Below the pieces are notes generated by a model. It saw nothing but the letters and a program-made list of their open reading frames with translations, had not been told where the DNA came from and did no database searches. The position numbers and the translations under genes are program-made. From Stigmatella ashevillena (GTDB taxonomy: Bacteria > Myxococcota > Myxococcia > Myxococcales > Myxococcaceae): a DNA stretch of 64,000 bases. The DNA lies in assembly GCF_028368975.1 (NCBI RefSeq), contig NZ_JAQNDM010000002.1, forward strand, positions 7,124,425-7,188,424, in the 5' to 3' direction. The stretch's first letter is position 1. Every line of letters starts with the position of its first letter. Below, in pieces: positions 1-64,000 of this stretch.

Positions 1-45
1 GAAGCCGCGCGCGTTCTTGAAGAATCTTGCGGTGGGACAGCGGGC

Positions 46-891
46 TCAGGCGTTCCGGGCGTAGTGGCGAGGCGTCATCCCGTAGGAGGCCTTGAAGCTC
101 CGGGCGAAGTGGGCCTGATCCGCGAACCCCAGCAGGTAGGCCACCTCGCCGGCGGGAACGCCCTTGCGCAGCAGCGGCAGCGCGCGCCACAGCCGCAGGC
201 GCTGCTGGTAGGCATGCGGAGGCAGGCCGGTGTCCCGGGCGAAGACCCGCGCGAGGTGAAACTTGCTCAGGCCCACGGCGCTCGCCAGGTCCTCCAGGGA
301 CACTCCCTCCGGGGCGTTGGCGTGCAAGTACTCTCGGGCTCGGCGGACCGCGCGCACTTCGGAGCCCAGGGGGTACAGGGCCGGGCTGTCGTAGCGCCGG
401 ACGAAGACATCCACCAGGGCTTCCACGAGCCAGGTCTGCCACTCGAGCGGGGAGGCGCCGTCCCAGAAGCGCTGATGGAAGCGCAGCAGGCTGTGCGCGG
501 CGCGCGCATCCTCGAAGGCGGTGACTTCGGCGGGCAGCGGCAGAGGCCTTGCTGGGCGGGAGGCGCCTTCGATGGCGTGCTCCAGCACGGCGGTCTCCAA
601 CCGGAGACCTCTCAGCCGTGGCAGGTGGCGGGGATCGCTGGAGGCCGCGTGGGGCGTGTGGGGGGGCACGAAGAAGAGGGCCCCCGCGGTGCCAGCTGTC
701 TGGGTATACAGCCCGGACTCTGTCTCCGTGGTGACCACGCCCTCTTGGAGGAGACCCAGCTCCCACCGGGCATGCACGTGCATGCCCGAGGCAAAAGGCT
801 TCCCCGCAGTGCGGAAGAGTTCGACCCCGGAGTCGTGTGGCTCCGGGGTGGGGTTCCTCTGCTCACTGTGTGTGCAGTCTGCCTGGCCCAT
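46..891 (-). CDS. AraC-family transcriptional regulator
   Basis: This 281-residue protein is a DNA-binding regulator of the AraC/XylS type. Residues of about 25-140 form a cupin-like sensor part, seen in the GMHVHARWELG and FVPPHTPHA stretches that resemble the metal/effector-binding strands of AraC N-terminal domains. Residues of about 180-281 carry the double helix-turn-helix, with the recognisable SLEDLASAVGLSKFHLARVF first helix pair and the GFADQAHFARSFK ... GMTPRHYAR second pair. The ATG at 891 is preceded by AGGAG at a spacing of about 7 bases, which supports this start. The next gene downstream on the opposite side is a secreted GH5 enzyme on the same strand, so control of sugar use is possible, but nothing in the sequence names the ligand or the target. 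Confidence 0.9.
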   Translation of the reverse strand: MGQADCTHSEQRNPTPEPHDSGVELFRTAGKPFASGMHVHARWELGLLQEGVVTTETESGLYTQTAGTAGALFFVPPHTPHAASSDPRHLPRLRGLRLETAVLEHAIEGASRPARPLPLPAEVTAFEDARAAHSLLRFHQRFWDGASPLEWQTWLVEALVDVFVRRYDSPALYPLGSEVRAVRRAREYLHANAPEGVSLEDLASAVGLSKFHLARVFARDTGLPPHAYQQRLRLWRALPLLRKGVPAGEVAYLLGFADQAHFARSFKASYGMTPRHYARNA

Positions 892-925
892 GCCGTGGCT
901 CCTGGTGCCAGTGGCCCCGGGCGCA

Positions 926-2170
926 CTACATGCTGATGGAGTTGTTCTTGCCGAAGGACGTGGTGGTCTTCCACTGCTGCCACTTGCTGGAGATGGTGGC
1001 GGCCGAGTCCGTGGAGATGTTGGGCGTGGCGGGCCAGTAGGTCGGGTCGTACCAGCCCCAGCTGTCCGGCACGAGGCCGTGGGTGGCCTTGTAGGACCAC
1101 ATGGTCCAGCTCAGGCCGGCGTTGTCGTAGGTTGCCTTCGTGGCGGCCCAGGTGCCCGAGCCCGTGCCCATGGAGTTGAACTCGCCGATGTAGCCCGGCA
1201 CGTTCCACGAGGCGTGGTTGTTGAAGTCCGTCACCTGGTTGGTGGCGCCCTGTTGCACCTGCGCCGAGTTGCCGTTGAACTGGTACTCGTGCATCTCGTA
1301 GACCACGTTCGTCCAGCCGTATTGCGCGGGATTGGGCAGCATGTTCCAGTTCCAGTTCCCATAGGCCCCTTCCATGATGACGATGTGGTTGGGGTCCGCG
1401 GACCGGACGGTCTTGTAGAGGCTGTCGTAGGCGCTCCACACGGCCGCGGCGTTCGGCGCTCCGATGGGCTCGTTGATCAGGTCATACCCCGCCACGGTGC
1501 CATTGCCCTTGTAGCGGTTGGCGATCTGCCACCACATCCACGCCGTGTTGCCTTGGTGGTTGCCATTGGACCAGTACTCGTTGCGGTTGGCCTGGCCGGT
1601 GGTGTCGGAGAGGCTCTGGCTGCCGACCACGCCGTGCATGTCGATGATGACGTAGAGGCCGCGGGCGCCCGCGTTGTTGACGACCCAGTCCAGCTGCGTG
1701 AAGGCATCCGAGCGCCAGCCCGAGTTCGACACGTTGTCGAGCGCGTAGAAGTTGCCCCACCACACCGGGACGCGCACGACGTTGTAGCCACCCGCCCGGA
1801 TGTTATCCAGGTCCGTGGTGGTGATCCAATTGTCCTGATATGTCTTCATCAGGCTCTGCTGAGTGGCTACGCCAAAGCGCCGGTCAAGCTCCTTCATGAC
1901 GCTGTAGGTGTCCACCAGGTTGCCGCTGTCCATCGGCGTCATCCACTTTTCCAGCACCAGCCAGCCGCCCAGGTTGACGCCCCGCAGGCGCACCACGGCG
2001 CCCGTGTTGGAGTCCACGATGTTGCGCCCATTCGTGCGCAGCATGTTCAGCGCGTGGGCTGGCGCGGAGGAGAAGCCGCAGAGCACCGCGAGTCCGAGCG
2101 CCGCGCTCGCGAGGATTCCCCGGCGGGACATCCCCTTCATTTCTGGGTGTGAGCTGCCCTTGTTTTCCAT
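926..2170 (-). CDS. Secreted glycoside hydrolase family 5 (cellulase/glucanase-like)
   Basis: This is an extracellular TIM-barrel glycosidase of family GH5, expected to cleave a beta-glucan such as cellulose or beta-1,3-glucan. I start it at 2170 rather than at the ATG at 2194, because AAGGAG lies 7 bases before the 2170 ATG; this gives 414 residues. The N-terminus has an SRRGIL twin-arginine motif followed by a hydrophobic stretch ending in APAHA, so Tat export is likely. The catalytic acid/base is Glu234 in YDLINEP and the nucleophile is Glu330 in YIGEFN, both intact. The RLRGVNLGGWLVLEKWM segment near the N-terminus is typical of exo-beta-1,3-glucanase-like GH5 members. No binding module is attached. 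The exact substrate is not readable from the sequence. Confidence 0.92.
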   Translation of the reverse strand: MENKGSSHPEMKGMSRRGILASAALGLAVLCGFSSAPAHALNMLRTNGRNIVDSNTGAVVRLRGVNLGGWLVLEKWMTPMDSGNLVDTYSVMKELDRRFGVATQQSLMKTYQDNWITTTDLDNIRAGGYNVVRVPVWWGNFYALDNVSNSGWRSDAFTQLDWVVNNAGARGLYVIIDMHGVVGSQSLSDTTGQANRNEYWSNGNHQGNTAWMWWQIANRYKGNGTVAGYDLINEPIGAPNAAAVWSAYDSLYKTVRSADPNHIVIMEGAYGNWNWNMLPNPAQYGWTNVVYEMHEYQFNGNSAQVQQGATNQVTDFNNHASWNVPGYIGEFNSMGTGSGTWAATKATYDNAGLSWTMWSYKATHGLVPDSWGWYDPTYWPATPNISTDSAATISSKWQQWKTTTSFGKNNSISM

Positions 2171-2194
2171 CGCGTTGCTCCTTGAGCAAGACAA

Positions 2195-2313
2195 GCGTTT
2201 GGCTGGAAGCTCGCGATGGTTTTCATGAAAACGAGAATTCTGTCAAGAAATCTTAAAACAAGAAATAAAAGATAATCCAGTGGGATGCTTTTGACACAGT
2301 GCGCGATGGTTCA
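2195..2313 (-). promoter_or_regulatory. AT-rich upstream region of the GH5 gene with TTGACA and a 12-bp palindrome
   Basis: The stretch between the two glycosidase genes is strikingly AT-rich for this genome. Reading towards the GH5 gene, a consensus -35 hexamer TTGACA lies at 2246-2241. About 17 bases further, where the -10 should be, sits the perfect palindrome TTTTCATGAAAA (2220-2231), with no good TATAAT match. The palindrome could be an operator overlapping a weak promoter. It implies that the GH5 gene has its own promoter rather than depending on the upstream DUF5722-like gene. Confidence 0.4.
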
Positions 2314-3948
2314 TCACGGAATGACGTAGCCGAGCAGCGACTCGAATGTCTGGCCCTCGCAGTGGGAGGCGGGCGAGACGAAGTGGTCCTGGCCGGCACC
2401 GATCCGGCAGCGATAGAGGGGGACGGTCCCAGCCACCTGCGAGGTGTGGAGATAGCCCACGGGTCCGAGCGGTTGCTGCCCCTCGCAATTCACGTCCAGT
2501 GTCAGCAGGTTGTGCTGACCCACCCGGCACTCGTAGAGCATCCGCGTGCCGGGCTGAGGATCTCGCCACAGCCGCCACGAGCGCTCGACCGTGAATCCCG
2601 GAGGCGGAAGGCGCGAGGAGGCCCAGTGTCCCCGGGTGGCGTGGTTCGCCCGGCGCAGGCGCGTGTAGGGCAGCTCCTCGAAGCCGCAGGAGAGCTGGGG
2701 CGGCTGGAGATCATTCCGGTTGGCCAGCGCCCAGGTGCTCCAGGCCGGCTTGGCGCTTCCGTCCGCGCGGCGCAGTCCGCAGCCGAGCCCCTGGGAGACC
2801 TCGTCCGGATGGTCCGTCATCCGGTGGTAGATGTAGCTCTCGATGCCCGGCGTCCCCAGCACGTTTCGGAACGAGTCGCAGACCCCCGCTTGCTGGGCCG
2901 CCTCCGAGGCATTGGGCGAGAGGGAGTTGACCCCGCTCTCGGTGAGTTGGACCTCCCAGGCGGAAGGGACGTTGGGGAAGCTCTTGCGCAGCCAGCCCAG
3001 GAGCACGCCGATGTTGCCGTAGGTCACCCGTGGGAGGTCATCCGCGGAGAACTGCGGCCGGGTGAGGTCGGGCGGATAGGGGTGATAGGCCACCCGCCAA
3101 GCGCGCGAGCCCACCCGCGCCGCGAACCCTTGCAGGAATGTCACACCGGACAGCAGCGGCTCGTTGGCTCCTGGCTGATCGAACTGGGTGTCGAAGTGGT
3201 GCTCGAGCGAGATGAGCACCTTGGCGGCGGGCTGCTGGGAGACAACTTGATCATAGGCCGCGTTGTAGTTGGCCGCGTACGTGTCCAGCCATGTCTGGAC
3301 GTTGCAGGCGCCCGCACCCTGTCCGCAGCCCACGTCGAACCAGACGTTCGAGTTCACCTCGTTGTGGATGACGAAGTCGGCGATGCGGCCGTGGCCGTTC
3401 TGGCCGTTGTAGAGCCAGGCCAGCATGCCGAGGAAACGGCCGTAGTCCGCTGGGTTGTTGGGCGCGCAGAAGATGTCGAAGCCGGGGCCCGCGGGTGTGC
3501 ACACCCGTCCCGCGCGAGCCCAGGCCGGCACACCGTACGCCACGGCCGTCACCACCAGGCCCCGGGCCGTCCAGGTGCGGATGGCCGTGTCCACCGCCGT
3601 ATCCACCACGAAGCAGCGTCCGCCGTACTCCACCTCGCCCGTGACACAGGGTGGTGCCTTGACGCGGGGCTCCCAGGTGAGCCACGTCAGGTTCATGGCC
3701 ACGCCGCCCGTGTTGTTCCCGGCGACCTCGTCGTAGCTCGGCCAGAAGTCAGGTTGCAGGCCCTTGAGCCGGTAGGCGCTGCGCGTGGGGTAGGGGAGAA
3801 CCGCCGTCACCCCGGCCTGCATCTCCGCCAGGGGGGAGGGGCCCGCGGCAGCAGGACCACTCACGGAACCGAGCCCCCACAGGAGCAGCAGGGTGAACAG
3901 CTTCATCGTCCTGGGGACGACCCGTGGGGCGGAGAGAGAAAGGGCCAT
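2314..3948 (-). CDS. Secreted TIM-barrel glycosidase-like protein (DUF5722-like) with C-terminal Cys-containing repeats
   Basis: The 544-residue product begins with a signal peptide; either the first ATG or the in-frame ATG at residue 15 ([11 protein letters not shown]) could be used. Residues of about 40-420 look like a TIM-barrel glycosidase of the DUF5722/GH39-like kind. Glu197 in the HNEVN motif fits the acid/base position and Glu337 in LTESG fits the nucleophile. The last 120 residues contain two copies of a module with the pattern YxCRxG ... CEGQ ... LGY, similar to the DUF5648-type lectin-like repeats found at the ends of secreted myxobacterial proteins. The gene lies just upstream of the GH5 enzyme on the same strand, so the two may act on related polysaccharides. 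The substrate is unknown. Confidence 0.75.
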
Positions 3949-4006
3949 GCCTCAACAAACCCTCCCTAAGCCGTGAATTCAAGAAAATTAAGACAGAGCC
4001 GCAGGG

Positions 4007-5113
4007 TCAATCCGGCTTTTTGCGCGGAAGCAGGGCGCGGGCGATGAAGGTGGCCCTGCTGTCGACGCCGTCGTCCTTGAGCTTGTCATAGATACTGCCC
4101 AGTTGTTTCTTCACGGTCCCCAGCTCCTTGTCTGTCTTCTGGGCGATTTCTTTGTCCGTCAGGCCTTGGACAAGGAAGTTCGCGATCTCGGCTTCCTTGG
4201 GGGTCATTTTCTTGAGCCAAGAGGTGAGCAGGGGATGTGTCACTTCCTGGAATCGCAGCTGCCAGTAGGATTGGCCATCCATGCGCGGCAACTGGATGAA
4301 GGTCACCCTCAAGGTCTCTTCCTCCCCGAGGCGGTCCCAGCAGTCCGTCCCTGTATCGAGACTGCTGGCGTGACTCATCAGGAAGGCCAGCCTTCGCAGA
4401 ATCAGATGGGGCATCCCCGAGGCGTCACACTCCGTCGGCGAGAACCATTTGCGTATCAAGTCGGCCACGGGACCCGTTCGCTTGACCTCCTCCGTGGGCG
4501 CGGCCATCACCAGGAACGCCGGTTTCTGGCCCTCTGGTTGGTTCTCCAGGAGCCGCTCCATCAGCTCTCGCTCCGTGAACACCCGGCATTTCTGGATGGT
4601 TTTTGAGAGCAGCGGAGTGATGTGTTGAAGGATGTCCCGCTCGCGGTTGGAGAAAGGCTGGCGCTTCATGCGATACGCGCTGAATCCTCCATTGCCCTCC
4701 CATCCCGCCTCGGTCAGATAGACCGACATGACCTGCTCCAGGGGAACGCCCATGCCATGGCCGATCCGGTAGACGGTGCTGGACTCCAAGTCCGCGCGCG
4801 CGATGATCTCCGTGTCGCGCAGGACCACGTTGGGTTGCTTCATGTTGGCGTCGCGGATGAGGTCGTCCTTCTTCCATTCCGCGTAGTGAGCGAAGTAGAC
4901 CTCGGGCATCTTCGCCACCAACCAGTCCTCCCGGGTGGGTTGTCCCAGCTTGGAGGCGCACAGCGCCAGGCAGTCCGCCGATACCAACTGGGACAGGAGC
5001 CCTTCCGTGCTGTTGACCAGCTCCGGCAAGTTCTGGGAGTAGATCAACGCCTCCATCAACTTGTTGACGAGGAGGCGCTCTCTGCGGTTCATGCGTTGCC
5101 AGTCCAGTGTCAT
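4007..5113 (-). CDS. LuxR-type helix-turn-helix regulator
   Basis: A 368-residue regulator whose C-terminal 60 residues form a LuxR/GerE-type helix-turn-helix: MTPKEAEIANFLVQGLTDKEIA followed by GTVKKQLGSIYDKL. The first 290 residues do not show a receiver domain, an autoinducer-binding signature or a P-loop; they are mostly helical and could be a GAF/PAS-like sensor, which I cannot confirm. The ATG at 5113 has GGAAGG upstream at a spacing of about 8 bases. Two perfect hairpin-type dyads lie 58-106 bases upstream and may be its operator or the terminator of the preceding gene. Proteins with this layout are common in Stigmatella and Myxococcus as orphan regulators. Confidence 0.8.
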   Translation of the reverse strand: MTLDWQRMNRRERLLVNKLMEALIYSQNLPELVNSTEGLLSQLVSADCLALCASKLGQPTREDWLVAKMPEVYFAHYAEWKKDDLIRDANMKQPNVVLRDTEIIARADLESSTVYRIGHGMGVPLEQVMSVYLTEAGWEGNGGFSAYRMKRQPFSNRERDILQHITPLLSKTIQKCRVFTERELMERLLENQPEGQKPAFLVMAAPTEEVKRTGPVADLIRKWFSPTECDASGMPHLILRRLAFLMSHASSLDTGTDCWDRLGEEETLRVTFIQLPRMDGQSYWQLRFQEVTHPLLTSWLKKMTPKEAEIANFLVQGLTDKEIAQKTDKELGTVKKQLGSIYDKLKDDGVDSRATFIARALLPRKKPD

Positions 5114-5170
5114 CCCGCACCTTCCTTCCGGCCAACGGCCGGGGGGAGTAAGGACCGGCCGAGTGTACTC

Positions 5171-5219
5171 GCCCCGTGTAGTGCGGGGCTCGTCCGCCGT
5201 CTGTACCCCTAAAGGGGTA
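5171..5219. promoter_or_regulatory. Two neighbouring perfect dyads upstream of the LuxR-type gene
   Basis: Two inverted repeats sit between the LuxR-type gene and the next minus-strand gene. The first is GCCCCG-N7-CGGGGC (5171-5189). The second is TACCCC-TAAA-GGGGTA (5204-5219). Both have perfect 6-bp stems. No T-run follows either on the minus strand, so they are not clear intrinsic terminators. They may be operator sites of the LuxR-type regulator, or read-through attenuating hairpins for the gene ending at 5237. Confidence 0.4.
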
Positions 5220-5236
5220 TGGGCCTGCGGCCTTGG

Positions 5237-5821
5237 TCAGCCGCCTGCACCGCCGCTCCGCGCGCTCTTCGCGGCCAAGGCGATGGGGTAGAGTGCACGG
5301 AGGCCGACTTTGTAGTGATACACGGCGAGGTGGTAGTCGCCTGCGATCGTGATGAAGACTTGACGCGGCGGTTCTGCTTGGGTGTTCAGCCAGTGCTCTG
5401 CTTCTTCGTGGGTGCTGAACGCCGCTGTTGGCGCAGGGAGCCCCTCACGAATCATGGCTTCGAGATACCACCCCAGCACGGGCGTGTGGAGAAGGGCCCG
5501 GTGGTTGATATCCGGGATGAAGGCGGTGAGGAAGTACTCGCCTGCAATCAAGACATGGGCATGCTGAGGCGGGTCAGGATGGTTGTTCATCCAGGCATCC
5601 GCCTCCTCGCGGGTGTTGAAGGTTGCAATCACAAGGGGCGGAGCGCTGCCAGAACGGTTCTTGTGATATTCTTCAAGGCCAGGGGATTGGCCGGTGTCCG
5701 AGATGAAGCTGAGTGCGTCGATGGCTGTGAGGAATTGTTCCTTCTCGTCGGGCGAGGGCGCCTGTTCCCCAAGCCTTCCAATCAATGCCTGAGTCCTCAG
5801 TAAGAGGTCTGTAAAACTCAT
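5237..5821 (-). CDS. Uncharacterised myxobacterial protein with a duplicated 45-residue motif
   Basis: I start this gene at 5821 because GAGGTG lies a few bases upstream of that ATG and the longer reading frame would run over a Fur-box-like site; the product is then 194 residues. No catalytic motif or signal peptide is visible. The protein contains two similar segments of about 45 residues: NTREEADAWMNNHPDPPQ ... IAGEYFLTAF near residues 65-105, and STHEEAEHWLNTQAEPPRQ ... IAGDYHLAVYHY near residues 130-170. Each has an acidic helix with a Trp, a double proline and an IAG[DE]Y strand, which suggests two copies of one small fold. I recall similar small proteins only from myxobacteria, and I do not know a function. 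Confidence 0.7.
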   Translation of the reverse strand: MSFTDLLLRTQALIGRLGEQAPSPDEKEQFLTAIDALSFISDTGQSPGLEEYHKNRSGSAPPLVIATFNTREEADAWMNNHPDPPQHAHVLIAGEYFLTAFIPDINHRALLHTPVLGWYLEAMIREGLPAPTAAFSTHEEAEHWLNTQAEPPRQVFITIAGDYHLAVYHYKVGLRALYPIALAAKSARSGGAGG

Positions 5822-5999
5822 GGGGACACCTCGGCCATGAATGATTGAGTACCGGTTCTGGGGGCGGCAAGGAAGCAGGAAGAGCGCGAGAGGGGATCTT
5901 CTGCCGCTGGGCTGCTCCTGTTCACTCCGTGAACTTGCCGAAGCCCCCCTGCGTTGACGCGTCCACCAGCGTGGGGTATTGCTCGTATCGAGTCGTAAA

Positions 6000-6014
6000 T
6001 GAGAATGATTCTCA
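6000..6014. promoter_or_regulatory. Fur box (perfect 7-1-7 dyad)
   Basis: The sequence TGAGAATGATTCTCA is a perfect 7-1-7 inverted repeat and matches the core of the ferric uptake regulator box. It lies between two divergent genes, 89 bases before the PepSY membrane protein start and about 180 bases before the start at 5821. Its position and the iron-linked family of the downstream gene make iron repression of the PepSY gene the natural reading. Confidence 0.8.
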
Positions 6015-6102
6015 GTGATTTCAGCAGGTTGCATTCGCCCGGCCTCGGCGTTTCTTGAGGTGAAGCGCGGACCTGGACTCCACTCCCCGCGCACGAACAG
6101 CC

Positions 6103-7293
6103 ATGCGCCTCCGTGTTCACACCCTCCTCTTCTGGCCCCACCTGGTCGCAGGTCTCCTCGCAGGGCTCATCATCGGTGTCATGTCCTTCACGGGCCTTGC
6201 GCTCGCGTTCGAGCATCAGATCCTCAATGCGGCTGACCGTGAGACGCAGCAGGTGGCGCTTCCCGCTCTGGGCACGCCTCGCCTCCCCATGGACGAGCTG
6301 ATCGCGCGCGTGCGCGCCGCACGTCCCGAGGCACAGCCGTCGTCGGTGACGGAGTATCCCGAGCCCACTCGGGCCGTGATGGTGAGCACCGGACGCACGG
6401 GAGGCGTCTATGTGAATCCCTACACGGGTGAGGTGTGGGACTGGGGCGCTCAGGGCTGGCGCTCGGTTCTCCACGTCATGGAAGACTGGCACCGGTGGTT
6501 GGGTGCTCAGGGAGACAACCGTCCCCTCGGCAAGGCTGTCACCGGCGCGAGCAACGCGATCTTTCTGTTTCTCGCCGTGACGGGTCTCTACCTGTGGTGG
6601 CCGCGCAAGTGGACATGGCGCATGCTGAGGCCTTCGATCTGGTTCCGGCGGGGCCTGAAGGGCAAGGCACGCGACTGGAACTGGCACAACGTGACTGGTT
6701 TCTGGTTGCTGCCCGTGCTCATCGTTCTGACGGCGACGGGCATGGTCATCTCCTACAAGGGGATCTCGGATCTTGTCTTCACCCTCGCCGGAGAGACGCC
6801 GCCCACTGCGGGAGGTCCTCCGCCTGGGCCTCCCGTCCACGTGCCGGTGCCGCCCCCTGGGAGCGCGCCGTTGCCGCTCGAGGCGCTCTTCGTCCAGGCC
6901 CGGCAGCAGCTCCCCGTTTGGGAGAACATCACCCTGAGGCTGAGCGGTGGCAAGGCAGAGGCGCGCAAAGAAGGCCTTGCCGCCAGCACCTTCGCCATCC
7001 GGGAGCCGGGGGGCTGGCCGCTCTTCGCGGCGACGCAGGTGTTTGTGGATCCTTACACCGCCCAGGTGCTGCGCAAGGATGCCTTCGCGGATCTCCCCAC
7101 GGGCAATCGCGCGCGCCGGTGGCTGAGGTTCTTGCACACAGGGGAGGCTCTTGGCCTCCCTGGCCAATTCATCGCGGCCCTCGGCTGTCTGGGAGCGCTC
7201 TTCCTCGTGTGGACGGGCTTCTGTTTGTCATGGCGCCGCTTTTTTCCGTCCAAGCGCGCCCTCGCCTCATCCTCCGATCACAGCGGGGCGTGA
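6103..7293 (+). CDS. PepSY-domain inner-membrane protein, probably iron-regulated
   Basis: A 396-residue inner-membrane protein of the PepSY-associated transmembrane family (PiuB-like). Membrane helices are visible near residues 8-38, about 150-165 (NAIFLFLAVTGLYLWWP), about 190-215 (WHNVTGFWLLPVLIVLTATG) and about 350-375. Two periplasmic segments carry the PepSY-like GxVYVNPYTGEV and VFVDPYTAQVL strands. Histidines in the membrane-edge segments (WPHLVAG, EDWHRWLG, WHNVTG, LHTGEA) are conserved in this family and are thought to serve ferric-siderophore reduction or haem/iron handling. A perfect Fur box lies upstream. No clear Shine-Dalgarno sequence precedes the ATG. No TonB receptor is adjacent, so its siderophore partner is not in this window. 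Confidence 0.88.
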   Translation: MRLRVHTLLFWPHLVAGLLAGLIIGVMSFTGLALAFEHQILNAADRETQQVALPALGTPRLPMDELIARVRAARPEAQPSSVTEYPEPTRAVMVSTGRTGGVYVNPYTGEVWDWGAQGWRSVLHVMEDWHRWLGAQGDNRPLGKAVTGASNAIFLFLAVTGLYLWWPRKWTWRMLRPSIWFRRGLKGKARDWNWHNVTGFWLLPVLIVLTATGMVISYKGISDLVFTLAGETPPTAGGPPPGPPVHVPVPPPGSAPLPLEALFVQARQQLPVWENITLRLSGGKAEARKEGLAASTFAIREPGGWPLFAATQVFVDPYTAQVLRKDAFADLPTGNRARRWLRFLHTGEALGLPGQFIAALGCLGALFLVWTGFCLSWRRFFPSKRALASSSDHSGA

Positions 7294-7398
7294 ATGTGTT
7301 TGTGTGCCGTAGTGGGCAGACTCGCTGAGCTGGCAATTCATGACTGGGATGAATGATGCTTGGAGGCAACGTCAACCTCCTTCCCAGGAGTCGCCTCG

Positions 7399-8034
7399 AT
7401 GATTTCCTCTGGACGCCGCGGTTTCACCTTCGTCGAAGGATTGATTGTGTTGTCCATGACGGCCGTGTTGGCCGCCATTGCCGTGCCGACACTGCTCCGG
7501 GCCCAGGCACGTGCCAAGCATTCCGAGGTGATCACCAACCTCAAGAGTCTTCACGCGAGTCTGACGGCCCAACCGGTCAAGCCTGCGTCCATCCATGCGG
7601 ATGGGTTCGCACTGCCGAGGGGCAACCGTTACAGCTACCACGCGGGAACACCGTGCACGTCCTGGGAGGATCGCAGCACGAGATGGCCCATCGGCCACGA
7701 GACGGATGATTGCATTGGCGTGGATACGTACGCACGCCCCTTCTTGCCGGAGCTCTTCACCCCTGTTGAGGTGGCCGCGGCCCAGTGGGATTTGGACGGC
7801 ACTGTCAATGGCATGACCACGGGCCCAGGCTTCTTCGGCTCGGAGTTGAGCTGGGACTACATCGTCGCCGCCGCTGGGGATCGGGATTATGATCTGTCTG
7901 ATGTCGCGGACACCTGGTGGATCACCTCCGCAGAGGGTCTATTGTTTGCGCCCTGCCAGAACAGCCCTGTGCCCTTCAGTGTCGTGGCGGGTGAGCCGTT
8001 CCTGGTACACGACGACGTCGAGTGCGACTTCTAA
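7399..8034 (+). CDS. Type IV pilin / pseudopilin-like secreted protein
   Basis: The start at 7399 is chosen because AGGAG ends 8 bases before it; the product is 211 residues. It begins with a short basic leader and a type III (prepilin) signal, SGRRG|FTFVEGLIVLSM, where the processing glycine, the +1 Phe and the +5 Glu are all present, followed by a hydrophobic helix ending near AAIAVPTLLRAQ. The rest is a small periplasmic/extracellular domain with several Cys residues and a DxDGT loop, as seen in minor pilins. It is a single gene without pilus machinery nearby, so it would rely on a PilD peptidase encoded elsewhere. Myxobacteria have many such orphan pilin-like genes; the role is unknown. 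Confidence 0.8.
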   Translation: MISSGRRGFTFVEGLIVLSMTAVLAAIAVPTLLRAQARAKHSEVITNLKSLHASLTAQPVKPASIHADGFALPRGNRYSYHAGTPCTSWEDRSTRWPIGHETDDCIGVDTYARPFLPELFTPVEVAAAQWDLDGTVNGMTTGPGFFGSELSWDYIVAAAGDRDYDLSDVADTWWITSAEGLLFAPCQNSPVPFSVVAGEPFLVHDDVECDF

Positions 8035-8074
8035 GCCTCCGCGCAGGGAGCGCTGGGGCTCGTTCGGGGAATGC

Positions 8075-8575
8075 TCATTGCCCACTGGGGCGGTGGCTCG
8101 CGGGGATCGGGAAGCCAAAGCGGGCCGCGAGCGCGTGGACGTCTCGGAGATCCTTCTCGGTGGGTGGATAGGCCGTCTTGAAGACGAATATGGAGGAGGC
8201 GTTGACGCAGTCGACTGTCTGGCCATCGAGCACTCCCTGGCCCGTGAGCGACCCGAATGGGTACGCAATTCCGTAGATGTTCCTGCCCTCCGCGTCGTAC
8301 TCGAAGACGTGGACGTCGATCTGCCGGTGGCGTTCGTCCCTAAGCACGAAGCACCAGTCCGAATTGCCCTCTCGTTCGACTGCGACGAAGCCCATCGCGT
8401 CGAGCTGCCCGCGGAGTGTGTCCACGTCGCGTCGCGCCACGGCCACATCGAGATCGCTGTGGGCTCGGGTCTGGCGGCCTAACAGTGCGTCTACGCACCA
8501 GCCTCCGTCGATCCAGACGCGGACCCCGTGGGCGCTCAGGCCGAGAACAATCTCCAGCACGTCGTGCGAAGTCAT
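8075..8575 (-). CDS. Small nucleotidyltransferase (lincosamide/aminoglycoside adenylyltransferase-like)
   Basis: A 166-residue protein of the nucleotidyltransferase superfamily. The motif DGGWCVDALLGRQTRAHSDL (residues 23-42) matches the G-G-x(n)-D-x-D active site of the LinA/Lnu and AadB-like groups, with HSDLDVAV supplying the metal-binding acidic pair and RQIDVHVFEY a third acidic strand. Family members transfer AMP from ATP to a hydroxyl of lincosamides or aminoglycosides, but chromosomal relatives often have no proven resistance role. It is convergent with the pilin-like gene, 40 bases away, and its upstream flank contains a gene fragment, so the locus looks like a site of gene turnover. 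I rate the fold as secure and the substrate as unknown. Confidence 0.75.
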   Translation of the reverse strand: MTSHDVLEIVLGLSAHGVRVWIDGGWCVDALLGRQTRAHSDLDVAVARRDVDTLRGQLDAMGFVAVEREGNSDWCFVLRDERHRQIDVHVFEYDAEGRNIYGIAYPFGSLTGQGVLDGQTVDCVNASSIFVFKTAYPPTEKDLRDVHALAARFGFPIPASHRPSGQ

Positions 8576-8643
8576 GGCTGCTCAAGTGATGAATGAGGGG
8601 TCACGGTGCCGAGCGCCCGCCGATCTCAGGGAACCGCTCGTAG

Positions 8644-8805
8644 GCCCGCAGGAGCGGCGTCCACGTGCGCGGGGATGTCGAGACCGTTCTGAAGATGCTC
8701 GGTTTGATGGAAACCAACCTTCGTCATCCCGGCCTCAAGACGCACAAGTATGACTCGCTCCTGGGCGCGAACGGTGAGGAGATTTTCGTCACACCGCACC
8801 CGTGA
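8644..8805 (+). pseudogene. Fragment of a small conserved (toxin-like) protein
   Basis: Between the nucleotidyltransferase gene and the DUF2381-type gene, the plus strand has an open stretch reading VLKMLGLMETNLRHPGLKTH followed by KYDSLLGANGEEIF and then directly VTPHP and a stop at 8803-8805. From memory, families with the ...RHPSLxTHKxxSLxGPNGEE[IV]FEAY core continue for about 30 residues before ending in ...AITPHP. Here the middle block is missing, as if deleted in frame, and no proper start or ribosome site precedes it. I read it as a decayed remnant rather than a gene. The family name and function are uncertain. Confidence 0.45.
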
Positions 8806-8876
8806 GCCCGTTCTTTCGATCGCCGCACGGTGAAGCTCCGTCTTTGATAGGGTGGGACCCAGGAGGTTCTACGTCT

Positions 8877-9758
8877 TTGTCCCAACCTACGCCCCAGCGG
8901 GTCGTCGCTCTCTGCCTGCTGGTGGCCGTCTGCGCCACCGCCCAGCCACAACGCCCCGTCCGCCAGCGCCAGGAGCGGCGGGTGTCGTTGCCTGCCAGTC
9001 CGGGAGAGCCGGTGCCCGAGGTGCGCGTCGCCGCGGGGTACCTCACCACCCTCATGTTCAATGCGCCCCTGGAGCGAGACTCCCTGGAGGCGGACAGGAC
9101 CCGCTTCCGGTGGATGGATGCGGGGGAGCGAACGCTCGTCCTGGAGCCTGCCACGGAGCTGGGCTCGGGCGAGCGGCTCGTGGTGAAGGTCCGCTTCAAG
9201 GACAGGGCGTTGCCCGCTCAGGCCGTCCTGGCGCTCGTCGCCCATCCCACCGAAGTGGATGGCACCGTGGAGGTGGACCGGCGCGCGAATACCTCCGAGG
9301 CGCTCCTGGCCGCGCTGGCCCAGAAGTCAGCGGAGTTGGAGGAGCTCAAGGTTCGGTGTGAGGAGAGCGGCCCGGTGGGGCTCGTTCTTTCAGGTTGGCT
9401 CTCAAAGGGACAATTGCTTCCGATTGCCCTCACGATCACGGTGCCATCCGATATCAGCGGCCTGAATGTGGACCGGGCCGTTGGTTACATCGGTACAGTC
9501 TCTGCGCTGGTGGTCATCGGCCTGCGCAATCTTCCTGGACAGAAGCCGTGGCAGTTGGGTCAGACGCGAGTCACTGACTCCGGTGGAAATCCCGTGAAGG
9601 TGCTCTCGGTGCAGACGAAGCCGACAGAACTCGCTCCTGGAGAAGAGGGATTGGTGGTGGTGGAGGCCAAGCCGCCATGGGGGTTCAGCAAGCCCTTCAG
9701 CGTGGAGTTGGTGGACGTCAGTGGCCAGCGGCGCCTCTTCTTGACGATGAAGCAATAA
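8877..9758 (+). CDS. DUF2381-family secreted protein
   Basis: I place the start at the TTG at 8877, which has a strong AGGAGG 10 bases upstream (8861-8866); the earlier in-frame ATG at 8802 lies inside the decayed fragment. The 293-residue product has a signal peptide (VVALCLLVAVCATAQP) and then a beta-rich body of the DUF2381 type, a family I know as expanded in myxobacteria (the TIGR02268 paralogue set). Features of it include RVAAGYLTTLMFNAPL near the N-terminus, a short coiled segment around LAQKSAELEELKVRCEESGP, and a C-terminal strand-rich half. It sits 13 bases before a transmembrane Ser/Thr kinase, the usual arrangement for this family, which suggests that it is an exported partner or sensor for the kinase. 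No biochemical function is known to me. Confidence 0.82.
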   Translation: MSQPTPQRVVALCLLVAVCATAQPQRPVRQRQERRVSLPASPGEPVPEVRVAAGYLTTLMFNAPLERDSLEADRTRFRWMDAGERTLVLEPATELGSGERLVVKVRFKDRALPAQAVLALVAHPTEVDGTVEVDRRANTSEALLAALAQKSAELEELKVRCEESGPVGLVLSGWLSKGQLLPIALTITVPSDISGLNVDRAVGYIGTVSALVVIGLRNLPGQKPWQLGQTRVTDSGGNPVKVLSVQTKPTELAPGEEGLVVVEAKPPWGFSKPFSVELVDVSGQRRLFLTMKQ

Positions 9759-9771
9759 GAGGGGCCGACTC

Positions 9772-11568
9772 ATGACGACAGATGCTTTTCACCCCGATCA
9801 TCTCCAGCCAGGGTACATGGTGGGTCCCTGGCGCATCCTGGAGTCTCTAGGCAGTGGCAACTTCGGCCACGCGTTCAAGGCCGAGCGGGACGGGGACTTC
9901 TTCACCCTGAAGATGGCGGTTCGCCCCGCCCCGGGACTGGTCGGAGAGACTCGGGAAGTGCTCCAAGAGGCGCGGCAGGTGGATGGGCGCATGCGCCATG
10001 AGGCCGCGACCCTCATGGCCAACGCCAGTCAGCCCGGCATCCCCCACCTGCGGGCCGTCGACCGCTGGCCGCACGCCTCCAAAGGCTACCTCTACATCGT
10101 CACGGACTTCGTGCCCGGCGAGCCCTTCCACATCTGGCGCAAGCGCGCCCGTCCCTCCGCCGCCCAGATCGTGGACATCTTCATCGAGGTGGTCCGCGTG
10201 GTGGCCCAACTGCACCGCCACGGTGTCCTCATCCGGGACCTGAAGAGTGAACACATCATCATCCATCCCACGGACCACAAGCCCGTGTTGGTGGATCTGG
10301 GCAGTGCGTGGTTGCCTGGCGGGTCCCTCCTGACGGAGGGGCTGGCACCGGGGACACCCCATGCGCTTCCGCCTGAGTGCGTCGCGTTCGTCCGAGAAGG
10401 CCGTTGGCAACAGGGGGCCCGGTTCAAGGCGGCCGAGGCGGGGGACCTCTACCAGCTCGGGGTCTTCATGTATGAGGCGCTCACGTTGTGCTGGCCCTTC
10501 GATCCGAGGATGCCCCTGGAGGAGTTGCTGGTGGCCATCGAGACCGTGCTCCCCCGTGCCCCGCACCGTCTCAACCCAGAAGCCCCCGAGGCATTGAGTC
10601 TCATCGTCATGCGGCTCCTGGAGAAGCGGCCCGAAGACCGGTACACGGATGCCAGCGCACTCGCTCAGGCGCTGTGGGAGGCCGCCAAGGAGCGTTCCAA
10701 GAAGTCCTGGAAGGTACCGCTGGAGTTTCCACCCGAGGGGCCAGCGCCCATGACCCAGGACGAGGTTGAGGAGCGCCGCCTCCAGAAGCAGGAAGCGGAG
10801 CGCAGGGCTCAGGAGGTACTGCCCCAGAAGGCGGAAGAACTCTCCGAAAAGCAGGCCTTGGAGCAGCTTTCCTTCCTGACCCGGGCGATCGAAGCCCAGG
10901 TGGCAGCCGTGGAGGAAAAGGAGGCCCGCAGCAAGAAGAGGCAGCGGAGAGCCGTCCTTGTGGCGGGGGCCTGTCTGTTGGGCCTTACTCTCTTCGCCAC
11001 AGGGTGGTGGTGGTTCACTCCCCATCCTTCGGCTGCCCTCATCGAGAAAGGAAGCGCGTTCGTGTCCACCCTCAACAACTCCCGGCCCGGCAAGGCCGTT
11101 TTTGTCTGGTTGTGTGCCACCTTCAGCTTGGGCTGTCCTGCCGCCCAAGTGCGGCCTTTGCCAGGGGATTGTCCCCAGGAGGTTGCCGAGGGCATGAGGG
11201 AGTTGGGTCTTCTCGGGCTCTATGCCGTCGTCATCGACATCAACCAGCCTGGCAGTCGGGAGCAGGAGGGCGTCTACCACGCAGGGAAGATCGTCAGCAG
11301 GGTCGTCCGCCGTGGGTGGGCGACAGGCACACTTCCCGAGGGAACCCTTCTCTACGGGCAACTCTGGACAGAAGGTATCACCAAGAGTTGGAAAGATGCG
11401 GTCCTGGGCCGATACACGGAAGCCCTCTTGCCGGATGGCCGTCGCATTCCCGTTTGCATGATCCTGGGGGATTGGACGGGGCTGGTGACCAAGAACGAGG
11501 GCTCCAAGCCTGGTGAAGCCAGGTTGCCTCGGGAGTGGGAAGCCCAGTCCGTTGAGGCCTGGCGGTAA
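9772..11568 (+). CDS. Membrane-anchored Ser/Thr protein kinase with atypical catalytic loop
   Basis: The 598-residue protein has a eukaryotic-type kinase domain at about residues 20-305, a charged coiled-coil linker rich in Glu/Lys/Gln (about 320-390), one membrane helix (about 392-414, LVAGACLLGLTLFATGWWWF) and a C-terminal domain of about 180 residues, probably periplasmic. The glycine loop LGSGNFG (27-32) and Lys47 are present. The catalytic loop reads IRDLKSEH (154-161) instead of HRDLKxxN: Asp156 and Lys158 are kept, but the His of HRD and the metal-binding Asn are replaced by Ile and His. The DFG motif is DLG (175-177) and APE is PPE. It may be a weak kinase or a pseudokinase. It is co-transcribed with the DUF2381-type gene just upstream. 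Confidence 0.88.
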   Translation: MTTDAFHPDHLQPGYMVGPWRILESLGSGNFGHAFKAERDGDFFTLKMAVRPAPGLVGETREVLQEARQVDGRMRHEAATLMANASQPGIPHLRAVDRWPHASKGYLYIVTDFVPGEPFHIWRKRARPSAAQIVDIFIEVVRVVAQLHRHGVLIRDLKSEHIIIHPTDHKPVLVDLGSAWLPGGSLLTEGLAPGTPHALPPECVAFVREGRWQQGARFKAAEAGDLYQLGVFMYEALTLCWPFDPRMPLEELLVAIETVLPRAPHRLNPEAPEALSLIVMRLLEKRPEDRYTDASALAQALWEAAKERSKKSWKVPLEFPPEGPAPMTQDEVEERRLQKQEAERRAQEVLPQKAEELSEKQALEQLSFLTRAIEAQVAAVEEKEARSKKRQRRAVLVAGACLLGLTLFATGWWWFTPHPSAALIEKGSAFVSTLNNSRPGKAVFVWLCATFSLGCPAAQVRPLPGDCPQEVAEGMRELGLLGLYAVVIDINQPGSREQEGVYHAGKIVSRVVRRGWATGTLPEGTLLYGQLWTEGITKSWKDAVLGRYTEALLPDGRRIPVCMILGDWTGLVTKNEGSKPGEARLPREWEAQSVEAWR

Positions 11569-11606
11569 CAAGGCTCAGCCGGGTGCACACTGGGTCCGTC
11601 AGCGGG

Positions 11607-12857
11607 CTACCGCCAGAAGCCGATGGAGAGGCCGATGTTGGTGTAGCGGCGTGCCAGGTCGAACGAGCTGCTGAAGGACCAGTCCTGCCAGTAGCGGAAC
11701 AGAAACACCTCGAAGCCGCCGGTGAGGTGGGGACGGGGTGACTGGCCCTCGAAGGGCGAGGGCTCCACGAAGAGGCCCAGCCGCGTGCGCACCCGGCCCG
11801 GCCACGTGTCGTGCTCGGCGCCGACGCGCGGTTGGATGAGCAGGGCGCTGCCCACGTTCTCCGGCTGCGCGTCGAAGGAGGCCACCGAGCGCAGCGCCAC
11901 CCCTCGCTCCACGCTGGAGATGAAGTCCACCTGTCCCGAGACGAGCAGCGTGCCCGTGGGCACGTCCAGCGGCTCCTCGGGCGGGACGTTCAGCTCCCCG
12001 TCTTCCAAGAGCTGCCGCCGCGCCGAGGGGGCCAGGCGGTTGTAGCGCTCCGCGCCCTCGCCGAAGCGGCGGCTCGCCCCCAGCGACAGCACCGCCGGGG
12101 ACACCACCCCGGAGTAGATGGGACGGCCTCCCAGCACCGGCTGTTGTCCTTCGGCCCGCTGCCAGTTGCCCACCACCTCCGGGCGCACCGCGATGCCAAT
12201 CCGGTACGGGCGCCCGTGGGGCCGGAACAGCATGTCCAGCGAGAGCCCCGTTCCGCCGTAGCGCCAGTCCTCCTTGCCTTGCGAGAGCGTGGCCTGTCCG
12301 GCGTAGAGGCCCAGCGAGACGATGAAGTCATCCTGGCCAAACGCCAGGGCCCCCGCCAGCGCCGAGTGGGTGACGGACACCTGGATGTAGTCCTGCGAGC
12401 GGCACTCCGGCGTGGCGCAGTAGCTCACGGTGCGCGTGCGCAGGAAGGTCCCCAGGCCGAACTTCTTGTACTGGAGCAGCAACCCCAGCAGGTACTGGCG
12501 GCTCCGGGGCGCCTCGTCCGCCAGCCCGTCATTGTCCAGGTCCTGCCGCCGCCGGTTGGAGAGCGGCACATCCAGCAGCGAGAAGGTGACGCCCACGTCC
12601 CAGTCCCGCTCCAGGCCCGGCGCCCGGTGCGCCAACGCCGCCAGGTTGCCAGCGAAGCCCGCCGTGCCCTCGGCGATGCCCGCGAAGGCGCCGCCCATGG
12701 CCACCATGCGCGTGGAGCCCATCAGCACCCCCGAGTTCAGGTACAGCCGCTCCGGCCGCGGCTCCAGCGGGGGCTCGGGCGTGGGCTCATCCTGTGCCTC
12801 GGCCGCAAAGCCGGTGGCGAGCACCGCAAGGCACCACAGGGAGGGCATCCAGTGCAT
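11607..12857 (-). CDS. Putative outer-membrane beta-barrel protein
   Basis: Start chosen at 12857, where AAAGGAG precedes the ATG by about 5 bases; the product is 416 residues. It has a signal peptide (LWCLAVLATGFAAEAQ) and then long alternating hydrophobic/polar strands with many aromatic residues, ending in a short strand GLSIGFWR. The pattern near the mature N-terminus, LNSGVLMGSTRMVAMGGAFAG, resembles the N-plug segment of FadL/OmpP1-like or conjugal-transfer TraF-type barrels, in which an early GGAFxG turn recurs. No catalytic motif is visible. It is the last gene of a minus-strand run that starts with glpK. A lipid or hydrophobic-compound channel is possible but unproven. Confidence 0.65.
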   Translation of the reverse strand: MHWMPSLWCLAVLATGFAAEAQDEPTPEPPLEPRPERLYLNSGVLMGSTRMVAMGGAFAGIAEGTAGFAGNLAALAHRAPGLERDWDVGVTFSLLDVPLSNRRRQDLDNDGLADEAPRSRQYLLGLLLQYKKFGLGTFLRTRTVSYCATPECRSQDYIQVSVTHSALAGALAFGQDDFIVSLGLYAGQATLSQGKEDWRYGGTGLSLDMLFRPHGRPYRIGIAVRPEVVGNWQRAEGQQPVLGGRPIYSGVVSPAVLSLGASRRFGEGAERYNRLAPSARRQLLEDGELNVPPEEPLDVPTGTLLVSGQVDFISSVERGVALRSVASFDAQPENVGSALLIQPRVGAEHDTWPGRVRTRLGLFVEPSPFEGQSPRPHLTGGFEVFLFRYWQDWSFSSSFDLARRYTNIGLSIGFWR

Positions 12858-12874
12858 GGGCTCCTTTCCGCCCG

Positions 12875-13183
12875 CTACTGGCCGGAGGCCTCCGTGAAGA
12901 GGCGGTCCGCCTCGGCCGCCAGTCCTGTGTCCCGCGAGGTGAGCCCTCCCGCGTCGTGTGTCACGAGCGCCAGCGTCACCTTGCGCCAGCGGATGTCGAT
13001 GTCGGGATGGTGGTCCGCGCGCTCCGCCACCTGGGCCACCCGCTCCACGAAGGCGATTCCCGTGAGGAACGCCGGGAACGCGTAGGTGCGGCGGATCATC
13101 CCCCCCTCGTGTGTCCACCCGGGGTGGCCGGCGAGGAAGGTCTGGAGCGCTTCGGAGGTCAGCAGCGTGCGGTCAGGGGCCAT
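12875..13183 (-). CDS. Pterin-4a-carbinolamine dehydratase
   Basis: A 102-residue protein matching 4a-hydroxytetrahydrobiopterin dehydratase (PCD/DCoH; phhB in Pseudomonas) over its whole length. The enzyme removes water from 4a-hydroxy-tetrahydropterin formed by aromatic amino-acid hydroxylases, and also serves in molybdopterin-linked pterin repair. The active-site block ADHHPDIDIRW with the two adjacent histidines and the later VTLALVTHDAGGLTSRD block are intact. It lies 17 bases before the barrel-protein gene and 43 bases after the lipoprotein gene, in the same direction, so it is probably co-transcribed with them. No phenylalanine hydroxylase gene is nearby. Confidence 0.92.
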   Translation of the reverse strand: MAPDRTLLTSEALQTFLAGHPGWTHEGGMIRRTYAFPAFLTGIAFVERVAQVAERADHHPDIDIRWRKVTLALVTHDAGGLTSRDTGLAAEADRLFTEASGQ

Positions 13184-13226
13184 GGGTTCGGGTCTCCGTG
13201 GGAAGCGGGCAAAGGGGAAAGCACCC

Positions 13227-14567
13227 TCACGGCAAGGCAGGTGGCCGCGACAGGACGCGCAGCCCCGCGGGAGCGCCTCCCGGGGTGACGGTGAGCGAGC
13301 GGCCCCACAGCAGGGTGGCTGAGGCTCGGGTGTCGATGAGTCCCGAGTTCAGGTACTCCAGGACGATGCGCCTCTGCCCAGGCTCATACACGGGCATGAG
13401 GGCATGGGGGGGATGGAGCGTGCGGCCCATGCTTCCCGGGAAGGACTGATGGGATGTCAGGACGGGGACCACGGTGGGCTGCCCGGTGGGAATCAGGGGA
13501 AAGGTCTGCACCCCGGACAACGACAGGGTGGCACGCGGGATGAGTCCTGCCTCTGTCCACTCGTGGAAGCTCAGCATTTGGGTGCTCAAGGACTCCTGGA
13601 TCCACAGCCCTCCGGGTTCGAAGCCCATCACGGTCCCGTTGAACGCCGAGCAGGCCGCGGGGGTGCGCTCGAAGCGGCCCTTCACGAGGGTGTAGGGGCA
13701 CACCTCGTTGGAAAAGGAGGCGCTCAGGAGCGGGTTGAGGGTGATGCCCAGCGTGTCCCCCGCGCGCGTCAGCAGCGCCTTGGGCCCTCCCAGCCCGGGG
13801 GGAAGGGTGCCCGTGGTGGGAGCCCAGCGCGTGGTGCCTCCGCTGGTCAGCCCTGTCCCATCGAAGGTGATGCGCTGGACCGTTTGGGCATGGAGTGTCA
13901 CCAACTCGGTGGGGGTGGCCAGCAGGGACTCCACTGCGCCCTCGGTGTGGGGCCAGGTTCCGGTGAGCTCGAGGTCCGTGCCTGTGTCCTCGTAGCGTTG
14001 GATCTGTCGCGGGTCCATCACCCACACCACGTCGCCCGCCACGGCGAGGCGGCCCTCGGGGAACTGGCGCAAGGCGCTGCCGTCGCGCATCACGCTCGAG
14101 TTGCACGCCCAGGCCCCCTTCAGGGTGCGCTCCAGCGAATCGCACCCAAAGGGAAGTGTGAGCGGTTGCGTCTCGGTGGAGCGGTCCCGGGCCGCGTGGA
14201 TGTCGGTCTGGACAATCCCTCCCACCGGATCAAACGCGGCGAAGAGGTGGTGACGGCCTGCCTGCATCGGGGTGAACTGGAGGGTGCCCACGGTGGGGCT
14301 GGCCGGATTGAACGCGGTCCTGACCTCGACGGGCAGGTTGTCCGGGCCGGAGAGTTCCGCCGAGAGGGAGGAGGGGAGCGTCTCGTCCGGTTCGCACCCC
14401 GTCACCCCCGCCATGAGGGTCAGTTTCGCCGGAAGGCCCACCAGGACCAGCTCCTGCGGGGCGGACTGTCCGCTCGCGCCTTCGGACACACAGGGGCTGG
14501 GGCATGCCGGCAGGCTGACCAGCAGCGCGAGGGCCCAGAAGGGGGAGAGGGGGCGTCCCGGGCTCAT
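13227..14567 (-). CDS. Hypothetical outer-surface lipoprotein
   Basis: The product is 446 residues and starts with a lipoprotein signal ending in SLPAC, giving a lipidated Cys22. The mature part is beta-rich with many Cys residues and repeated short strands separated by Gly/Pro/Thr turns, and it resembles the propeller- or sandwich-like surface lipoproteins that are numerous in myxobacteria; I recognise no named domain. Its ATG overlaps the glpK stop codon in an ATGA arrangement (14564-14567), so translation is very likely coupled to glycerol kinase. The coupling is odd because nothing in the protein suggests glycerol use. Downstream lies the pterin dehydratase gene. Confidence 0.7.
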   Translation of the reverse strand: MSPGRPLSPFWALALLVSLPACPSPCVSEGASGQSAPQELVLVGLPAKLTLMAGVTGCEPDETLPSSLSAELSGPDNLPVEVRTAFNPASPTVGTLQFTPMQAGRHHLFAAFDPVGGIVQTDIHAARDRSTETQPLTLPFGCDSLERTLKGAWACNSSVMRDGSALRQFPEGRLAVAGDVVWVMDPRQIQRYEDTGTDLELTGTWPHTEGAVESLLATPTELVTLHAQTVQRITFDGTGLTSGGTTRWAPTTGTLPPGLGGPKALLTRAGDTLGITLNPLLSASFSNEVCPYTLVKGRFERTPAACSAFNGTVMGFEPGGLWIQESLSTQMLSFHEWTEAGLIPRATLSLSGVQTFPLIPTGQPTVVPVLTSHQSFPGSMGRTLHPPHALMPVYEPGQRRIVLEYLNSGLIDTRASATLLWGRSLTVTPGGAPAGLRVLSRPPALP

Positions 14568-16048
14568 GCCCGCTCCACCGCGCGCTTCCACTTCTCCAGG
14601 TGCCGCTGGCGCACCTCGGACTTCATCCGGGGCTTGAAGGTGCGCTCGGCCTTCCAGGCCCGGCGGATGGCCTCCGGACTGCTCCACACCCCAGCGCCCA
14701 GGCCGCCCAGGAAGGCCGCGCCCAGGCTCGTCGTCTCCAGGTTGCGCGGGCGCACCACCGGCGTGCCCAGCACGTCCGCCTGGTATTGCATCAGCAGGTT
14801 GTTGGCCGCCGCGCCCCCGTCCACCTTGAAGGCAGGGATGTCCCGGCCGCTGTCGTGCCGCATCGCATTGGCCAGATCGTGGATTTGCAGCGCGATGCCC
14901 TCCAGCACCGAGCGCGCCAGGTGCGCCACCGTGGTGGAGCGGTCGATGCCCGCGAACAGGCCCCGGGCCTCCGGCCGCCAGTGCGGCGCTCCCAGCCCCG
15001 CCAGCGCCGGCACGAAGACGACGTCCCCGGAGTCCTTCACGCTCTCGGCCAGGGCCTCGATGTCCGGGGCGCGCTTGATGACCTTGAGCCCATCGCGCAG
15101 CCATTGGACCGCGGCCCCCGCGATGAAGGAGCTGCCCTCCAGGGCATAGGTGGTGCGCTCTCCCAGGCGCCAGGCCACCGTGGTCAGCAGCCCGGCGGTG
15201 GAGCGCACCGGGGTGTTCCCCGTGTTCATCAGCAGGAAGGCCCCGGTGCCATAGGTGCACTTGGACTCGCCGGGCTCGAAGCAGGCCTGGCCGAAGAGCG
15301 CCGCCTGTTGGTCTCCCGCCATCCCCGAGATGGGGATGCCGTCCGGCAGGCTCTTCATTCCGCGCGTGGTGCCGTACACCTCCGCCGAGCCTCGGATTTG
15401 CGGCAGGCACGCGGCGGGGACGCCCAGCAGCGCGCGCAGCTCGTCATCCCAGGTGAGCGAGCGCAGGTCCATCAGCAGCGTGCGGCTGGCGTTGGACACG
15501 TCGGTGACGTGGACCGCGCCCCCGGTGAGCCGGTACACCAGCCACGTGTCGATGGTGCCGAAGCACACCTCGCCCTTCTCCGCCCGGGCGCGCGCCCCCT
15601 TCACGTGCTCGAACATCCAGGTGAGCTTGGTGCCAGAGAAGTACGGGTCCAGCACCAGCCCCGTCACCTCGCGCACCCGCGGCTCCACCCCCCGGGCCTT
15701 GAGCTGCTGGCAGATGTCCGCCGTGCGCCGGTCCTGCCAGACAATGGCGCGCCCCAAGGGTTTGCCCGTCCCGCGGTGCCACAGCCCTGTGGTTTCACGT
15801 TGGTTGGTGATGCCCACCGCGGCGATGTCCTGGCCCTTGAGCCCCGCGTCCCGCAGGGCCCGGGCGATGCAGAACTCGCTGGAGGCCCAAATTTCCTCCA
15901 GGTCGTGCTCCACCCACGAGGGCTTGGGGAAGTGCTGGGTGAACTCGCGGTAGGAGCGGCCCACCACCTGAAGACGGGAATCGAGGATGGTGACGTGGGT
16001 GCCGGTGGTGCCTTGATCGATCGCCAGGACGTGCTTCGCTGGGGCCAT
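14564..16048 (-). CDS. glpK: Glycerol kinase
   Basis: The 494-residue product (start at 16048, with GGAGG about 7 bases upstream) matches glycerol kinase of the FGGY family at its normal length. It phosphorylates glycerol with ATP to sn-glycerol 3-phosphate in the cytoplasm. Visible signatures are the N-terminal phosphate-binding AIDQGTTGTHVTILD, the ITNQRETTGLW substrate loop, WQDRRTAD, the TWMFEHV segment, SGMAGDQQAALFGQ, and the C-terminal KVDGGAAANNLLMQYQAD block. All are intact, so activity is expected. No glpF or glpD lies next to it. It is instead the first gene of a run with a lipoprotein, a pterin dehydratase and a barrel protein. Confidence 0.96.
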   Translation of the reverse strand: MAPAKHVLAIDQGTTGTHVTILDSRLQVVGRSYREFTQHFPKPSWVEHDLEEIWASSEFCIARALRDAGLKGQDIAAVGITNQRETTGLWHRGTGKPLGRAIVWQDRRTADICQQLKARGVEPRVREVTGLVLDPYFSGTKLTWMFEHVKGARARAEKGEVCFGTIDTWLVYRLTGGAVHVTDVSNASRTLLMDLRSLTWDDELRALLGVPAACLPQIRGSAEVYGTTRGMKSLPDGIPISGMAGDQQAALFGQACFEPGESKCTYGTGAFLLMNTGNTPVRSTAGLLTTVAWRLGERTTYALEGSSFIAGAAVQWLRDGLKVIKRAPDIEALAESVKDSGDVVFVPALAGLGAPHWRPEARGLFAGIDRSTTVAHLARSVLEGIALQIHDLANAMRHDSGRDIPAFKVDGGAAANNLLMQYQADVLGTPVVRPRNLETTSLGAAFLGGLGAGVWSSPEAIRRAWKAERTFKPRMKSEVRQRHLEKWKRAVERA

Positions 16049-16143
16049 GAGTGTCCTCCGCCGGGCCATGCCGGATGGGGGGACACCTTACCCGAGGCCG
16101 AGGAGTGGGCAGGATGGCTTCGAGGGATTAACCTGGGGCCGTC

Positions 16144-16674
16144 ATGCCGTCCGTGCATCAACTCCGCCCCTTCGCCGAAGCGCCCCTGGAGGCCTTCCGC
16201 GCCGCTTCCGGCCCGGTGGCCCTCATCCAGCAGCCGCCGGATCCCGTCTTCCAACGGGTGGCGCGGCAGCTCGGCGAGGGACGCACGGTGGTCATGGCGC
16301 ACCGCACCCGCTTGGTGGAACGGCTGCTGGCCATGCTCCAGGGCTTCCACCACCTGGAGGTCCACCTGCTCCAGCCGCGCCGGGATGGGGAGGTCTTCAC
16401 TGTAGGACGGTTGGATACCTGTGTGCTGGTGGTGCCGGACCCTTCCGTCTCCAAGCTCCACGCGATGCTGCGCTGGGACGCCCGGGAGAACCGGTGCTCC
16501 GTGGTGGATGCGGGCTCGATGAACGGCACCTTCGTCAACGCCGTGCCGCTGGGCGTGAAGCAGGAGTTGACGCTGAACGATGGGGACGCGCTGGCCTTCG
16601 GGGACTCCCAGTTCCTCTACGTGCACATCGAGACCCTGCATGCGCACCTGCGGCTCATCCAGGATCCGGTGTAG
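16144..16674 (+). CDS. FHA-domain protein
   Basis: A 176-residue soluble protein with a forkhead-associated domain at about residues 80-160, which binds phosphothreonine peptides. The FHA core is intact: VGRLD (Gly-Arg), DPSVSKLHA (Ser and His of the binding loop) and GSMNGTFVN (Asn-Gly). The first 75 residues are helical and carry no recognised domain. In myxobacteria such proteins act as adaptors for the many Ser/Thr kinases. It is transcribed divergently from glpK and convergently with the small gene at 16704, with a possible hairpin terminator between them. No kinase is in the same transcription unit, so its partner is unknown. Confidence 0.9.
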   Translation: MPSVHQLRPFAEAPLEAFRAASGPVALIQQPPDPVFQRVARQLGEGRTVVMAHRTRLVERLLAMLQGFHHLEVHLLQPRRDGEVFTVGRLDTCVLVVPDPSVSKLHAMLRWDARENRCSVVDAGSMNGTFVNAVPLGVKQELTLNDGDALAFGDSQFLYVHIETLHAHLRLIQDPV

Positions 16675-16677
16675 GGC

Positions 16678-16697
16678 GGGAGCCCCCGTGGGGCCCT
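16678..16697. terminator. Possible bidirectional hairpin between convergent genes
   Basis: Just after the FHA gene stop is a GC hairpin with stem GCCCC/GGGGC around a CGT loop (core 16682-16694), extended by a mismatch and a few more pairs. It lies between two convergent genes. There is no clear T-run on either side, so termination strength is doubtful. Confidence 0.35.
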
Positions 16698-16703
16698 TCC
16701 AAC

Positions 16704-16910
16704 TCAGTAGACGCGGCGCCGGTTCATATAGCCGCGCGTGAGGTAAGCGGCGATTCCGCCCAGCGTCATCCGGCCCAGCGAGCCACCGAAGAAGCCCGGG
16801 GTGTGGGCACGGCGGTAGCCCCGTCCGTACGGGTTCAAGCTGGAGCCGCGGCTGTAGTGCCTGCGCGAGGAGATGCCCAAGGCGCTCAACAGATTTCCGA
16901 GGATGGCCAT
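16704..16910 (-). CDS. Small basic protein of unknown function
   Basis: A 68-residue protein that starts at an ATG at 16910 with GGAG about 7 bases upstream. It is rich in Arg, Tyr and Gly (SSRRHYSRGSSLNPYGRGYRR in the middle) with a short moderately hydrophobic C-terminal half (FGGSLGRMTLGGIAAYLTRGYM). It shows no signal peptide or named domain. Its composition would suit binding to nucleic acid or to an acidic surface, but this is a guess. The longer upstream extension of the reading frame has no ribosome site and I left it out. Confidence 0.5.
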   Translation of the reverse strand: MAILGNLLSALGISSRRHYSRGSSLNPYGRGYRRAHTPGFFGGSLGRMTLGGIAAYLTRGYMNRRRVY

Positions 16911-17198
16911 GATGTCGCTCCGGTAAAGGGTGAGGGCTCCAGCCCCAGGGCCCGAGGGCAGGGCGGGAGTGCCCTTCAAGGTGGCGCCTGTGCTGGAGCG
17001 GGGCAGCCCCTCTCGGGCATCGGGTGGGGACCGCTCGTTCCGCGAGGGGGCGAGGAGCCAGCGCTCCCTGCCTCTGGACCGTGCCTTTCCGGGGGCTGAC
17101 AGCACGCGGAAGGCTTGCCTGCCTGCCCGCAAGGGGGTTTGGGGCCGTGCCTACCTTTGTCTCACCGGCGCCTGGGCGCGCTCAGGGAGGGTGGGGAC

Positions 17199-18623
17199 AT
17201 GGCCAGCATCACGGATACCCGTACCGGTGGGGCCTCGGCCCTGCCTCCTCAGGTCTCCACCGCTCGGGTCTCCCTGGTGGCCCTGGTGGCCGCGCTCGGG
17301 GGGTTCCTCTTCGGATTTGATACCTCGGTCATCAATGGGGCCGTGGGGGCCCTTCAATCCACTTTTGCCGCCAGCCAATGGGCCACGGGCCTGGCGGTGT
17401 CTTCCGCGCTCGTGGGCTCGGCCGTCGGCGCGTTCTTCGCGGGCTCCCTGGCGGACCGTCTGGGCCGCGCCCGGACGATGATGGTGGCCTCGCTCCTCTT
17501 CACCCTCAGCGCGCTGGGCTCGGGGCTGTGCGTGACGCTGTGGGATCTCAGCGCCTGGCGGCTCATGGGCGGGGTAGCGATTGGCATGGCCAGCGTCGTG
17601 GCGCCCGCCTACATCGCCGAGATTGCCCCGGCCCACCTGCGGGGCCGGCTTGGGGCGCTCCAGCAGTTGGCCATCGTCATCGGCATCTTCGCCGCGCTGC
17701 TGGGGGACTATGCCCTGGCCACGGGGGCGGGCTCGGCTACGGAGCCGTTCTGGCTCGGCATCCCGGCCTGGCGCTGGATGTTCTGGTCCGCGCTGCCGGC
17801 CGCGGTCCTCTACGGCATCGGCGCTTTCCTCATCCCCGAGTCCCCGCGCTACCTCGTCGCCCGGGGCAACGAGGCGCAGGCCCTGGTGGTGCTGCGAAGC
17901 ATCATCGGGGACTCGGCTCCTTCCAAGGTGGTGGAGATCCGCCGCTCGCTCCGGACCGAGACGGTCCCGCACTTCAAGGACCTGCGTGCGCCCCGTTTCG
18001 GGCTGCTGCCCATCGTCTGGGTGGGCATCCTCCTGGCGATGCTCCAGCAGTTCGTGGGCATCAACGTCATCTTCTATTACTCCAGCGTGTTGTGGCAGGC
18101 GGTGGGCTTCTCCGAGAAGGACTCGCTGGCCATCACCGTCATCACCAGCTTCACCAACATCGTCACCACGGTCATCGCCATCGCCTGCGTGGACCGCTTC
18201 GGGCGAAAGCCGTTGCTCGTTCTGGGCTCCGTCGGCATGGCGCTCACGCTGGGGCTGCTCGCCTACCTGTTCGGCACCGCAGGCATGGATGCCCAGGGCA
18301 ACCCTGTCCTCCAGGGCAGCCGGGGGATGCTGGCCCTCGTCTGCGCCAACGCCTACGTCTTCAGCTTCGGGTTCTCCTGGGGCCCCGTGGTCTGGGTGTT
18401 GCTCGGCGAGATGTTCCCCAACCGGATCCGCGCGCTCGCGCTGTCCATCGCCGCGGCGGCGCAGTGGGTGGCCAACTTCGTGGTCTCCGCCTCGTTCCCC
18501 TCTCTCAAGGAGGTGGGGCTGGGCTGGGCCTATGGCCTCTACACCGCCGCCGCCGTCCTCTCGCTCGTCTTCACCCTTCGCTACATCCGCGAGACGAAGG
18601 GCAAGGAGCTGGAGCAGATGTAG
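17199..18623 (+). CDS. Sugar-porter family MFS transporter
   Basis: A 474-residue, 12-helix inner-membrane transporter of the sugar porter family (XylE/GalP/GLUT type), probably importing a monosaccharide with protons. Start at 17199 with GGGAGG about 8 bases upstream. Family signatures are GGFLFGFDTSVINGAVGAL in helix 1, RLGRAR in the first loop, PESPRYLVARGN before the central loop, QQFVGINVIFYYSS in helix 7, DRFGRKPLL in the second-half loop, and RETKGKELEQ at the C-terminus. These include the QQ-GIN residues used for hexose binding. It ends 8 bases from the convergent XRE-EIIA gene. The sugar itself cannot be read from the sequence. Confidence 0.93.
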   Translation: MASITDTRTGGASALPPQVSTARVSLVALVAALGGFLFGFDTSVINGAVGALQSTFAASQWATGLAVSSALVGSAVGAFFAGSLADRLGRARTMMVASLLFTLSALGSGLCVTLWDLSAWRLMGGVAIGMASVVAPAYIAEIAPAHLRGRLGALQQLAIVIGIFAALLGDYALATGAGSATEPFWLGIPAWRWMFWSALPAAVLYGIGAFLIPESPRYLVARGNEAQALVVLRSIIGDSAPSKVVEIRRSLRTETVPHFKDLRAPRFGLLPIVWVGILLAMLQQFVGINVIFYYSSVLWQAVGFSEKDSLAITVITSFTNIVTTVIAIACVDRFGRKPLLVLGSVGMALTLGLLAYLFGTAGMDAQGNPVLQGSRGMLALVCANAYVFSFGFSWGPVVWVLLGEMFPNRIRALALSIAAAAQWVANFVVSASFPSLKEVGLGWAYGLYTAAAVLSLVFTLRYIRETKGKELEQM

Positions 18624-18630
18624 CGCTCCT

Positions 18631-19449
18631 TCAGCCGAGGGGCTCCATCGATTGGAGCCGCTGGAGCACCTCGTGGGGATGCTGCGCGTCGGCGAGCCGG
18701 TCCGCCAGTCCCTGGCTTGCCAGCCGGGCCACGTGGGCCAGTTGCATGAGGCTGGGGCGCCCCTGTTCGGGACTCATGAGCGCCACCACCAGCCGCAGGG
18801 GGAGCCCGTCCGGTGTCTCCGCCTTGAGCGGACGGGCCAGCGTTACCAGCGCCGCCAGGGCGGGCCCTCCTCGATGGAAGACACGCGGCACGGCGACGCC
18901 ATTGCCCACGGCGCTGGAGACCTCTTCCTCGCGCTGCCGCATGTTGGCCGCCAGCGGTCCCGCGCCCAGCAGAGGAGAGGTGGACGCGAGCCTTCCCGCG
19001 GCGACATCCAGCGCGTCGTCCAAGCGGGCACAGGACAGCTGGAGCACGAGCCGCTCAGGGGAGAGCAGCGAGGCCAGCGAGGTGAAGGGCTCGTCCCGGG
19101 AAGACGCCCGCGAGGGAAACTCCGTGTTGAGCAGCTGCCGCAGGCGGCTGAGCTGCTGACGGTTGAGCTGCCGCTGGGCGATCTCCAGGAAGAGCTGCCC
19201 CGCCTCGGGCTCCTGCTCCAGGTAGCTGGCCATGAAGGGGCTCACCCGGTGGGCCACATCCATCAGGAGCGTGGGGGGGATGTCCAGTTCCCGGGCGATG
19301 GCGGAGAGGCGTGCCGGGGTGGGCACCGCGTCCAACCCGTGCTCCACGCGGCTGAGGTAGGCGCTCGAGACGCCAATGCGCTTGGCGAGGTCTCTCAGCG
19401 AGAGGCCCGCCTCCACGCGCAACAGCCGCAGGGTGGCTCCCACGTGCAT
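18631..19449 (-). CDS. XRE regulator fused to a PTS EIIA-like domain lacking the phospho-histidine
   Basis: The 272-residue protein joins an XRE/Cro helix-turn-helix (residues 8-60, SLRDLAKRIGVSSAYLSRVE) to a C-terminal domain (about 128-268) that aligns with the nitrogen-type PTS EIIA fold (PtsN). The alignment is clear through REEEVSSAVGNGVAVP, ALMSPEQGRPSLMQLAHVARL and the end ADAQHPHEVLQRL. In PtsN the block reads GIAIPHG with the phosphorylated His; here it is GVAVPRV, so the site is Arg189. The domain should therefore not accept phosphate at the usual place and may work as a ligand or protein sensor. It starts one base after the antiporter stop codon and is surely co-expressed with it, perhaps as its regulator. 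Confidence 0.85.
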   Translation of the reverse strand: MHVGATLRLLRVEAGLSLRDLAKRIGVSSAYLSRVEHGLDAVPTPARLSAIARELDIPPTLLMDVAHRVSPFMASYLEQEPEAGQLFLEIAQRQLNRQQLSRLRQLLNTEFPSRASSRDEPFTSLASLLSPERLVLQLSCARLDDALDVAAGRLASTSPLLGAGPLAANMRQREEEVSSAVGNGVAVPRVFHRGGPALAALVTLARPLKAETPDGLPLRLVVALMSPEQGRPSLMQLAHVARLASQGLADRLADAQHPHEVLQRLQSMEPLG

Positions 19450-19450
19450 A

Positions 19451-21604
19451 TCAGGAGAGGCCCTCGTTCGCGGGCAGCCCGCTGACCGGTTCGGACGCCA
19501 CGGCCGGGGCGGCCGACGGCAGGGGGTGGCGGACGATCAGCAGGGAGCCGGGGGCATCCCGGATGATGCGCTCGCGGGACAGGCCGAAGAGCCGGTCCTC
19601 CAGGCCCCACTCGGAGCCGGCGCCCACCACCGTGAGATCATACCCCTGGGAGGCCTCCGCCAGCGCCGCCTCCTCGGGCGAGTCATGCTCCACGACCTTG
19701 AGGCGCACCTGGCCCGACTCCTTGGGGAAGAGCTCCTCCATCAGGGCCCGGCCGCCCGCCCCCTGCTTCCTGCCGCCCGGCGAGGTGACATGCAGCACCG
19801 TCACCTCGGCGCCCGTGTGCCGGAGGATCCGCCGCGCGATGGCGAGCGCCTGCCGGTCGTTCTGGCTGCCGATGAAGGGCACCAGCACCCGCTTCGTCTC
19901 GGACAGGCCGCGGTCCACCAGCACCGCCACCCCCGTGGTGGCCTCGCGCATCACCTCGTGCACGGTGCCGCCGAGCATCGTCCGGCTGAAGAGGGGTTTG
20001 TGCCAGCCGAGCAGCACGAGGTCCGCGCGTTTGGCCTCGGCGGTGCGGCAGATGTCCGCGGAGGGCTCCGAGGAGACGAAGGAGAGCGAGCGCACCGACA
20101 GCTCCAAGCGCTTGGCGCTGGAGAGCAGCGGCGCGAGCGCGCCCTCGTCCGGCGGCCGTGGTTCGTGCAGCCGGTGCATGCTGGAACGCTCGGCGGAGAT
20201 GAGGTGCAGGGCGTAGAGCTGGGCGTTCTCCGCGGCGCTGCCTCCGGTGAGCGCCCGCCCCAGAGCGGCCATGCCGGGGCCTGCCTGGCCGTGTGAGACG
20301 CACATCAGCACGGTGAAGGGCGCGGGGCCCGTGGTCACCGGAGACAGCTCCACCTTGTCCCGGGCGATCTCCGCGGTGGGGTAGATCCAGTTGAGCAGCG
20401 GCGAGGTGATGAACGTCGTCACCAGCGCCATCACCACCATCATGGTGAAGAGGGTGGGGGAGATGACGCCCAGGTCCAGGCCGATGTTGAGCACGATAAG
20501 CTCCATCAACCCGCGGGTGTTCATCAGCACGCCCACGGCGCTGGCCTCGCGCCAACGCAGGCCGGTGAGCCGTGCCGCCACCGCGCTGCCGCCGAACTTG
20601 CCCAGGCACGCCAGCAGGATGATGAGCCCGCACATGGCCCAGGCATCCACGCTGTTGAGCAGGCCCACCTGGGTGCGCAGGCCGCTGTAGGCGAAGAAGA
20701 TGGGCAAGAGCAGCACCACCGCCACGTCCTCAAGCCGCTCCGCCAGTGCATCGGCGAGCCCGCCCTCCTTGGGGATGACGGCGCCAAAGAGGAAGGCGCC
20801 GAACAGGGCGTGGATGCCGATGAGCTCCGTGGCCCAACTGGAGGCCAGCAGCAGCACCAACGTGCCCGCCACGACGTTCTGGGTGAGCCCGTCCTTGCTG
20901 GCCACGCGTGCGCCCAGCCGCGCGAGGAAGGGCCGCACCACCAGCAGCATGAAGACGATGTAGAGCAGCGCCAGCAGGGTGGTGATGCCTGCCTCGGTGA
21001 GGCTCGTGGCCCGCACGATGGACACCACGAAGGCGAGCAAGCACCACGCCGTCACGTCATCCACCGCCGCGCAGGTGATGCTGATGACGCCCACCCTCGA
21101 CTGGAGCAGGCCGCGCTCGCTGAGGATGCGCGCCAGCACCGGGAAGGCGGTGATGCTCATCGCCACGCCCATGAAGAGCACGAACGAGAGGAAGGGCACC
21201 TCGGGAGACGACAGCGACCGGTACAGCCACAGCGCGCTGGCGCCCGCCCCGAGCACGAACGGGGCGATGATGCTGGAGTGGCTGATGGCCACCGAGCTGT
21301 GGCCCCGCCCCTTGAGCAGCTTTGGATCCAGCTCCAGCCCGATGAGGAACATGAAGAGGATGAGCCCCACCTGGCTGAGCATCTTCAGCACCGGCAGGGA
21401 GCTGTCCGGGAACAGGCTGTGCATCAGGTCCGGCGCAAGCCAGCCAAGCAGCGAGGGGCCCAGCATCACGCCCGCGACGACCTCCGCGATGACGAGGGGC
21501 TGGCCGAGCCATCGCGTCACTTTGCCGATGAGCCGGGAGAGCCCGATGATGACAATGAGCTGCACGATGAGCACCGTGAGCGGGTTCTGGGCCAGTCCGT
21601 GCAT
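19451..21604 (-). CDS. CPA2-type cation:proton antiporter with C-terminal USP-like domains
   Basis: The 717-residue product (start at 21604 with AAGGAG about 6 bases upstream) has about 12 membrane helices in its first 400 residues and belongs to the CPA2 (KefB/NapA-like) monovalent cation:proton antiporters. Seen are IAEVVAGVMLGPSLLGWL in helix 2, the MFLIGLELDPKLL segment, and TCAAVDDVTAWCLLA with the paired Asp residues that bind the ion. The last 290 residues contain two universal-stress-protein-like units; the second, ending in GAGSEWGLEDRLFGLSRERI, has the G-x(n)-G-x(n)-G(S) nucleotide-binding pattern. This tail probably senses nucleotides or stress. The gene is translationally close-coupled to the XRE-EIIA regulator. 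Confidence 0.9.
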   Translation of the reverse strand: MHGLAQNPLTVLIVQLIVIIGLSRLIGKVTRWLGQPLVIAEVVAGVMLGPSLLGWLAPDLMHSLFPDSSLPVLKMLSQVGLILFMFLIGLELDPKLLKGRGHSSVAISHSSIIAPFVLGAGASALWLYRSLSSPEVPFLSFVLFMGVAMSITAFPVLARILSERGLLQSRVGVISITCAAVDDVTAWCLLAFVVSIVRATSLTEAGITTLLALLYIVFMLLVVRPFLARLGARVASKDGLTQNVVAGTLVLLLASSWATELIGIHALFGAFLFGAVIPKEGGLADALAERLEDVAVVLLLPIFFAYSGLRTQVGLLNSVDAWAMCGLIILLACLGKFGGSAVAARLTGLRWREASAVGVLMNTRGLMELIVLNIGLDLGVISPTLFTMMVVMALVTTFITSPLLNWIYPTAEIARDKVELSPVTTGPAPFTVLMCVSHGQAGPGMAALGRALTGGSAAENAQLYALHLISAERSSMHRLHEPRPPDEGALAPLLSSAKRLELSVRSLSFVSSEPSADICRTAEAKRADLVLLGWHKPLFSRTMLGGTVHEVMREATTGVAVLVDRGLSETKRVLVPFIGSQNDRQALAIARRILRHTGAEVTVLHVTSPGGRKQGAGGRALMEELFPKESGQVRLKVVEHDSPEEAALAEASQGYDLTVVGAGSEWGLEDRLFGLSRERIIRDAPGSLLIVRHPLPSAAPAVASEPVSGLPANEGLS

Positions 21605-21725
21605 CGTCTCTCCTTGGACCAAAGGGTGATAAGGAAGCACTTATCAACCACACTCCAGGGCGTCAACCCAAGGGTCCGCGAACCGTCGGCTGGGGGAGAG
21701 GACGCTTGCTCTCAGGTTGCTGGCG

Positions 21726-22931
21726 TCACTTTTCGGGGAGGGCTCCCCGTGAGGCCGAGGTGCTGGGCTCATCCCCATAGCCAGTCAGCTCCACATAGCC
21801 CCGGCCCGTCACCGGTTGGCCTGCACGTGTGCCGTGGATCCGCACCGAGCCTTCCCAGTACCGCACGATCACGGGCAGCTCCTGATCCGACTGGGCCGGG
21901 ACAATCTCGAGCTCGAGTTGCTGCGAGGGAACGGACAACCGCCAGCGCGCCGGGTATGTCACGCCGCTGCGCGGACTCGTCCAGGTGTCCAGCACCTCGA
22001 GCTTCCCCTCGCCTGGCTTCAGCCGGGCCGAGGTTCCCTGTGGGAACACGAACGAGCCCGCGCTGCCGGGGGCTGTCGTGCCGTCGCGCAGGCGCAACTG
22101 GTAATACATCAGCTCGGTGTCATCCGAGAGCTGGAGGGAGAACCAATCCCAGCCGAGGTGAGACGCGTCGAGCACGGCGGTGCTCCACTCGCGGTCCATC
22201 CAGCTCGAGCCCGTCACCTCGTACACGCGGCCCTCCACCGTCACCGTGCCGCGCGAGGGCATGCGCGTGAGCGAGTAGTAATAGGAGGCGCTTCCCGGGC
22301 CTCCCTTCTGGCTCAGCCCTTGGTCTCCCTGGAGCACCGGAGGCTTGCCCTCGTCCATCACCAGCGACAGGGCCACTGCCTGTGCCGCCACGGAGAGGCG
22401 CATCGGCAGCGCTCCGTCGTTCAGTCCCTTCACCTCCCAGTCTTCCAGCCACACCCGGAAGGGCTGGGCCTGGGCTCCCGCGAGCCCCACCGCCGCGCGG
22501 CTGAAGCGCTCGAAGACGTGGAAGCGCTTGGCGCCGAGGTCCGACAGCGCGAAGTGGCCCATGTAGAGCTGCCGCGTGCCCCACTCGGACTCGCGCTTCA
22601 CGGCCTCGGAGGCCATCGCGTTGCGGAACATCGTGAGCTGGTACCCGAAGGCATGCCCGTCCGCCGTTTGAAGGTTGCCGGTCCAGTACCACCACTCGGT
22701 GCGGAACGCCTCGTGAGGGCCATGGTCCTCCGGGAAGTGGAACTCCCGGGGCTGGAGGGCACGCGCATACCCCTCGTCGCCGCCCTCCGTCTTTCCGAGC
22801 AACGTGGCCACCGTGAGGCCCGGCGCCGCCTTCGGCGGTGGTGCCTCGCGGGTCACGAAGAAGGCCCCCGCGGCCAGCACGCCCAGCACCCCCAGCACCC
22901 CCAGCACGAGCCCCTTGCCGCCGCCGCGCAT
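21726..22931 (-). CDS. Lipocalin-like AttH/CrtC-type protein of an ABC transport system
   Basis: The 401-residue protein starts with a short N-terminal hydrophobic anchor (GLVLGVLGVLGVLAAGAFFV) and continues with two lipocalin-like halves of the AttH / hydroxyneurosporene synthase (CrtC) family. The hallmark block FPEDHGPHEAFRTEWWYWTG and the later GSSWMDREWST block are clear. In CrtC this fold hydrates carotenoids; in AttH-type proteins it accompanies an ABC exporter and its ligand is unknown. The gene follows the permease after 3 bases and is the third gene of the ATPase-permease-AttH run, the standard order of attEFGH-like loci. Binding of a hydrophobic molecule in the periplasm is the most likely role. 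Confidence 0.87.
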   Translation of the reverse strand: MRGGGKGLVLGVLGVLGVLAAGAFFVTREAPPPKAAPGLTVATLLGKTEGGDEGYARALQPREFHFPEDHGPHEAFRTEWWYWTGNLQTADGHAFGYQLTMFRNAMASEAVKRESEWGTRQLYMGHFALSDLGAKRFHVFERFSRAAVGLAGAQAQPFRVWLEDWEVKGLNDGALPMRLSVAAQAVALSLVMDEGKPPVLQGDQGLSQKGGPGSASYYYSLTRMPSRGTVTVEGRVYEVTGSSWMDREWSTAVLDASHLGWDWFSLQLSDDTELMYYQLRLRDGTTAPGSAGSFVFPQGTSARLKPGEGKLEVLDTWTSPRSGVTYPARWRLSVPSQQLELEIVPAQSDQELPVIVRYWEGSVRIHGTRAGQPVTGRGYVELTGYGDEPSTSASRGALPEK

Positions 22932-22934
22932 GGC

Positions 22935-25475
22935 TTACTCCTCCCGAAGGGCCAACGCCGGGTTGGCACGAGACATTCGCCAGGCGGGGTACACGCCCGC
23001 GAGCCCGGCAGCCGCCAGCGCGAGCACCACCGCTTGGATGAGCGCGCCCGGGGTGATGACCAGTTGCAGCGTCCACCCGAAGGAGCGCTGGTTGATGACG
23101 TGCACGAGGATGTGCGCGAGCGCCAGGCCCAGCGGCACGGCGAACAGGCCCGCCAGCAGCCCGAGCAGCCCCGTTTGGAGCGAGACGAGCCCCCAGAGCT
23201 GCCCGGGCGTCAGCCCCGTGGCGCGCAGCACGGCGAACTCCCGGGCCCGCTCGAGCTGGAGCGCCATCAGCGCGCTCAGCACGCCGACGAAGGCCACGCC
23301 CACCGCGAGCAGCCGCAGCACCTGGGTGATGGTGAAGGTCCGGTCAAACACCTCCAGCGAGCCCTCGCGCAGCACGCGGTTGGAGCGCACGTTGACGAGC
23401 TGGGCATCTCCCGCGCGCTCGCGCACCCGCTCCACCAGCGCGTCCACGTCCTGGCCCGGGGCGGCGTAGAGCGCGAGGCTCGTCACCCCCCGGTCGTCGA
23501 AGGCCGCGTCATAGGTGGCGCGCGGCATGAGCACCGCGCCCACGTCCGAGCCGAAGTCGTAGTACACGCCCAGCACCCGGAAGTCGCGGGGCCCCCGGTC
23601 CGTGGCAAGGTGCAGCGTGCTGCCCCGGTGGAGGCCGTGGCGGAAGCCCAGGGGCTCGGAGATGATCACCGTGTCCAGCGCCTCCAGCTCGCGCCACACG
23701 GTGGCCGCGTCGCCCTCCTTGAAGCGGTACTGGCGAGGGATATTCGGGGGAAACGCGATGGCGGTCAGGTCCGAGGGGATGCCATTCACGTTCACCTTCA
23801 CCGAGCGGATGGTGGCGGTGGCCGCTACGCCGGGGGTGGTGCTCAGGCGCTCGGCCAGGCCCGGGACGAAGGAGCTGTCCCCGCGCCGGGCCATGAGCGA
23901 GGGCGGGGTGGCGTAGACATCCGCCTGGAGCGAGGACTCCAGCCACTCCACCACCGTGCCGCGGAAGCTGGCCACCATGAGCCCCACGCCCACGGTGGTG
24001 GACACGGCGATCATCAACGCCGCCAGGGCCACCGAGGTGCGGCTGAGGCTGGTGCGCACGCCGCGCGCCGCCATGCGCCCCAGCATCCCGAACGCCGCGC
24101 CCAGCGGGCGGGCCGCGGCGAGCACCAGCCGCTCCGTCGTCCACGGCACGAGCAGCGCCGCGCCGAGTTGCACGGAGAAGAGGCCGACATAGGCGGGGAA
24201 GAGCGCATGGGTGGGCAGCACCAGCAACGCCGTCCCCACACCCAGGATGAGCAGGCCCAGCAGGGCGAGCTTCGGCGCACGGCCCTGGGCCATGTCCTCC
24301 GCGGTGGAGCGGCGCATCGTGGTGACCGGGGGCGAGCGCGCCGCCTCCCAGGCAGGCACGAGCGCGGCCCCCAGGGTCGCCCCCAGCCCGAGCGCCACGC
24401 CCTTGGCGAACATGAGCGGCTCCAGCGACAGCCGCCGCACGCTCACCACGAAGTACAAGTCGTTGATGGTCTGGGTGACGAGGCCGACGAGCCCCCGTCC
24501 CAGCAGCACGCCCAGCAGCAGCCCGGCGGCGGTCCCCACCGCTCCCAGCAGTGCGGCCTCGCCGAGGACCAGGGCGAACAGCTCCCGCCGGGTGATGCCG
24601 AGCGCACGCAGCCTCCCGAGCAGCCCGCGCCGCTGCACCACGGAGAACGTCATCGTGTTGTAGATGAGGAACATGCCCACCACGAGGGCCAGCAGGGACA
24701 GCGCGGTGAGGTTGGTGCGGAAGGCCCGCGTCATCTGGTCCACGGTGTTGCCGCGCGAGGCGGCGCGCAGCACCTCCACGCCGGTGGGAAGCCACTGCCG
24801 CAGCCTGGCCTCCTCCTCCTCGCTCCCGAGCTTCAGATCAATGCGGGACAGGCGCCCGGTCAGGCCGAGCACCTCCTGGGCGGTGGACACATCGGCGAGC
24901 ATCAGCCCCTCCAGGGCCCGGAGGGTGCGCTCATCGGAAGGGGCCAGGAAGTCCAGCACCCGCAGCCGCCGGCGCTGACCACCCACCACCACCTCGAAGG
25001 TGTCTCCTGGGGCTGCCGCGCCCACCAGGCGGGCCGTGCCGGCGGTCATCAGCACCGTGCCCGGCTCGGTGAGGAGCAGGGTCACCTGGGCGCCCTTCCT
25101 GTCCTTCGCGTAGGGGCGGAAGGGCGCCTCGGCGAACGGATCCACGCCCAGGAGCGTGAGGGGGCGGCGGTCTCCGTTCGCGGCCCGCACGTGGCCCTCC
25201 ACCACGGGCGCGGACGTGGGGGCGCCGGGGCGCAGGCGCAGCGCGCTATATAATGATGCGGGGAGGCCCGAGGGCCCGCCCACGAGCTGGTGCGTGGCCT
25301 GTCCCGCCACCGTGTCCGTGGATTGCGCGAAGGCCTGGAGGGCGCTGTTGCTGGCCAGATCGATGGAGACCACCACCGCCACGCCGAGGGCGATGCCCAG
25401 CAGGGACAGGGCGGTGAGCCACGGGTGACCTCCCAGGTGGCGCGCGCTCGCCCGGGCCAGCAGCCGCCGGCTCAT
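22935..25475 (-). CDS. ABC transporter permease, FtsX-like (AttF-AttG fused type)
   Basis: An 846-residue MacB/LolC-type permease with two FtsX domains. There is an N-terminal membrane helix (LTALSLLGIALGVAVVVSI), a large periplasmic domain, three helices around residues 260-380, a second single helix near residue 480, another periplasmic domain, and three C-terminal helices. Two half-permeases are thus joined in one chain, where some loci have separate attF and attG genes. It would work with the ATPase encoded just upstream (ATGA overlap at 25472-25475) and with the AttH-like protein just downstream. Systems of this class move hydrophobic molecules or extract lipoproteins by mechanotransmission rather than by a classical import route. 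Confidence 0.88.
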   Translation of the reverse strand: MSRRLLARASARHLGGHPWLTALSLLGIALGVAVVVSIDLASNSALQAFAQSTDTVAGQATHQLVGGPSGLPASLYSALRLRPGAPTSAPVVEGHVRAANGDRRPLTLLGVDPFAEAPFRPYAKDRKGAQVTLLLTEPGTVLMTAGTARLVGAAAPGDTFEVVVGGQRRRLRVLDFLAPSDERTLRALEGLMLADVSTAQEVLGLTGRLSRIDLKLGSEEEEARLRQWLPTGVEVLRAASRGNTVDQMTRAFRTNLTALSLLALVVGMFLIYNTMTFSVVQRRGLLGRLRALGITRRELFALVLGEAALLGAVGTAAGLLLGVLLGRGLVGLVTQTINDLYFVVSVRRLSLEPLMFAKGVALGLGATLGAALVPAWEAARSPPVTTMRRSTAEDMAQGRAPKLALLGLLILGVGTALLVLPTHALFPAYVGLFSVQLGAALLVPWTTERLVLAAARPLGAAFGMLGRMAARGVRTSLSRTSVALAALMIAVSTTVGVGLMVASFRGTVVEWLESSLQADVYATPPSLMARRGDSSFVPGLAERLSTTPGVAATATIRSVKVNVNGIPSDLTAIAFPPNIPRQYRFKEGDAATVWRELEALDTVIISEPLGFRHGLHRGSTLHLATDRGPRDFRVLGVYYDFGSDVGAVLMPRATYDAAFDDRGVTSLALYAAPGQDVDALVERVRERAGDAQLVNVRSNRVLREGSLEVFDRTFTITQVLRLLAVGVAFVGVLSALMALQLERAREFAVLRATGLTPGQLWGLVSLQTGLLGLLAGLFAVPLGLALAHILVHVINQRSFGWTLQLVITPGALIQAVVLALAAAGLAGVYPAWRMSRANPALALREE

Positions 25476-26173
25476 GGCCGCACCTGCCGTTCGACGAGCT
25501 GGCCCGCCTCCATCACGAAGATGCGGTCGGCCCGGGCGGCGAGGCCCTCGTCATGAGAGACGATCAGGGCGCACGCGTTGCCCTGGCGGATGAGCTCCTC
25601 CAGCAGATCCAGCACCTGAAGGCCCGTCTTCTCATCCAGGTTGCCGGTGGGCTCGTCCGCGAGCAGCAGGGGCGGGGTATGCGACAGCGCCCGGGCCACC
25701 GCCACGCGTTGTTGCTCGCCGCCGGACAGGCGATCCGGGAAGCTGCGCTCGCGGCCCGCCAGCCCCACCCGGCCGAGCAGCGCCTTCACCCGCCCGTCCA
25801 CCTCTGGGCCGGAGCGCCCGGTGAGCTCCAGCGGCAGTCGTACATTCTCCTCCACTGTCAGGGTAGGTAGCAGGTTGAAGGCTTGGAAGACGAAGCCGAT
25901 GCGCTCCCGGCGCAGCAGCGTCCGCTCGCGCTCGCTCAGGGCGGCCACGTCCTTGCCCTCCACGCGCACCGTGCCTCGGGTGGGCAGGTCGATGCCGCTG
26001 ATGAGGTTGAGCAGGGTGGACTTGCCGGAACCGCTGCGGCCCAACAGCACGGCGAATTCACCCCGGTGCAGGGTGAGCCGCACGCCTGTAAGCACCTCGC
26101 GTGTGGCCTCGCCCTCGGTGTAGGCCTTGGAGACGTCTTGCAGCTCGACAACGGGGGACGAGGAAGGGGGCAT
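25472..26173 (-). CDS. ABC transporter ATPase, LolD/MacB class
   Basis: A 233-residue ATPase with all functional motifs: Walker [10 protein letters not shown] (45-53), Q-loop region [18 protein letters not shown], signature [15 protein letters not shown], Walker [14 protein letters not shown], and the switch His in IVSHDE. The Q-loop sequence and ADEPTGNLD are typical of the LolD/MacB subgroup that pairs with FtsX permeases. It is the first gene of the three-gene operon and is divergent from the myxochromide genes across a 344-bp gap. The divergence allows the guess that this transporter serves the lipopeptide, but att-like loci are common elsewhere, so I hold that loosely. Confidence 0.93.
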
Positions 26174-26385
26174 GCGCGGTGCCGCACACTAAGCCAGCGG
26201 GGCAGCCACCGTCTCCCACTCCTGGGGCTCAGGGGGGCGAGGAGGGGGTTGCCCACCTGCCTTCATGAGACACCCGAGGGTCCTCCCCGCCCTCGGATCC
26301 TCCCCGGTGCATGCGGACAAGGCGTGCTCGAATTGATGTTAGGAATTCGAGTGGATTGAGTTGTGATTCATTGCCGTGGATGGGC

Positions 26386-26400
26386 GATAAAATGTTTATC
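26386..26400. promoter_or_regulatory. Perfect dyad GATAAA-ATG-TTTATC, possible operator
   Basis: A 15-bp AT-rich inverted repeat with 6-bp arms and a 3-bp centre lies about 118 bases upstream of the mchA start. Its geometry suits a dimeric repressor or activator. No regulator gene is adjacent, so the binding protein is unknown. Confidence 0.4.
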
Positions 26401-26488
26401 AGGGGCGGCTGACATCGGCTGAACCCTACTCGTGAAGTAGCCCCGGCGTGGAGGCAATGAGACATAAATCTGACTCATGAGAGCGGAA

Positions 26489-26503
26489 TCTCACGGGGTG
26501 AGA
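26489..26503. promoter_or_regulatory. Perfect dyad TCTCAC-GGG-GTGAGA in the mchA leader
   Basis: A second 6-3-6 inverted repeat ends 14 bases before the mchA GTG start. Its left arm can also pair with TGAGA at 26478-26482, so two mutually exclusive hairpins are possible in the 5' leader of the transcript. This could modulate access to the ribosome or be a protein-binding operator. Confidence 0.4.
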
Positions 26504-26517
26504 AATCGACTCAAGAA

Positions 26518-29500
26518 GTGATAGAAAGTTCTGCATTGACCCCGGTTTATCGCCGTGGGGTAGTGTTCAATACTGTGCGTGACCCTATCGCGATTATTGG
26601 TATTGGTTGTCGATTTCCAGGAGGCGCGAGATCGCCTCACCACCTCTGGGACCTGCTCGCACAAGGGCGCAGCGCGATAGTCGAGGTCCCAAAAGAGCGC
26701 TGGGACCATCGCCGCTACTACGATCCTGACCCAGAGAAGCCGGGCAAGACGTACGTCCGTTCCGGCGGTTTTCTACAAGAGCCGATCGACCTCTTCGACG
26801 CCGCCTTTTTCTCCATCTCTCCGCGTGAAGCGGCGACGCTCGACCCTCAGCAACGCCTCCTCGCCGAGGTCGCCTGGGAGAGCCTCGAGGACGCGGGCCT
26901 TCCTCCGGACGGCCTCGCGGGCAGCCAGACCGGCGTCTACGTCGGCGGGTTCATGCTCGACAGCATGCTCACGCACCTGGGACCGGTGAACCGTCTGATG
27001 ATCGGCGCCCATACGGCGGTCGGGTCGACCATGACGGTGCTCTCCAACCGGCTGTCCTTCATGTTCGACTTCCGGGGACCGAGCATCTCGATGGACACGG
27101 CGTGCTCCTCCTCGCTCGTCGCCGTCCACCTCGCCTGCCAGGACCTGTGGAGCGGGACGACGACACTCGGGCTGGCGGGTGGCGTCAACGTCATGTTCAG
27201 GCCCGAAGTCTTCGTGGCGATGAGCAAGGGCAAGTTCCTGTCGACCGATGGGTACTCCAAGAGCTTCGATGCGCGCGCCGACGGCTACGGCCGAGGCGAA
27301 GGCGCTGGCATCGTGGTGCTCAAGCGGCTCGCGGACGCGGTGCGCGACAATGACCGCATCTACGCGCTGATCCGGGGAACCGGCGTCAATCAGGACGGGC
27401 ACAGCGAATCCATGACGGCGCCGAGCGCGCGCGCCCAGGAGGCGCTGATCCGCCAGGTGTGCGCCCGTGCTTCGGTGGATCCCACCGAGCTCCATGCCTT
27501 CGAAGCCCATGGCACCGGAACCGCCGTTGGAGATCCCGCGGAGATGGGGGGACTGGGCGCCGTGTCGAAGCGGCCCGACGCCCAGGGGCCGTGGGTGGGT
27601 TCGCTCAAGGCCAACATCGGACACCTCGAAGCGGCGGCCGGCGTGGCGGGGTTGATCAAGGCGAGCCTGATTCTCCAACACCGGCAGCTTCCGCCACAAG
27701 CCAACCTCCAGAAGCTCAACCCGGCCATTCCCTTCGAGTCCCTGGGGATCCGCGTTCCGCAGCGCCTGGAGGCGCTCGAGCCCAGGAATGGCGAACCCCT
27801 GAAAATGGGCGTCAACTCCTTCGGCTACGGCGGGACGAACGCGCACTGCTTGCTGGAGCAGGCTCCGTCCACCGGCGCGCTCACGCGCACCCCGGATGCG
27901 CAAGCGAAGCGCGCCGTGAGCCTGTCCGAGCCGGTGCTTCTGCCGCTCTCTGCCCGCAGCCCCGAGGCGCTTCGCGCGCTCGCCCGGTCCTACGCGGGCC
28001 TTCTCTCCGCTCCGGACCGTGCGCCGCTCGCGGACATCTGCTTCTCCGCGGCGACGCGGCGCAGCCACCACGAGCACCGCCTCGCCCTGATTGCCACCGA
28101 GGATGCCGCCGGGCTCGCGGCGCGGCTGGAGTCCTTCGCCGCCAACAATCCTGCGGAGGACGGAGCCTCCGGCCGCACGCTCCCCGCGGCGGTGGCGGCG
28201 AAGCCAGTCTTCGTGTTCACCGGGATGGGGCCGCAGTGGTGGGCCATGGGCCGTGAGCTCTATGAGCGGGACGCGCTGTTCCGCTCCACCCTCGACCGCT
28301 GCGACGCCATCTTCCAGCGGATCGCGGGCTGGTCGCTGCTGGCCCAGATGCTCGCGGACGAGAAGTCCTCCAACATGGCGAGGACGGACATCGCGCAGCC
28401 CGCGAACGCATTCCTGCAAATCGGCCTGTTCGAGCTCTGGCGGCGCGCGGGCGTCGAGCCCTCGGCGGTGGTGGGCCACAGTGCCGGCGAGGTCGCCGCG
28501 GCCTACGCGGCGGGGCGCTTTACCCTCGAGCAGGCCATGCTCGTGATCTACGAGCGGAGCCGGATCCAGGCGAAAGCGGCCGGGCAGGGCAAGATGCTGG
28601 CGGTGGGGCTCCCCGAAGACGGCGCTCGCGCCGTCATGAAGGGGCGTGAGCACGCGGTCTCGATCGCCGCGATCAACGGGCCGGGCGCTGTGACCCTGTC
28701 GGGCGACGCCAAGGTGATCGAAGAGATCGCGGCCGAGCTCGAGGCCCGGGGTGTCTTCCAGCGCATCTTGAAGGTCGAGGTGCCCTACCACAGCCCCGCG
28801 ATGGATGCGCTCAAGCCGGAGCTGCGCCGGTGTCTGGCCACGCTCCAGCCTTCGGTCGGGCACCTTCCCACCTATTCCACCGTCACGGGTGGGTTCGTGG
28901 AAGGCGTGTCCTATGACGCCGAGTACTGGTGCAACAACATCCGGGAGCCCACCCTCTTCGCGAAGGCCACCAGCCAGCTTTTGAAAGACGGCTACCGGCT
29001 CTTCCTCGAGCTGGGTCCCCATCCCGTCCTGCTGGCCTCCATCAAGGAATGCTTCACGGAGGCTCGCGTCGAGGGACGGGTGTTCTCCTCGCTCAAGCGG
29101 ATGGAGCCCGAGCAGAAGACCCTCTCCAAGGCCTTGGCGGACCTCTACGTCGCCGGAGCCCACATCTCGTGGGCAGGGCTCTATCCCGAGGGCTGCTGCT
29201 TCACCCAGCTCCCCACCTATCCCTGGCAGCGGGAGAAACACTGGAACGAGTCCGAGGAGGCGCTCACGGATCGCCAGGGCTCGGACGAGCATGCGTTGCT
29301 CGGGCCCAGGATCTCCGCGCCCATGCCCACCTGGGAGCGTGGGTTGAACGTGTGGTTCTTGCCCTGTCTCCAGGATCACCGCGTCCGAGGCTCGCTCGTT
29401 GTCCCAGGGGCCACCTACGTCGAGCTGGCGCTGGGCGTACGCCGCGAACTGGGGCTCCCGGAGCCCCACATGCTGGAAGACGTGCGGTTCGAGAACGCGC

Positions 29501-32500
29501 TCGTCGTGGCGGGCAACGACGAGCCCGTGCTCCGGACCACCTACGATGAAGCGACGCAAACGGTGGCGATCTACAGCCGCCCTCGCGACAGCCGCACCAC
29601 ATGGACGCGGCACGCCACGGCGCGTCTTCGCAAGAACCTCCTCGCGCCTCCGCAGGAGCACGTCGAGCTTGCCAGCCTTGAGGCGCACGCCGCGGCCCAG
29701 GTCGATACGGAAGCGCTCTACCGGATGCTCGGTGCGCGTGGCCTCGATTACGGCCCAAGCCTTCGCGGCATCCGCTGGTTGCGCCGCGGCGAGACAGAGC
29801 TCCTCGCCGAAATCGCGCTCCCTGTCTCGGAGGTGGCGCGCATCACCACCGACCCCCGCATCGTTCTGGACCCGGTCTGGCTGGACCCTTGCTTCCAGGC
29901 CATGGTGGCCTGGCTGCCCGAAAATGATCAGCGGCTCTACCTCCCGATGGGGTGCCGGAGCATCCGCTGCTCGAAGCAGCCCGATCCCCGGGAGCCGCTG
30001 TTCTGCCACGCACGAATCCGGAAGCAGACGGCCCATGCGCTGGAGAGCGACATCACCTTGATCGATGGCCATGGTCAGGTGGTGGCCATGCTGTCGGGTG
30101 TCGAGTGCGCCGCGCTCGCGGATGCCGAGGAGAAGGCCCCCAGGCCGTCCTTCTACGACTGGACCTACGAGCACGTCTTCGAGGAGGCCAAAACCGAAGA
30201 GGCGGGAGCGAAGAGCAGCGGTGGCTGGATCGTGTTCGCGGATCGCGGCGGGATCGGCACCGAGCTTGGACGCGCGCTTGAGCGAGCGGGCGTTCAGGAC
30301 CTGGTCCAGGTGGTGCGGGGCGAGGCGTTCGTCCGCGAATCGGACACGCGCTTCCAGATCCGCCCGGGAGATGCCGGGGATGCCGGCCGCCTCGTGGAGG
30401 CACTCGGCCTCACGCGGTTCCGGAACATCGCCTATCTGTTTGGCCTGGATGCGAGCCAGGTGGCGGACGCAGGGGACGTGTCTGCGTTCCTCCGGGTGGT
30501 GATGGCCCTGGCCTCGGGAGAGGGCGCGGCGATCCGCGTCGTCACCAGGGATGCGCAGCGCGCGGTTCCGGGGGATGCATTGTCCTCACTCGCCGCGGCG
30601 CCCTTGATCGGCTTCTCACGCGTGGTGTCGGCCGAACTCCCGCATTTGCGGACGCGCACGATCGATCTGCCCCTGGGGGCTACGGCCGCCCAACCCGAGA
30701 TGATCGAGCGCCTCGCTCGCGAGCTCCTGGCGGAGACCCAGGAAGATGAGGTCGCGCTGCGTGACACCCGGCGATTCGTCCGGCGCCTCAAGTCCAAGCC
30801 CCTCCCCGAGTGGGAGGAACGGACGGTGGGGACCGCGGGCTCCGAGGGCAAAGAGCAGGTCTTCGAAGTCGCCCTCGACGGCTCGGAGCAGCGGCCGAGG
30901 AAGGCCTCACGGCAGCGGCCGGGACGTGGAGAGATCGAAATCAAGCTCGCGAGCGTGACGCTGACGCGCGGAGCAGGGGCTCAAGGCCGACGCTCGTCCA
31001 CCTCACTCTGGCCGGTGGAGCTGGGAGGCGTGGTGGCCGCGGTGGGTGAAGACGTGCGTGGGTTTGTTCCCGGACAACGGGTGCAGGCGCTGATGGCGCA
31101 AGAGGCGTCTGTGATTGGGACGCACGCGGTGGTGCGGCTGGGACGTGACTGGATCGGCTCAGGCGCCGCGCAGGGGCGGCTGCTGCCATTCCTTGCCGCC
31201 GAGTACGCGCTCCACGTTCACGGGCGGCTCCAGCCCGAAGAGCGGCTCTTGGTGCTCGGCAACGCCGGGGGGATTGGCTCTGCGGTGCTTGAGATCGGGC
31301 GAGCCGCGGGCGCTCAGGTGGCGGCTGTCCTGGACCTTGAGACAGAGCAGGCGCCCCAGGGGATCCGTGTCTTCGACCGGCGCTCCCCCACACTCACGGA
31401 CGAGCTGATGGCATGGGCTGGTGCCGGCGGCGTGGATCTCCTGGTGAATGCGTCTGCTGATCCCGAGTCCACCATGACTGGCGTCCTCGGGGCCTTCGGC
31501 CGCTTCGTCGATGCGGGGCCGATCGCACCGGCGGAAGGCCTCTTCGCCACCGCCTGGCCGCGAGGCGTTTCCTGCTTCAGGGTGGATGTCGCGGCCATTC
31601 TGCAGCAGCGCCCCAAGGAGGCAGCCGAGCGGCTTCAGGCCGTCCTCAAGCGGTTTGGAGAGCTCCCAGCGCTCTCTGCCGAGAGCTGGCCGGTAACCCG
31701 CGCGGGAGAAGCGCGGCGCTGGCTTTCGGAGCATGCGCGGCAGAATGGGATCGCCCGCCTCACGCTCTCGTTCACGGATGCGGGGCCGGTGGCGCTCGCA
31801 CCCGCGGCGAACGAGCGTGTGTTCAGCGCGGACGCGGCCTACCTCATCACGGGTGGTTTCGGGGGCTTCGGTCTCTCCCTCGCCCGCTGGATGGCCTCCG
31901 AGGGTGCACGGCACCTCGTGCTCACGGGCCGAAAAGGGGCTGCGACCCCCGAGGCAAAACAGCTCATCCAGGATCTCGAGGCAGCAGGGGTTCGCGTCAC
32001 CGGGGCCGCCGCGGACGTCAGCAACAGGGACGAGATGCAGGCGCTGTTCGCACGGATCGACGCCACGCACCCCCCGCTGAAGGGGGTATTGCACACCGCG
32101 GCTGTCCTCGATGATGCGCCCCTGGCCGATCTCAACTCGGAGCGCATCCAGCGCGTCATGTCTCCCAAGGCCGGCGGAGCGTGGATCCTCCACGAGCTGA
32201 CCCGGGATCGCCCGCTGGACTTCTTCGTCCTGTTCTCCTCGGTCGCTGCCTTGATCGGCAATCCCCGGCAGGGCAACTACGTCGCCGCGAACAGCTTCTT
32301 GGACGCGCTCGCGGAGCACCGCGCCGCGCAAGGCCTGGCGGCGGCCAGCATCCACTGGGGTGTCTTCGGAGAGAGCGGGATGGCTCAGGGCGAGGCGGTG
32401 CGGGCTTACCTCGAATCCCTCGGCCTCCATGCGATGCCCCCGGCCTCGGTGTTGGGAGCGCTCAAGAAGGTGCTTCGGCTCCGAGCGCCCCAAATCGGGA

Positions 32501-33036
32501 TCTTCGACATCAGCTGGCCCAAGCTGGGGCGCGCGGCTCCGAACCTCGGCCGGACGCTGAGGACCGCGCACCTGATGGGAGACTCCCAGACGGGCGCGCA
32601 GAGCGAAGTGGAGCGGCTCCGCCGTCACCTGTCAGGGCTGACGCTGGAGGCGCGGCAGCCGGAGATCGAACGCTTCCTCACGGAACGCCTCGCCCTCATC
32701 CTCCAGATTCCGGTCGAGCGTGTGGATCCGCAGAAGCCGCTGTCCATGTTGGGTGTGGACTCGCTCTTGTCGATGCAAGTCCAGGGGACCATCCGCGAGG
32801 CGCTCGGCATCGAAATCCCAGCGCTTGAGCTCCTTCGTGGAGGGAGCCTGGTGCAGGTGGCAAGCACCCTGTCCGCGAAGTTCGACGGGCCCGCAGCGGT
32901 GGCAGCGGTGGCAGCGCCCAGTACCGAGGCATCCCAGATCGAGCGGCAAGTGAACAACATGTCTGAGAGCGAAGTGGAAACGATCCTCCGCGCCATGCTG
33001 GAAGCCCAAGAAGGAAAGGGGACGGTGACGCAATGA
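26518..33036 (+). CDS. mchA: MchA-like iterative type I PKS (KS-AT-DH-ER*-KR-ACP), myxochromide acyl chain
   Basis: A 2172-residue single-module PKS. KS (about 22-450): active Cys196 in DTACSSS, His331 and His369. AT (562-865): Ser655 in GHSAGE; the selectivity region reads VPYHS (755-759), unlike the common malonyl or methylmalonyl signatures. DH (about 921-1200): His954 in HRVRGSLVVP and Asp1123 in DPCFQ, intact. ER-like region (about 1445-1745): keeps a nucleotide loop GNAGGIG (1581-1587) but lacks the usual NFRD-type block. KR (about 1770-1960): GGFGGFG, Ser1908, Tyr1921, LDD at 1864-1866 (B-type). ACP: Ser2082. No loading domain is present. MchA of S. aurantiaca is known to act iteratively to build a polyene acyl chain, and this matches. 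The GTG start at 26518 has only a weak ribosome site. Its stop overlaps mchB (ATGA). Confidence 0.92.
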   Translation: MIESSALTPVYRRGVVFNTVRDPIAIIGIGCRFPGGARSPHHLWDLLAQGRSAIVEVPKERWDHRRYYDPDPEKPGKTYVRSGGFLQEPIDLFDAAFFSISPREAATLDPQQRLLAEVAWESLEDAGLPPDGLAGSQTGVYVGGFMLDSMLTHLGPVNRLMIGAHTAVGSTMTVLSNRLSFMFDFRGPSISMDTACSSSLVAVHLACQDLWSGTTTLGLAGGVNVMFRPEVFVAMSKGKFLSTDGYSKSFDARADGYGRGEGAGIVVLKRLADAVRDNDRIYALIRGTGVNQDGHSESMTAPSARAQEALIRQVCARASVDPTELHAFEAHGTGTAVGDPAEMGGLGAVSKRPDAQGPWVGSLKANIGHLEAAAGVAGLIKASLILQHRQLPPQANLQKLNPAIPFESLGIRVPQRLEALEPRNGEPLKMGVNSFGYGGTNAHCLLEQAPSTGALTRTPDAQAKRAVSLSEPVLLPLSARSPEALRALARSYAGLLSAPDRAPLADICFSAATRRSHHEHRLALIATEDAAGLAARLESFAANNPAEDGASGRTLPAAVAAKPVFVFTGMGPQWWAMGRELYERDALFRSTLDRCDAIFQRIAGWSLLAQMLADEKSSNMARTDIAQPANAFLQIGLFELWRRAGVEPSAVVGHSAGEVAAAYAAGRFTLEQAMLVIYERSRIQAKAAGQGKMLAVGLPEDGARAVMKGREHAVSIAAINGPGAVTLSGDAKVIEEIAAELEARGVFQRILKVEVPYHSPAMDALKPELRRCLATLQPSVGHLPTYSTVTGGFVEGVSYDAEYWCNNIREPTLFAKATSQLLKDGYRLFLELGPHPVLLASIKECFTEARVEGRVFSSLKRMEPEQKTLSKALADLYVAGAHISWAGLYPEGCCFTQLPTYPWQREKHWNESEEALTDRQGSDEHALLGPRISAPMPTWERGLNVWFLPCLQDHRVRGSLVVPGATYVELALGVRRELGLPEPHMLEDVRFENALVVAGNDEPVLRTTYDEATQTVAIYSRPRDSRTTWTRHATARLRKNLLAPPQEHVELASLEAHAAAQVDTEALYRMLGARGLDYGPSLRGIRWLRRGETELLAEIALPVSEVARITTDPRIVLDPVWLDPCFQAMVAWLPENDQRLYLPMGCRSIRCSKQPDPREPLFCHARIRKQTAHALESDITLIDGHGQVVAMLSGVECAALADAEEKAPRPSFYDWTYEHVFEEAKTEEAGAKSSGGWIVFADRGGIGTELGRALERAGVQDLVQVVRGEAFVRESDTRFQIRPGDAGDAGRLVEALGLTRFRNIAYLFGLDASQVADAGDVSAFLRVVMALASGEGAAIRVVTRDAQRAVPGDALSSLAAAPLIGFSRVVSAELPHLRTRTIDLPLGATAAQPEMIERLARELLAETQEDEVALRDTRRFVRRLKSKPLPEWEERTVGTAGSEGKEQVFEVALDGSEQRPRKASRQRPGRGEIEIKLASVTLTRGAGAQGRRSSTSLWPVELGGVVAAVGEDVRGFVPGQRVQALMAQEASVIGTHAVVRLGRDWIGSGAAQGRLLPFLAAEYALHVHGRLQPEERLLVLGNAGGIGSAVLEIGRAAGAQVAAVLDLETEQAPQGIRVFDRRSPTLTDELMAWAGAGGVDLLVNASADPESTMTGVLGAFGRFVDAGPIAPAEGLFATAWPRGVSCFRVDVAAILQQRPKEAAERLQAVLKRFGELPALSAESWPVTRAGEARRWLSEHARQNGIARLTLSFTDAGPVALAPAANERVFSADAAYLITGGFGGFGLSLARWMASEGARHLVLTGRKGAATPEAKQLIQDLEAAGVRVTGAAADVSNRDEMQALFARIDATHPPLKGVLHTAAVLDDAPLADLNSERIQRVMSPKAGGAWILHELTRDRPLDFFVLFSSVAALIGNPRQGNYVAANSFLDALAEHRAAQGLAAASIHWGVFGESGMAQGEAVRAYLESLGLHAMPPASVLGALKKVLRLRAPQIGIFDISWPKLGRAAPNLGRTLRTAHLMGDSQTGAQSEVERLRRHLSGLTLEARQPEIERFLTERLALILQIPVERVDPQKPLSMLGVDSLLSMQVQGTIREALGIEIPALELLRGGSLVQVASTLSAKFDGPAAVAAVAAPSTEASQIERQVNNMSESEVETILRAMLEAQEGKGTVTQ

Positions 33037-36000
33037 GCTCCCCCCGCGACAGCATGAGCGGCCTCAGCATCGAGGAGAAGCGCAAGCTCCTGGCGGAGCT
33101 CATGGCGAAGTCAGGAAAGAGCGCTCCCCGCATCTTTCCACTGTCCTCGGGACAGAAGGCGCTCTGGCTTCTGCAGCAGCAGGAGCCGGAGGGAGCCGCC
33201 TACAACACGCCCTTCGCGCTCCGCATTCACTCCCAGATTGATGTAGGGGCATTCAAGCGTGCCTTCGAGATGGTGGCCGCGCGCCACCCGAGCCTGCGGA
33301 CCACGGTCGCGTCGGCCGCGGACGGCCAGCTCCTCCAGACGAGCCACCCGGTGCTCGAGCCGCACTTCGCTCACATCGATGCGAGCGGTTGGACCGCAGA
33401 GCAACTCCAGGCCGCGGTCGTTCGCGCCTACCGCCAGCCATTCTCCCTTGAGCGAGGCCCTCTGCTCCGTGGCGATCTGTTCAGCTCCCGGCCCGATGAC
33501 CACATTCTCCTGATCACGGTTCACCACATCGTCTACGACGGGTGGTCGGCGGGGATCCTTCAGGGAGAGCTCACCCGGATCTACCAAGCGCTCTCGCGTG
33601 GCGAGCAGCCCGCACTGACGCCCGTGACGGGCAGCTATGCCGACTTCGTCGCACAGCAGGCGGAGATGCTGGCAGGAGCGCCGGGGCGTGCGCATTGGGA
33701 GTACTGGCAGAAGAAACTCTCCGGAGAGCTGCCTGTCCTGGCGCTCCCCGCGGATCGAAGCCGCTCGGCCCTCGCGGCGAATCGGAGCGGCGCGAGCTCG
33801 ATCAAGCTCCAGCCTGAGCTGACCCACCGGATCAAGGAACTCGCGCAGAGCGCAGGGGCCACTCCGTTCGTCGTGCTCTTGTCCGCCTACGCCGCCTTGC
33901 TGGGGCGTCTGGCCCGGCAGGAGGACCTCCTCATCGGCTCACCGACGGCGGGCCGTCCGGGGGCTGCTCTTCATGGCGTGGTGGGCTACTTCGCCAACGC
34001 CGTGGCGCTTCGAGCGGATCTCTCCGGCGCTCCCTCCACCCGGCAGTTGATCGCGCGGATGCGCGATGTGGTGCACGAGGCGCTGGCGAACCAGGACTTC
34101 CCGTTCGCATCGCTCGTGGAGCGGTTGGGGATTGCGCGCCGCCCGGGCGTGTCCCCCATCTTCCAGGCGTCCATGTCGTTCCACTCCTCGCGCGAGGGTG
34201 GGGACGCCATGGCCCTTTGGGCCACGCCGGATGAGGTCACCCGCGTCCGCTGGGGGAACCTGGAGCTGGAGCCTTATCCCCTCAGTGATCAGGAGACCCA
34301 GTTCGACCTCACCCTCGAGATGTGGGAAGTCCGAGGTGCATTCGCCGGCGCGCTGCGCTTCAACCGGGCACTCTTCAATGACGCCACGGTCGGCCTGTGG
34401 CGCGGCTATTTCGAGAAGCTCCTCGAGCAGATGGTGCGCGCTCCGGATGAGCCGATGGCCCGCCTGGCGCTGGCGGAGCCTGTCACGGCCCCGCAGCTCC
34501 AAGGAGATACGCACCCTGGGATTCCAGTGGACCGTGCGGGGAGCGGTACCATCACCGCCTGGTTCGAGGCGCAGGCCGCGCGCACCCCAGATGGGGCGGC
34601 GCTCAGCTTTGGCGACGTGCACCTCAGCTACGCCGAGCTCAACGCCCGGGCGAACGTGTTGGCACATGAACTTCGGAGCCGGGGTGTGGGCCCCGAGTCC
34701 TTGGTGGGCATCTGTGTCGAGCGGAGCGCGGAACTCGTCATCGCCATTCTGGGCGTGCTCAAGGCCGGTGGGGCGTATGTCCCGTTGGATCCGGCCAGCC
34801 CGCGTGAGCGGTTGGCGCTGATTCTCGAGGACGCGGAGGTCTCCGCGCTCGTCACCGAGACCAAGCGCAGGGAGGAACTCCCCACGGAGAAGGTGTCTAC
34901 GATCTTCGTGGATGCGATCCAGTGGCAGGAAGGCCAGCGTGAGCCGAACCCGGCGCCGGGCCTCACGCCGGACCATGCCGCCTATGTCATCTACACCTCT
35001 GGTTCCACCGGGCGCCCCAAGGGCGTGATTGTCACCCACGCCAACGCCACGCGTCTGTTCACCACGACGGATGCGCTTTACGGCTTTGGCCCGGGCGATG
35101 TCTGGACGCTCTTCCACTCCGCCGCCTTCGACTTTTCTGTCTGGGAACTCTGGGGAGCGCTCTTCTACGGCGGCCGGTTGATCGTCGTCCCTCACTGGAT
35201 GACCCGTTCCCCCGAGGCCTTCGGCGAGCTGATTGCGCGCGAGGGGGTGACGGTCCTCAACCAGACACCGTCTGCATTCCGGGCGCTGCTTCGGGCACCC
35301 TCGATCGCGGATGGGGTGGGCGGCCAGGGGCTCAAGTGGATCATCTTCGGCGGTGAAGCGCTCGACGCCGCGACCGTCCGTCCCTGGTTTGAGCGGTATC
35401 CGAATGCGGACACGCGCCTGATCAACATGTATGGCATCACCGAGACCACGGTGCATGTCACGTATCACCAGGTGACCGAGGCGGACCTCGCGTCCGCGGC
35501 GAGCCCGATCGGTCGGCCGATTCCGGATCTCGTGATCAGCCTGCTCGATGAGCACGGCCAGCCCGTCCCGGACGGCGTCCCCGGAGAGATGTATGTCGGA
35601 GGAGCGGGGGTCGCGAGGGGCTATTTGAAGCGGCCAGAGCTCACCGCACAGCGCTTCATCAAGCACCCCTCTTCTCCGGGAGAGCGCCTCTACCGCTCGG
35701 GAGATCTCGCCATCCGTCAGCAAGACGGGACCTTCACGTATCTCGGCCGCATCGATGATCAGGTCAAGATCCGCGGCTTCCGCATTGAGCTCGGCGAGAT
35801 CCAATCCGTGCTCGCCCGCCACCCGGCCGTCGCCGACGCTTACGTCTCCACCTATGAGCGGAGCGCGGACGACCGGCGCATCGTCGCCTACGTGGTGCCC
35901 AAGAAGGGCGCGTCGGAGATGCTCCTCTCCTCCTCCTCGAATGGGGGAGTGGGGGACACCCACGTCGGTGAGTGGAAGTCGCTCTACGACGAGCTTTACG

Positions 36001-39000
36001 CGCGTTCCGCGGGCGAGCCACAGACGGATCCCAGCTTCAACATCGCAGGCTGGAACAGCAGCTACTCCGGCGCACCGCTCAGCGCCGAGGCCATGAAGGA
36101 GTGGGTCAACCACACCGTTCAGCAGGTCCTCGATCGGGCGCCGTCGCGCGTGTTGGAGATCGGATGCGGCACCGGCCTTCTGCTGACGCGGATTGCCCCC
36201 TCCACCACCGCGTACTGGGCGACAGACGTCTCCGGGGTCGTGGTCAGCATGCTGCAAGGGGTTACCAAGAAGACCCCGGGGCTCGAGCACGCGAAGCTCT
36301 TCCACTGTGCGGCGGATCAGCTCGACGGCATCGACTTTGGCAGCGAGCGCTTCGAGGCGGTGATCCTGAACTCGGTGATTCAGTACTTCCCGAGCGCGGA
36401 GTACCTCGCCCGGGCACTGGAGTCTGCCTCTGCGCGCGTGAGCACAGGGGGATTCATCTTCGTCGGCGACGTGCGGAACCTCCGTCTGCTCGAGGCGTTC
36501 CATGCGTCGATTGTTCTGGCGCAGAGCTCCGGCACGCTTGAGCCTCACGCGCTGAAGGAGCGGGTGGCGCGGCGGATGGCGGCAGAGGAAGAGCTGGTTC
36601 TGGATCCGGGCTTCTTCTGGTCCCTGAAGCAGCGAATCCCCCGGTTGAGCCACGTCGAGATCCGCCCGAAGCGGGGCGTCAGCCTGAATGAACTCACACG
36701 CTTCCGGTACGATGTGCTCCTCCACCTGGACACCCCACCGGCCTCCGCATCCGACGTGGCTTGGGAACCGGGCAATGTGAGCTTGCCGGAGCTCCGGTCA
36801 CGCCTGAGCAGTAATGGCGCCCGGCGGATGGGACTGCGCGGCATCAGAAACGCCCGCGTCGAGGCAGCCCTTGAAGCCCTGGCGAGCGTGAGCGAGCAGT
36901 CTCCCTCGCGGCCTGGAGCGTTCGAGAAGCTCCGCCGGCGTCTGTTGGATCGCGATGCCCCGTTCCCGGCCAACGATCCCGAGCCAGGCGTCGATCCCGA
37001 AGCCCTCGCCCAGCTTGCGGGGGAGCTGTCGTTCGATGTCTTCCTGGATTGGTCGCGCGGTGGTGTGGATGGCTCCTTTGACGCGGTCTTCACGCGTCGA
37101 GCGGCTCCAGGCGCTTCTGCGGCAGCGGGGAGCCTGACAGGGCCCATCGCGCTCTTTGGGGCGGCGCCGGATGCCGTGCCCGAAGAGCGCCATGCCAATG
37201 ATCCGCTCCGGGATCGGCTGGAGCGCCGCTTGGAGGGGGATCTCCGGAAGAAGGCCCAGGAGCAGCTCCCCGAATACATGGTGCCGGCGAGCATCATGGT
37301 GATCGACGCGATCCCGCTGACAGGCAACGGCAAGGTGGACCGGCGCGCCCTGCCGGTTCCGGCGGCTCCCCAGGGACTGGAGACCGCCTACGTCGAGCCC
37401 AGGACCGGTGAGGAAGAGATCCTGGTGAGCATCTTCTCCGAGCTGCTCGGCGCGGAGCGGGTGGGGGTGCACGAGAGCTTCTTTGATCTCGGAGGGCATT
37501 CGCTCCTGGCCACGCAGGTGGTCTCGCGGGCCCGCGCCGTTTTCGGAGTGGATGTTCCTCTGCGCACGCTCTTTGACAGCCCGACCGTCGCGGGGCTCGC
37601 GACGGCGGTGCAGCAGTTGCGCAAGCGCTCGAACGCCGCGTCGCTCGACTTCTCTCCGCCGATGGAGCGGACATCTCAGATTCCGCTCTCTTCCTCGCAA
37701 GAGCGGCTGTGGGTCCTCGATCGCATCGAGGAGACGCGAGCGCCCATTTACATCATCCCCCTGGTGCTTCGGCTCCGTGGTCCGCTGAACCAAGAGGCGC
37801 TCCGTCAAAGCCTGGATTGGATCATCCAGCGCCACGAAGCGCTGCGCACCCGCTTCCCCTCGGTGGATGGGCAGCCCGTCCAGGAGATCGCCGAGGAGAT
37901 GCACGCCGAGCTTCCGCCCAGCGAAGATCTCGGCCAAGGCCCGAGAGCCACCGAGGCGGAGATCGCGAAGCTCATCCAGGAGCAGGCGGGACTCGAAGTC
38001 TCCCGTCCGTTCGATCTCGCGCGTGGACCGCTGTTCCGGATGCGCCTCTTGCGCATCGCGGAGGGGGATCACGTGCTCGTCTTGACGATGCACCACATCA
38101 TCTCGGACGGCTGGTCGGTGGGGCTCCTCGTGCGGGAACTCGCCGCGGGGTACAACGCGCTCCGGTCGCAGCGCGAGCTGGTGTTGCCAGCGCTTCCAGC
38201 CCAATACGCGGACTTCGCGCTCTGGCAGCGGAAGATGCTGCGCGAAGGCGCGCTGTCCGAGTCCATTGAAGCCCACAAGCAGCGGCTCACCGGAGCGCCC
38301 GCGTCGCTCGATCTGCCCGGTGACCGGCCCCGCCCGGAGACGCCCTCGTTCAAGGGCGGTGTGGTTCGCTTCCCGGTGGATCGCGCCCTCACGGCCCGTC
38401 TCAAGGAGATGAGCCGCCGCGAGGGGGCGACGCTGTACATGACCCTGCTGACCGCCTACGCGGCGTACCTGTCGCGCCTGAGCGGCATGCAGGATCTGAT
38501 TATTGGCTCACCGGTGGCGAACCGGAACCGCGCCGCGACGGAGCCGCTGATTGGATTCTTCGTCAACACGCTGGCGCTCCGGGTGGACCTGTCCGGCAAT
38601 CCGACCTTCCTCGAGTTGCTGACGCGTGTCCGGCGGACGGCGCTTGACGCCTACGCGGATCAGGATGTGCCCTTCGAGAAGCTGGTGGAGGTGGCCGCAC
38701 CCGAGCGCAGCCTCAGCCGTCAACCGCTGGTCCAGGTGATGTTCGCGCTCCAGAACGCGCCGTTCTCGCCTCCCGCGCTTGATGGGCTCAACGTGGAGCT
38801 TCTCGAACTGGACAGCATCACCGCGAAGTTCGACCTGACGCTGTCCATGCAGGAGACCGCGGACGGCCTGTCCGGTCTGCTGGAGTACAGCGCGGAGCTG
38901 TTCGACCGTGCCCGCATCGAGCGGATGGCGGAGCACCTCGTGGTGGTTCTGCGCGAGGTGGTGGAGCACCCCGGGCGCCGTATCCCCGAACTCAACATCC

Positions 39001-42000
39001 TCGATGCCCGCGAGGCCGCGCGGTTGGCGGAGTGGGCCGTTGGCCCCAGCGCGCCCTCCGTTCCAAGCTCCGTGGTGGAGATGTTTCAGGCCCAGGCCGC
39101 GCGCACTCCGGATGCGATCGCGATCGAGCGGGGGGACCTCCAGCTCAGCTATGGCGAGCTGGATCGGCGCTCCACCCATCTTGCGCACCACCTGGTCTCG
39201 CTGGGTTTCGGCCCCGAGAAGCGGGCTGCGCTCTGTCTCCCGGGCTCGGTCGAATTCATTGTCTCCATGCTCGGCGTATGGAAGGCCGGCGGGGCGTACG
39301 TCCCGGTTGATCCCGAGTATCCCGAGGCGCGCATCGAGCACATGCTCGAGGACTCGAGCGCGGAGCTTCTGCTGACCGTGCGCGCGGCGGGCGAGCGGCC
39401 CCGCTTCCAGGGGCGGACGCTCTGGCTGGACGAGGAGATCCCTGCGCACGCGAACCCGCCCGCGTTGGGTCTCCCAAGCGCCGGCTCGGCGGCCTACGTC
39501 ATCTATACGTCGGGTTCGACAGGAAAGCCGAAGGGAGCGGTTCTCGAGCACCGGGGGCTCGCCAACATCGCTGCTGCGTCGCGGCAGACCTTCGGGCTCG
39601 GCACGGACAGCGTTGTCCTCCAGTTCGCCTCTCCTTCCTTCGACGCCTCGGTCTGGGAGATCGCGGTGGCGCTCACGAGCGGCGCCCGCTTGGTGCTGCC
39701 CACCGCCGAGACCTCACGAGCGGGTGAGGGACTGGCGGCGCTGCTGACCCTCAAGCGCATCTCCGTGACGCTGTTGCCACCGTCCACGCTCGCGGCGCTG
39801 CCGGAGGGAGCCTATCCGGATCTCCGAGTGCTCATCTCGGGCGGAGAGGCGTGCACCGCGGAGCTGGTGAAGAAGTGGGCGGTCGGGTCCCGGCGCTTCT
39901 TCAATGCCTACGGCCCGACAGAGGCGACGATCTACGCGACGCTCGCGGAGCTCACGCCTGATCAGCCAGGGACTCCACCGCTCGGGCGTCCTCTGCCCGG
40001 GGCGGTGGTCCGGATCCTCGATGCGGCACAGCGCCAGGTGCCCATCGGTGTCCCGGGAGAGCTGTGCATAGGAGGAGTCGCCGTAGGCCGCGGATATCAC
40101 GGCCTTGAGTCACTCACCCGTGAGCGCTTCATCCAGGACACCTTCTCGGCCCAACCTGGCGCTCGGCTCTACCGCAGCGGCGATCTCGCGCGCTGGCGGA
40201 GTGATGGCGGCATCGACTACCTCGGCCGCTTCGACCACCAGGTGAAGCTCAGAGGCTACCGGATCGAACTGGGGGAGGTGGAAGCGGTCATCTCCAGCCA
40301 TCCCGGGGTCCAACAGGCGCTCATCACCGTCCACAAGGGCCAGTTGGCCGCTTACGCCGTGGGCCGCGGTGGCGCGGTCCCCACGGTGCAGGCCCTCCGC
40401 GAGCATGCGAAGGCACGCCTCCCCACGTACATGGTGCCGGTCCACATCCTCCTCCTCGACGCGTTCCCCATGACGCCGAACGGGAAGATCGATCGCAAGA
40501 AGCTCCCGGATCCCGTGCAGGCCCAGGCGACGGAGACCTTCGCGGCCCCGCAGACTCCCGAAGAGCAGATCCTGGCCGAGATCTGGGCCGCCGTGCTGAA
40601 GAAGGAGCCCATCGGAATCCACGACAATTTCTTCGCGCTCGGAGGAGATTCGATCCTCGGACTCCAGATCATCTCCCGCGCCACCCAGCGAGGCCTCCGC
40701 CTCAGGCCACGCCAGCTCTTCGAGCATCAGACGATCATGGAGCTGGCGAAGGTGGCCTCCAGCACCCAGATACTCCACGCCGAGCAAGGGCGGATGACGG
40801 GGAGCGTGCCGCTCACGCCCATCCAGTGCTGGTACCTCGAGCATGAGCGTGTCGAGCCTCATCACTTCAATATGGCGGTGCTGATGGAGGTGGATCCGGG
40901 ACTCGATCTGGCCGTGCTTCGCCGCGCGATCGACGCGGTGGAGGACCACCACGATGCGCTCCGGCTCCGCTACTACCGTGATGGCGCGGTTTGGCGCCAG
41001 GAGCACGCGGAAGGCGATGCCTGTGGCATCCCGCTCGAAGCGGCGGATGTGGAAGGGAGTGTGGGCCTGGAGGAGGCGATCACCAAGCTCCACCGCTCTC
41101 TCGTGCTTGAGCGCGGTCCCCTCATGCGTGCCGCCTTCCTGCGTCTGGGCCCCGGCTCTGCAAGGCTTGCCTTGGTGGCTCACCACTTGTTGGTGGACGC
41201 GGTCTCGTGGGCGATCATCCTCGAGGATCTTCTGACCGTTTACGGCCGGCTCTCCACGGGTCAACCCGCTGGGCTCCAGCCCAAGACAACCTCCTTCCAG
41301 CACTGGGCGAAGCAACTCGAGGCTTATGCCACGTCGCCCAACGTGCGGGCGGAATTGGATGCATGGCTGGCCGCCAGCCGCAACGAGGGCCCACAGGCGC
41401 TTCCCCTGAACAATCCGGGGGCCTCGGACACGGTCGGTGAGGCGTCCACGCTCGAGAGCTGGCTTGAAGCGGACGAGACCCAGCTCTTGCTGAGCGAGGT
41501 TCCCACCGCCTACGACGTCAAGGTCAACGAAGTGTTGCTTGCGGCGCTCGCCAAGACGCTCTCGGGTTGGACGGGCCAGAACACCGTCCGGATCGATGTG
41601 GAAGGGCACGGACGCGAGTTCCTCTTCGAGGACGTCGACCTGAGCCGCACCGTTGGGTGGTTCTCCTCGATCTTCCCGCTGCGCCTGCACATCGGCGCCA
41701 AGGAGAACTCACGTGAGATGCTCGCCAGGGTGAAGGATGCCCTCCGCCGCATCCCCAGCGGAGGAGTCGGCTATGGCGTTCTCCGCTATCTCTCCCCGGA
41801 CGAGTCCATCCGCTCGAGGCTCCAGTCCGCGACGCAGAGTGGGGTCGCCTTCAACTACCTCGGCCAGATGGGCGCGATCCCTTCGTATGGGCCATTCCAC
41901 GGCGCCGCGAAGGAGGGGGTGGGTCCCCTCAACTCCGCGCGTGACGTCAGGCCCCACCGGATTGAGGTCAACGCTGGCATTGAGGCAGGGCAGCGCCTGC

Positions 42001-42206
42001 GCATCAACTGGACGTTTGGGCCCAAGGTCCTCCATGCAGAGACCGTCGAGCGTCTGAGCTCGGCGTTCAATACCACCCTCCGCGCGATGATCCGGGAGCG
42101 CACGGAGCCCGCAGCCGCAGTCCGCGTCGCCGCCGATTTCCCAGCGGCACGCCTGAGCGCCAAGGACCTGAAGCGCGTCCTGACGCAGACAAAGAAGCCC
42201 CGCTGA
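33033..42206 (+). CDS. mchB: MchB-like NRPS: C-A-nMT-PCP-C-A-PCP-E (modules 1 and 2)
   Basis: A 3057-residue NRPS. Module 1: C1 (about 33-465; HH164-165xxxDG), A1 with an N-methyltransferase inserted (SAM loop EIGCGTG, 1042-1048), A10 Lys1434, PCP Ser1490. The A1 selectivity residues read by alignment to GrsA are D-F-W-N-I-G-M-V-H, identical to the published threonine code, so this module supplies N-methyl-Thr. Module 2: C2 (HH1687-1688), A2 starting near 2015 with code D-A-W-L-I-G-A-I-Y, closest among codes I remember to one of the leucine codes, PCP Ser2540 in the GGDS form typical before epimerases, and an E domain (HHLLVD at 2717-2722). The residue from module 2 is thus D-configured. C1 accepts the MchA chain. 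Its ATG overlaps the mchA stop; mchC starts 33 bases after it ends. Confidence 0.93.
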   Translation: MSSPRDSMSGLSIEEKRKLLAELMAKSGKSAPRIFPLSSGQKALWLLQQQEPEGAAYNTPFALRIHSQIDVGAFKRAFEMVAARHPSLRTTVASAADGQLLQTSHPVLEPHFAHIDASGWTAEQLQAAVVRAYRQPFSLERGPLLRGDLFSSRPDDHILLITVHHIVYDGWSAGILQGELTRIYQALSRGEQPALTPVTGSYADFVAQQAEMLAGAPGRAHWEYWQKKLSGELPVLALPADRSRSALAANRSGASSIKLQPELTHRIKELAQSAGATPFVVLLSAYAALLGRLARQEDLLIGSPTAGRPGAALHGVVGYFANAVALRADLSGAPSTRQLIARMRDVVHEALANQDFPFASLVERLGIARRPGVSPIFQASMSFHSSREGGDAMALWATPDEVTRVRWGNLELEPYPLSDQETQFDLTLEMWEVRGAFAGALRFNRALFNDATVGLWRGYFEKLLEQMVRAPDEPMARLALAEPVTAPQLQGDTHPGIPVDRAGSGTITAWFEAQAARTPDGAALSFGDVHLSYAELNARANVLAHELRSRGVGPESLVGICVERSAELVIAILGVLKAGGAYVPLDPASPRERLALILEDAEVSALVTETKRREELPTEKVSTIFVDAIQWQEGQREPNPAPGLTPDHAAYVIYTSGSTGRPKGVIVTHANATRLFTTTDALYGFGPGDVWTLFHSAAFDFSVWELWGALFYGGRLIVVPHWMTRSPEAFGELIAREGVTVLNQTPSAFRALLRAPSIADGVGGQGLKWIIFGGEALDAATVRPWFERYPNADTRLINMYGITETTVHVTYHQVTEADLASAASPIGRPIPDLVISLLDEHGQPVPDGVPGEMYVGGAGVARGYLKRPELTAQRFIKHPSSPGERLYRSGDLAIRQQDGTFTYLGRIDDQVKIRGFRIELGEIQSVLARHPAVADAYVSTYERSADDRRIVAYVVPKKGASEMLLSSSSNGGVGDTHVGEWKSLYDELYARSAGEPQTDPSFNIAGWNSSYSGAPLSAEAMKEWVNHTVQQVLDRAPSRVLEIGCGTGLLLTRIAPSTTAYWATDVSGVVVSMLQGVTKKTPGLEHAKLFHCAADQLDGIDFGSERFEAVILNSVIQYFPSAEYLARALESASARVSTGGFIFVGDVRNLRLLEAFHASIVLAQSSGTLEPHALKERVARRMAAEEELVLDPGFFWSLKQRIPRLSHVEIRPKRGVSLNELTRFRYDVLLHLDTPPASASDVAWEPGNVSLPELRSRLSSNGARRMGLRGIRNARVEAALEALASVSEQSPSRPGAFEKLRRRLLDRDAPFPANDPEPGVDPEALAQLAGELSFDVFLDWSRGGVDGSFDAVFTRRAAPGASAAAGSLTGPIALFGAAPDAVPEERHANDPLRDRLERRLEGDLRKKAQEQLPEYMVPASIMVIDAIPLTGNGKVDRRALPVPAAPQGLETAYVEPRTGEEEILVSIFSELLGAERVGVHESFFDLGGHSLLATQVVSRARAVFGVDVPLRTLFDSPTVAGLATAVQQLRKRSNAASLDFSPPMERTSQIPLSSSQERLWVLDRIEETRAPIYIIPLVLRLRGPLNQEALRQSLDWIIQRHEALRTRFPSVDGQPVQEIAEEMHAELPPSEDLGQGPRATEAEIAKLIQEQAGLEVSRPFDLARGPLFRMRLLRIAEGDHVLVLTMHHIISDGWSVGLLVRELAAGYNALRSQRELVLPALPAQYADFALWQRKMLREGALSESIEAHKQRLTGAPASLDLPGDRPRPETPSFKGGVVRFPVDRALTARLKEMSRREGATLYMTLLTAYAAYLSRLSGMQDLIIGSPVANRNRAATEPLIGFFVNTLALRVDLSGNPTFLELLTRVRRTALDAYADQDVPFEKLVEVAAPERSLSRQPLVQVMFALQNAPFSPPALDGLNVELLELDSITAKFDLTLSMQETADGLSGLLEYSAELFDRARIERMAEHLVVVLREVVEHPGRRIPELNILDAREAARLAEWAVGPSAPSVPSSVVEMFQAQAARTPDAIAIERGDLQLSYGELDRRSTHLAHHLVSLGFGPEKRAALCLPGSVEFIVSMLGVWKAGGAYVPVDPEYPEARIEHMLEDSSAELLLTVRAAGERPRFQGRTLWLDEEIPAHANPPALGLPSAGSAAYVIYTSGSTGKPKGAVLEHRGLANIAAASRQTFGLGTDSVVLQFASPSFDASVWEIAVALTSGARLVLPTAETSRAGEGLAALLTLKRISVTLLPPSTLAALPEGAYPDLRVLISGGEACTAELVKKWAVGSRRFFNAYGPTEATIYATLAELTPDQPGTPPLGRPLPGAVVRILDAAQRQVPIGVPGELCIGGVAVGRGYHGLESLTRERFIQDTFSAQPGARLYRSGDLARWRSDGGIDYLGRFDHQVKLRGYRIELGEVEAVISSHPGVQQALITVHKGQLAAYAVGRGGAVPTVQALREHAKARLPTYMVPVHILLLDAFPMTPNGKIDRKKLPDPVQAQATETFAAPQTPEEQILAEIWAAVLKKEPIGIHDNFFALGGDSILGLQIISRATQRGLRLRPRQLFEHQTIMELAKVASSTQILHAEQGRMTGSVPLTPIQCWYLEHERVEPHHFNMAVLMEVDPGLDLAVLRRAIDAVEDHHDALRLRYYRDGAVWRQEHAEGDACGIPLEAADVEGSVGLEEAITKLHRSLVLERGPLMRAAFLRLGPGSARLALVAHHLLVDAVSWAIILEDLLTVYGRLSTGQPAGLQPKTTSFQHWAKQLEAYATSPNVRAELDAWLAASRNEGPQALPLNNPGASDTVGEASTLESWLEADETQLLLSEVPTAYDVKVNEVLLAALAKTLSGWTGQNTVRIDVEGHGREFLFEDVDLSRTVGWFSSIFPLRLHIGAKENSREMLARVKDALRRIPSGGVGYGVLRYLSPDESIRSRLQSATQSGVAFNYLGQMGAIPSYGPFHGAAKEGVGPLNSARDVRPHRIEVNAGIEAGQRLRINWTFGPKVLHAETVERLSSAFNTTLRAMIRERTEPAAAVRVAADFPAARLSAKDLKRVLTQTKKPR

Positions 42207-42239
42207 CCTCCTAAGCTGTGAAGAGAGGAACCTCCCGTC

Positions 42240-45200
42240 ATGGATTCAATCGACGCGATCGCAGACATCTACGAGCTCGCGCCCATGCAGCACGGCATGC
42301 TGTTTCACTCGCTGCTGGATCCCAGCGCGGCCATGTATGTCGAGCAGTTGAGCTGCGAAGTGCGCGGCAATCTGCCGATCGAGCGGTGGAAGCAGGCGTG
42401 GCAGCACATGCTCGAGCGGCATGCGATCTTGCGCTCGGCGTTTCTCTGGGAGGGGCTTGAGAAGCCCGTCCAGGTTGTGGCGGCCGAGGCCGAAGTCCCA
42501 TGGCACGTCGAGGATCTCCGGCACCTCGGGGAGGAGGAGCAGCAGCGGCGCGTCAGCAGCTTCCTGCGAGAGGACAGCCTGCGAAGCTTCGACCTCAGCG
42601 CCGCGCCCTTGCTTCGCTGTGCGTTGCTCCGTCTGGGGGAGGATCGTTACCGCTTCGTGTGGACCTACCACCACCTCTTGTTGGACGGGTGGTGCTTCTC
42701 GATTGTCCTGCGCGAGGCGCTGGAGTTCTTCGATGGGGGCGCTGAGGCCCTGCCGCCTCCGCCCCGCCCCTATCGCGACTACATCTCCTGGCTTCAAGAG
42801 CAGGATCCGGCCCGGGCTGAGAGTTTTTGGCGAGAGAACCTCCGGGGCTTCGAGCAGCCCACGCCCTTGCCCTTCACGGAGCACCAGCAAGCCAGGGTGT
42901 CCGCCGGTAACGTGCAGCCCGAAGTCAGCTGGCATGTGCCGCAGGAGTTCGTGGCCCGCCTGGGAGAATTCGCCAAGAAGCATCGGCTGACGCTCAACAC
43001 CCTCCTTCAGGGCGCCTGGAGCCTGGTTCTCGCGAGGACGGCTGGCACGGACGACGTCGTCTTTGGTGTGACCGTCTCTGGCCGTCCCGCGGAGCTCGCG
43101 GGGGCCGAGTCGATCGTCGGGCTCTTCATCAATACCGTGCCTCTCCGAGGTCGGCTGACCGCTGGCGTGCCGGTCGGGTCGTTCCTGTCGTCCCTGCAGA
43201 CCCAGCAGAGGGCCATCGAGGCCTATGGCTACTCCTCGCTCGCTGACATCCAGACATGGTCGGACGCGCCGCGCGACCGCCCGCTCTTCGAGAGCCTGCT
43301 GGTGTTCGAGAACTTTCCGCTGGATCGCTCGACGCTGCTGAAGCGAAGTGGGTTCACGGTCAGCGAGATCGAAAGCCAGGGAGGGACCAGCTTCCCGCTG
43401 GCCTTGATGGCGATCCCGGGCGAGCAACTCGAACTGCGCCTGATGTTCGATGAGGGCCGTTTCACGCGCGCTGCGGTCGAGCGCATCATGCGTCTGATCG
43501 AGGTGGCGCTCTCATCGCTCATCACGGCGAAGAGGATCGATGAGATTGACCTGCTCGACGAGGCCGCCCGGGGATCATTGCGGGAGTGGAGCCAGAATCC
43601 GCGCACGTACGAACTCAACGAGCCAGTGCATGCGTTGATCGCGGGTGTGGCCCGCCGCTCACCGGATGCCACGGCGCTGGTGGGAGCGGATGGCCGACGG
43701 CTCACTTACAGGGAACTCGATGAGCACGCCGAACGCGTGGCATGGCGTCTGCGCCAGCTCGGCATCGAGCGCGAGGCGCGCATCGGGGTGGGCATCGGCA
43801 AGTCCGTGGAACTCATCGTGGGCATGCTGGGGGTGCTCAAGGCGGGGGGCGCCTACCTTCCGTTGGATCTCAACTACCCGGCCGACCGGCTTGCCTACCT
43901 CGTGCGGGATGCGTCGCCGTCCGCGATTCTCAACGTGGGGGTGGATCCGATCCCGGATACCCACATCCCGCGGATCGACGTCTCACAAGTCATGGCCGGG
44001 GAGAAGGCCCCTGCCGATTTCGTGCCAGAGCCCGTTCTGATGGAGAACCTGGCGTACGCCATCTACACGTCCGGTTCGACCGGGGCCCCCAAGGGGGTCC
44101 TCGTCTCGCACCGGAACATGATGAACCTGGTCTCCTGGTACGTCGAGGACGCCAGGCTCACCGCGGAGGACCGGGTCACGCAGGCTTGCAGCACCACGTT
44201 CGACGTCTCGGTCATGGACATCTGGCCGACGCTCGTGACCGGTGCCGCGCTCTATCTCGTCTCACCCGAATTGCTCTTGAGCCCCGCCGAGCTGCCGCGC
44301 TGGTTGACGGAACGCCAGATGACGGTGAGCTTTCTCCCGACGCCGATCGCCGAGGCCGCGCTCGCGCTCAAGTGGCCTGAGTCTTCCAAGCTCCGGCTGA
44401 TGATCACAGGCGGTGATCGCCTCCACGTCTTCCCGCCGCCAGACGTCCGTTTTCAGCTCATGAACATCTACGGTCCTGCCGAGACGACCGTGGCTTCCAC
44501 CGCCACCATCTTCGAGCCAGGGATCCAGGAAGGCTTGCCTTCCATTGGTCGGCCCATCGCCAATGATCGCATCTACATTCTGGACCGCACGCAGCGGCCC
44601 GTTGCGCCCGGCGTCCTGGGCGAGCTGTACATTGGCGGTATCGGTGTCTCCCGCGGATATCTGAACAGGCCCGAGCTCACCGCGACCCGTTTCGTCCCCG
44701 ATCCGTTCTCGGGCGAGCCTGGGGCGCGGATGTACGCGAGCGGAGATCTCGCGCACTTCCTCCCGGATGGGAACCTGGCGTTCCACGGCCGCCTGGACCG
44801 TCAGGTCCAGGTCCGAGGTGTCCGTGTCGAGCTCGGAGAGATCGAGGCCACGCTGGCCGAGCACCCTGGAGTCAGTGCCGCCGCGGTGGTGAGCGAGGCG
44901 CACCAGCAGAACGGCGATGTGCGTTTGATTGCCTTCGCCGCCTGCGCCGCTCCGAATCCACCGGATGCCACCGCCCTGACGGAGCACCTCTCGAAGAAGC
45001 TGCCCGACGCGTTTCTCCCGAGGCGCATCATCATCATCGGAGAACTCCCGCTCACGCCGAACGGCAAGGTTGACTACATCAAGCTCGAGGCACACGCCAA
45101 GGAGCTGCAGGACCGAAAGGAGCGCGTCGCGCCCAGGACGCCCCACGAGGAGATCCTCGCCGGGATTTGGAGCGCGGTGCTGGGGCGGGATCAGGTAGGG

Positions 45201-48200
45201 GTGGAAGACGATTTCTTCGCGCTCGGCGGCCACTCGCTCAAGGCGACGCAGGTCATCGCACGCGCCCGTGAGGCCTTCGGCGTAGAGCTGCCGGTCCGGG
45301 CGATCTTCGAGCGAAGGACGATCGCGCTCCTCGCCGAGGCCGTCTCTGGCCAGGGGAACGCCGCCGCGCTGATCCCTCGCATCGATCTGTCGGGCGACGT
45401 TCACCTCGCCCCAGGGCAAGAGAGCCTGTGGTTCATTGATGCGCTGGGCGGTAGCAGCGCGGCGTACAACGTGCCGCTCGTGATGCATCTCAATGGCGCG
45501 CTCGATCTCAGCGCCGTCACACAGGCGGTCTCTCTCCTCGTCGAGCGCCATGAGGCGCTCCGCACCACGTTCCAGGAGCAGTTGGGGACTCCCGTTCAGA
45601 GGATCCATGCAGCACCTGCCTCCGTGCTCTCGTGTGAGGAGGTCACCGACGAAGTGCTCGAGCAGCGGGTCGCGGAGGAGATCGCCACGCCCTTCACGCT
45701 GACGACGGGGCCGTTGTTCCGGGCTCGGCTCTTCCGGGTGGGGCCAGGGACGCATACGCTCGTCTTCAACCTGCACCACATCGTCGTGGACGCGTGGTCA
45801 CTCGGCGTCATGCTCCGGGAGTTCTGCACGGCGTACAGTGTGCTCTCGGGCGGAGGCGTGCCGGAGCTGCCAACGCTGCCGATCCGCTATGCCGACTGGG
45901 CCGAGTGGCAGCGGCAACGGCTCATGGCTGGCCGGCTCGAGGAAGGCCTCGGTTACTGGAGGCAGACCCTGAGGGGCGCTCCCCTGCTGCTCACGCTGCC
46001 TGCGGATCGCGCTCGCCCGACGCGCCAGAGCTTCCGTGGCAAGACACACGCCTTCGTCGTCGATGCTGAGATCGGGCGTCGCCTGGGAGCGCTCTCGCGG
46101 AACTCGGGCGCCTCGCTGTTCATGACGCTCCTGAGCGCCTTCGCTGCGTACCTCGGACGGCTCAGCGGCCAGGATGATCTGGTGATCGGCTCGCCCTCGG
46201 CCAACCGGGATCGAAGCGAGACCGAGGGAGTCATCGGCTACTTCCTCAATACGATCGCGCTGCGCATGGATCTGTCTGGGGATCCGTCCTTCACGGAACT
46301 CCTCCAGCGGGTTCGCAAGGTGGCGCTCGACGGCTTCGTGTACCAGGACATCCCCTTCGAGAAGGTGGTGGCCTCGCTCGAGCTGCCGCGCGCCCTGGCG
46401 CACAACCCCTTGTTCCAGGTGATGTTCGCCCTCCAGGGTCAGAGCGGGGGCGAGATTCAGTTGCCGGGAGTCCGCGCCACCCTGCCCGCGGCCGAGAGCC
46501 CGACGTCGAAGTTTGATCTCACGCTCTTTGTCGAGCCCCGGGCGGACGACGCCTTTGCGTGTCTCCTCGAGTACAACACTGACATCTTCGACGAGGATCG
46601 GATCCGCCGGATGGCCACGCACCTGGTCCGGGTGCTCGAGGCCGTGGCCGAGGAGCCGGAGCTGCGCATCTCGGAAGTCCCCCTCTTGGCTCCCGAGGAG
46701 CGGCAGCTCATCGCGCAGCTCAGCCAGCCGGGGCGCCCGTATGACGGCCGGACCTTGCTGGAGCTGTTCGAGAGACAGGTCGAGAAGACGCCTGATGCGG
46801 CCGCTCTCGAACATCGCGGTGAAGTGCGGACCTATCGCCAGCTCCGCCATGAAGCCGGACTCCTTGCGGACCGGCTCGCCGCGCTGGAAGCCGGTCCGGA
46901 CGTTCGGGTGGGCGTCTGCCTGGATCGCTCGATCCCTGCGCTGGTCTCTGTCCTTGCGGTCCTCAAGGCGGGGGCCACGTATGTGCCGCTGGATCCCACC
47001 GAGTCACCCGAGCGCCTCCGGTCCACGCTGGGGGATGCGAAGGCCCGCATCCTCATCACGGAGAAGAAGTACCGTGACCTGAGCACCCTGCAGAGCATCG
47101 AGAGCATCGTGGTGGATGGTGGCGCCGCGCCTGCGGTGAAGGCCCCGAGGCCCCGGGTGGAGCCCCACCACCTCGCCTGCGTGCTCTACGCCTCCGGCTC
47201 GGGTGGCGAGCCCAAGGGTGTCGCCATGCCGCACCGGGCGCTGATCAACCTGGTGGCCTGGCACACGCTTCAGCCCCGGCCTTTGCGGACGCTCCAGTAT
47301 GCCTTGCCCAACACCGGGACCTCGCTCCAGGAGATCTTCTCCACCTGGTGCTCGGGCGGCACGCTGGTCCTTGCGGGCGACGCCAACCGGCTCGCCCCGC
47401 GCGCGCTCGTCCAACTTCTCGAAGAGGCTCGTATTCAGCGCCTCTTCCTCCCCGCGGGAGTGCTTCATCCCCTTGCGCGTGAGGCCGTGAACAGCACCCG
47501 GCCGTTGCCGGGCCTGGAAGAGATCATCGCGGCGGGCGAGCAGCTCCGGATCACCGAGTCGATCCGAGGGTGGTTTGGGGCCAGCAAGAAGACGCTTCGC
47601 AGCCAATACACCCTCGCGGAGGTCTATGTCGCCGCGGCGCATGAGCTCACCGGCAGCCCCGAGAGCTGGCCGGGGCTTCCTCCCATTGGTCTGCCGATCC
47701 CCAACACCGCCGTCCACCTGCTGGACACCCACCATCTCCCTGTCCCCATCGGTGTGCCTGGAGAGATCTACATCTCCGGGGCATGCCTTGCCGAGGGCTA
47801 CCTGTCACGGCCAGAGCTCACCGCGGAGCGCTTCGTCGAACTGAGCGTCGATCCTCCCGTCCGCGCGTTCCTGACGGGCGATCTTGGACGGCTGTCCCAG
47901 GACGGAACACTTGAATTCCTCGGGCGCGCGGATGAACAGATCCTTGTCCGTGGCATTCACGTCGAGCCCGGTGAGGTCGAGCGTGCTCTGTGCGCTCACC
48001 CAGGCATCCTGGATGCCGTGGCTGTTGCCGTCGGCGATCCCTCGCGAGAGCAACGCCTCGTGGCTTACATCACGCCTGAGACCGCGCGGGCCGAGGAGCT
48101 GCCCGCGTTCCTCTCGGCGCGGATCCCCGAATACATGGTGCCCTCGCAGTTCGTGGTGCTCCCCGCGCTGCCCCGGACGCCGGGAGGCAAGGTGGATCGC

Positions 48201-51200
48201 CGTGCGCTTCCCGCGCCGGGCCAGCCCGGGCGGGGAGGGGCTGCCACGGGCCCTCGTACGGCCATGGAGGAGCTCGTCGCCCAGGCCTTCGAGCAGGTGC
48301 TGGGACGGAGCCCCGTGGGCCTCCACGAAGACTTCTTCCAACTGGGAGGCAACCCACGCCTGGCGTTGCAGGCCGTCGCGCGCATCAGCGCCGCTGTGAG
48401 CGCGGAGGTCCGGGTGTCGGATCTTCTCAAGAACCCTGCCGTTGCTTCGTTGAGCCGGGTGCTCAACGAACGGCACGGTCTTCGGACGCAGTCCCTCTCC
48501 GGGCTCGAGCACGCCCCGGAGAGCGACCGCATGCCCTTGTCGTTCTCGCAAGAGCGGTTCTGGTTCCTCGAGCAGCTCTATCCGGGCACCGCGGTCCACA
48601 ATCTGTCCATGGCGCTCCGGTTGAGGGGCGTGCTGGACACCGGTGCGCTCATCGAGAGCCTGTCCGGAATCATCCAGCGGCACCCCGTTCTTGGGATGCG
48701 CTTTATCGAGCGAGACGGCAGCGTGTGGCAGGAGCCTCGGGGGCAGGGGGAAGTGCCCTTCGAGTTGGCCGTGCCCGGCCCTGTCTCGGCCGAGGAGCTT
48801 CGCCGCTTGCTCGTGGAGGAGGCGGCGCATCCCTTCGATCTGGCCAACGGTCCGCTCTTCCGCACACGGCTCTTCCGGCTCGACGACCGTGAGCACGTCC
48901 TGGTCGCGACGATGCACCACGCCGTGGGCGACCACACGTCGCTTCGCGTCTTCGCGCGGGAGCTCTCTCAGCTCTACTCCGCGCGTGCCTCTGGACGGAC
49001 CGCACAACTGCCCAAGCTGTCCATTGACTACCTGCGCTACGCGCGCGAGCAGCGGCGGTACCTCCAGGGTGAGGCCTTGGAAGAGCGGCTCGGTTACTGG
49101 AAGCAGACCCTCAGCGGCGCGCCCGGCGCACTGGGCCTGCCCGCGGATCGGATGCGGCCGCCACGGCCGAGCTTCCGGGGCGCCACGCAACGGCTTGCGC
49201 TCAGCCGCGGGCTCAGCCGCGGGCTCGAAACGCTGAGCCATCGCTTGGGGGTGGCGGGACTCGAAGTCCTCTTGAGCGGCTTCGCCGCCTATCTCGCGCG
49301 CATCACGGGACAGGAGGACATCGTCATCGGTCTGCCGGTGACCCACCGTGAGCGTGAGGAGTTCAAGCCGCTGATCGGACGGTTCGAAGGGGCCCTGCCG
49401 ATCCGTGTCAACCTGGCCTCCAACCCCACCTTCGAGGAGCTCATTGCCCGCGTCCGCTATGCGACCCTCGGCGCGTACGCCCACCAAGAGGTTCCGCTCG
49501 AGAAGATCGTCGAAGCGGTCGATGCCGAGCGGGATCTGAGCCAGACGCCGTTGTTCCAGGTCATGCTCGCGCTCCACGACGCGCCCGAGGGCCGCGTGAA
49601 CCTGCCTGCGCTCAGCCTGGAGCCGCTCAGCCTGGAGCTTGGGACCGCGAAGTTCGACCTCGCGCTCATCTTCGAGCCCGTGGCTGGCGAGCTGACAGGC
49701 GTCATTGAGTACAGCGCGGACCTCTTCGATCCGGATCGCATCGAGCGGATGGCGGGGCACATCCTGACGATCTTCGAAGACGCCGTGGCCTACCCTGGGA
49801 AGCGGCTCTCGGAGCTGCTGCTCCTCCCCGAGGAGGAGCGAAGGACGGTCTCCGCGCTCGCCAAGGGGCGGGTGCTTCCACCGGCCCGCCAGGTTCCAGT
49901 CCACAAGCTCGTGGAGGAGCACGCGCTTCGTACGCCGGACTCGATCGCGCTCGAGCTGGGCGGAGCGGTCTTGACGTACGGTGAGCTGAATGAGCGGGCG
50001 AATCGCGCCGCGCACCAGCTCATGGCTTTCGGCGCTGGGCCCGAGAAGCTGGTCGCGCTGGCGGTCCCGCGCTCCTTCGAGCTGATCATCGGCTTGCTGG
50101 CGATCTGGAAGGCGGGCGCGGCCTACGTCCCGCTGGATCTCTCGTATCCCAAGGCCCGGCTCGACACCATCTTCGAAGACTCGGGCGCCAGGCTCCTGGT
50201 CAGTACACATTCCGCCGAGGCCAAGTGGCGGGTGCCGCACGCGCGCACGCTCTGGCTCGATGAACCCGCGGGCTCTGGACTCAGCAGCAACCCGGACAGC
50301 GAAGTCCGCATGGAGAATGCGGCCTACGTCATCTACACCTCAGGCTCCACGGGGCAGCCGAAGGGCGTCACCCTCGAGCACCGCGGGCTCGCGAATGTCA
50401 TCGAGATGCAGCGGCACGAGCTCGCCGCCGACTCCAGCTGCGTCATGCTTCAGTTCTCTTCGATCTCCTTCGACGTGTCGGTGTGGGAGATTGTCATGGC
50501 CCTGGCCAACGGCGGGAGGCTCGTACTGGCCCCGGCGGACACGTTGCTCGCGGGCGAAGAGCTGGCCAAGGTATTGCTCAACCACCGGGTCACGCACATG
50601 GTGCTGCCCCCGACCTCCTACGTGGCGCTCCCTTCCGACCGGGAGTACCCCTCGCTCCGGCAGTTGCTCTCGGCGGGTGAGGCCCTCCCTCCAGAGGTCG
50701 TGAACACGTGGGCAAAGCCCGGCGTGCAGTTCGTCAACGCGTACGGCCCAACGGAAGTGACCATCATTTCCACGCTCGGCCAGTGCAAGCAGGGCGATCC
50801 CGGCGCTCCAACGATCGGTCGGCCGGCCTTGAACCTGGAAGGGTATGTCCTCGACAGCCACGGTGAGCTGCTCCCCATCGGTGTTCCGGGAGAGCTGCAC
50901 CTGGGAGGCATCGGGGTCGCGCGGGGCTACTTGAACCGCGAGGAGCTCACGCGGCAGAAGTTCATTCCGCATCCGTTCAAGCCCTCCGAGCGACTGTACC
51001 GGAGCGGAGATCTGGTGCGGTGGCGCAAGGACGGCAACCTCGAGTACCTCGGACGCATTGATCACCAGGTCAAGCTCCGCGGCTACCGCATTGAGCTGGG
51101 CGAGATCGAAGCGGTGCTCGCCACCCACGCGGGGGTCGCGAAGGCAGTGGTGATCGTCCATGCGGCGGGCGCCTCGGGCGGCGTGAAGCTCCTCGTGGCC

Positions 51201-54200
51201 TATGTTGTCCCGGCCGGGCCAGTGGACGCGCACGCCATCCGAGATCACGCCAGGAAGCGGCTCCCGGAGTTCATGGTGCCCTCCGAGATCATCTTGATGG
51301 AGGAGCTGCCCCTCACCTCCAGCGGCAAGGTGGACAAGAAGCGCTTGCCCCCGCCTCGTCTCGAGGAGCACGAGGCTCGCGCGTCCTTCGAGGCCCCGCG
51401 CACTCCCACGGAGCAAACCTTGGCGGCGCTCTGGGAAGAGCTGCTCGAGAGGCGTCCGATCGGCACGGGGGACAACTTCTTCCAGTTGGGCGGCCACTCG
51501 CTCCTGGCGGCCCAGGTCATGAGCCGCGTCCGGAGGACTTTCGGCGTCGAGGTCCCGCTCTCGGCCATCTTCGAGCATCCAACGCTCGCGGCCCTGGCTT
51601 CGGTGATCGCAGCCAAGGAGGCTGCACCACAACTTCCGCCGCTGGTGCGGCTGGAGGGGACAGGGGATCGTCCGCTCTCGTTCGCGCAAGAGCGTCTGCG
51701 GTTCCTCGCGGAGTTCGAGGGGGACAGCGCGGCGTACAACATCCCGCTTGCGATCTCCGTGCGAGGAAAGCTCCACGAGGACGCGATGTCGCGAAGCCTC
51801 AAGCGGGTGGTGGATCGCCACCAGCCCCTCCGCACGCGCTTCCCGCTCGTGGAGGGCCAGCCGGTGGCCCGTCTGATCGAGGGAGACCTTCCCCTGGTGA
51901 CCGAGGATCTCCGTCGCTCCGGCGCGCCGTCTCTGGATGCGCGCCTGAGGGAGGAGTCCTCTCGTCCCTTCTCACTCGAGAGTGGCCCCGTCGTTCGCGC
52001 TCACCTGTTCAAGACCGCCGAGCAAGAGCATGTGCTCCTGGTGGTGATGCACCACATCGTCTCCGACGGCTGGTCGTTCGGCGTGATGATGCGCGAACTC
52101 TCGGCGATCTACGCGGCGGAGGTTCGGGGAGAGAAGCTTGAGCTCCCAGCGCTTCCCATCCAGTACGCGGACTACGCGGCATGGCAGCGGAGCTGGCTCG
52201 ATGGACACGTCCGTGACCAGCAGCTCGCCTATTGGCGGCGCGTGCTCGCGGGTGCCCCGGCCGTGCTGGAATTGCCGACGGATCGGCCCCGGCCCACGGT
52301 CCGGAGCCATCGCGGCGGGGTAGAGCCTTTGGAACTGGACCACGGCGCGGTGCAAGCGCTGACCGCGCTCTGTCGCCAGGAGGGCGTGACGTCATACATG
52401 GCGCTCCTCGCAGCCTTCGGCGCCTACCTCGGGCGTGTGAGCGGGCAGGACGATGTGGTCATCGGCTCGCCCTTCGCGGGCCGCCGGATCGCTGAGACAG
52501 AGCCGTTGATTGGCTTCTTCGTGAACACGCTGCCGCTTCGGGTCGATCTCGGTGGGGATCCCTCCTTTCTCGAACTCGTCCAGCGCGTGCGGCGTCAGGT
52601 GATCTCGGCGCACGAGAACCAGGACGTTCCCTTCGAGAAGCTCGTCGAGGTGCTCAAGCCGGAGCGCGCTCTGGGAACGAGCCCGATCTTCCAGGTCATG
52701 TTGGCGTTCCAGCAGACACGCTCCGAGGAACTGGAGCTGCCGGGTCTCGAGGTCAAGCCGGTGTCCATCCCGACCGGGACCGCCAAGTTCGATCTCACCC
52801 TCTCGTTGGGGGAGACGGCTCAGGGTGTCCAGGGCTGGCTCGAGTACGATCTGGACCTGTTCGACGCCCAGCGCGTTCAGGCGATGGTGCGCCAGCTGAC
52901 CGGTTTCATCGCGCGTCTTGCCAATGCCCCCGGGGCGAAGCTCTCGGAGGCGGAGCTGCTGAGCGCCGAGGAGCGCGTGAAGCTCACTCCCAGCGCTCCC
53001 GAGGAGATGCCCCGGCTCCCGGCGGTCCACGAGGTCATCGCGGCGCAGGCGAAGAAGAACCCCTCGGCCATTGCCGTCGAGGCCGAGGAGGGCTCGCTCA
53101 GCTACGGAGAGCTCGAGGCTCGGGCGGGTGCCATCGCCCACGAGCTTGTCCGGCGGGGTGTCACGCCGGGGACGCTGGTCGCCATCGCGGTGGAGCGCTC
53201 CCTGGGCATGATGGTGGGGCTGCTCGGGATCCTCAAGGCGGGGTGCGCCTACGTCCCGCTCGATCCTGCATACCCGCGCGAGCGGCTGGCGTTCATGCTC
53301 AAGGACAGCGGTGCCCGGGTGGTCATCACTCAGGAGCACCTCGCGCCAATGTTCCCAGACGCCGAGGTGCTCGTCCTCGGTGCGGCCAAGCAGGGCTCGT
53401 TCGAGCCACGGAGCGGAGCGCTCGCCTACTGCCTGTTCACCTCGGGCTCGACCGGCCAACCGAAGGGAGTCCTGATCGAGCACTCGAGCCTCGCCAATCA
53501 CATGGAGTGGATGAGCGAGGCCTTGCCGCTCGGCCCAGAGGACCGCGTGCTTCAGCGCACCTCGCTCAGCTTCGATGCCTCGGTCTGGGAGCTGTTCGCG
53601 CCGCTGATGGCTGGGGCGCGGCTCGTGCTCGCTCCGCACGGTCTGGGCGCGGACACGGAGCACCTGACCCGCGTGTTGCGTGAGCGCGGGATCACCGTGC
53701 TTCAGTTGGTCCCCTCGCTGCTGACGGCGCTGGTGGAGGAGCCTGGGCTTGCGGGTGTCTCCACGCTCCGGCGCGTGTGCGTGGGAGGCGAGCCCCTGCC
53801 TTCGGCCACGGTGAAGAAGCTCTTCAGCCTCTGCAACGTGGAGGTCTGGAACCTCTACGGCCCCACCGAGGCGACCATTGAGGCGCTCGCGCACCGGTGC
53901 TTGCCCGAGGCGGTAGGCGCACACGGTGCGGTCGAGCCCATCGGTCTGCCGATTCACCGCATGCAGGCGTTGATCCTGGATGGGAAGCTGCGTCCTGTTC
54001 CGGATGGATTGCCCGGTGAGCTCTACCTCTCCGGGCCAGGGCTGGCGCGCGGTTACTTGAACCGGCCTGAGCTGACCGAGTCGCGCTTCATCGAGCACTC
54101 CTTCCCAGGAGGCCCGAGGCTTCGGATGTACCGAACGGGTGACATCGTCCGGCGGCTGGCGGATGGGACGATCCTCTTCACCGGCCGCGCCGATCGGCAG

Positions 54201-55646
54201 GTCAAGCTGCGCGGCTATCGCATCGAACTCGGTGAGGTCGAAGCAGCGCTTGCCCGCCATCCGGCCGTGAGAGACGCGGTCGCGCTGGTGCGGGGCGCGA
54301 GCGGGGATGCCCGCCTGGTGGCTTTCGTGGTGCCCAAGGCGGGTGCGAAGCGGCCCGAGGCTTCCGAGCTTCGGAGCTTCGTGGAGCAGCAGCTCGCGGC
54401 CCACATGATCCCCGGACAGTTCGTCCTCCTGGAATCGCTGCCCCTGGCGCCCAACGGCAAGGTGGACTTCCGCGCCCTTGCCGCGATGGAGATTGCCGAG
54501 GAGCGCGCCGCCTCACGCGGCGGCCTCCCGCGCGACGCCCTGGAACTGGAGCTTGTGCGGCTGTTCGAGGAGATTCTCGGTGTCCCATCTGTGGGGATCC
54601 ACGACAGCTTCTTCGAGCTCGGCGGTCACTCCTTGCTCGCGCTCAAGCTGAAGCTCGCGGTCGAGAAGCGGTTCAATCGCCCGCTCCCCTTGGTCTCCTT
54701 GTTCCGGCACCCGGCGCCCGCGCAGCTCGCGGAACTCCTTCGGGGCGGTCCCTCGGCGGAGTCTCCGCTGGTTCCGCTCACGCCGTCTGCCCGCGCGCTC
54801 CTGGGCGCTGGAGCCTCGGGAAGCGGGCCTCGCCGCGCCCCCACGCTCTTTCTGGTTCCGGGAGGTGGCTCCACGCCGTTCTATCTCCTCTCCCTGGCAC
54901 GACACCTGGAGGGCGCCGCAGTGTTCGGCCTCCAGCCACGCGGGCTTGATGGAGAAGCCCCGCCCTACGAGACGGTCGAGGACATGGCCGCCGGGTACGC
55001 GGATGCGATCCTCGCTGTCCAGCCCGAGGGGCCCTACTTCGTGGGGGGCCACTCCATGGGAGGACAGATCGCCTATGAGATCGCGCAGGAGCTCAAGGCG
55101 CGGGGCCATGAAATCGGCCTCGTGGCGCTCCTGGACACCCTGGCGCCCTTCCCGGAGGCGACGCGGCCGGTGGGAGCGGGCTGGGACACCGCGCAATGGC
55201 TGGTTCACCTCGCAGGCATCATGGAGGGCTTCTTCAACGCCAAGATCGGTCTCGAGCTGGGCGAGGTGAGTGCCATGAGTGAGGCCGAGCGCCTCAATGC
55301 CTTCGTGGTGCGCTTGCAGTCCGCGGGAATCCTGCCCGCTGGCGCACAGCCAAGCCATGTGTTGGGGATCCTCAACGTCGCGCGGGCCCATGACGCGATG
55401 AACTACCAACCCCGCCGCAGACAGCAGGTCCCCCTCGCGGTGTTCCGCGCGGAGGACAGGGACGGGTCTGTTCCGCCAGAGCTCAAGGCGCTCTTCGCGG
55501 AAGACACGCTCGGTTGGAGCCGCTTCACGCGGGGGCCCAGCACGGCCTACCGCGTCCCAGGGTCGCACATGACGCTGATTCGAGAGCCCCATACCGCGGT
55601 CCTCGCCAAGCACCTGTGGGCGAGCCTCACCGGGAATCACTCCTGA
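42240..55646 (+). CDS. mchC: MchC-like NRPS, modules 3-6 with thioesterase; module 4 dead
   Basis: A 4468-residue NRPS: C-A-PCP / C-A*-PCP* / C-A-PCP / C-A-PCP-TE. Module 3: C3 HH144-145xxxDG, the type that accepts a D-residue donor; A3 code D-V-M-F-I-G-I-V-A (Asp655), no match known to me; PCP Ser999. Module 4 is degenerate and described separately. Module 5: C5 HHAVGDH (2226-2232), A5 code D-V-W-V-L-A-A-I-I (Asp2745), PCP Ser3087. Module 6: C6 HH3271-3272xxxDG, A6 code D-A-W-Q-C-G-L-I-E (Asp3779), near the known Gln code; PCP Ser4131. TE: Ser4272 in GHSMGG and a likely catalytic His4443. The TE should release the chain by attack of the Thr hydroxyl. The order and the dead module fit the S-type myxochromide synthetase. 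GAGAGGA precedes the ATG. Confidence 0.93.
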   Translation: MDSIDAIADIYELAPMQHGMLFHSLLDPSAAMYVEQLSCEVRGNLPIERWKQAWQHMLERHAILRSAFLWEGLEKPVQVVAAEAEVPWHVEDLRHLGEEEQQRRVSSFLREDSLRSFDLSAAPLLRCALLRLGEDRYRFVWTYHHLLLDGWCFSIVLREALEFFDGGAEALPPPPRPYRDYISWLQEQDPARAESFWRENLRGFEQPTPLPFTEHQQARVSAGNVQPEVSWHVPQEFVARLGEFAKKHRLTLNTLLQGAWSLVLARTAGTDDVVFGVTVSGRPAELAGAESIVGLFINTVPLRGRLTAGVPVGSFLSSLQTQQRAIEAYGYSSLADIQTWSDAPRDRPLFESLLVFENFPLDRSTLLKRSGFTVSEIESQGGTSFPLALMAIPGEQLELRLMFDEGRFTRAAVERIMRLIEVALSSLITAKRIDEIDLLDEAARGSLREWSQNPRTYELNEPVHALIAGVARRSPDATALVGADGRRLTYRELDEHAERVAWRLRQLGIEREARIGVGIGKSVELIVGMLGVLKAGGAYLPLDLNYPADRLAYLVRDASPSAILNVGVDPIPDTHIPRIDVSQVMAGEKAPADFVPEPVLMENLAYAIYTSGSTGAPKGVLVSHRNMMNLVSWYVEDARLTAEDRVTQACSTTFDVSVMDIWPTLVTGAALYLVSPELLLSPAELPRWLTERQMTVSFLPTPIAEAALALKWPESSKLRLMITGGDRLHVFPPPDVRFQLMNIYGPAETTVASTATIFEPGIQEGLPSIGRPIANDRIYILDRTQRPVAPGVLGELYIGGIGVSRGYLNRPELTATRFVPDPFSGEPGARMYASGDLAHFLPDGNLAFHGRLDRQVQVRGVRVELGEIEATLAEHPGVSAAAVVSEAHQQNGDVRLIAFAACAAPNPPDATALTEHLSKKLPDAFLPRRIIIIGELPLTPNGKVDYIKLEAHAKELQDRKERVAPRTPHEEILAGIWSAVLGRDQVGVEDDFFALGGHSLKATQVIARAREAFGVELPVRAIFERRTIALLAEAVSGQGNAAALIPRIDLSGDVHLAPGQESLWFIDALGGSSAAYNVPLVMHLNGALDLSAVTQAVSLLVERHEALRTTFQEQLGTPVQRIHAAPASVLSCEEVTDEVLEQRVAEEIATPFTLTTGPLFRARLFRVGPGTHTLVFNLHHIVVDAWSLGVMLREFCTAYSVLSGGGVPELPTLPIRYADWAEWQRQRLMAGRLEEGLGYWRQTLRGAPLLLTLPADRARPTRQSFRGKTHAFVVDAEIGRRLGALSRNSGASLFMTLLSAFAAYLGRLSGQDDLVIGSPSANRDRSETEGVIGYFLNTIALRMDLSGDPSFTELLQRVRKVALDGFVYQDIPFEKVVASLELPRALAHNPLFQVMFALQGQSGGEIQLPGVRATLPAAESPTSKFDLTLFVEPRADDAFACLLEYNTDIFDEDRIRRMATHLVRVLEAVAEEPELRISEVPLLAPEERQLIAQLSQPGRPYDGRTLLELFERQVEKTPDAAALEHRGEVRTYRQLRHEAGLLADRLAALEAGPDVRVGVCLDRSIPALVSVLAVLKAGATYVPLDPTESPERLRSTLGDAKARILITEKKYRDLSTLQSIESIVVDGGAAPAVKAPRPRVEPHHLACVLYASGSGGEPKGVAMPHRALINLVAWHTLQPRPLRTLQYALPNTGTSLQEIFSTWCSGGTLVLAGDANRLAPRALVQLLEEARIQRLFLPAGVLHPLAREAVNSTRPLPGLEEIIAAGEQLRITESIRGWFGASKKTLRSQYTLAEVYVAAAHELTGSPESWPGLPPIGLPIPNTAVHLLDTHHLPVPIGVPGEIYISGACLAEGYLSRPELTAERFVELSVDPPVRAFLTGDLGRLSQDGTLEFLGRADEQILVRGIHVEPGEVERALCAHPGILDAVAVAVGDPSREQRLVAYITPETARAEELPAFLSARIPEYMVPSQFVVLPALPRTPGGKVDRRALPAPGQPGRGGAATGPRTAMEELVAQAFEQVLGRSPVGLHEDFFQLGGNPRLALQAVARISAAVSAEVRVSDLLKNPAVASLSRVLNERHGLRTQSLSGLEHAPESDRMPLSFSQERFWFLEQLYPGTAVHNLSMALRLRGVLDTGALIESLSGIIQRHPVLGMRFIERDGSVWQEPRGQGEVPFELAVPGPVSAEELRRLLVEEAAHPFDLANGPLFRTRLFRLDDREHVLVATMHHAVGDHTSLRVFARELSQLYSARASGRTAQLPKLSIDYLRYAREQRRYLQGEALEERLGYWKQTLSGAPGALGLPADRMRPPRPSFRGATQRLALSRGLSRGLETLSHRLGVAGLEVLLSGFAAYLARITGQEDIVIGLPVTHREREEFKPLIGRFEGALPIRVNLASNPTFEELIARVRYATLGAYAHQEVPLEKIVEAVDAERDLSQTPLFQVMLALHDAPEGRVNLPALSLEPLSLELGTAKFDLALIFEPVAGELTGVIEYSADLFDPDRIERMAGHILTIFEDAVAYPGKRLSELLLLPEEERRTVSALAKGRVLPPARQVPVHKLVEEHALRTPDSIALELGGAVLTYGELNERANRAAHQLMAFGAGPEKLVALAVPRSFELIIGLLAIWKAGAAYVPLDLSYPKARLDTIFEDSGARLLVSTHSAEAKWRVPHARTLWLDEPAGSGLSSNPDSEVRMENAAYVIYTSGSTGQPKGVTLEHRGLANVIEMQRHELAADSSCVMLQFSSISFDVSVWEIVMALANGGRLVLAPADTLLAGEELAKVLLNHRVTHMVLPPTSYVALPSDREYPSLRQLLSAGEALPPEVVNTWAKPGVQFVNAYGPTEVTIISTLGQCKQGDPGAPTIGRPALNLEGYVLDSHGELLPIGVPGELHLGGIGVARGYLNREELTRQKFIPHPFKPSERLYRSGDLVRWRKDGNLEYLGRIDHQVKLRGYRIELGEIEAVLATHAGVAKAVVIVHAAGASGGVKLLVAYVVPAGPVDAHAIRDHARKRLPEFMVPSEIILMEELPLTSSGKVDKKRLPPPRLEEHEARASFEAPRTPTEQTLAALWEELLERRPIGTGDNFFQLGGHSLLAAQVMSRVRRTFGVEVPLSAIFEHPTLAALASVIAAKEAAPQLPPLVRLEGTGDRPLSFAQERLRFLAEFEGDSAAYNIPLAISVRGKLHEDAMSRSLKRVVDRHQPLRTRFPLVEGQPVARLIEGDLPLVTEDLRRSGAPSLDARLREESSRPFSLESGPVVRAHLFKTAEQEHVLLVVMHHIVSDGWSFGVMMRELSAIYAAEVRGEKLELPALPIQYADYAAWQRSWLDGHVRDQQLAYWRRVLAGAPAVLELPTDRPRPTVRSHRGGVEPLELDHGAVQALTALCRQEGVTSYMALLAAFGAYLGRVSGQDDVVIGSPFAGRRIAETEPLIGFFVNTLPLRVDLGGDPSFLELVQRVRRQVISAHENQDVPFEKLVEVLKPERALGTSPIFQVMLAFQQTRSEELELPGLEVKPVSIPTGTAKFDLTLSLGETAQGVQGWLEYDLDLFDAQRVQAMVRQLTGFIARLANAPGAKLSEAELLSAEERVKLTPSAPEEMPRLPAVHEVIAAQAKKNPSAIAVEAEEGSLSYGELEARAGAIAHELVRRGVTPGTLVAIAVERSLGMMVGLLGILKAGCAYVPLDPAYPRERLAFMLKDSGARVVITQEHLAPMFPDAEVLVLGAAKQGSFEPRSGALAYCLFTSGSTGQPKGVLIEHSSLANHMEWMSEALPLGPEDRVLQRTSLSFDASVWELFAPLMAGARLVLAPHGLGADTEHLTRVLRERGITVLQLVPSLLTALVEEPGLAGVSTLRRVCVGGEPLPSATVKKLFSLCNVEVWNLYGPTEATIEALAHRCLPEAVGAHGAVEPIGLPIHRMQALILDGKLRPVPDGLPGELYLSGPGLARGYLNRPELTESRFIEHSFPGGPRLRMYRTGDIVRRLADGTILFTGRADRQVKLRGYRIELGEVEAALARHPAVRDAVALVRGASGDARLVAFVVPKAGAKRPEASELRSFVEQQLAAHMIPGQFVLLESLPLAPNGKVDFRALAAMEIAEERAASRGGLPRDALELELVRLFEEILGVPSVGIHDSFFELGGHSLLALKLKLAVEKRFNRPLPLVSLFRHPAPAQLAELLRGGPSAESPLVPLTPSARALLGAGASGSGPRRAPTLFLVPGGGSTPFYLLSLARHLEGAAVFGLQPRGLDGEAPPYETVEDMAAGYADAILAVQPEGPYFVGGHSMGGQIAYEIAQELKARGHEIGLVALLDTLAPFPEATRPVGAGWDTAQWLVHLAGIMEGFFNAKIGLELGEVSAMSEAERLNAFVVRLQSAGILPAGAQPSHVLGILNVARAHDAMNYQPRRRQQVPLAVFRAEDRDGSVPPELKALFAEDTLGWSRFTRGPSTAYRVPGSHMTLIREPHTAVLAKHLWASLTGNHS
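45378..48480 (+). other. Degenerate module 4 of MchC (inactive A and PCP domains, proline relic)
   Basis: This part of mchC encodes C4, A4 and PCP4. The PCP core reads LGGNP where active carriers read LGG[HD]S: the phosphopantetheine serine is Pro2039 (codon 48354-48356). In A4 the substrate-amine Asp is Gly1693 (codon 47316-47318), the A5 core is QYTLAE (1789-1794) instead of xYGPTE, and the A3 core is YASGSGGEPKG. The remaining selectivity residues read (G)-T-Q-F-I-A-Q-V-A, which keeps Q, F, I, A and V of the known proline code D-V-Q-F-I-A-H-V-V. C4 keeps its histidines (HHIVVDA, 1179-1185). The reading frame is intact throughout, so the module is made but must be skipped. Confidence 0.88.
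49201..49224 (+). repeat. In-frame 12-bp tandem duplication in C5 of mchC
   Basis: The unit CTCAGCCGCGGG occurs twice head to tail and encodes LSRG-LSRG. The duplication adds four residues to a surface segment of the C5 domain and keeps the frame. Confidence 0.8.
49609..49638 (+). repeat. In-frame 15-bp tandem duplication in C5 of mchC
   Basis: The unit CGCTCAGCCTGGAGC occurs twice head to tail and encodes a repeated LSLE segment (LSLEPLSLELG). It lies just before the TAKFDL motif of the C domain and keeps the frame. Confidence 0.8.
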
Positions 55647-55649
55647 CCG

Positions 55650-56258
55650 ATGAGCATCCTGGTTCTGCTCAGGCTCGTGCACTTTGTCGCCGTGGTGGTG
55701 TTCCTGGGCGACATCGCGGTGACTGCCGTCTGGAGATTGCTCGCGGACCGGACCCGGGAGCCCCGGGTCATCGTCTATGCCCTGCGTCTGGTCCTGTTCA
55801 CCGACAAGTATCTGCTGATGCCGAGCGTCCTGGTGCTCGTCATCACGGGGTTCCTGAGCGCCTACCTTCAGAACATCCCGCTCTGGTCGAACCCCTTCTA
55901 TGCGGTGGCGCAGATCCTCTTCATGGCGTCCGGCGTGCTCTGGAACCTCGTGCTCCGTCCTGTTCAGAGCCGCCAGTTGGCCCTCGCCGAGTCCCTGGGT
56001 GCCTCGGAAGAGCACTTCGCTGACTACTTGCTGCTCACGAAGAAGTGGCTCCGCTGGGGCATCCTGACGATGGTGTGCGCCTTCGGGTCCATGGTCCTGA
56101 TGGTGTTGGGCTCAGAGCGCGGGAGGGGCCTCGTCCAGTCCCGCGACGCCCAGGCGCTCATTGCGTCTCCGCAGGGGATTCAGGAACGCGCCCACCTCCA
56201 GGGCCAGCCTCGGTCCTCCCCGGTCCCGGGGGATGATGTGGTAGCCCTCCTGGAGTGA
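55650..56258 (+). CDS. DUF2269-like integral membrane protein
   Basis: This 202-residue protein begins 3 bases after the mchC stop, so it is probably transcribed with the synthetase genes. It has four membrane helices: about 5-25 (LLRLVHFVAVVVFLGDIAV), about 53-73, about 84-105 (FYAVAQILFMASGVLWNLVL) and about 132-150 (WGILTMVCAFGSMVLMVLG). This is the pattern of the DUF2269 family, for which no function is known. The last 50 residues (after GSERGRG) are hydrophilic and lie over the 3' end of the opposite-strand hydrolase gene, so the natural protein may have been shorter in ancestors. It could be linked to export or self-protection for the lipopeptide, but only by position. Confidence 0.7.
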   Translation: MSILVLLRLVHFVAVVVFLGDIAVTAVWRLLADRTREPRVIVYALRLVLFTDKYLLMPSVLVLVITGFLSAYLQNIPLWSNPFYAVAQILFMASGVLWNLVLRPVQSRQLALAESLGASEEHFADYLLLTKKWLRWGILTMVCAFGSMVLMVLGSERGRGLVQSRDAQALIASPQGIQERAHLQGQPRSSPVPGDDVVALLE

Positions 56259-56951
56259 CAGCATCCGCACCGAGGCGGCCCCGGTGAGGTGGCGGGCCAG
56301 CCACTGTCCGCCCTCGGGGTCCACCACGTGGTCCTGCTGGGCCACCGCCACCAGGGTGGGGCAGCGCACGAGCGGGGCCTGCGCGAGGGCGGATGCCTGG
56401 AGCGTCCACAAGTCATTCAGGCGCGCGCTGGGAAAGGCCGGCAGGATGGGGGCCTCCGCGAGGGCCACGGGATCGCTCAAGTCCGTGCTGTCCTTGAGCA
56501 CCCAGGGCTTCATCCACTCCAGCAGGCCGGTGTGCCGCAGCCCCTTGAGCAAGGCCATGGTGGGCCCCTTGAAGCGCGCCGCGGGGGCGATGAGCACCAG
56601 CCCGCGTACCAGCTGAGGAAACTGGGCCGCGAGCCCCAGGGCCAGCAGCGCTCCCATGGACAGTCCCGCGACGAACACCCGCCGGAAACCGGTGAGGGAG
56701 CGCAGGGACTCGGCTGCGGCCTGCTCCCAGTCCCGGTGATTCACCTCCAGCAGGGCCTCGGGGGTGGTGCCGTGGCCGGGGAGGCGAGGCGCCTTCACGT
56801 ACATTCCCTGCGCCGCCAAGGCCTCGCCCAGGGGGAGCATCTCCCAGGGGCTGCCGGTGAACCCATGCAACAGCAGACAGGCGTCGTCGCCTCGGCCCAG
56901 CTCGAAGGGGGCGGTTTTTCCGGTATCCATCCAGCGTCCGTGCGCGTTCAC
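56112..56951 (-). CDS. Alpha/beta hydrolase (carboxylesterase / monoacylglycerol lipase type)
   Basis: A 279-residue serine hydrolase with a GTG start at 56951; an ATG at residue 8 is an alternative. The oxyanion segment LLLHGFTGSPWEM, the nucleophile elbow GLSMGA, the acid in QQDHVVDP and the terminal His in GYHIIPRD form a complete triad. The sequence resembles the Est30-like carboxylesterases and monoglyceride lipases, which hydrolyse short acyl esters. No signal peptide is present, so it is cytoplasmic. It is convergent with the DUF2269-like gene and overlaps it by 147 bases. A role in cutting the lipopeptide ester cannot be excluded, but general lipid turnover is the default view. Confidence 0.88.
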   Translation of the reverse strand: MNAHGRWMDTGKTAPFELGRGDDACLLLHGFTGSPWEMLPLGEALAAQGMYVKAPRLPGHGTTPEALLEVNHRDWEQAAAESLRSLTGFRRVFVAGLSMGALLALGLAAQFPQLVRGLVLIAPAARFKGPTMALLKGLRHTGLLEWMKPWVLKDSTDLSDPVALAEAPILPAFPSARLNDLWTLQASALAQAPLVRCPTLVAVAQQDHVVDPEGGQWLARHLTGAASVRMLSLQEGYHIIPRDRGGPRLALEVGAFLNPLRRRNERLGVAGLDEAPPAL

Positions 56952-57099
56952 ATGGGAACGCTAGTCACGATAGCGCTGAAACGTTATGCCCTGTGACTTT
57001 TGTCAGACACTCCTCACCCGTGTCTGGCTGCGTCACGTTCAGGGCCCTCTTGACGCGTAGCGCTGGCCTCCCGGCGCGGTCCATCGCAGACTTGAGCAC

Positions 57100-57858
57100 G
57101 TGTATTCCTTCCTCCCCCTGCTCCTCGTGGTGTTGATGGCCTCGGCCGCTTCGGCCGCCTGCCCGGAGGATGGTGTGCAGGTGTTTCCCCGGCCGGGGGC
57201 CGTCCTTCCCACCAACACGCGCCTGCTGCTCGAAGGGGTCGGCAAGGCGCGGGGGCTGGTGGCGGAGTTGCCGGGCAAGACGGTGCGCCTTCAAACGGGA
57301 GGCCACGAGGTGCGCGCGCGCATTCAGCGGGGGTGGACGAGCACCCTGGGCCGCTCCACCGTCGTCCTCAAGCTCGAGGGGCTCCTGTTGCCAGACAAGG
57401 TCTACATCCTGCGGCTGGATGACGTGCTGCCGGGGACGGTGGCGCTGCTCAACGGCTCCGGGCCCATGACGCTGCCCGAGTGGCGCTCCGGCAAGGGGCC
57501 CGACAAAACGGCGCCGCACTGGCTCAAGCGCCCGGCGGTCTCCGAGGGCTTCTCGCGCCGCAACGAACAGGGGACCACACGCTACATCCGGCTGACCCTG
57601 GACGCGCGCGAAGAGAGCCCCACCTATATGGTGGTGACGCTGACGCGCAAACGCTCGGGGGCGACGGCCCAGCACTATGTGGTGCCGGTGGTGAATGGCA
57701 CGGCCATGCTCGGCCACGAGCCGTGCAGCGGGGCCTTCGCCTTCGAGGATGGGAAGAGCTACCGGGCGCGGGTGGAAGTCTTTGATGCGGCGGGCAACCT
57801 GGCCCCGGCGGTGCCCCCGATGGACTTCGAGGCGCCTGCTGCGCCTCCGGGTGGATAG
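57100..57858 (+). CDS. Secreted protein of unknown function
   Basis: A 252-residue protein with a GTG start and a clear Sec signal peptide (SFLPLLLVVLMASAASA, cut before ACPEDG). The mature part looks like two immunoglobulin-like or fibronectin-like beta-sandwich units: one around residues 30-115 (VFPRPGAVLPTNTRLLLEG ... YILRL) and one around residues 145-240 (YIRLTLDAREESPTYMVVTL ... RVEVFDAAGNLA). Two Cys residues, one near the mature start and one in GHEPCSGAF, could form a disulfide. I do not know the family. It lies 8 bases before hemF and may share its promoter, though no functional link is evident. Confidence 0.7.
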   Translation: MYSFLPLLLVVLMASAASAACPEDGVQVFPRPGAVLPTNTRLLLEGVGKARGLVAELPGKTVRLQTGGHEVRARIQRGWTSTLGRSTVVLKLEGLLLPDKVYILRLDDVLPGTVALLNGSGPMTLPEWRSGKGPDKTAPHWLKRPAVSEGFSRRNEQGTTRYIRLTLDAREESPTYMVVTLTRKRSGATAQHYVVPVVNGTAMLGHEPCSGAFAFEDGKSYRARVEVFDAAGNLAPAVPPMDFEAPAAPPGG

Positions 57859-57866
57859 GAGGGTCG

Positions 57867-58790
57867 ATGACGTTGGACGTGGAGAAGGTGGAGCAGCTGA
57901 AGGTGCGGATGGCGGAGTTCATCCGGCAACTGCAGGACGAGATCTGCGCGGGGCTGGAGAAGCTGGAGGGCAAGGCGCGCTTCCGGGAGGATGCCTGGAC
58001 GCGTGCGGGTGGCGGCGGCGGGCGCTCGCGGGTGCTGGAAGGTGGCGCGGTGCTGGAGAAGGCCGGGGTGAACACCTCGGTGGTGTACGGCCAGTTGGAG
58101 GAGGCCTTTGCCCACAAGCTTCAGGGGCAGGGGCTTCAGTTCTGGGCCGGAGGGCTGTCGCTGGTGCTCCATCCGCGCAACCCGCACGTGCCCACCGTTC
58201 ACGCCAACTTCCGCTTCATCCACCAGGGGCCCAAGGCGTGGTTCGGGGGCGGCGCGGACCTGACGCCCTACTACCTCTATGACGAGGACGCGGTGCACTT
58301 CCACCGGACGTTGAAGGCGGTGTGCGACCGGTATGATCCGGCCTACTACCCGCTCTTCAAGAGCACCTGTGACAAGTACTTCTACCTGCGCCACCGGGAG
58401 GAGTGCCGTGGGGTGGGCGGGCTGTTCTTCGAGGACCTGGGCGGGCAGGATCTGGAGCGCGAGCTGGCGTTCGTGATGGAGGCGGGCCGCGCGTTCCTGC
58501 CGGCGTACCTGCCCATCGCCGAGCGCCGCAAGGACACCGCCTCCACCGAGCCGCAGCGCTTCTGGCAGGAGGTCCGCCGTGGGCGCTACGTGGAGTTCAA
58601 CCTCGTGTATGACCGGGGCACGGTGTTCGGTCTGGAGACGAAGGGGCGCACGGAATCCATCCTCATGTCGCTGCCGCCCCAGGTTCGGTGGCTCTATGAC
58701 CACCACCCGGTGCCTGGCAGCGAGGAGGCGCGGTTGCTCGACGTGCTGCGAACCCCTCGGGACTGGGCCGCTGGAGGCCAGGAAAGGTAA
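57867..58790 (+). CDS. hemF: Oxygen-dependent coproporphyrinogen III oxidase
   Basis: A 307-residue enzyme of the HemF family at its normal length. It converts coproporphyrinogen III to protoporphyrinogen IX with O2 in haem synthesis. Family blocks are all present: GGGGGRSRVLEGG near the N-terminus, VHANFRFI with the conserved His/Asn/Arg, WFGGGADLTPYYL, HFHRTLKAVCD, HREECRGVGGLFFEDL, and YDRGTVFGLETKGRTESIL near the end. The GAGG ribosome site lies 4-5 bases before the ATG. No other haem genes are beside it. A pilin-like gene follows 9 bases later. Confidence 0.96.
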   Translation: MTLDVEKVEQLKVRMAEFIRQLQDEICAGLEKLEGKARFREDAWTRAGGGGGRSRVLEGGAVLEKAGVNTSVVYGQLEEAFAHKLQGQGLQFWAGGLSLVLHPRNPHVPTVHANFRFIHQGPKAWFGGGADLTPYYLYDEDAVHFHRTLKAVCDRYDPAYYPLFKSTCDKYFYLRHREECRGVGGLFFEDLGGQDLERELAFVMEAGRAFLPAYLPIAERRKDTASTEPQRFWQEVRRGRYVEFNLVYDRGTVFGLETKGRTESILMSLPPQVRWLYDHHPVPGSEEARLLDVLRTPRDWAAGGQER

Positions 58791-58799
58791 GGAGTGCCC

Positions 58800-59336
58800 G
58801 TGAAGACGACGCAGGACGGTCCGCGCCGGAGGCCGGGAAGGACGCTGGCGCTCGTGCTCGCGGTGCTGGCCGGGGTGCCGTTGCTGGCAGCAGGAGGGGT
58901 CTTTCTGTACCTGATGGGGAAGCGGGCCCAGGCGCCGGATCCGGACAACGCGCTGCGCGTCGAGGCAGGGAGGGACACGGCCCCCGCCGAAGAGGCTCGC
59001 ATCAACGTGCTGGCCTTGTGCGATGCGGTGCAGATGTACCGCGCCGAGCACGGCGCCTTCCTGTCGGCAGGGCCCACCCCTCTGGAGGTTCCCCGGGGCG
59101 GCCAGGCGGTGTCCTTTCCGCACGATGAGGCCTTCGAGAAGTTGGGGTTCGCCCCGGGAACGGCCGTCCGTTTCCAATACCAGGTGGCGATTCAGGAGAA
59201 CCCGGTAGGGGAGGCGGAGGTGACCTGCTACGCGCGAGGAGACCTCGACGGAGACGGCCAGAACGCCGTCTACCGGGTGATGTTGGACGCCAACGGGATG
59301 ACGTCTCCCGTCGAAGTGGAGCGGGAAGGCGAGTAA
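58800..59336 (+). CDS. Membrane-anchored pilin-like protein without prepilin motif
   Basis: I prefer the GTG at 58800, since AAGGAG lies about 5 bases upstream, over the GTG at 58794, which overlaps that site; the product is 178 residues. A basic N-terminus and one membrane helix (LALVLAVLAGVPLLAAGGVFLYL) are followed by a small domain. In it, EEARINVLALCDAVQMYRAEHG resembles the alpha1-C helix of type IV pilins, and CYARGDLDGDGQNAVYRVML resembles their C-terminal strands. The G|FxxxE processing site is absent, so it would remain in the inner membrane. It may assist pilus or secretion pseudopilus assembly, but this is inference. It is probably in the hemF transcript. Confidence 0.65.
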   Translation: MKTTQDGPRRRPGRTLALVLAVLAGVPLLAAGGVFLYLMGKRAQAPDPDNALRVEAGRDTAPAEEARINVLALCDAVQMYRAEHGAFLSAGPTPLEVPRGGQAVSFPHDEAFEKLGFAPGTAVRFQYQVAIQENPVGEAEVTCYARGDLDGDGQNAVYRVMLDANGMTSPVEVEREGE

Positions 59337-59386
59337 CCGCAAGCCCGGCGCGCAACTTACCGGCTCATCCGCCGAGAATTCGAGAG

Positions 59387-60751
59387 ATGGGTCATGTAGG
59401 GGAAATCGGCAGAAGTGGGCGCGGCGGGGCCAGTGAGGCTACCCGTATTGGTCCCGCGCCCACGGCCGAAGGTCCCCGAGAGGGCCGGGGCCGGACGGGC
59501 GAGCGTCCGGCCCTGGGTTCCCGATCGGACACCTCCCCGCAGATGCGCCTCCCGGCCACCTTCGCCGACGCCCTCACGCAGGAAAAAGGAGGCCGGGGGA
59601 CGGCCGTCATGGCCACGCTGATCATGCCCCGGGTGGAGGTGCCTGCCGCCCCGGGGGGCAAAATGCTACCCTCTGAGTCTCCTCAGCAGGCCCCGCAGGG
59701 GCCCCCGGTCAGCCCCATGGATACGCCCATCGGTCGTGGCGGTGGCACCCGCATCGTCAAGATGCCCGAAGCCCCTGGTGGCAAGGACCGGACGGGGGAG
59801 GGGACCCTGCCGGGGGGTTCGGGCCGCCCTTCCAAGGGCAGTGGAACCACCGCCGGGGGGAGCCGTCAGACGCGGGATGGCTTCGGGGCCGTCCCCACGA
59901 CGGGCAACCGGCCCGCGCTGGGCCAAGGAGAGGCGCGGGGCCGGGTGCTTCCCGTGGGGGACCTGGTGCCCAAAGGGCTGGAGAAGCTGTTGAGCCAAGA
60001 GGGCGTGGCCAAGCGCTTCGCCTCGGACCTGGCCCTGCTCCATCAGCAACTGCGGCCCTCGGAGATGCCCTCCTCGGAGCGGGCACTTCGTGCCTGGGCC
60101 TTCTTCACCGCCTACGCCGAGGCCTCCGCGGCCCATGAGCCGACCCAGGAGGGGCGGGAGACCTTCGACAAGGCCCTGAAAGACCAGGGCTTTGGCGAGC
60201 TCCGGGACGCCCACACCGGGGAGGACGGACTGGCGTCGGCCCAGTGGGTGCTGGAGGCCTCCAACCCGGAGGAAGCCCGGGCGCGGGCCGAGCAGGTTCA
60301 ACCCGAGCCCCCCCCGGAGGTGCGCCTCTCGGAGTCCGCGCAGCCGCCCGAAGCCCCGCCCAAGCCCTCGAAGAAAGAGGAAGCCCCCCCCGCGCCCTCG
60401 CAAGAGAGCCGGGACAATGCCTTCACCCAGGGGCCTGAGCGCCCGGCCCTGGAGCGCATCCCGGGCCAGGCCGAGTTCGTCCGGATGTCCCCCCTCTCCC
60501 CTCCGCCCCAGGTGCTGGTGCCTGCCCGCACGGACGCAGAGCGCTTGGCGGAGGACGAGCCGCCCCTGGACCGCTGGAAGGGCCGTGCCAAGCGGCTGGG
60601 CCGCAACATGCTTTGGAATGTCCTTCACCGCTTTCGGGCGGGCCCCGAAGACAGCGCCATCGAAAAGGAGAAGTGGGATCAAATCGCCTTTGGCGCGGTG
60701 ATGGCCATCGTGGGGATGATGATCCTGATCATCCTGCTGGTGTGCTTGTAG
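59387..60751 (+). CDS. Low-complexity protein with C-terminal membrane anchor
   Basis: Up to 454 residues, with an unclear start: the first ATG (59387) follows a GAGAG, and ATGs at 59543 and 59609 are possible. Residues of about 1-195 and 305-400 are Gly/Pro/Glu-rich and likely disordered. Between them a compact helical segment (about 200-300, KGLEKLLSQEGVAKRFASDLALLHQQL onward) includes the phrase FFTAYAEASAAHEPTQEGRETF. The very C-terminus is a single membrane helix (FGAVMAIVGMMILIILLVCL) that would make it tail-anchored. No domain is recognised. It lies 66 bases before the ECF sigma gene, and a shared signalling role is possible but only from position. Confidence 0.6.
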   Translation: MGHVGEIGRSGRGGASEATRIGPAPTAEGPREGRGRTGERPALGSRSDTSPQMRLPATFADALTQEKGGRGTAVMATLIMPRVEVPAAPGGKMLPSESPQQAPQGPPVSPMDTPIGRGGGTRIVKMPEAPGGKDRTGEGTLPGGSGRPSKGSGTTAGGSRQTRDGFGAVPTTGNRPALGQGEARGRVLPVGDLVPKGLEKLLSQEGVAKRFASDLALLHQQLRPSEMPSSERALRAWAFFTAYAEASAAHEPTQEGRETFDKALKDQGFGELRDAHTGEDGLASAQWVLEASNPEEARARAEQVQPEPPPEVRLSESAQPPEAPPKPSKKEEAPPAPSQESRDNAFTQGPERPALERIPGQAEFVRMSPLSPPPQVLVPARTDAERLAEDEPPLDRWKGRAKRLGRNMLWNVLHRFRAGPEDSAIEKEKWDQIAFGAVMAIVGMMILIILLVCL

Positions 60752-60817
60752 GGCAGCCAGGAGGCAATCTTCCCAGCCGTTCACGGATTTGTTGGGAAAG
60801 CGTTCGCCCGTGCTAGG

Positions 60818-61447
60818 GTGGCATCCCCCTTGGCCACCGACGATCTTACCCTCGTCAAGCGCGTTCGTGACGGCGACCAGCGCGCTTTCAAGCTTCTCGT
60901 CGAGCGCTACCAGCGCAAGGTGTACGCCGTCGCGCTCGGCATGCTCAAGGACAAGGAGGAAGCGATGGACGTCTCGCAAGAGGCGTTCGTCAAGGTTTAC
61001 AAGTACTTGGACCACTTCAAGGGCGACTCGTCCTTCTACACGTGGCTCTACCGCATCACCGTCAACATCTGCATCGATCTCATCCGCAAGCGCGCCGGGG
61101 CGGGCGGGGAGGCGGTGGAGTTCGACGAGACCCAGGTGATGGACGTGTCCCAGGCCAACATTGGCGCGCTGGGCAGCCGTCTGGGCACCAATCCCCAGAA
61201 GAGCGCCCTGCGCCGGGAACTGGCAGAGAAGATCCAGGAGGCCCTGGCCACCGTGCCCGAGAAGCACCGGGCGATTCTCCTGCTGCGGGAAATCGAGGGC
61301 ATGTCCTACGAGGAACTCTCGCGCACCCTGGACATCCCCAAGGGCACCGTGATGAGTCGGCTTTTCCACGCGCGCACCAAGGTCCAGAAAATCCTGAGTG
61401 AGTACCTGGAGTTGGATGAAGCAAAGAGCGGTGTGGGAAGTGAGTGA
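60818..61447 (+). CDS. rpoE: ECF sigma factor (RpoE-like)
   Basis: A 209-residue sigma-70 family regulator of the ECF class. Region 2 (about 18-85) has AFKLLVERYQRKVY, EAMDVSQEAFVKVYKYL and the -10 recognition helix TWLYRITVNICIDLIRKR. Region 4 (about 130-190) has VPEKHRAILLLREIEGMSYEEL and IPKGTVMSRLFHARTKVQ for -35 binding. The GTG at 60818 gives this length; a TTG at 60830 with AGGGTGG 8 bases upstream is an equally good start. The sequence recalls RpoE1 of Myxococcus xanthus, linked to motility and development, but I could not check that by alignment. A zinc-finger anti-sigma gene follows after 90 bases. Confidence 0.93.
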   Translation: MASPLATDDLTLVKRVRDGDQRAFKLLVERYQRKVYAVALGMLKDKEEAMDVSQEAFVKVYKYLDHFKGDSSFYTWLYRITVNICIDLIRKRAGAGGEAVEFDETQVMDVSQANIGALGSRLGTNPQKSALRRELAEKIQEALATVPEKHRAILLLREIEGMSYEELSRTLDIPKGTVMSRLFHARTKVQKILSEYLELDEAKSGVGSE

Positions 61448-61477
61448 GGTGGCTTGGAATATCGGGCGGCCCTCCCC

Positions 61478-61536
61478 GTCACACCGGAGCAACGTCACTT
61501 TTCTGAGAGTGCCGTCACCAACTTTTGAGAGTGTCC
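61478..61536 (+). repeat. Direct GTCAC repeats upstream of the anti-sigma gene
   Basis: GTCAC occurs at 61478, 61494 and 61514. The last two head similar 20- and 23-base units (GTCAC...TTTTCTGAGAGTGCC and GTCACC...TTTTGAGAGTGTCC) placed in tandem directly before the ATG at 61538. The GAGAG of the second unit also serves as the likely ribosome site. The repeats could be a protein-binding array or a recent small duplication. Confidence 0.55.
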
Positions 61537-61537
61537 A

Positions 61538-62182
61538 ATGGCCGGTAATCCTGCATGCGAGCGGTTCATCCCGTTCCTGTCTCCCTACATTGATGGAGAG
61601 CTGACGCCGGCGGAGCGCGTCAACGTGGAGCGCCACCTGTCGGCCTGTAAGGAGTGCATGGGGCGCACGGCGGACTTCCGCGCCGAGTCCGGGCTGCTGC
61701 GGGTGGGCCTGGACATGGCGGTGGACGACGTGGACTTCAAGGACTTCACCCAGAAGGTGATGGCCCGGATTACCCCCGAGAAGCCGCCCCTGCTGGAGCG
61801 CCTCAAGCTGTCGCTCTCGGAGATGTTCCTCTACCAGCGCACGGCCATGGTCTCCTCGTTGGCCACCGCGGCCGTGTTGACGCTGGTGGCCGTGCCGCTG
61901 CTGATGCGCAACCGGGCCCCGGAAGGGTACGGCGCCGAGCGGATGACGGTGCAGCGGGTGAGCACCTATGAGCCCTCCCGGGTGGCGCCCGTGGTGATGG
62001 AGACGGACAACGGCGGCGCCATCATCTGGCTTGTGGACCAGGACACACCCGAGAACCTCTCCGGGCAGGATGAGGACTCCGCCTCCGGCCAGGGACTGGA
62101 GCGGGACGCGCCGAGGCAGGATGATGCGCCCCGGCCGAAGAATCCGGCGGCACCGCCGGACACCCAGGGAGGTTCCTTGTGA
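61538..62182 (+). CDS. Anti-sigma factor with zf-HC2 zinc finger
   Basis: A 214-residue inner-membrane regulator. The N-terminal anti-sigma domain carries the zinc motif His33-x3-Cys37-x2-Cys40 in ERHLSACKEC, with Cys7 as a likely fourth ligand. One membrane helix follows at about 104-124 (AMVSSLATAAVLTLVAVPLLM), and a periplasmic tail that is acidic and Pro-rich. It should hold the ECF sigma factor encoded just upstream at the membrane and release it on a signal. Whether release is by proteolysis cannot be seen. Its stop codon overlaps the GTG of the next gene (GTGA at 62179-62182), so the three genes form one unit. Confidence 0.9.
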   Translation: MAGNPACERFIPFLSPYIDGELTPAERVNVERHLSACKECMGRTADFRAESGLLRVGLDMAVDDVDFKDFTQKVMARITPEKPPLLERLKLSLSEMFLYQRTAMVSSLATAAVLTLVAVPLLMRNRAPEGYGAERMTVQRVSTYEPSRVAPVVMETDNGGAIIWLVDQDTPENLSGQDEDSASGQGLERDAPRQDDAPRPKNPAAPPDTQGGSL

Positions 62183-62634
62183 GGACGCACACGCAGGTGG
62201 TGCTGACGCTGCTCTCGCTGGCGATGGTGCTGCTGCCCCTGACCGAGGCCCAGGCTCAGCCCCAGACGGTGAAGATCCAGGTGGAGGTGGTGCTCGCCTC
62301 CAACAAGGGCGACACGGTGGAGCCCCCCGAGCTGGAGAAGATGAAGGAGCTCTTCCGCAAGCAGAACTTCAGCTTCACCTCCTTCAAGCGGCTGTCGATC
62401 GACACCGTCGCCGTCGAGGCCCAGAAGGCCACGGAGATTCGCCTGCCCAACGGCGTCAACGCCTCGCTCAAGTTGCTGGCGCTCAAAGACGGCACCGCCA
62501 CGGTCCACGTGGACATTCCCCGCCAGTCCGCCATGGACGTGGAGCTGGGACGTCAGGGCTCGGTCTACCAGAAGGCCGGCCGGCATGTGGGCGGCGAGCT
62601 CATTCTCGTGCTCTCCCCGCCCACCCAGAAGTAG
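62179..62634 (+). CDS. Small secreted protein of the ECF sigma operon
   Basis: A 151-residue protein with a GTG start overlapping the anti-sigma stop codon. A Sec signal peptide (VVLTLLSLAMVLLPLTEAQA) precedes a compact mature domain of about 125 residues rich in beta strands (TVKIQVEVVLASNKGD, SFTSFKRLSIDTVAVE, ATVHVDIPR). No Cys and no known domain are seen. Because it is coupled to the anti-sigma factor, it may be a periplasmic co-regulator that senses the signal or protects the anti-sigma factor, a role known for such third genes (for example RseB in E. coli), although it is not similar to RseB in sequence. Confidence 0.72.
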   Translation: MRTHTQVVLTLLSLAMVLLPLTEAQAQPQTVKIQVEVVLASNKGDTVEPPELEKMKELFRKQNFSFTSFKRLSIDTVAVEAQKATEIRLPNGVNASLKLLALKDGTATVHVDIPRQSAMDVELGRQGSVYQKAGRHVGGELILVLSPPTQK

Positions 62635-62641
62635 CGCGCCC

Positions 62642-63418
62642 TTAAACGGCCAGGCTCTCTTCGGCCTGCTCGGGCAATGCCGCGGGCGGGGGCTTCGGCT
62701 GGAGCGTCAGGGGCAGCACCGCGTTCTGGATGGCCACGGTGGGCGGCAAGGGCTCCAGGACAGTGGCCACTTCCTGACGCAGCCCGTTCATCATCGCGTC
62801 AAAGGCGGTGTAGGTGCGCTCCACCAGGGCGAGCCCCTGGACGCGCAGCTCCTCGGGCAGCTCCATGGCGCGCAGCCGCCGCTCCATCTCCTCCTCGAAT
62901 ACCTCGTGCTGGGCCTCGACCTGCACGTGAAAGTCCGAGAAGTAACGCAGCCGCTGGCTGCTGCCCTTGGCGGCCACGAGCGTGGCGGTCCGGCTGAAGA
63001 AGACGTGGCTCGTGGCCTCCATCGTCAGCACCAACGCGATGCGCAGCCGGTCATCCATGGGCCGGTACACCTCGGAGATGAGCGCGTACGTCGCATCTCG
63101 CGTGGAGGTGTGTGCCCGGCCGAACAGGGAACTCACCGTGAGCTGCTTGCCCGTCAGCTCCGCGATGTCCTCGAAGAACCACCGGTCGTGGCCAATCTCC
63201 TCCGAGCGGTGCTGCATCGTCAGCTGCTTGAGGGCCGGGTCCGTGATGAAGTGTGCGTTGAGCCGCAGCACGTCTTGAAAGGTCATCACCCAAAAGGCCA
63301 GCTTGGGGGCGAAGGCCATGATCTGCTCGATGGGTCGATCGAGCTTCAGATCCTCGAAGAAAGGGTGTTCGGCGAACAGATGCTGCCGCGCTGCGATGTA
63401 TTCCAGGATGACCTTCAT
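62642..63418 (-). CDS. Haem-oxygenase-fold (iron-containing redox enzyme family) protein
   Basis: The 258-residue product is started at 63418, where GGAGG lies about 7 bases upstream. It is entirely helical and shows the pattern of the haem-oxygenase-like diiron / TenA superfamily. HRSEEIGHDRWFFEDI gives the E-x2-H type ligands of the first helix, and SDFHVQVEAQHEVFEEEM gives a second H/E set about 95 residues later. Members with both sets are di-iron oxidases or oxygenases acting on small molecules. The C-terminal 30 residues are Pro/Ala-rich. It is convergent with the sigma-operon gene (7 bases apart) and is followed on its upstream side by the gene at the window edge. The substrate is unknown. 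Confidence 0.72.
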   Translation of the reverse strand: MKVILEYIAARQHLFAEHPFFEDLKLDRPIEQIMAFAPKLAFWVMTFQDVLRLNAHFITDPALKQLTMQHRSEEIGHDRWFFEDIAELTGKQLTVSSLFGRAHTSTRDATYALISEVYRPMDDRLRIALVLTMEATSHVFFSRTATLVAAKGSSQRLRYFSDFHVQVEAQHEVFEEEMERRLRAMELPEELRVQGLALVERTYTAFDAMMNGLRQEVATVLEPLPPTVAIQNAVLPLTLQPKPPPAALPEQAEESLAV

Positions 63419-63499
63419 GGACTTCCTCCCGACCTGCCGTTCGTGGCGCCTCACCCGGGTGAGGATGACTGCTATGTAAGGGGGTTCGGGTAAGGGCTA

Positions 63500-64000
63500 C
63501 TACCAGGTGATGATATAGGTGCAGGAAGCGTCACCCCGTCGACGGCAGCTCTTGGGATCGTGCTCGATGCGCACCCAGAGCGCGTCCTTGGGCCGGAAGC
63601 GATCACACACCGCTTCGATCAACCCCAGGTCCAAGTCGCAGGGATACGGGTTGTCACAGACCATCCGCGCGCTCCGGCGGTCAATCTGCTCGTACCGGTA
63701 GTCGCCAATCTTGTCGGTTCCGCGATGATTGAGGTGGTACGCCACGTCGATCGATCGCAGCCCTTTCTCCAGGGAGTCCACGTTCGCTGGGAACCGGGCA
63801 TTGTCTGGAATCTTCCGGCCAATGGCCCGCACCGTGCTGGGGCCGATCTTCTCGAAGATGAGCTGGAAGGAGTTGAGCAGGCTGGACATGGGGTACCACA
63901 CGTCCGCCTTCAGCGGGGAGATCCCATTCTCCTCCAGGATGCGAAGCGCCCGCGCCTGGACCACTTCCATGCCGCCGACAATGGCGAGGATGGATTGTCC
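63500..64000 (-). CDS. Conserved hypothetical protein, N-terminus beyond the window
   Basis: The frame is open to the right window edge. The ATG at 63970 has no ribosome site, and the codons before it (GQSILAIVGG) read as protein, so the gene most likely begins outside. The visible 166 residues include a helical first part (MEVVQARALRILEENGISPL), a segment YPMSSLLNSFQLIFEKIGPSTVRAIG, and a C-terminal block with four Cys (CDNPYPCDLDLGLIEAVCDRF and later CRRRGDASC). The ending ...DASCTYIITW resembles the ends of V4R and haem-NO-binding-type small-molecule sensor domains (...GDPxCxFxI), so a ligand- or metal-sensing role is possible. I recognise no exact family. Confidence 0.6.
   Translation of the reverse strand, partial: GQSILAIVGGMEVVQARALRILEENGISPLKADVWYPMSSLLNSFQLIFEKIGPSTVRAIGRKIPDNARFPANVDSLEKGLRSIDVAYHLNHRGTDKIGDYRYEQIDRRSARMVCDNPYPCDLDLGLIEAVCDRFRPKDALWVRIEHDPKSCRRRGDASCTYIITW

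What the first reader, a model, noticed from the sequence alone, without database searches (positions are those of the whole stretch)
45378..48480. Skipped module 4 shows decay in A as well as PCP, with a readable proline fossil
The carrier serine is Pro2039, the amine-binding Asp is Gly1693, and the A5 core is changed, yet Q-F-I-A-x-V of the proline code remains. This tells the history: a proline-adding hexapeptide line (as in A-type myxochromides) lost the carrier site, and the A domain then drifted. The reading frame has stayed open over about 3.1 kb, suggesting that the domains are still needed as structure or as a spacer.
Basis: partly seen in the sequence, partly recalled or inferred. 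Interest (0 to 1): 0.75.

Follow-up and report, generated by a model that had tools for sequence, protein, structure and literature searches.

The report
Dead proline-adding stretch in myxochromide synthetase
A peptide-building enzyme of a Stigmatella bacterium carries a worn-out section that once added proline; the section is bypassed but still kept in shape, and the wear extends into the next joining domain, which hints at which part now bridges the gap.

Summary
In MchC (42240-55646, +) PCP4 has Pro2039 where the other carrier domains have Ser, and A4 has lost the P-loop, Asp (Gly1693) and A5 cores; its code reads GTQFIAQV. All four mch clusters found in this genus share this. Nine of nine Myxococcus-type clusters keep intact motifs and the proline code DVQFIAHV, so proline ancestry is well supported. 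In a codon model A4 is the most relaxed of 15 segments (omega 0.153 against 0.060), yet far from neutral, and A4-PCP4-C5 has no indels: the fold still seems selected. Two corrections. First, the decay is not C4-A4-PCP4: C4 keeps both His and Asp, while the next domain, C5, has lost HHxxxDG(W) (Gly and Trp in 4 of 4, second His in 3 of 4). The dead unit is probably A4-PCP4-C5, with C4 joining residue 3 to alanine on PCP5; this is inferred. Second, the order 'carrier first, A domain later' cannot be resolved. Skipping of module 4 in myxochromide S has been published since 2005, and a 2025 paper mentions the altered C5 motif, so this is a known system with added detail.

The parts
42240..55646 (+). 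mchC, four-module NRPS subunit C3-A3-PCP3-C4-A4-PCP4-C5-A5-PCP5-C6-A6-PCP6-TE (4468 aa); modules 1 and 2 are in mchB
   Evidence: ORF list, Pfam, motifs; boundaries between domains are mine, approximate
45378..46739 (+). C4: condensation domain with both active-site His and Asp, HHIVVDAWS; likely catalyst of the skipping bond (inferred)
   Evidence: no lost column at the 95% level in the four Stigmatella
45774..45800 (+). C4 active-site motif HHIVVDAWS
46740..48224 (+). A4: dead proline-type adenylation domain
47184..47222 (+). A4 P-loop LYASGSGGEPKGV (LYTSGSTG[KR]PKGV in Myxococcus-type)
47313..47333 (+). A4 core TGTSLQE (FDVSFQE in Myxococcus-type); Gly1693 replaces the amine-binding Asp
47601..47621 (+). 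A5 core motif of domain A4, SQYTLAE (NHYGPTE in Myxococcus-type)
48225..48479 (+). PCP4: carrier domain without the phosphopantetheine serine
48354..48356 (+). Pro2039 codon in place of the carrier Ser
48480..49874 (+). C5: condensation domain with damaged active site
48915..48941 (+). C5 motif HHAVGDHTS (HHTVGDGWS in Myxococcus-type; HQ in three other Stigmatella)
49875..51629 (+). A5-PCP5: intact alanine-type module that supplies the next residue; A5 has the lowest Stigmatella omega of the 15 segments modelled (PCP5 was not modelled)

Best explanation
Module 4 of MchC is the remnant of a proline module inherited from a hexapeptide (A-type) line. It can neither activate proline (A4 lost its ATP and amine-binding cores) nor hold any residue (PCP4 lacks its Ser), so the chain on PCP3 is joined directly to alanine on PCP5 and a pentapeptide results. 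The A4-PCP4-C5 stretch is kept folded by purifying selection because it lies inside one giant protein, where a misfolded insert of about 1,045 residues would harm the rest. Shown here: motif losses, shared ancestry, relaxed but non-neutral selection. Established by others for S. aurantiaca: the skipping itself. Inferred: the reason for retention, and that C4, not C5, makes the bridging bond.
For: Orthologs 83-85% (three other Stigmatella) and 62-63% (nine Myxococcus-type) identical in A4; DVQFIAHV in 9 of 9 Myxococcus-type clusters against G[TA]QFIAQV in 4 of 4 Stigmatella; PCP4 Ser to Pro in 4 of 4; 13-15 of 57 conserved A columns lost; A4 omega 0.153 in Stigmatella against 0.060, LRT 36.9, p = 1.3e-9, the largest omega and ratio of 15 segments; omega = 1 rejected for A4 (2dlnL 326) and C5 (310) (A4, A5, C4, C5 refitted); no gap columns among the four in A4, PCP4 or C5. 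G037 carries HQAVGDPAS, the C5 motif that PMC12192607 gives for the published mch cluster, so it is probably S. aurantiaca DW4/3-1, the experimental case.
Against: No chemistry or enzyme assay was possible, and the window strain's product is unknown. The simple pairwise dN/dS does not single out A4: between the window and G037, C5 (0.281) and PCP2-E (0.246) exceed A4 (0.231), and between the window and G036, A2 and A3 (0.377 each) exceed A4 (0.250). Absence of indels is not special: 11 of the 12 MchC segments have none among the four. PCP4 shows no relaxation within Stigmatella (omega 0.094 against 0.099; 85 codons, low power). C4 shows as much relaxation as C5 (ratio 1.74 each), so rates do not say which C domain works. 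The window's own C5 keeps both His.
Confidence: 0.88

Rival explanations
1. C5, not C4, makes the bridging bond: PCP3 docks directly at the donor side of C5 and C4-A4-PCP4 is the skipped unit (the textbook 'module 4' reading). The altered C5 motif is an adaptation to accept a distant donor.
For: The window's C5 keeps HH. A C domain with HQxxxDM can be active (streptothricin ORF18, in PMC11546977, passages), and mutation of the second His does not always abolish activity (same source). PMC12192607 suggests altered C domains help chain transfer (passages). C4 and C5 relaxation ratios are equal. By total conserved columns Stigmatella C5 is only slightly worse than intact C5.
Against: Four of nine motif columns of C5 differ among four Stigmatella; none of the six other HHxxxD motifs found in MchB and MchC varies at more than one. 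The second His is absent in 1 of 148 background C domains, and that one lacks both His. An adapted site should be conserved, not drifting.
Confidence: 0.33
2. The tripeptidyl chain is passed through PCP4 before reaching PCP5.
For: A review words the proposed mechanism this way (PMC4849084, passages); carrier-to-carrier handover is cited for a polyketide synthase in PMC5984369 (passages).
Against: PCP4 has no Ser for the cofactor in 4 of 4 Stigmatella.
Confidence: 0.03
3. A4 is not dead but has been retuned to another substrate or role.
For: Glu of the A5 core, the TGD of A7 and the A10 Lys remain; omega is well below 1.
Against: P-loop, Asp and A5 cores are lost together and still vary within Stigmatella; with PCP4 lacking Ser there is no carrier to load.
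Confidence: 0.05
4. The retained fold has no positive role such as a spacer; omega below 1 only reflects selection against harmful misfolding. (A question of why it is kept, separate from the three rivals above.)
For: Selection against misfolding gives the same pattern as a spacer role; the data cannot separate them.
Against: None from these data; only shortage of time is unlikely, since dS is 0.17 to 0.40 between Stigmatella pairs in A4.
Confidence: 0.4

Closest known systems
Myxochromide S synthetase mchABC of Stigmatella aurantiaca DW4/3-1
   Same: Same genes and module order, skipped module 4; same PCP4 Pro and A4 Gly in the probable DW4/3-1 genome G037
   Different: Window strain is another genome (A4 85% identical to G037); its C5 keeps HH but has DHTS, where G037 has HQ and DPAS
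Myxochromide A synthetase of Myxococcus (A-type, six modules)
   Same: Same architecture, 62-63% identity in A4
   Different: Module 4 intact, code DVQFIAHV, LGGHS in PCP4, HHTVGDGWS in C5
Myxochromide C-type Myxococcus clusters (here G059, G077; type assigned by me from the description in PMC9581180)
   Same: Five modules, intact proline module
   Different: Shortening by a real deletion: no A5-PCP5, front of C5 fused to the end of C6
14-module peptaibol synthases with skipped modules (Trichoderma; PMC12192607, passages)
   Same: Natural module skipping in an NRPS
   Different: Fungal; modules 4 to 6 proposed as skipped

Membership tests
myxochromide (mch) gene cluster | mchA PKS followed by NRPS genes mchB and mchC | tested here: met
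   orthologs in 13 of 96 family genomes by mchA, the same 13 that match A4-PCP4 at 60% or more and the MchC end at 72% or more
myxochromide S-type synthetase (module 4 skipped) | six modules present, PCP4 without Ser | tested here: met
   Two A and two carrier domains in MchB, four of each in MchC; Pro2039
myxochromide S-type synthetase (module 4 skipped) | pentapeptide product without proline | not testable with these tools
   No chemistry for this strain
proline-activating A domain | Asp235-type residue and DVQFIAHV-like code with intact core motifs | tested here: not met
   GTQFIAQV; P-loop, Asp and A5 cores lost; it descends from one but is not a working one
elongation condensation domain (C5) | HHxxxDG active site | tested here: not met
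   HHAVGDHTS here; HQ in 3 of 4 Stigmatella
elongation condensation domain (C4) | HHxxxDG active site | tested here: inconclusive
   HHIVVDAWS: both His and Asp kept, Gly is Ala; Ala at this place in 15 of 148 background domains and in 9 of 9 Myxococcus-type C4

The most novel reading that the evidence does not exclude
The unit that evolution has switched off is not a module (C-A-PCP) but the A4-PCP4-C5 block. C4 reaches over about 1,045 inert residues to join the chain on PCP3 with alanine on PCP5, while C5 decays. This would show in nature that an assembly line can be shortened by silencing an A-PCP-C unit without deleting it. It would also show that the HHxxxDA motif of C4, pointed to in a 2025 paper, is not the cause of skipping, since it is equally present in the nine Myxococcus-type relatives whose module 4 is intact.
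Probability: 0.55. Interest if true: 0.6.

Novelty: already known. Interest (0 to 1): 0.4.

Why it matters
Natural module skipping in NRPSs is called extremely rare (PMC12192607, passages), and which condensation domain bridges the gap is not settled in the passages I could read. Four Stigmatella clusters with the same dead carrier but a still-drifting C5 make that question directly testable with two point mutants. The selection result also bears on engineering: silent modules are kept folded, so switching a unit off may be gentler than cutting it out.

Tried and rejected
Structure prediction of A4-PCP4-C5 with 8 orthologs gave mean pLDDT 40.8. The alignment was too shallow, so nothing is concluded from it. 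A search of solved structures with A4 only showed that it is an ordinary A domain by sequence (67 chains at 1e-30 or better); it was not used to place the code.

Rates to decide between C4 and C5: both have ratio 1.74, so no decision. Pairwise dN/dS does not single out A4 in every pair; only the branch model does.

Overall conservation of C5: not an outlier by total count. At the 95% level the window's C5 loses 1 of 14 columns, the other three lose 2, and the five Myxococcus-type C5 printed lose 1. At the 80% level Stigmatella C5 loses 13-16 of 50 columns against 11-12 in the three Myxococcus-type C5 printed. Only the active-site motif stands out. In the same A-domain count A3 of the window and G037 loses 3 columns (20 of 141 background domains as bad), and A1 counts 10 because its methyltransferase insert breaks the alignment.

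HHxxxDA of C4 as the skipping determinant: rejected, present in 9 of 9 Myxococcus-type clusters.

Original papers (Wenzel 2005 and 2006, Burgard 2017, Yan 2018) are not held, so I cannot say which of these motif losses they already list. Named genome collection: the one scan, with two short patterns, returned 49 loci, 4 of them mch clusters. No further mch cluster, such as the D-type reported from Hyalangium, appeared.

Rows dropped: A domains 257 of 324 hits kept, C 252 of 354, PCP 264 of 274 (stricter inclusion E-value for A and C, then at least 85% coverage); then non-mch representatives under 90% identity: 141, 148, 126. The background comes from loci fetched for other purposes and is not a random sample. 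Codon models used 8 of 13 genomes and 15 segments; the rest of MchA, PCP1, PCP2-E, PCP3 and PCP5 were not modelled. One search printed 11 of 13 genomes, one search printed 9, one search printed 7. One fit (A5) was not flagged as converged and was repeated with the same result.
Full report
What is there. The window holds a myxochromide cluster: mchA 26518-33036, mchB 33033-42206, mchC 42240-55646, all on the + strand (Pfam; the gene names are by architecture and recall). MchC is one open frame of 4468 aa with four C, four A and four carrier domains and a thioesterase. The given interval 45378-48480 covers C4, A4 and PCP4.

Check of the residues. Carrier motifs are LGGHS in PCP3, PCP5 and PCP6 but LGGNP in PCP4, so Pro2039 stands where Ser should be. 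Gly1693 stands in NTGTSLQE, and the A5 core reads SQYTLAE. The eight-residue code of A4 is GTQFIAQV.

Relatives. The end of MchC matched in 19 genomes, the same 13 at 72% or more and six at 41-45%, and 600 aa of MchA matched in the same 13. Three of the seven genomes of the window's genus have no mch ortholog by these searches. I call the nine 'Myxococcus-type'. I fetched and joined all 12 other clusters. G059 and G077 have a short MchC of 3434 aa without A5-PCP5, which fits the C-type (five modules) described in PMC9581180 (passages). G037 is a single contig of 10,260,756 bases, its C5 motif HQAVGDPAS equals the HQxxxDPAS that PMC12192607 quotes for the mch cluster of Wenzel 2005, and none of the other 12 clusters has it; S. 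aurantiaca DW4/3-1 is listed as 10.3 Mbp in one contig (PMC8538405, passages). I therefore take G037 as DW4/3-1 and the genus as Stigmatella.

Decay of A4 and PCP4. All four Stigmatella clusters share PCP4 Pro, TG[TA]SLQE and SQYT[LV]AE; all nine Myxococcus-type clusters have Ser, FDVSFQE and NHYGPTE. The P-loop is also lost (LYASG[SA][GE]GEPKGV against LYTSGSTG[KR]PKGV). Against 141 background A domains, Stigmatella A4 departs from 13-15 of 57 columns that are at least 95% conserved; 2 of 141 reach that, while A5 and A6 of the same proteins depart from 0-1 and A3 from 1-3. The code is DVQFIAHV in 9 of 9 Myxococcus-type and GAQFIAQV or GTQFIAQV in 4 of 4 Stigmatella. [quoted passage not shown] Since several lost motifs are unlikely to be rebuilt, I read the direction as loss from a proline module (inference).

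Selection. A branch-wise codon model (my own script, 8 genomes) gave A4 an omega of 0.153 within Stigmatella against 0.060 within the Myxococcus-type group (LRT 36.9, p = 1.3e-9), the largest omega and the largest ratio of 15 segments; A5 has 0.044 against 0.050 and A6 0.065 against 0.065 (A4, A5, C4 and C5 refitted with the same result). C5 has 0.131 against 0.075 (p = 0.0014) and C4 0.107 against 0.061 (p = 0.0009). A2, A3 and C3 also show ratios of 1.45-1.62 with p below 0.05, and PCP4 shows none (0.094 against 0.099). Omega = 1 within Stigmatella is rejected in all 15 segments; for A4 2dlnL is 326 and for C5 310. Simple pairwise dN/dS is less clear: A4 is 0.23-0.30 in four Stigmatella pairs, but C5, PCP2-E, A2 or A3 exceed it in some pairs. 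There are no gap columns among the four in A4, PCP4 or C5, as in all but one of the 12 MchC segments. So A4 is relaxed but still held by purifying selection, most likely for fold. The stem between the two groups is long and close to saturation in several segments, so its omega values are not used.

C5. The C domain behind PCP4 reads HHAVGDHTS in the window, HQAVGDPAS in G037 and HQAVSDHAS in G036 and G038, where all nine Myxococcus-type clusters have HHTVGDGWS. The second His is present in 147 of 148 background C domains and the Gly is Gly or Ala in 143 of 148. Four of nine motif columns vary among the four Stigmatella, while none of the six other HHxxxD motifs found in MchB and MchC varies at more than one. 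C4 keeps both His and Asp in 13 of 13. The simplest reading is that C4 now joins the chain on PCP3 to alanine on PCP5 and C5 is no longer needed. Against it: an HQ-type C domain can be active (PMC11546977, passages), the window's own C5 keeps HH, and total deviations of C5 are only slightly above those of intact C5. I give this reading 0.55-0.6.

Order of events. PCP4 and A4 core losses are in all four, so their order is unknown. C5 His loss is in three of four and does not fit the mch gene tree ((G000,G037),(G036,G038)), so it arose twice, or was regained or exchanged; this suggests that it is younger (inference). In the A4, C6 and A6 segments that grouping is not recovered by the segment tree.

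What is known. Module skipping in myxochromide S is published (Wenzel 2005, 2006; seen only as cited). One 2025 paper states the altered motifs of C4 (HHxxxDAWS) and C5 (HQxxxDPAS) and suggests that such domains help the transfer (PMC12192607, passages). My data speak against a role for the C4 change, since the same DAWS is in nine of nine relatives whose module 4 is intact. The wording in PMC4849084 that the chain is transferred to PCP4 does not fit a carrier without Ser. In the listings of searches and the passages read I met no statement on selection or on C5 decay across species, but the primary papers are not held, so I claim no priority.

Several facts were mended (the pairwise dN/dS results, the indel control, the PCP4 and A3 counts, the tree wording); none required a change of odds.

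Noticed in passing
window about 39033-40532 (A2 of mchB) and 43605-45089 (A3 of mchC): A2 and A3 codes differ between Stigmatella clades: DAWLIGAI and DVMFIGIV in the window and G037, but DVWCTAAV and DAWFLGNV in G036 and G038; A3 identity of the window to G036 and G038 is only 65-66% while A4-A6 are 83-93%. This suggests different residues 2 and 3 and an exchange of A-domain sequence.
   Followed up: partly
L064 (contig BNCN01000004.1): A record titled Comamonas sp. KCTC 72670 carries a Myxococcus-type mch cluster; its contig length equals that of G066, which the genome set places in the window's family, so the title looks mislabelled.
   Followed up: no
L042 and L043 (G077, G059 mchC): These short MchC proteins lack A5-PCP5 and join the front of C5 to the last part of C6, a natural fusion inside the condensation domain.
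   Followed up: partly
window 48480-49874 (C5): C5 has Gly at a column where at least 95% of background C domains have Arg, in all nine C5 rows printed; PMC11546977 says that Gly at a conserved gating Arg is typical of DCL domains (passages), although no epimerase precedes C5. That the two positions are the same is my guess.
   Followed up: no
own genus genomes G039, G040, G041: Three of the seven genomes of the window's genus have no mch ortholog by A4-PCP4, the MchC end or MchA.
   Followed up: no
mchA start region of G065, G075, G076, G077, G078: In 5 of 13 clusters the MchA match runs through one TAG near its start; probably the match begins upstream of the true start, since long mchA frames follow.
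   Followed up: no
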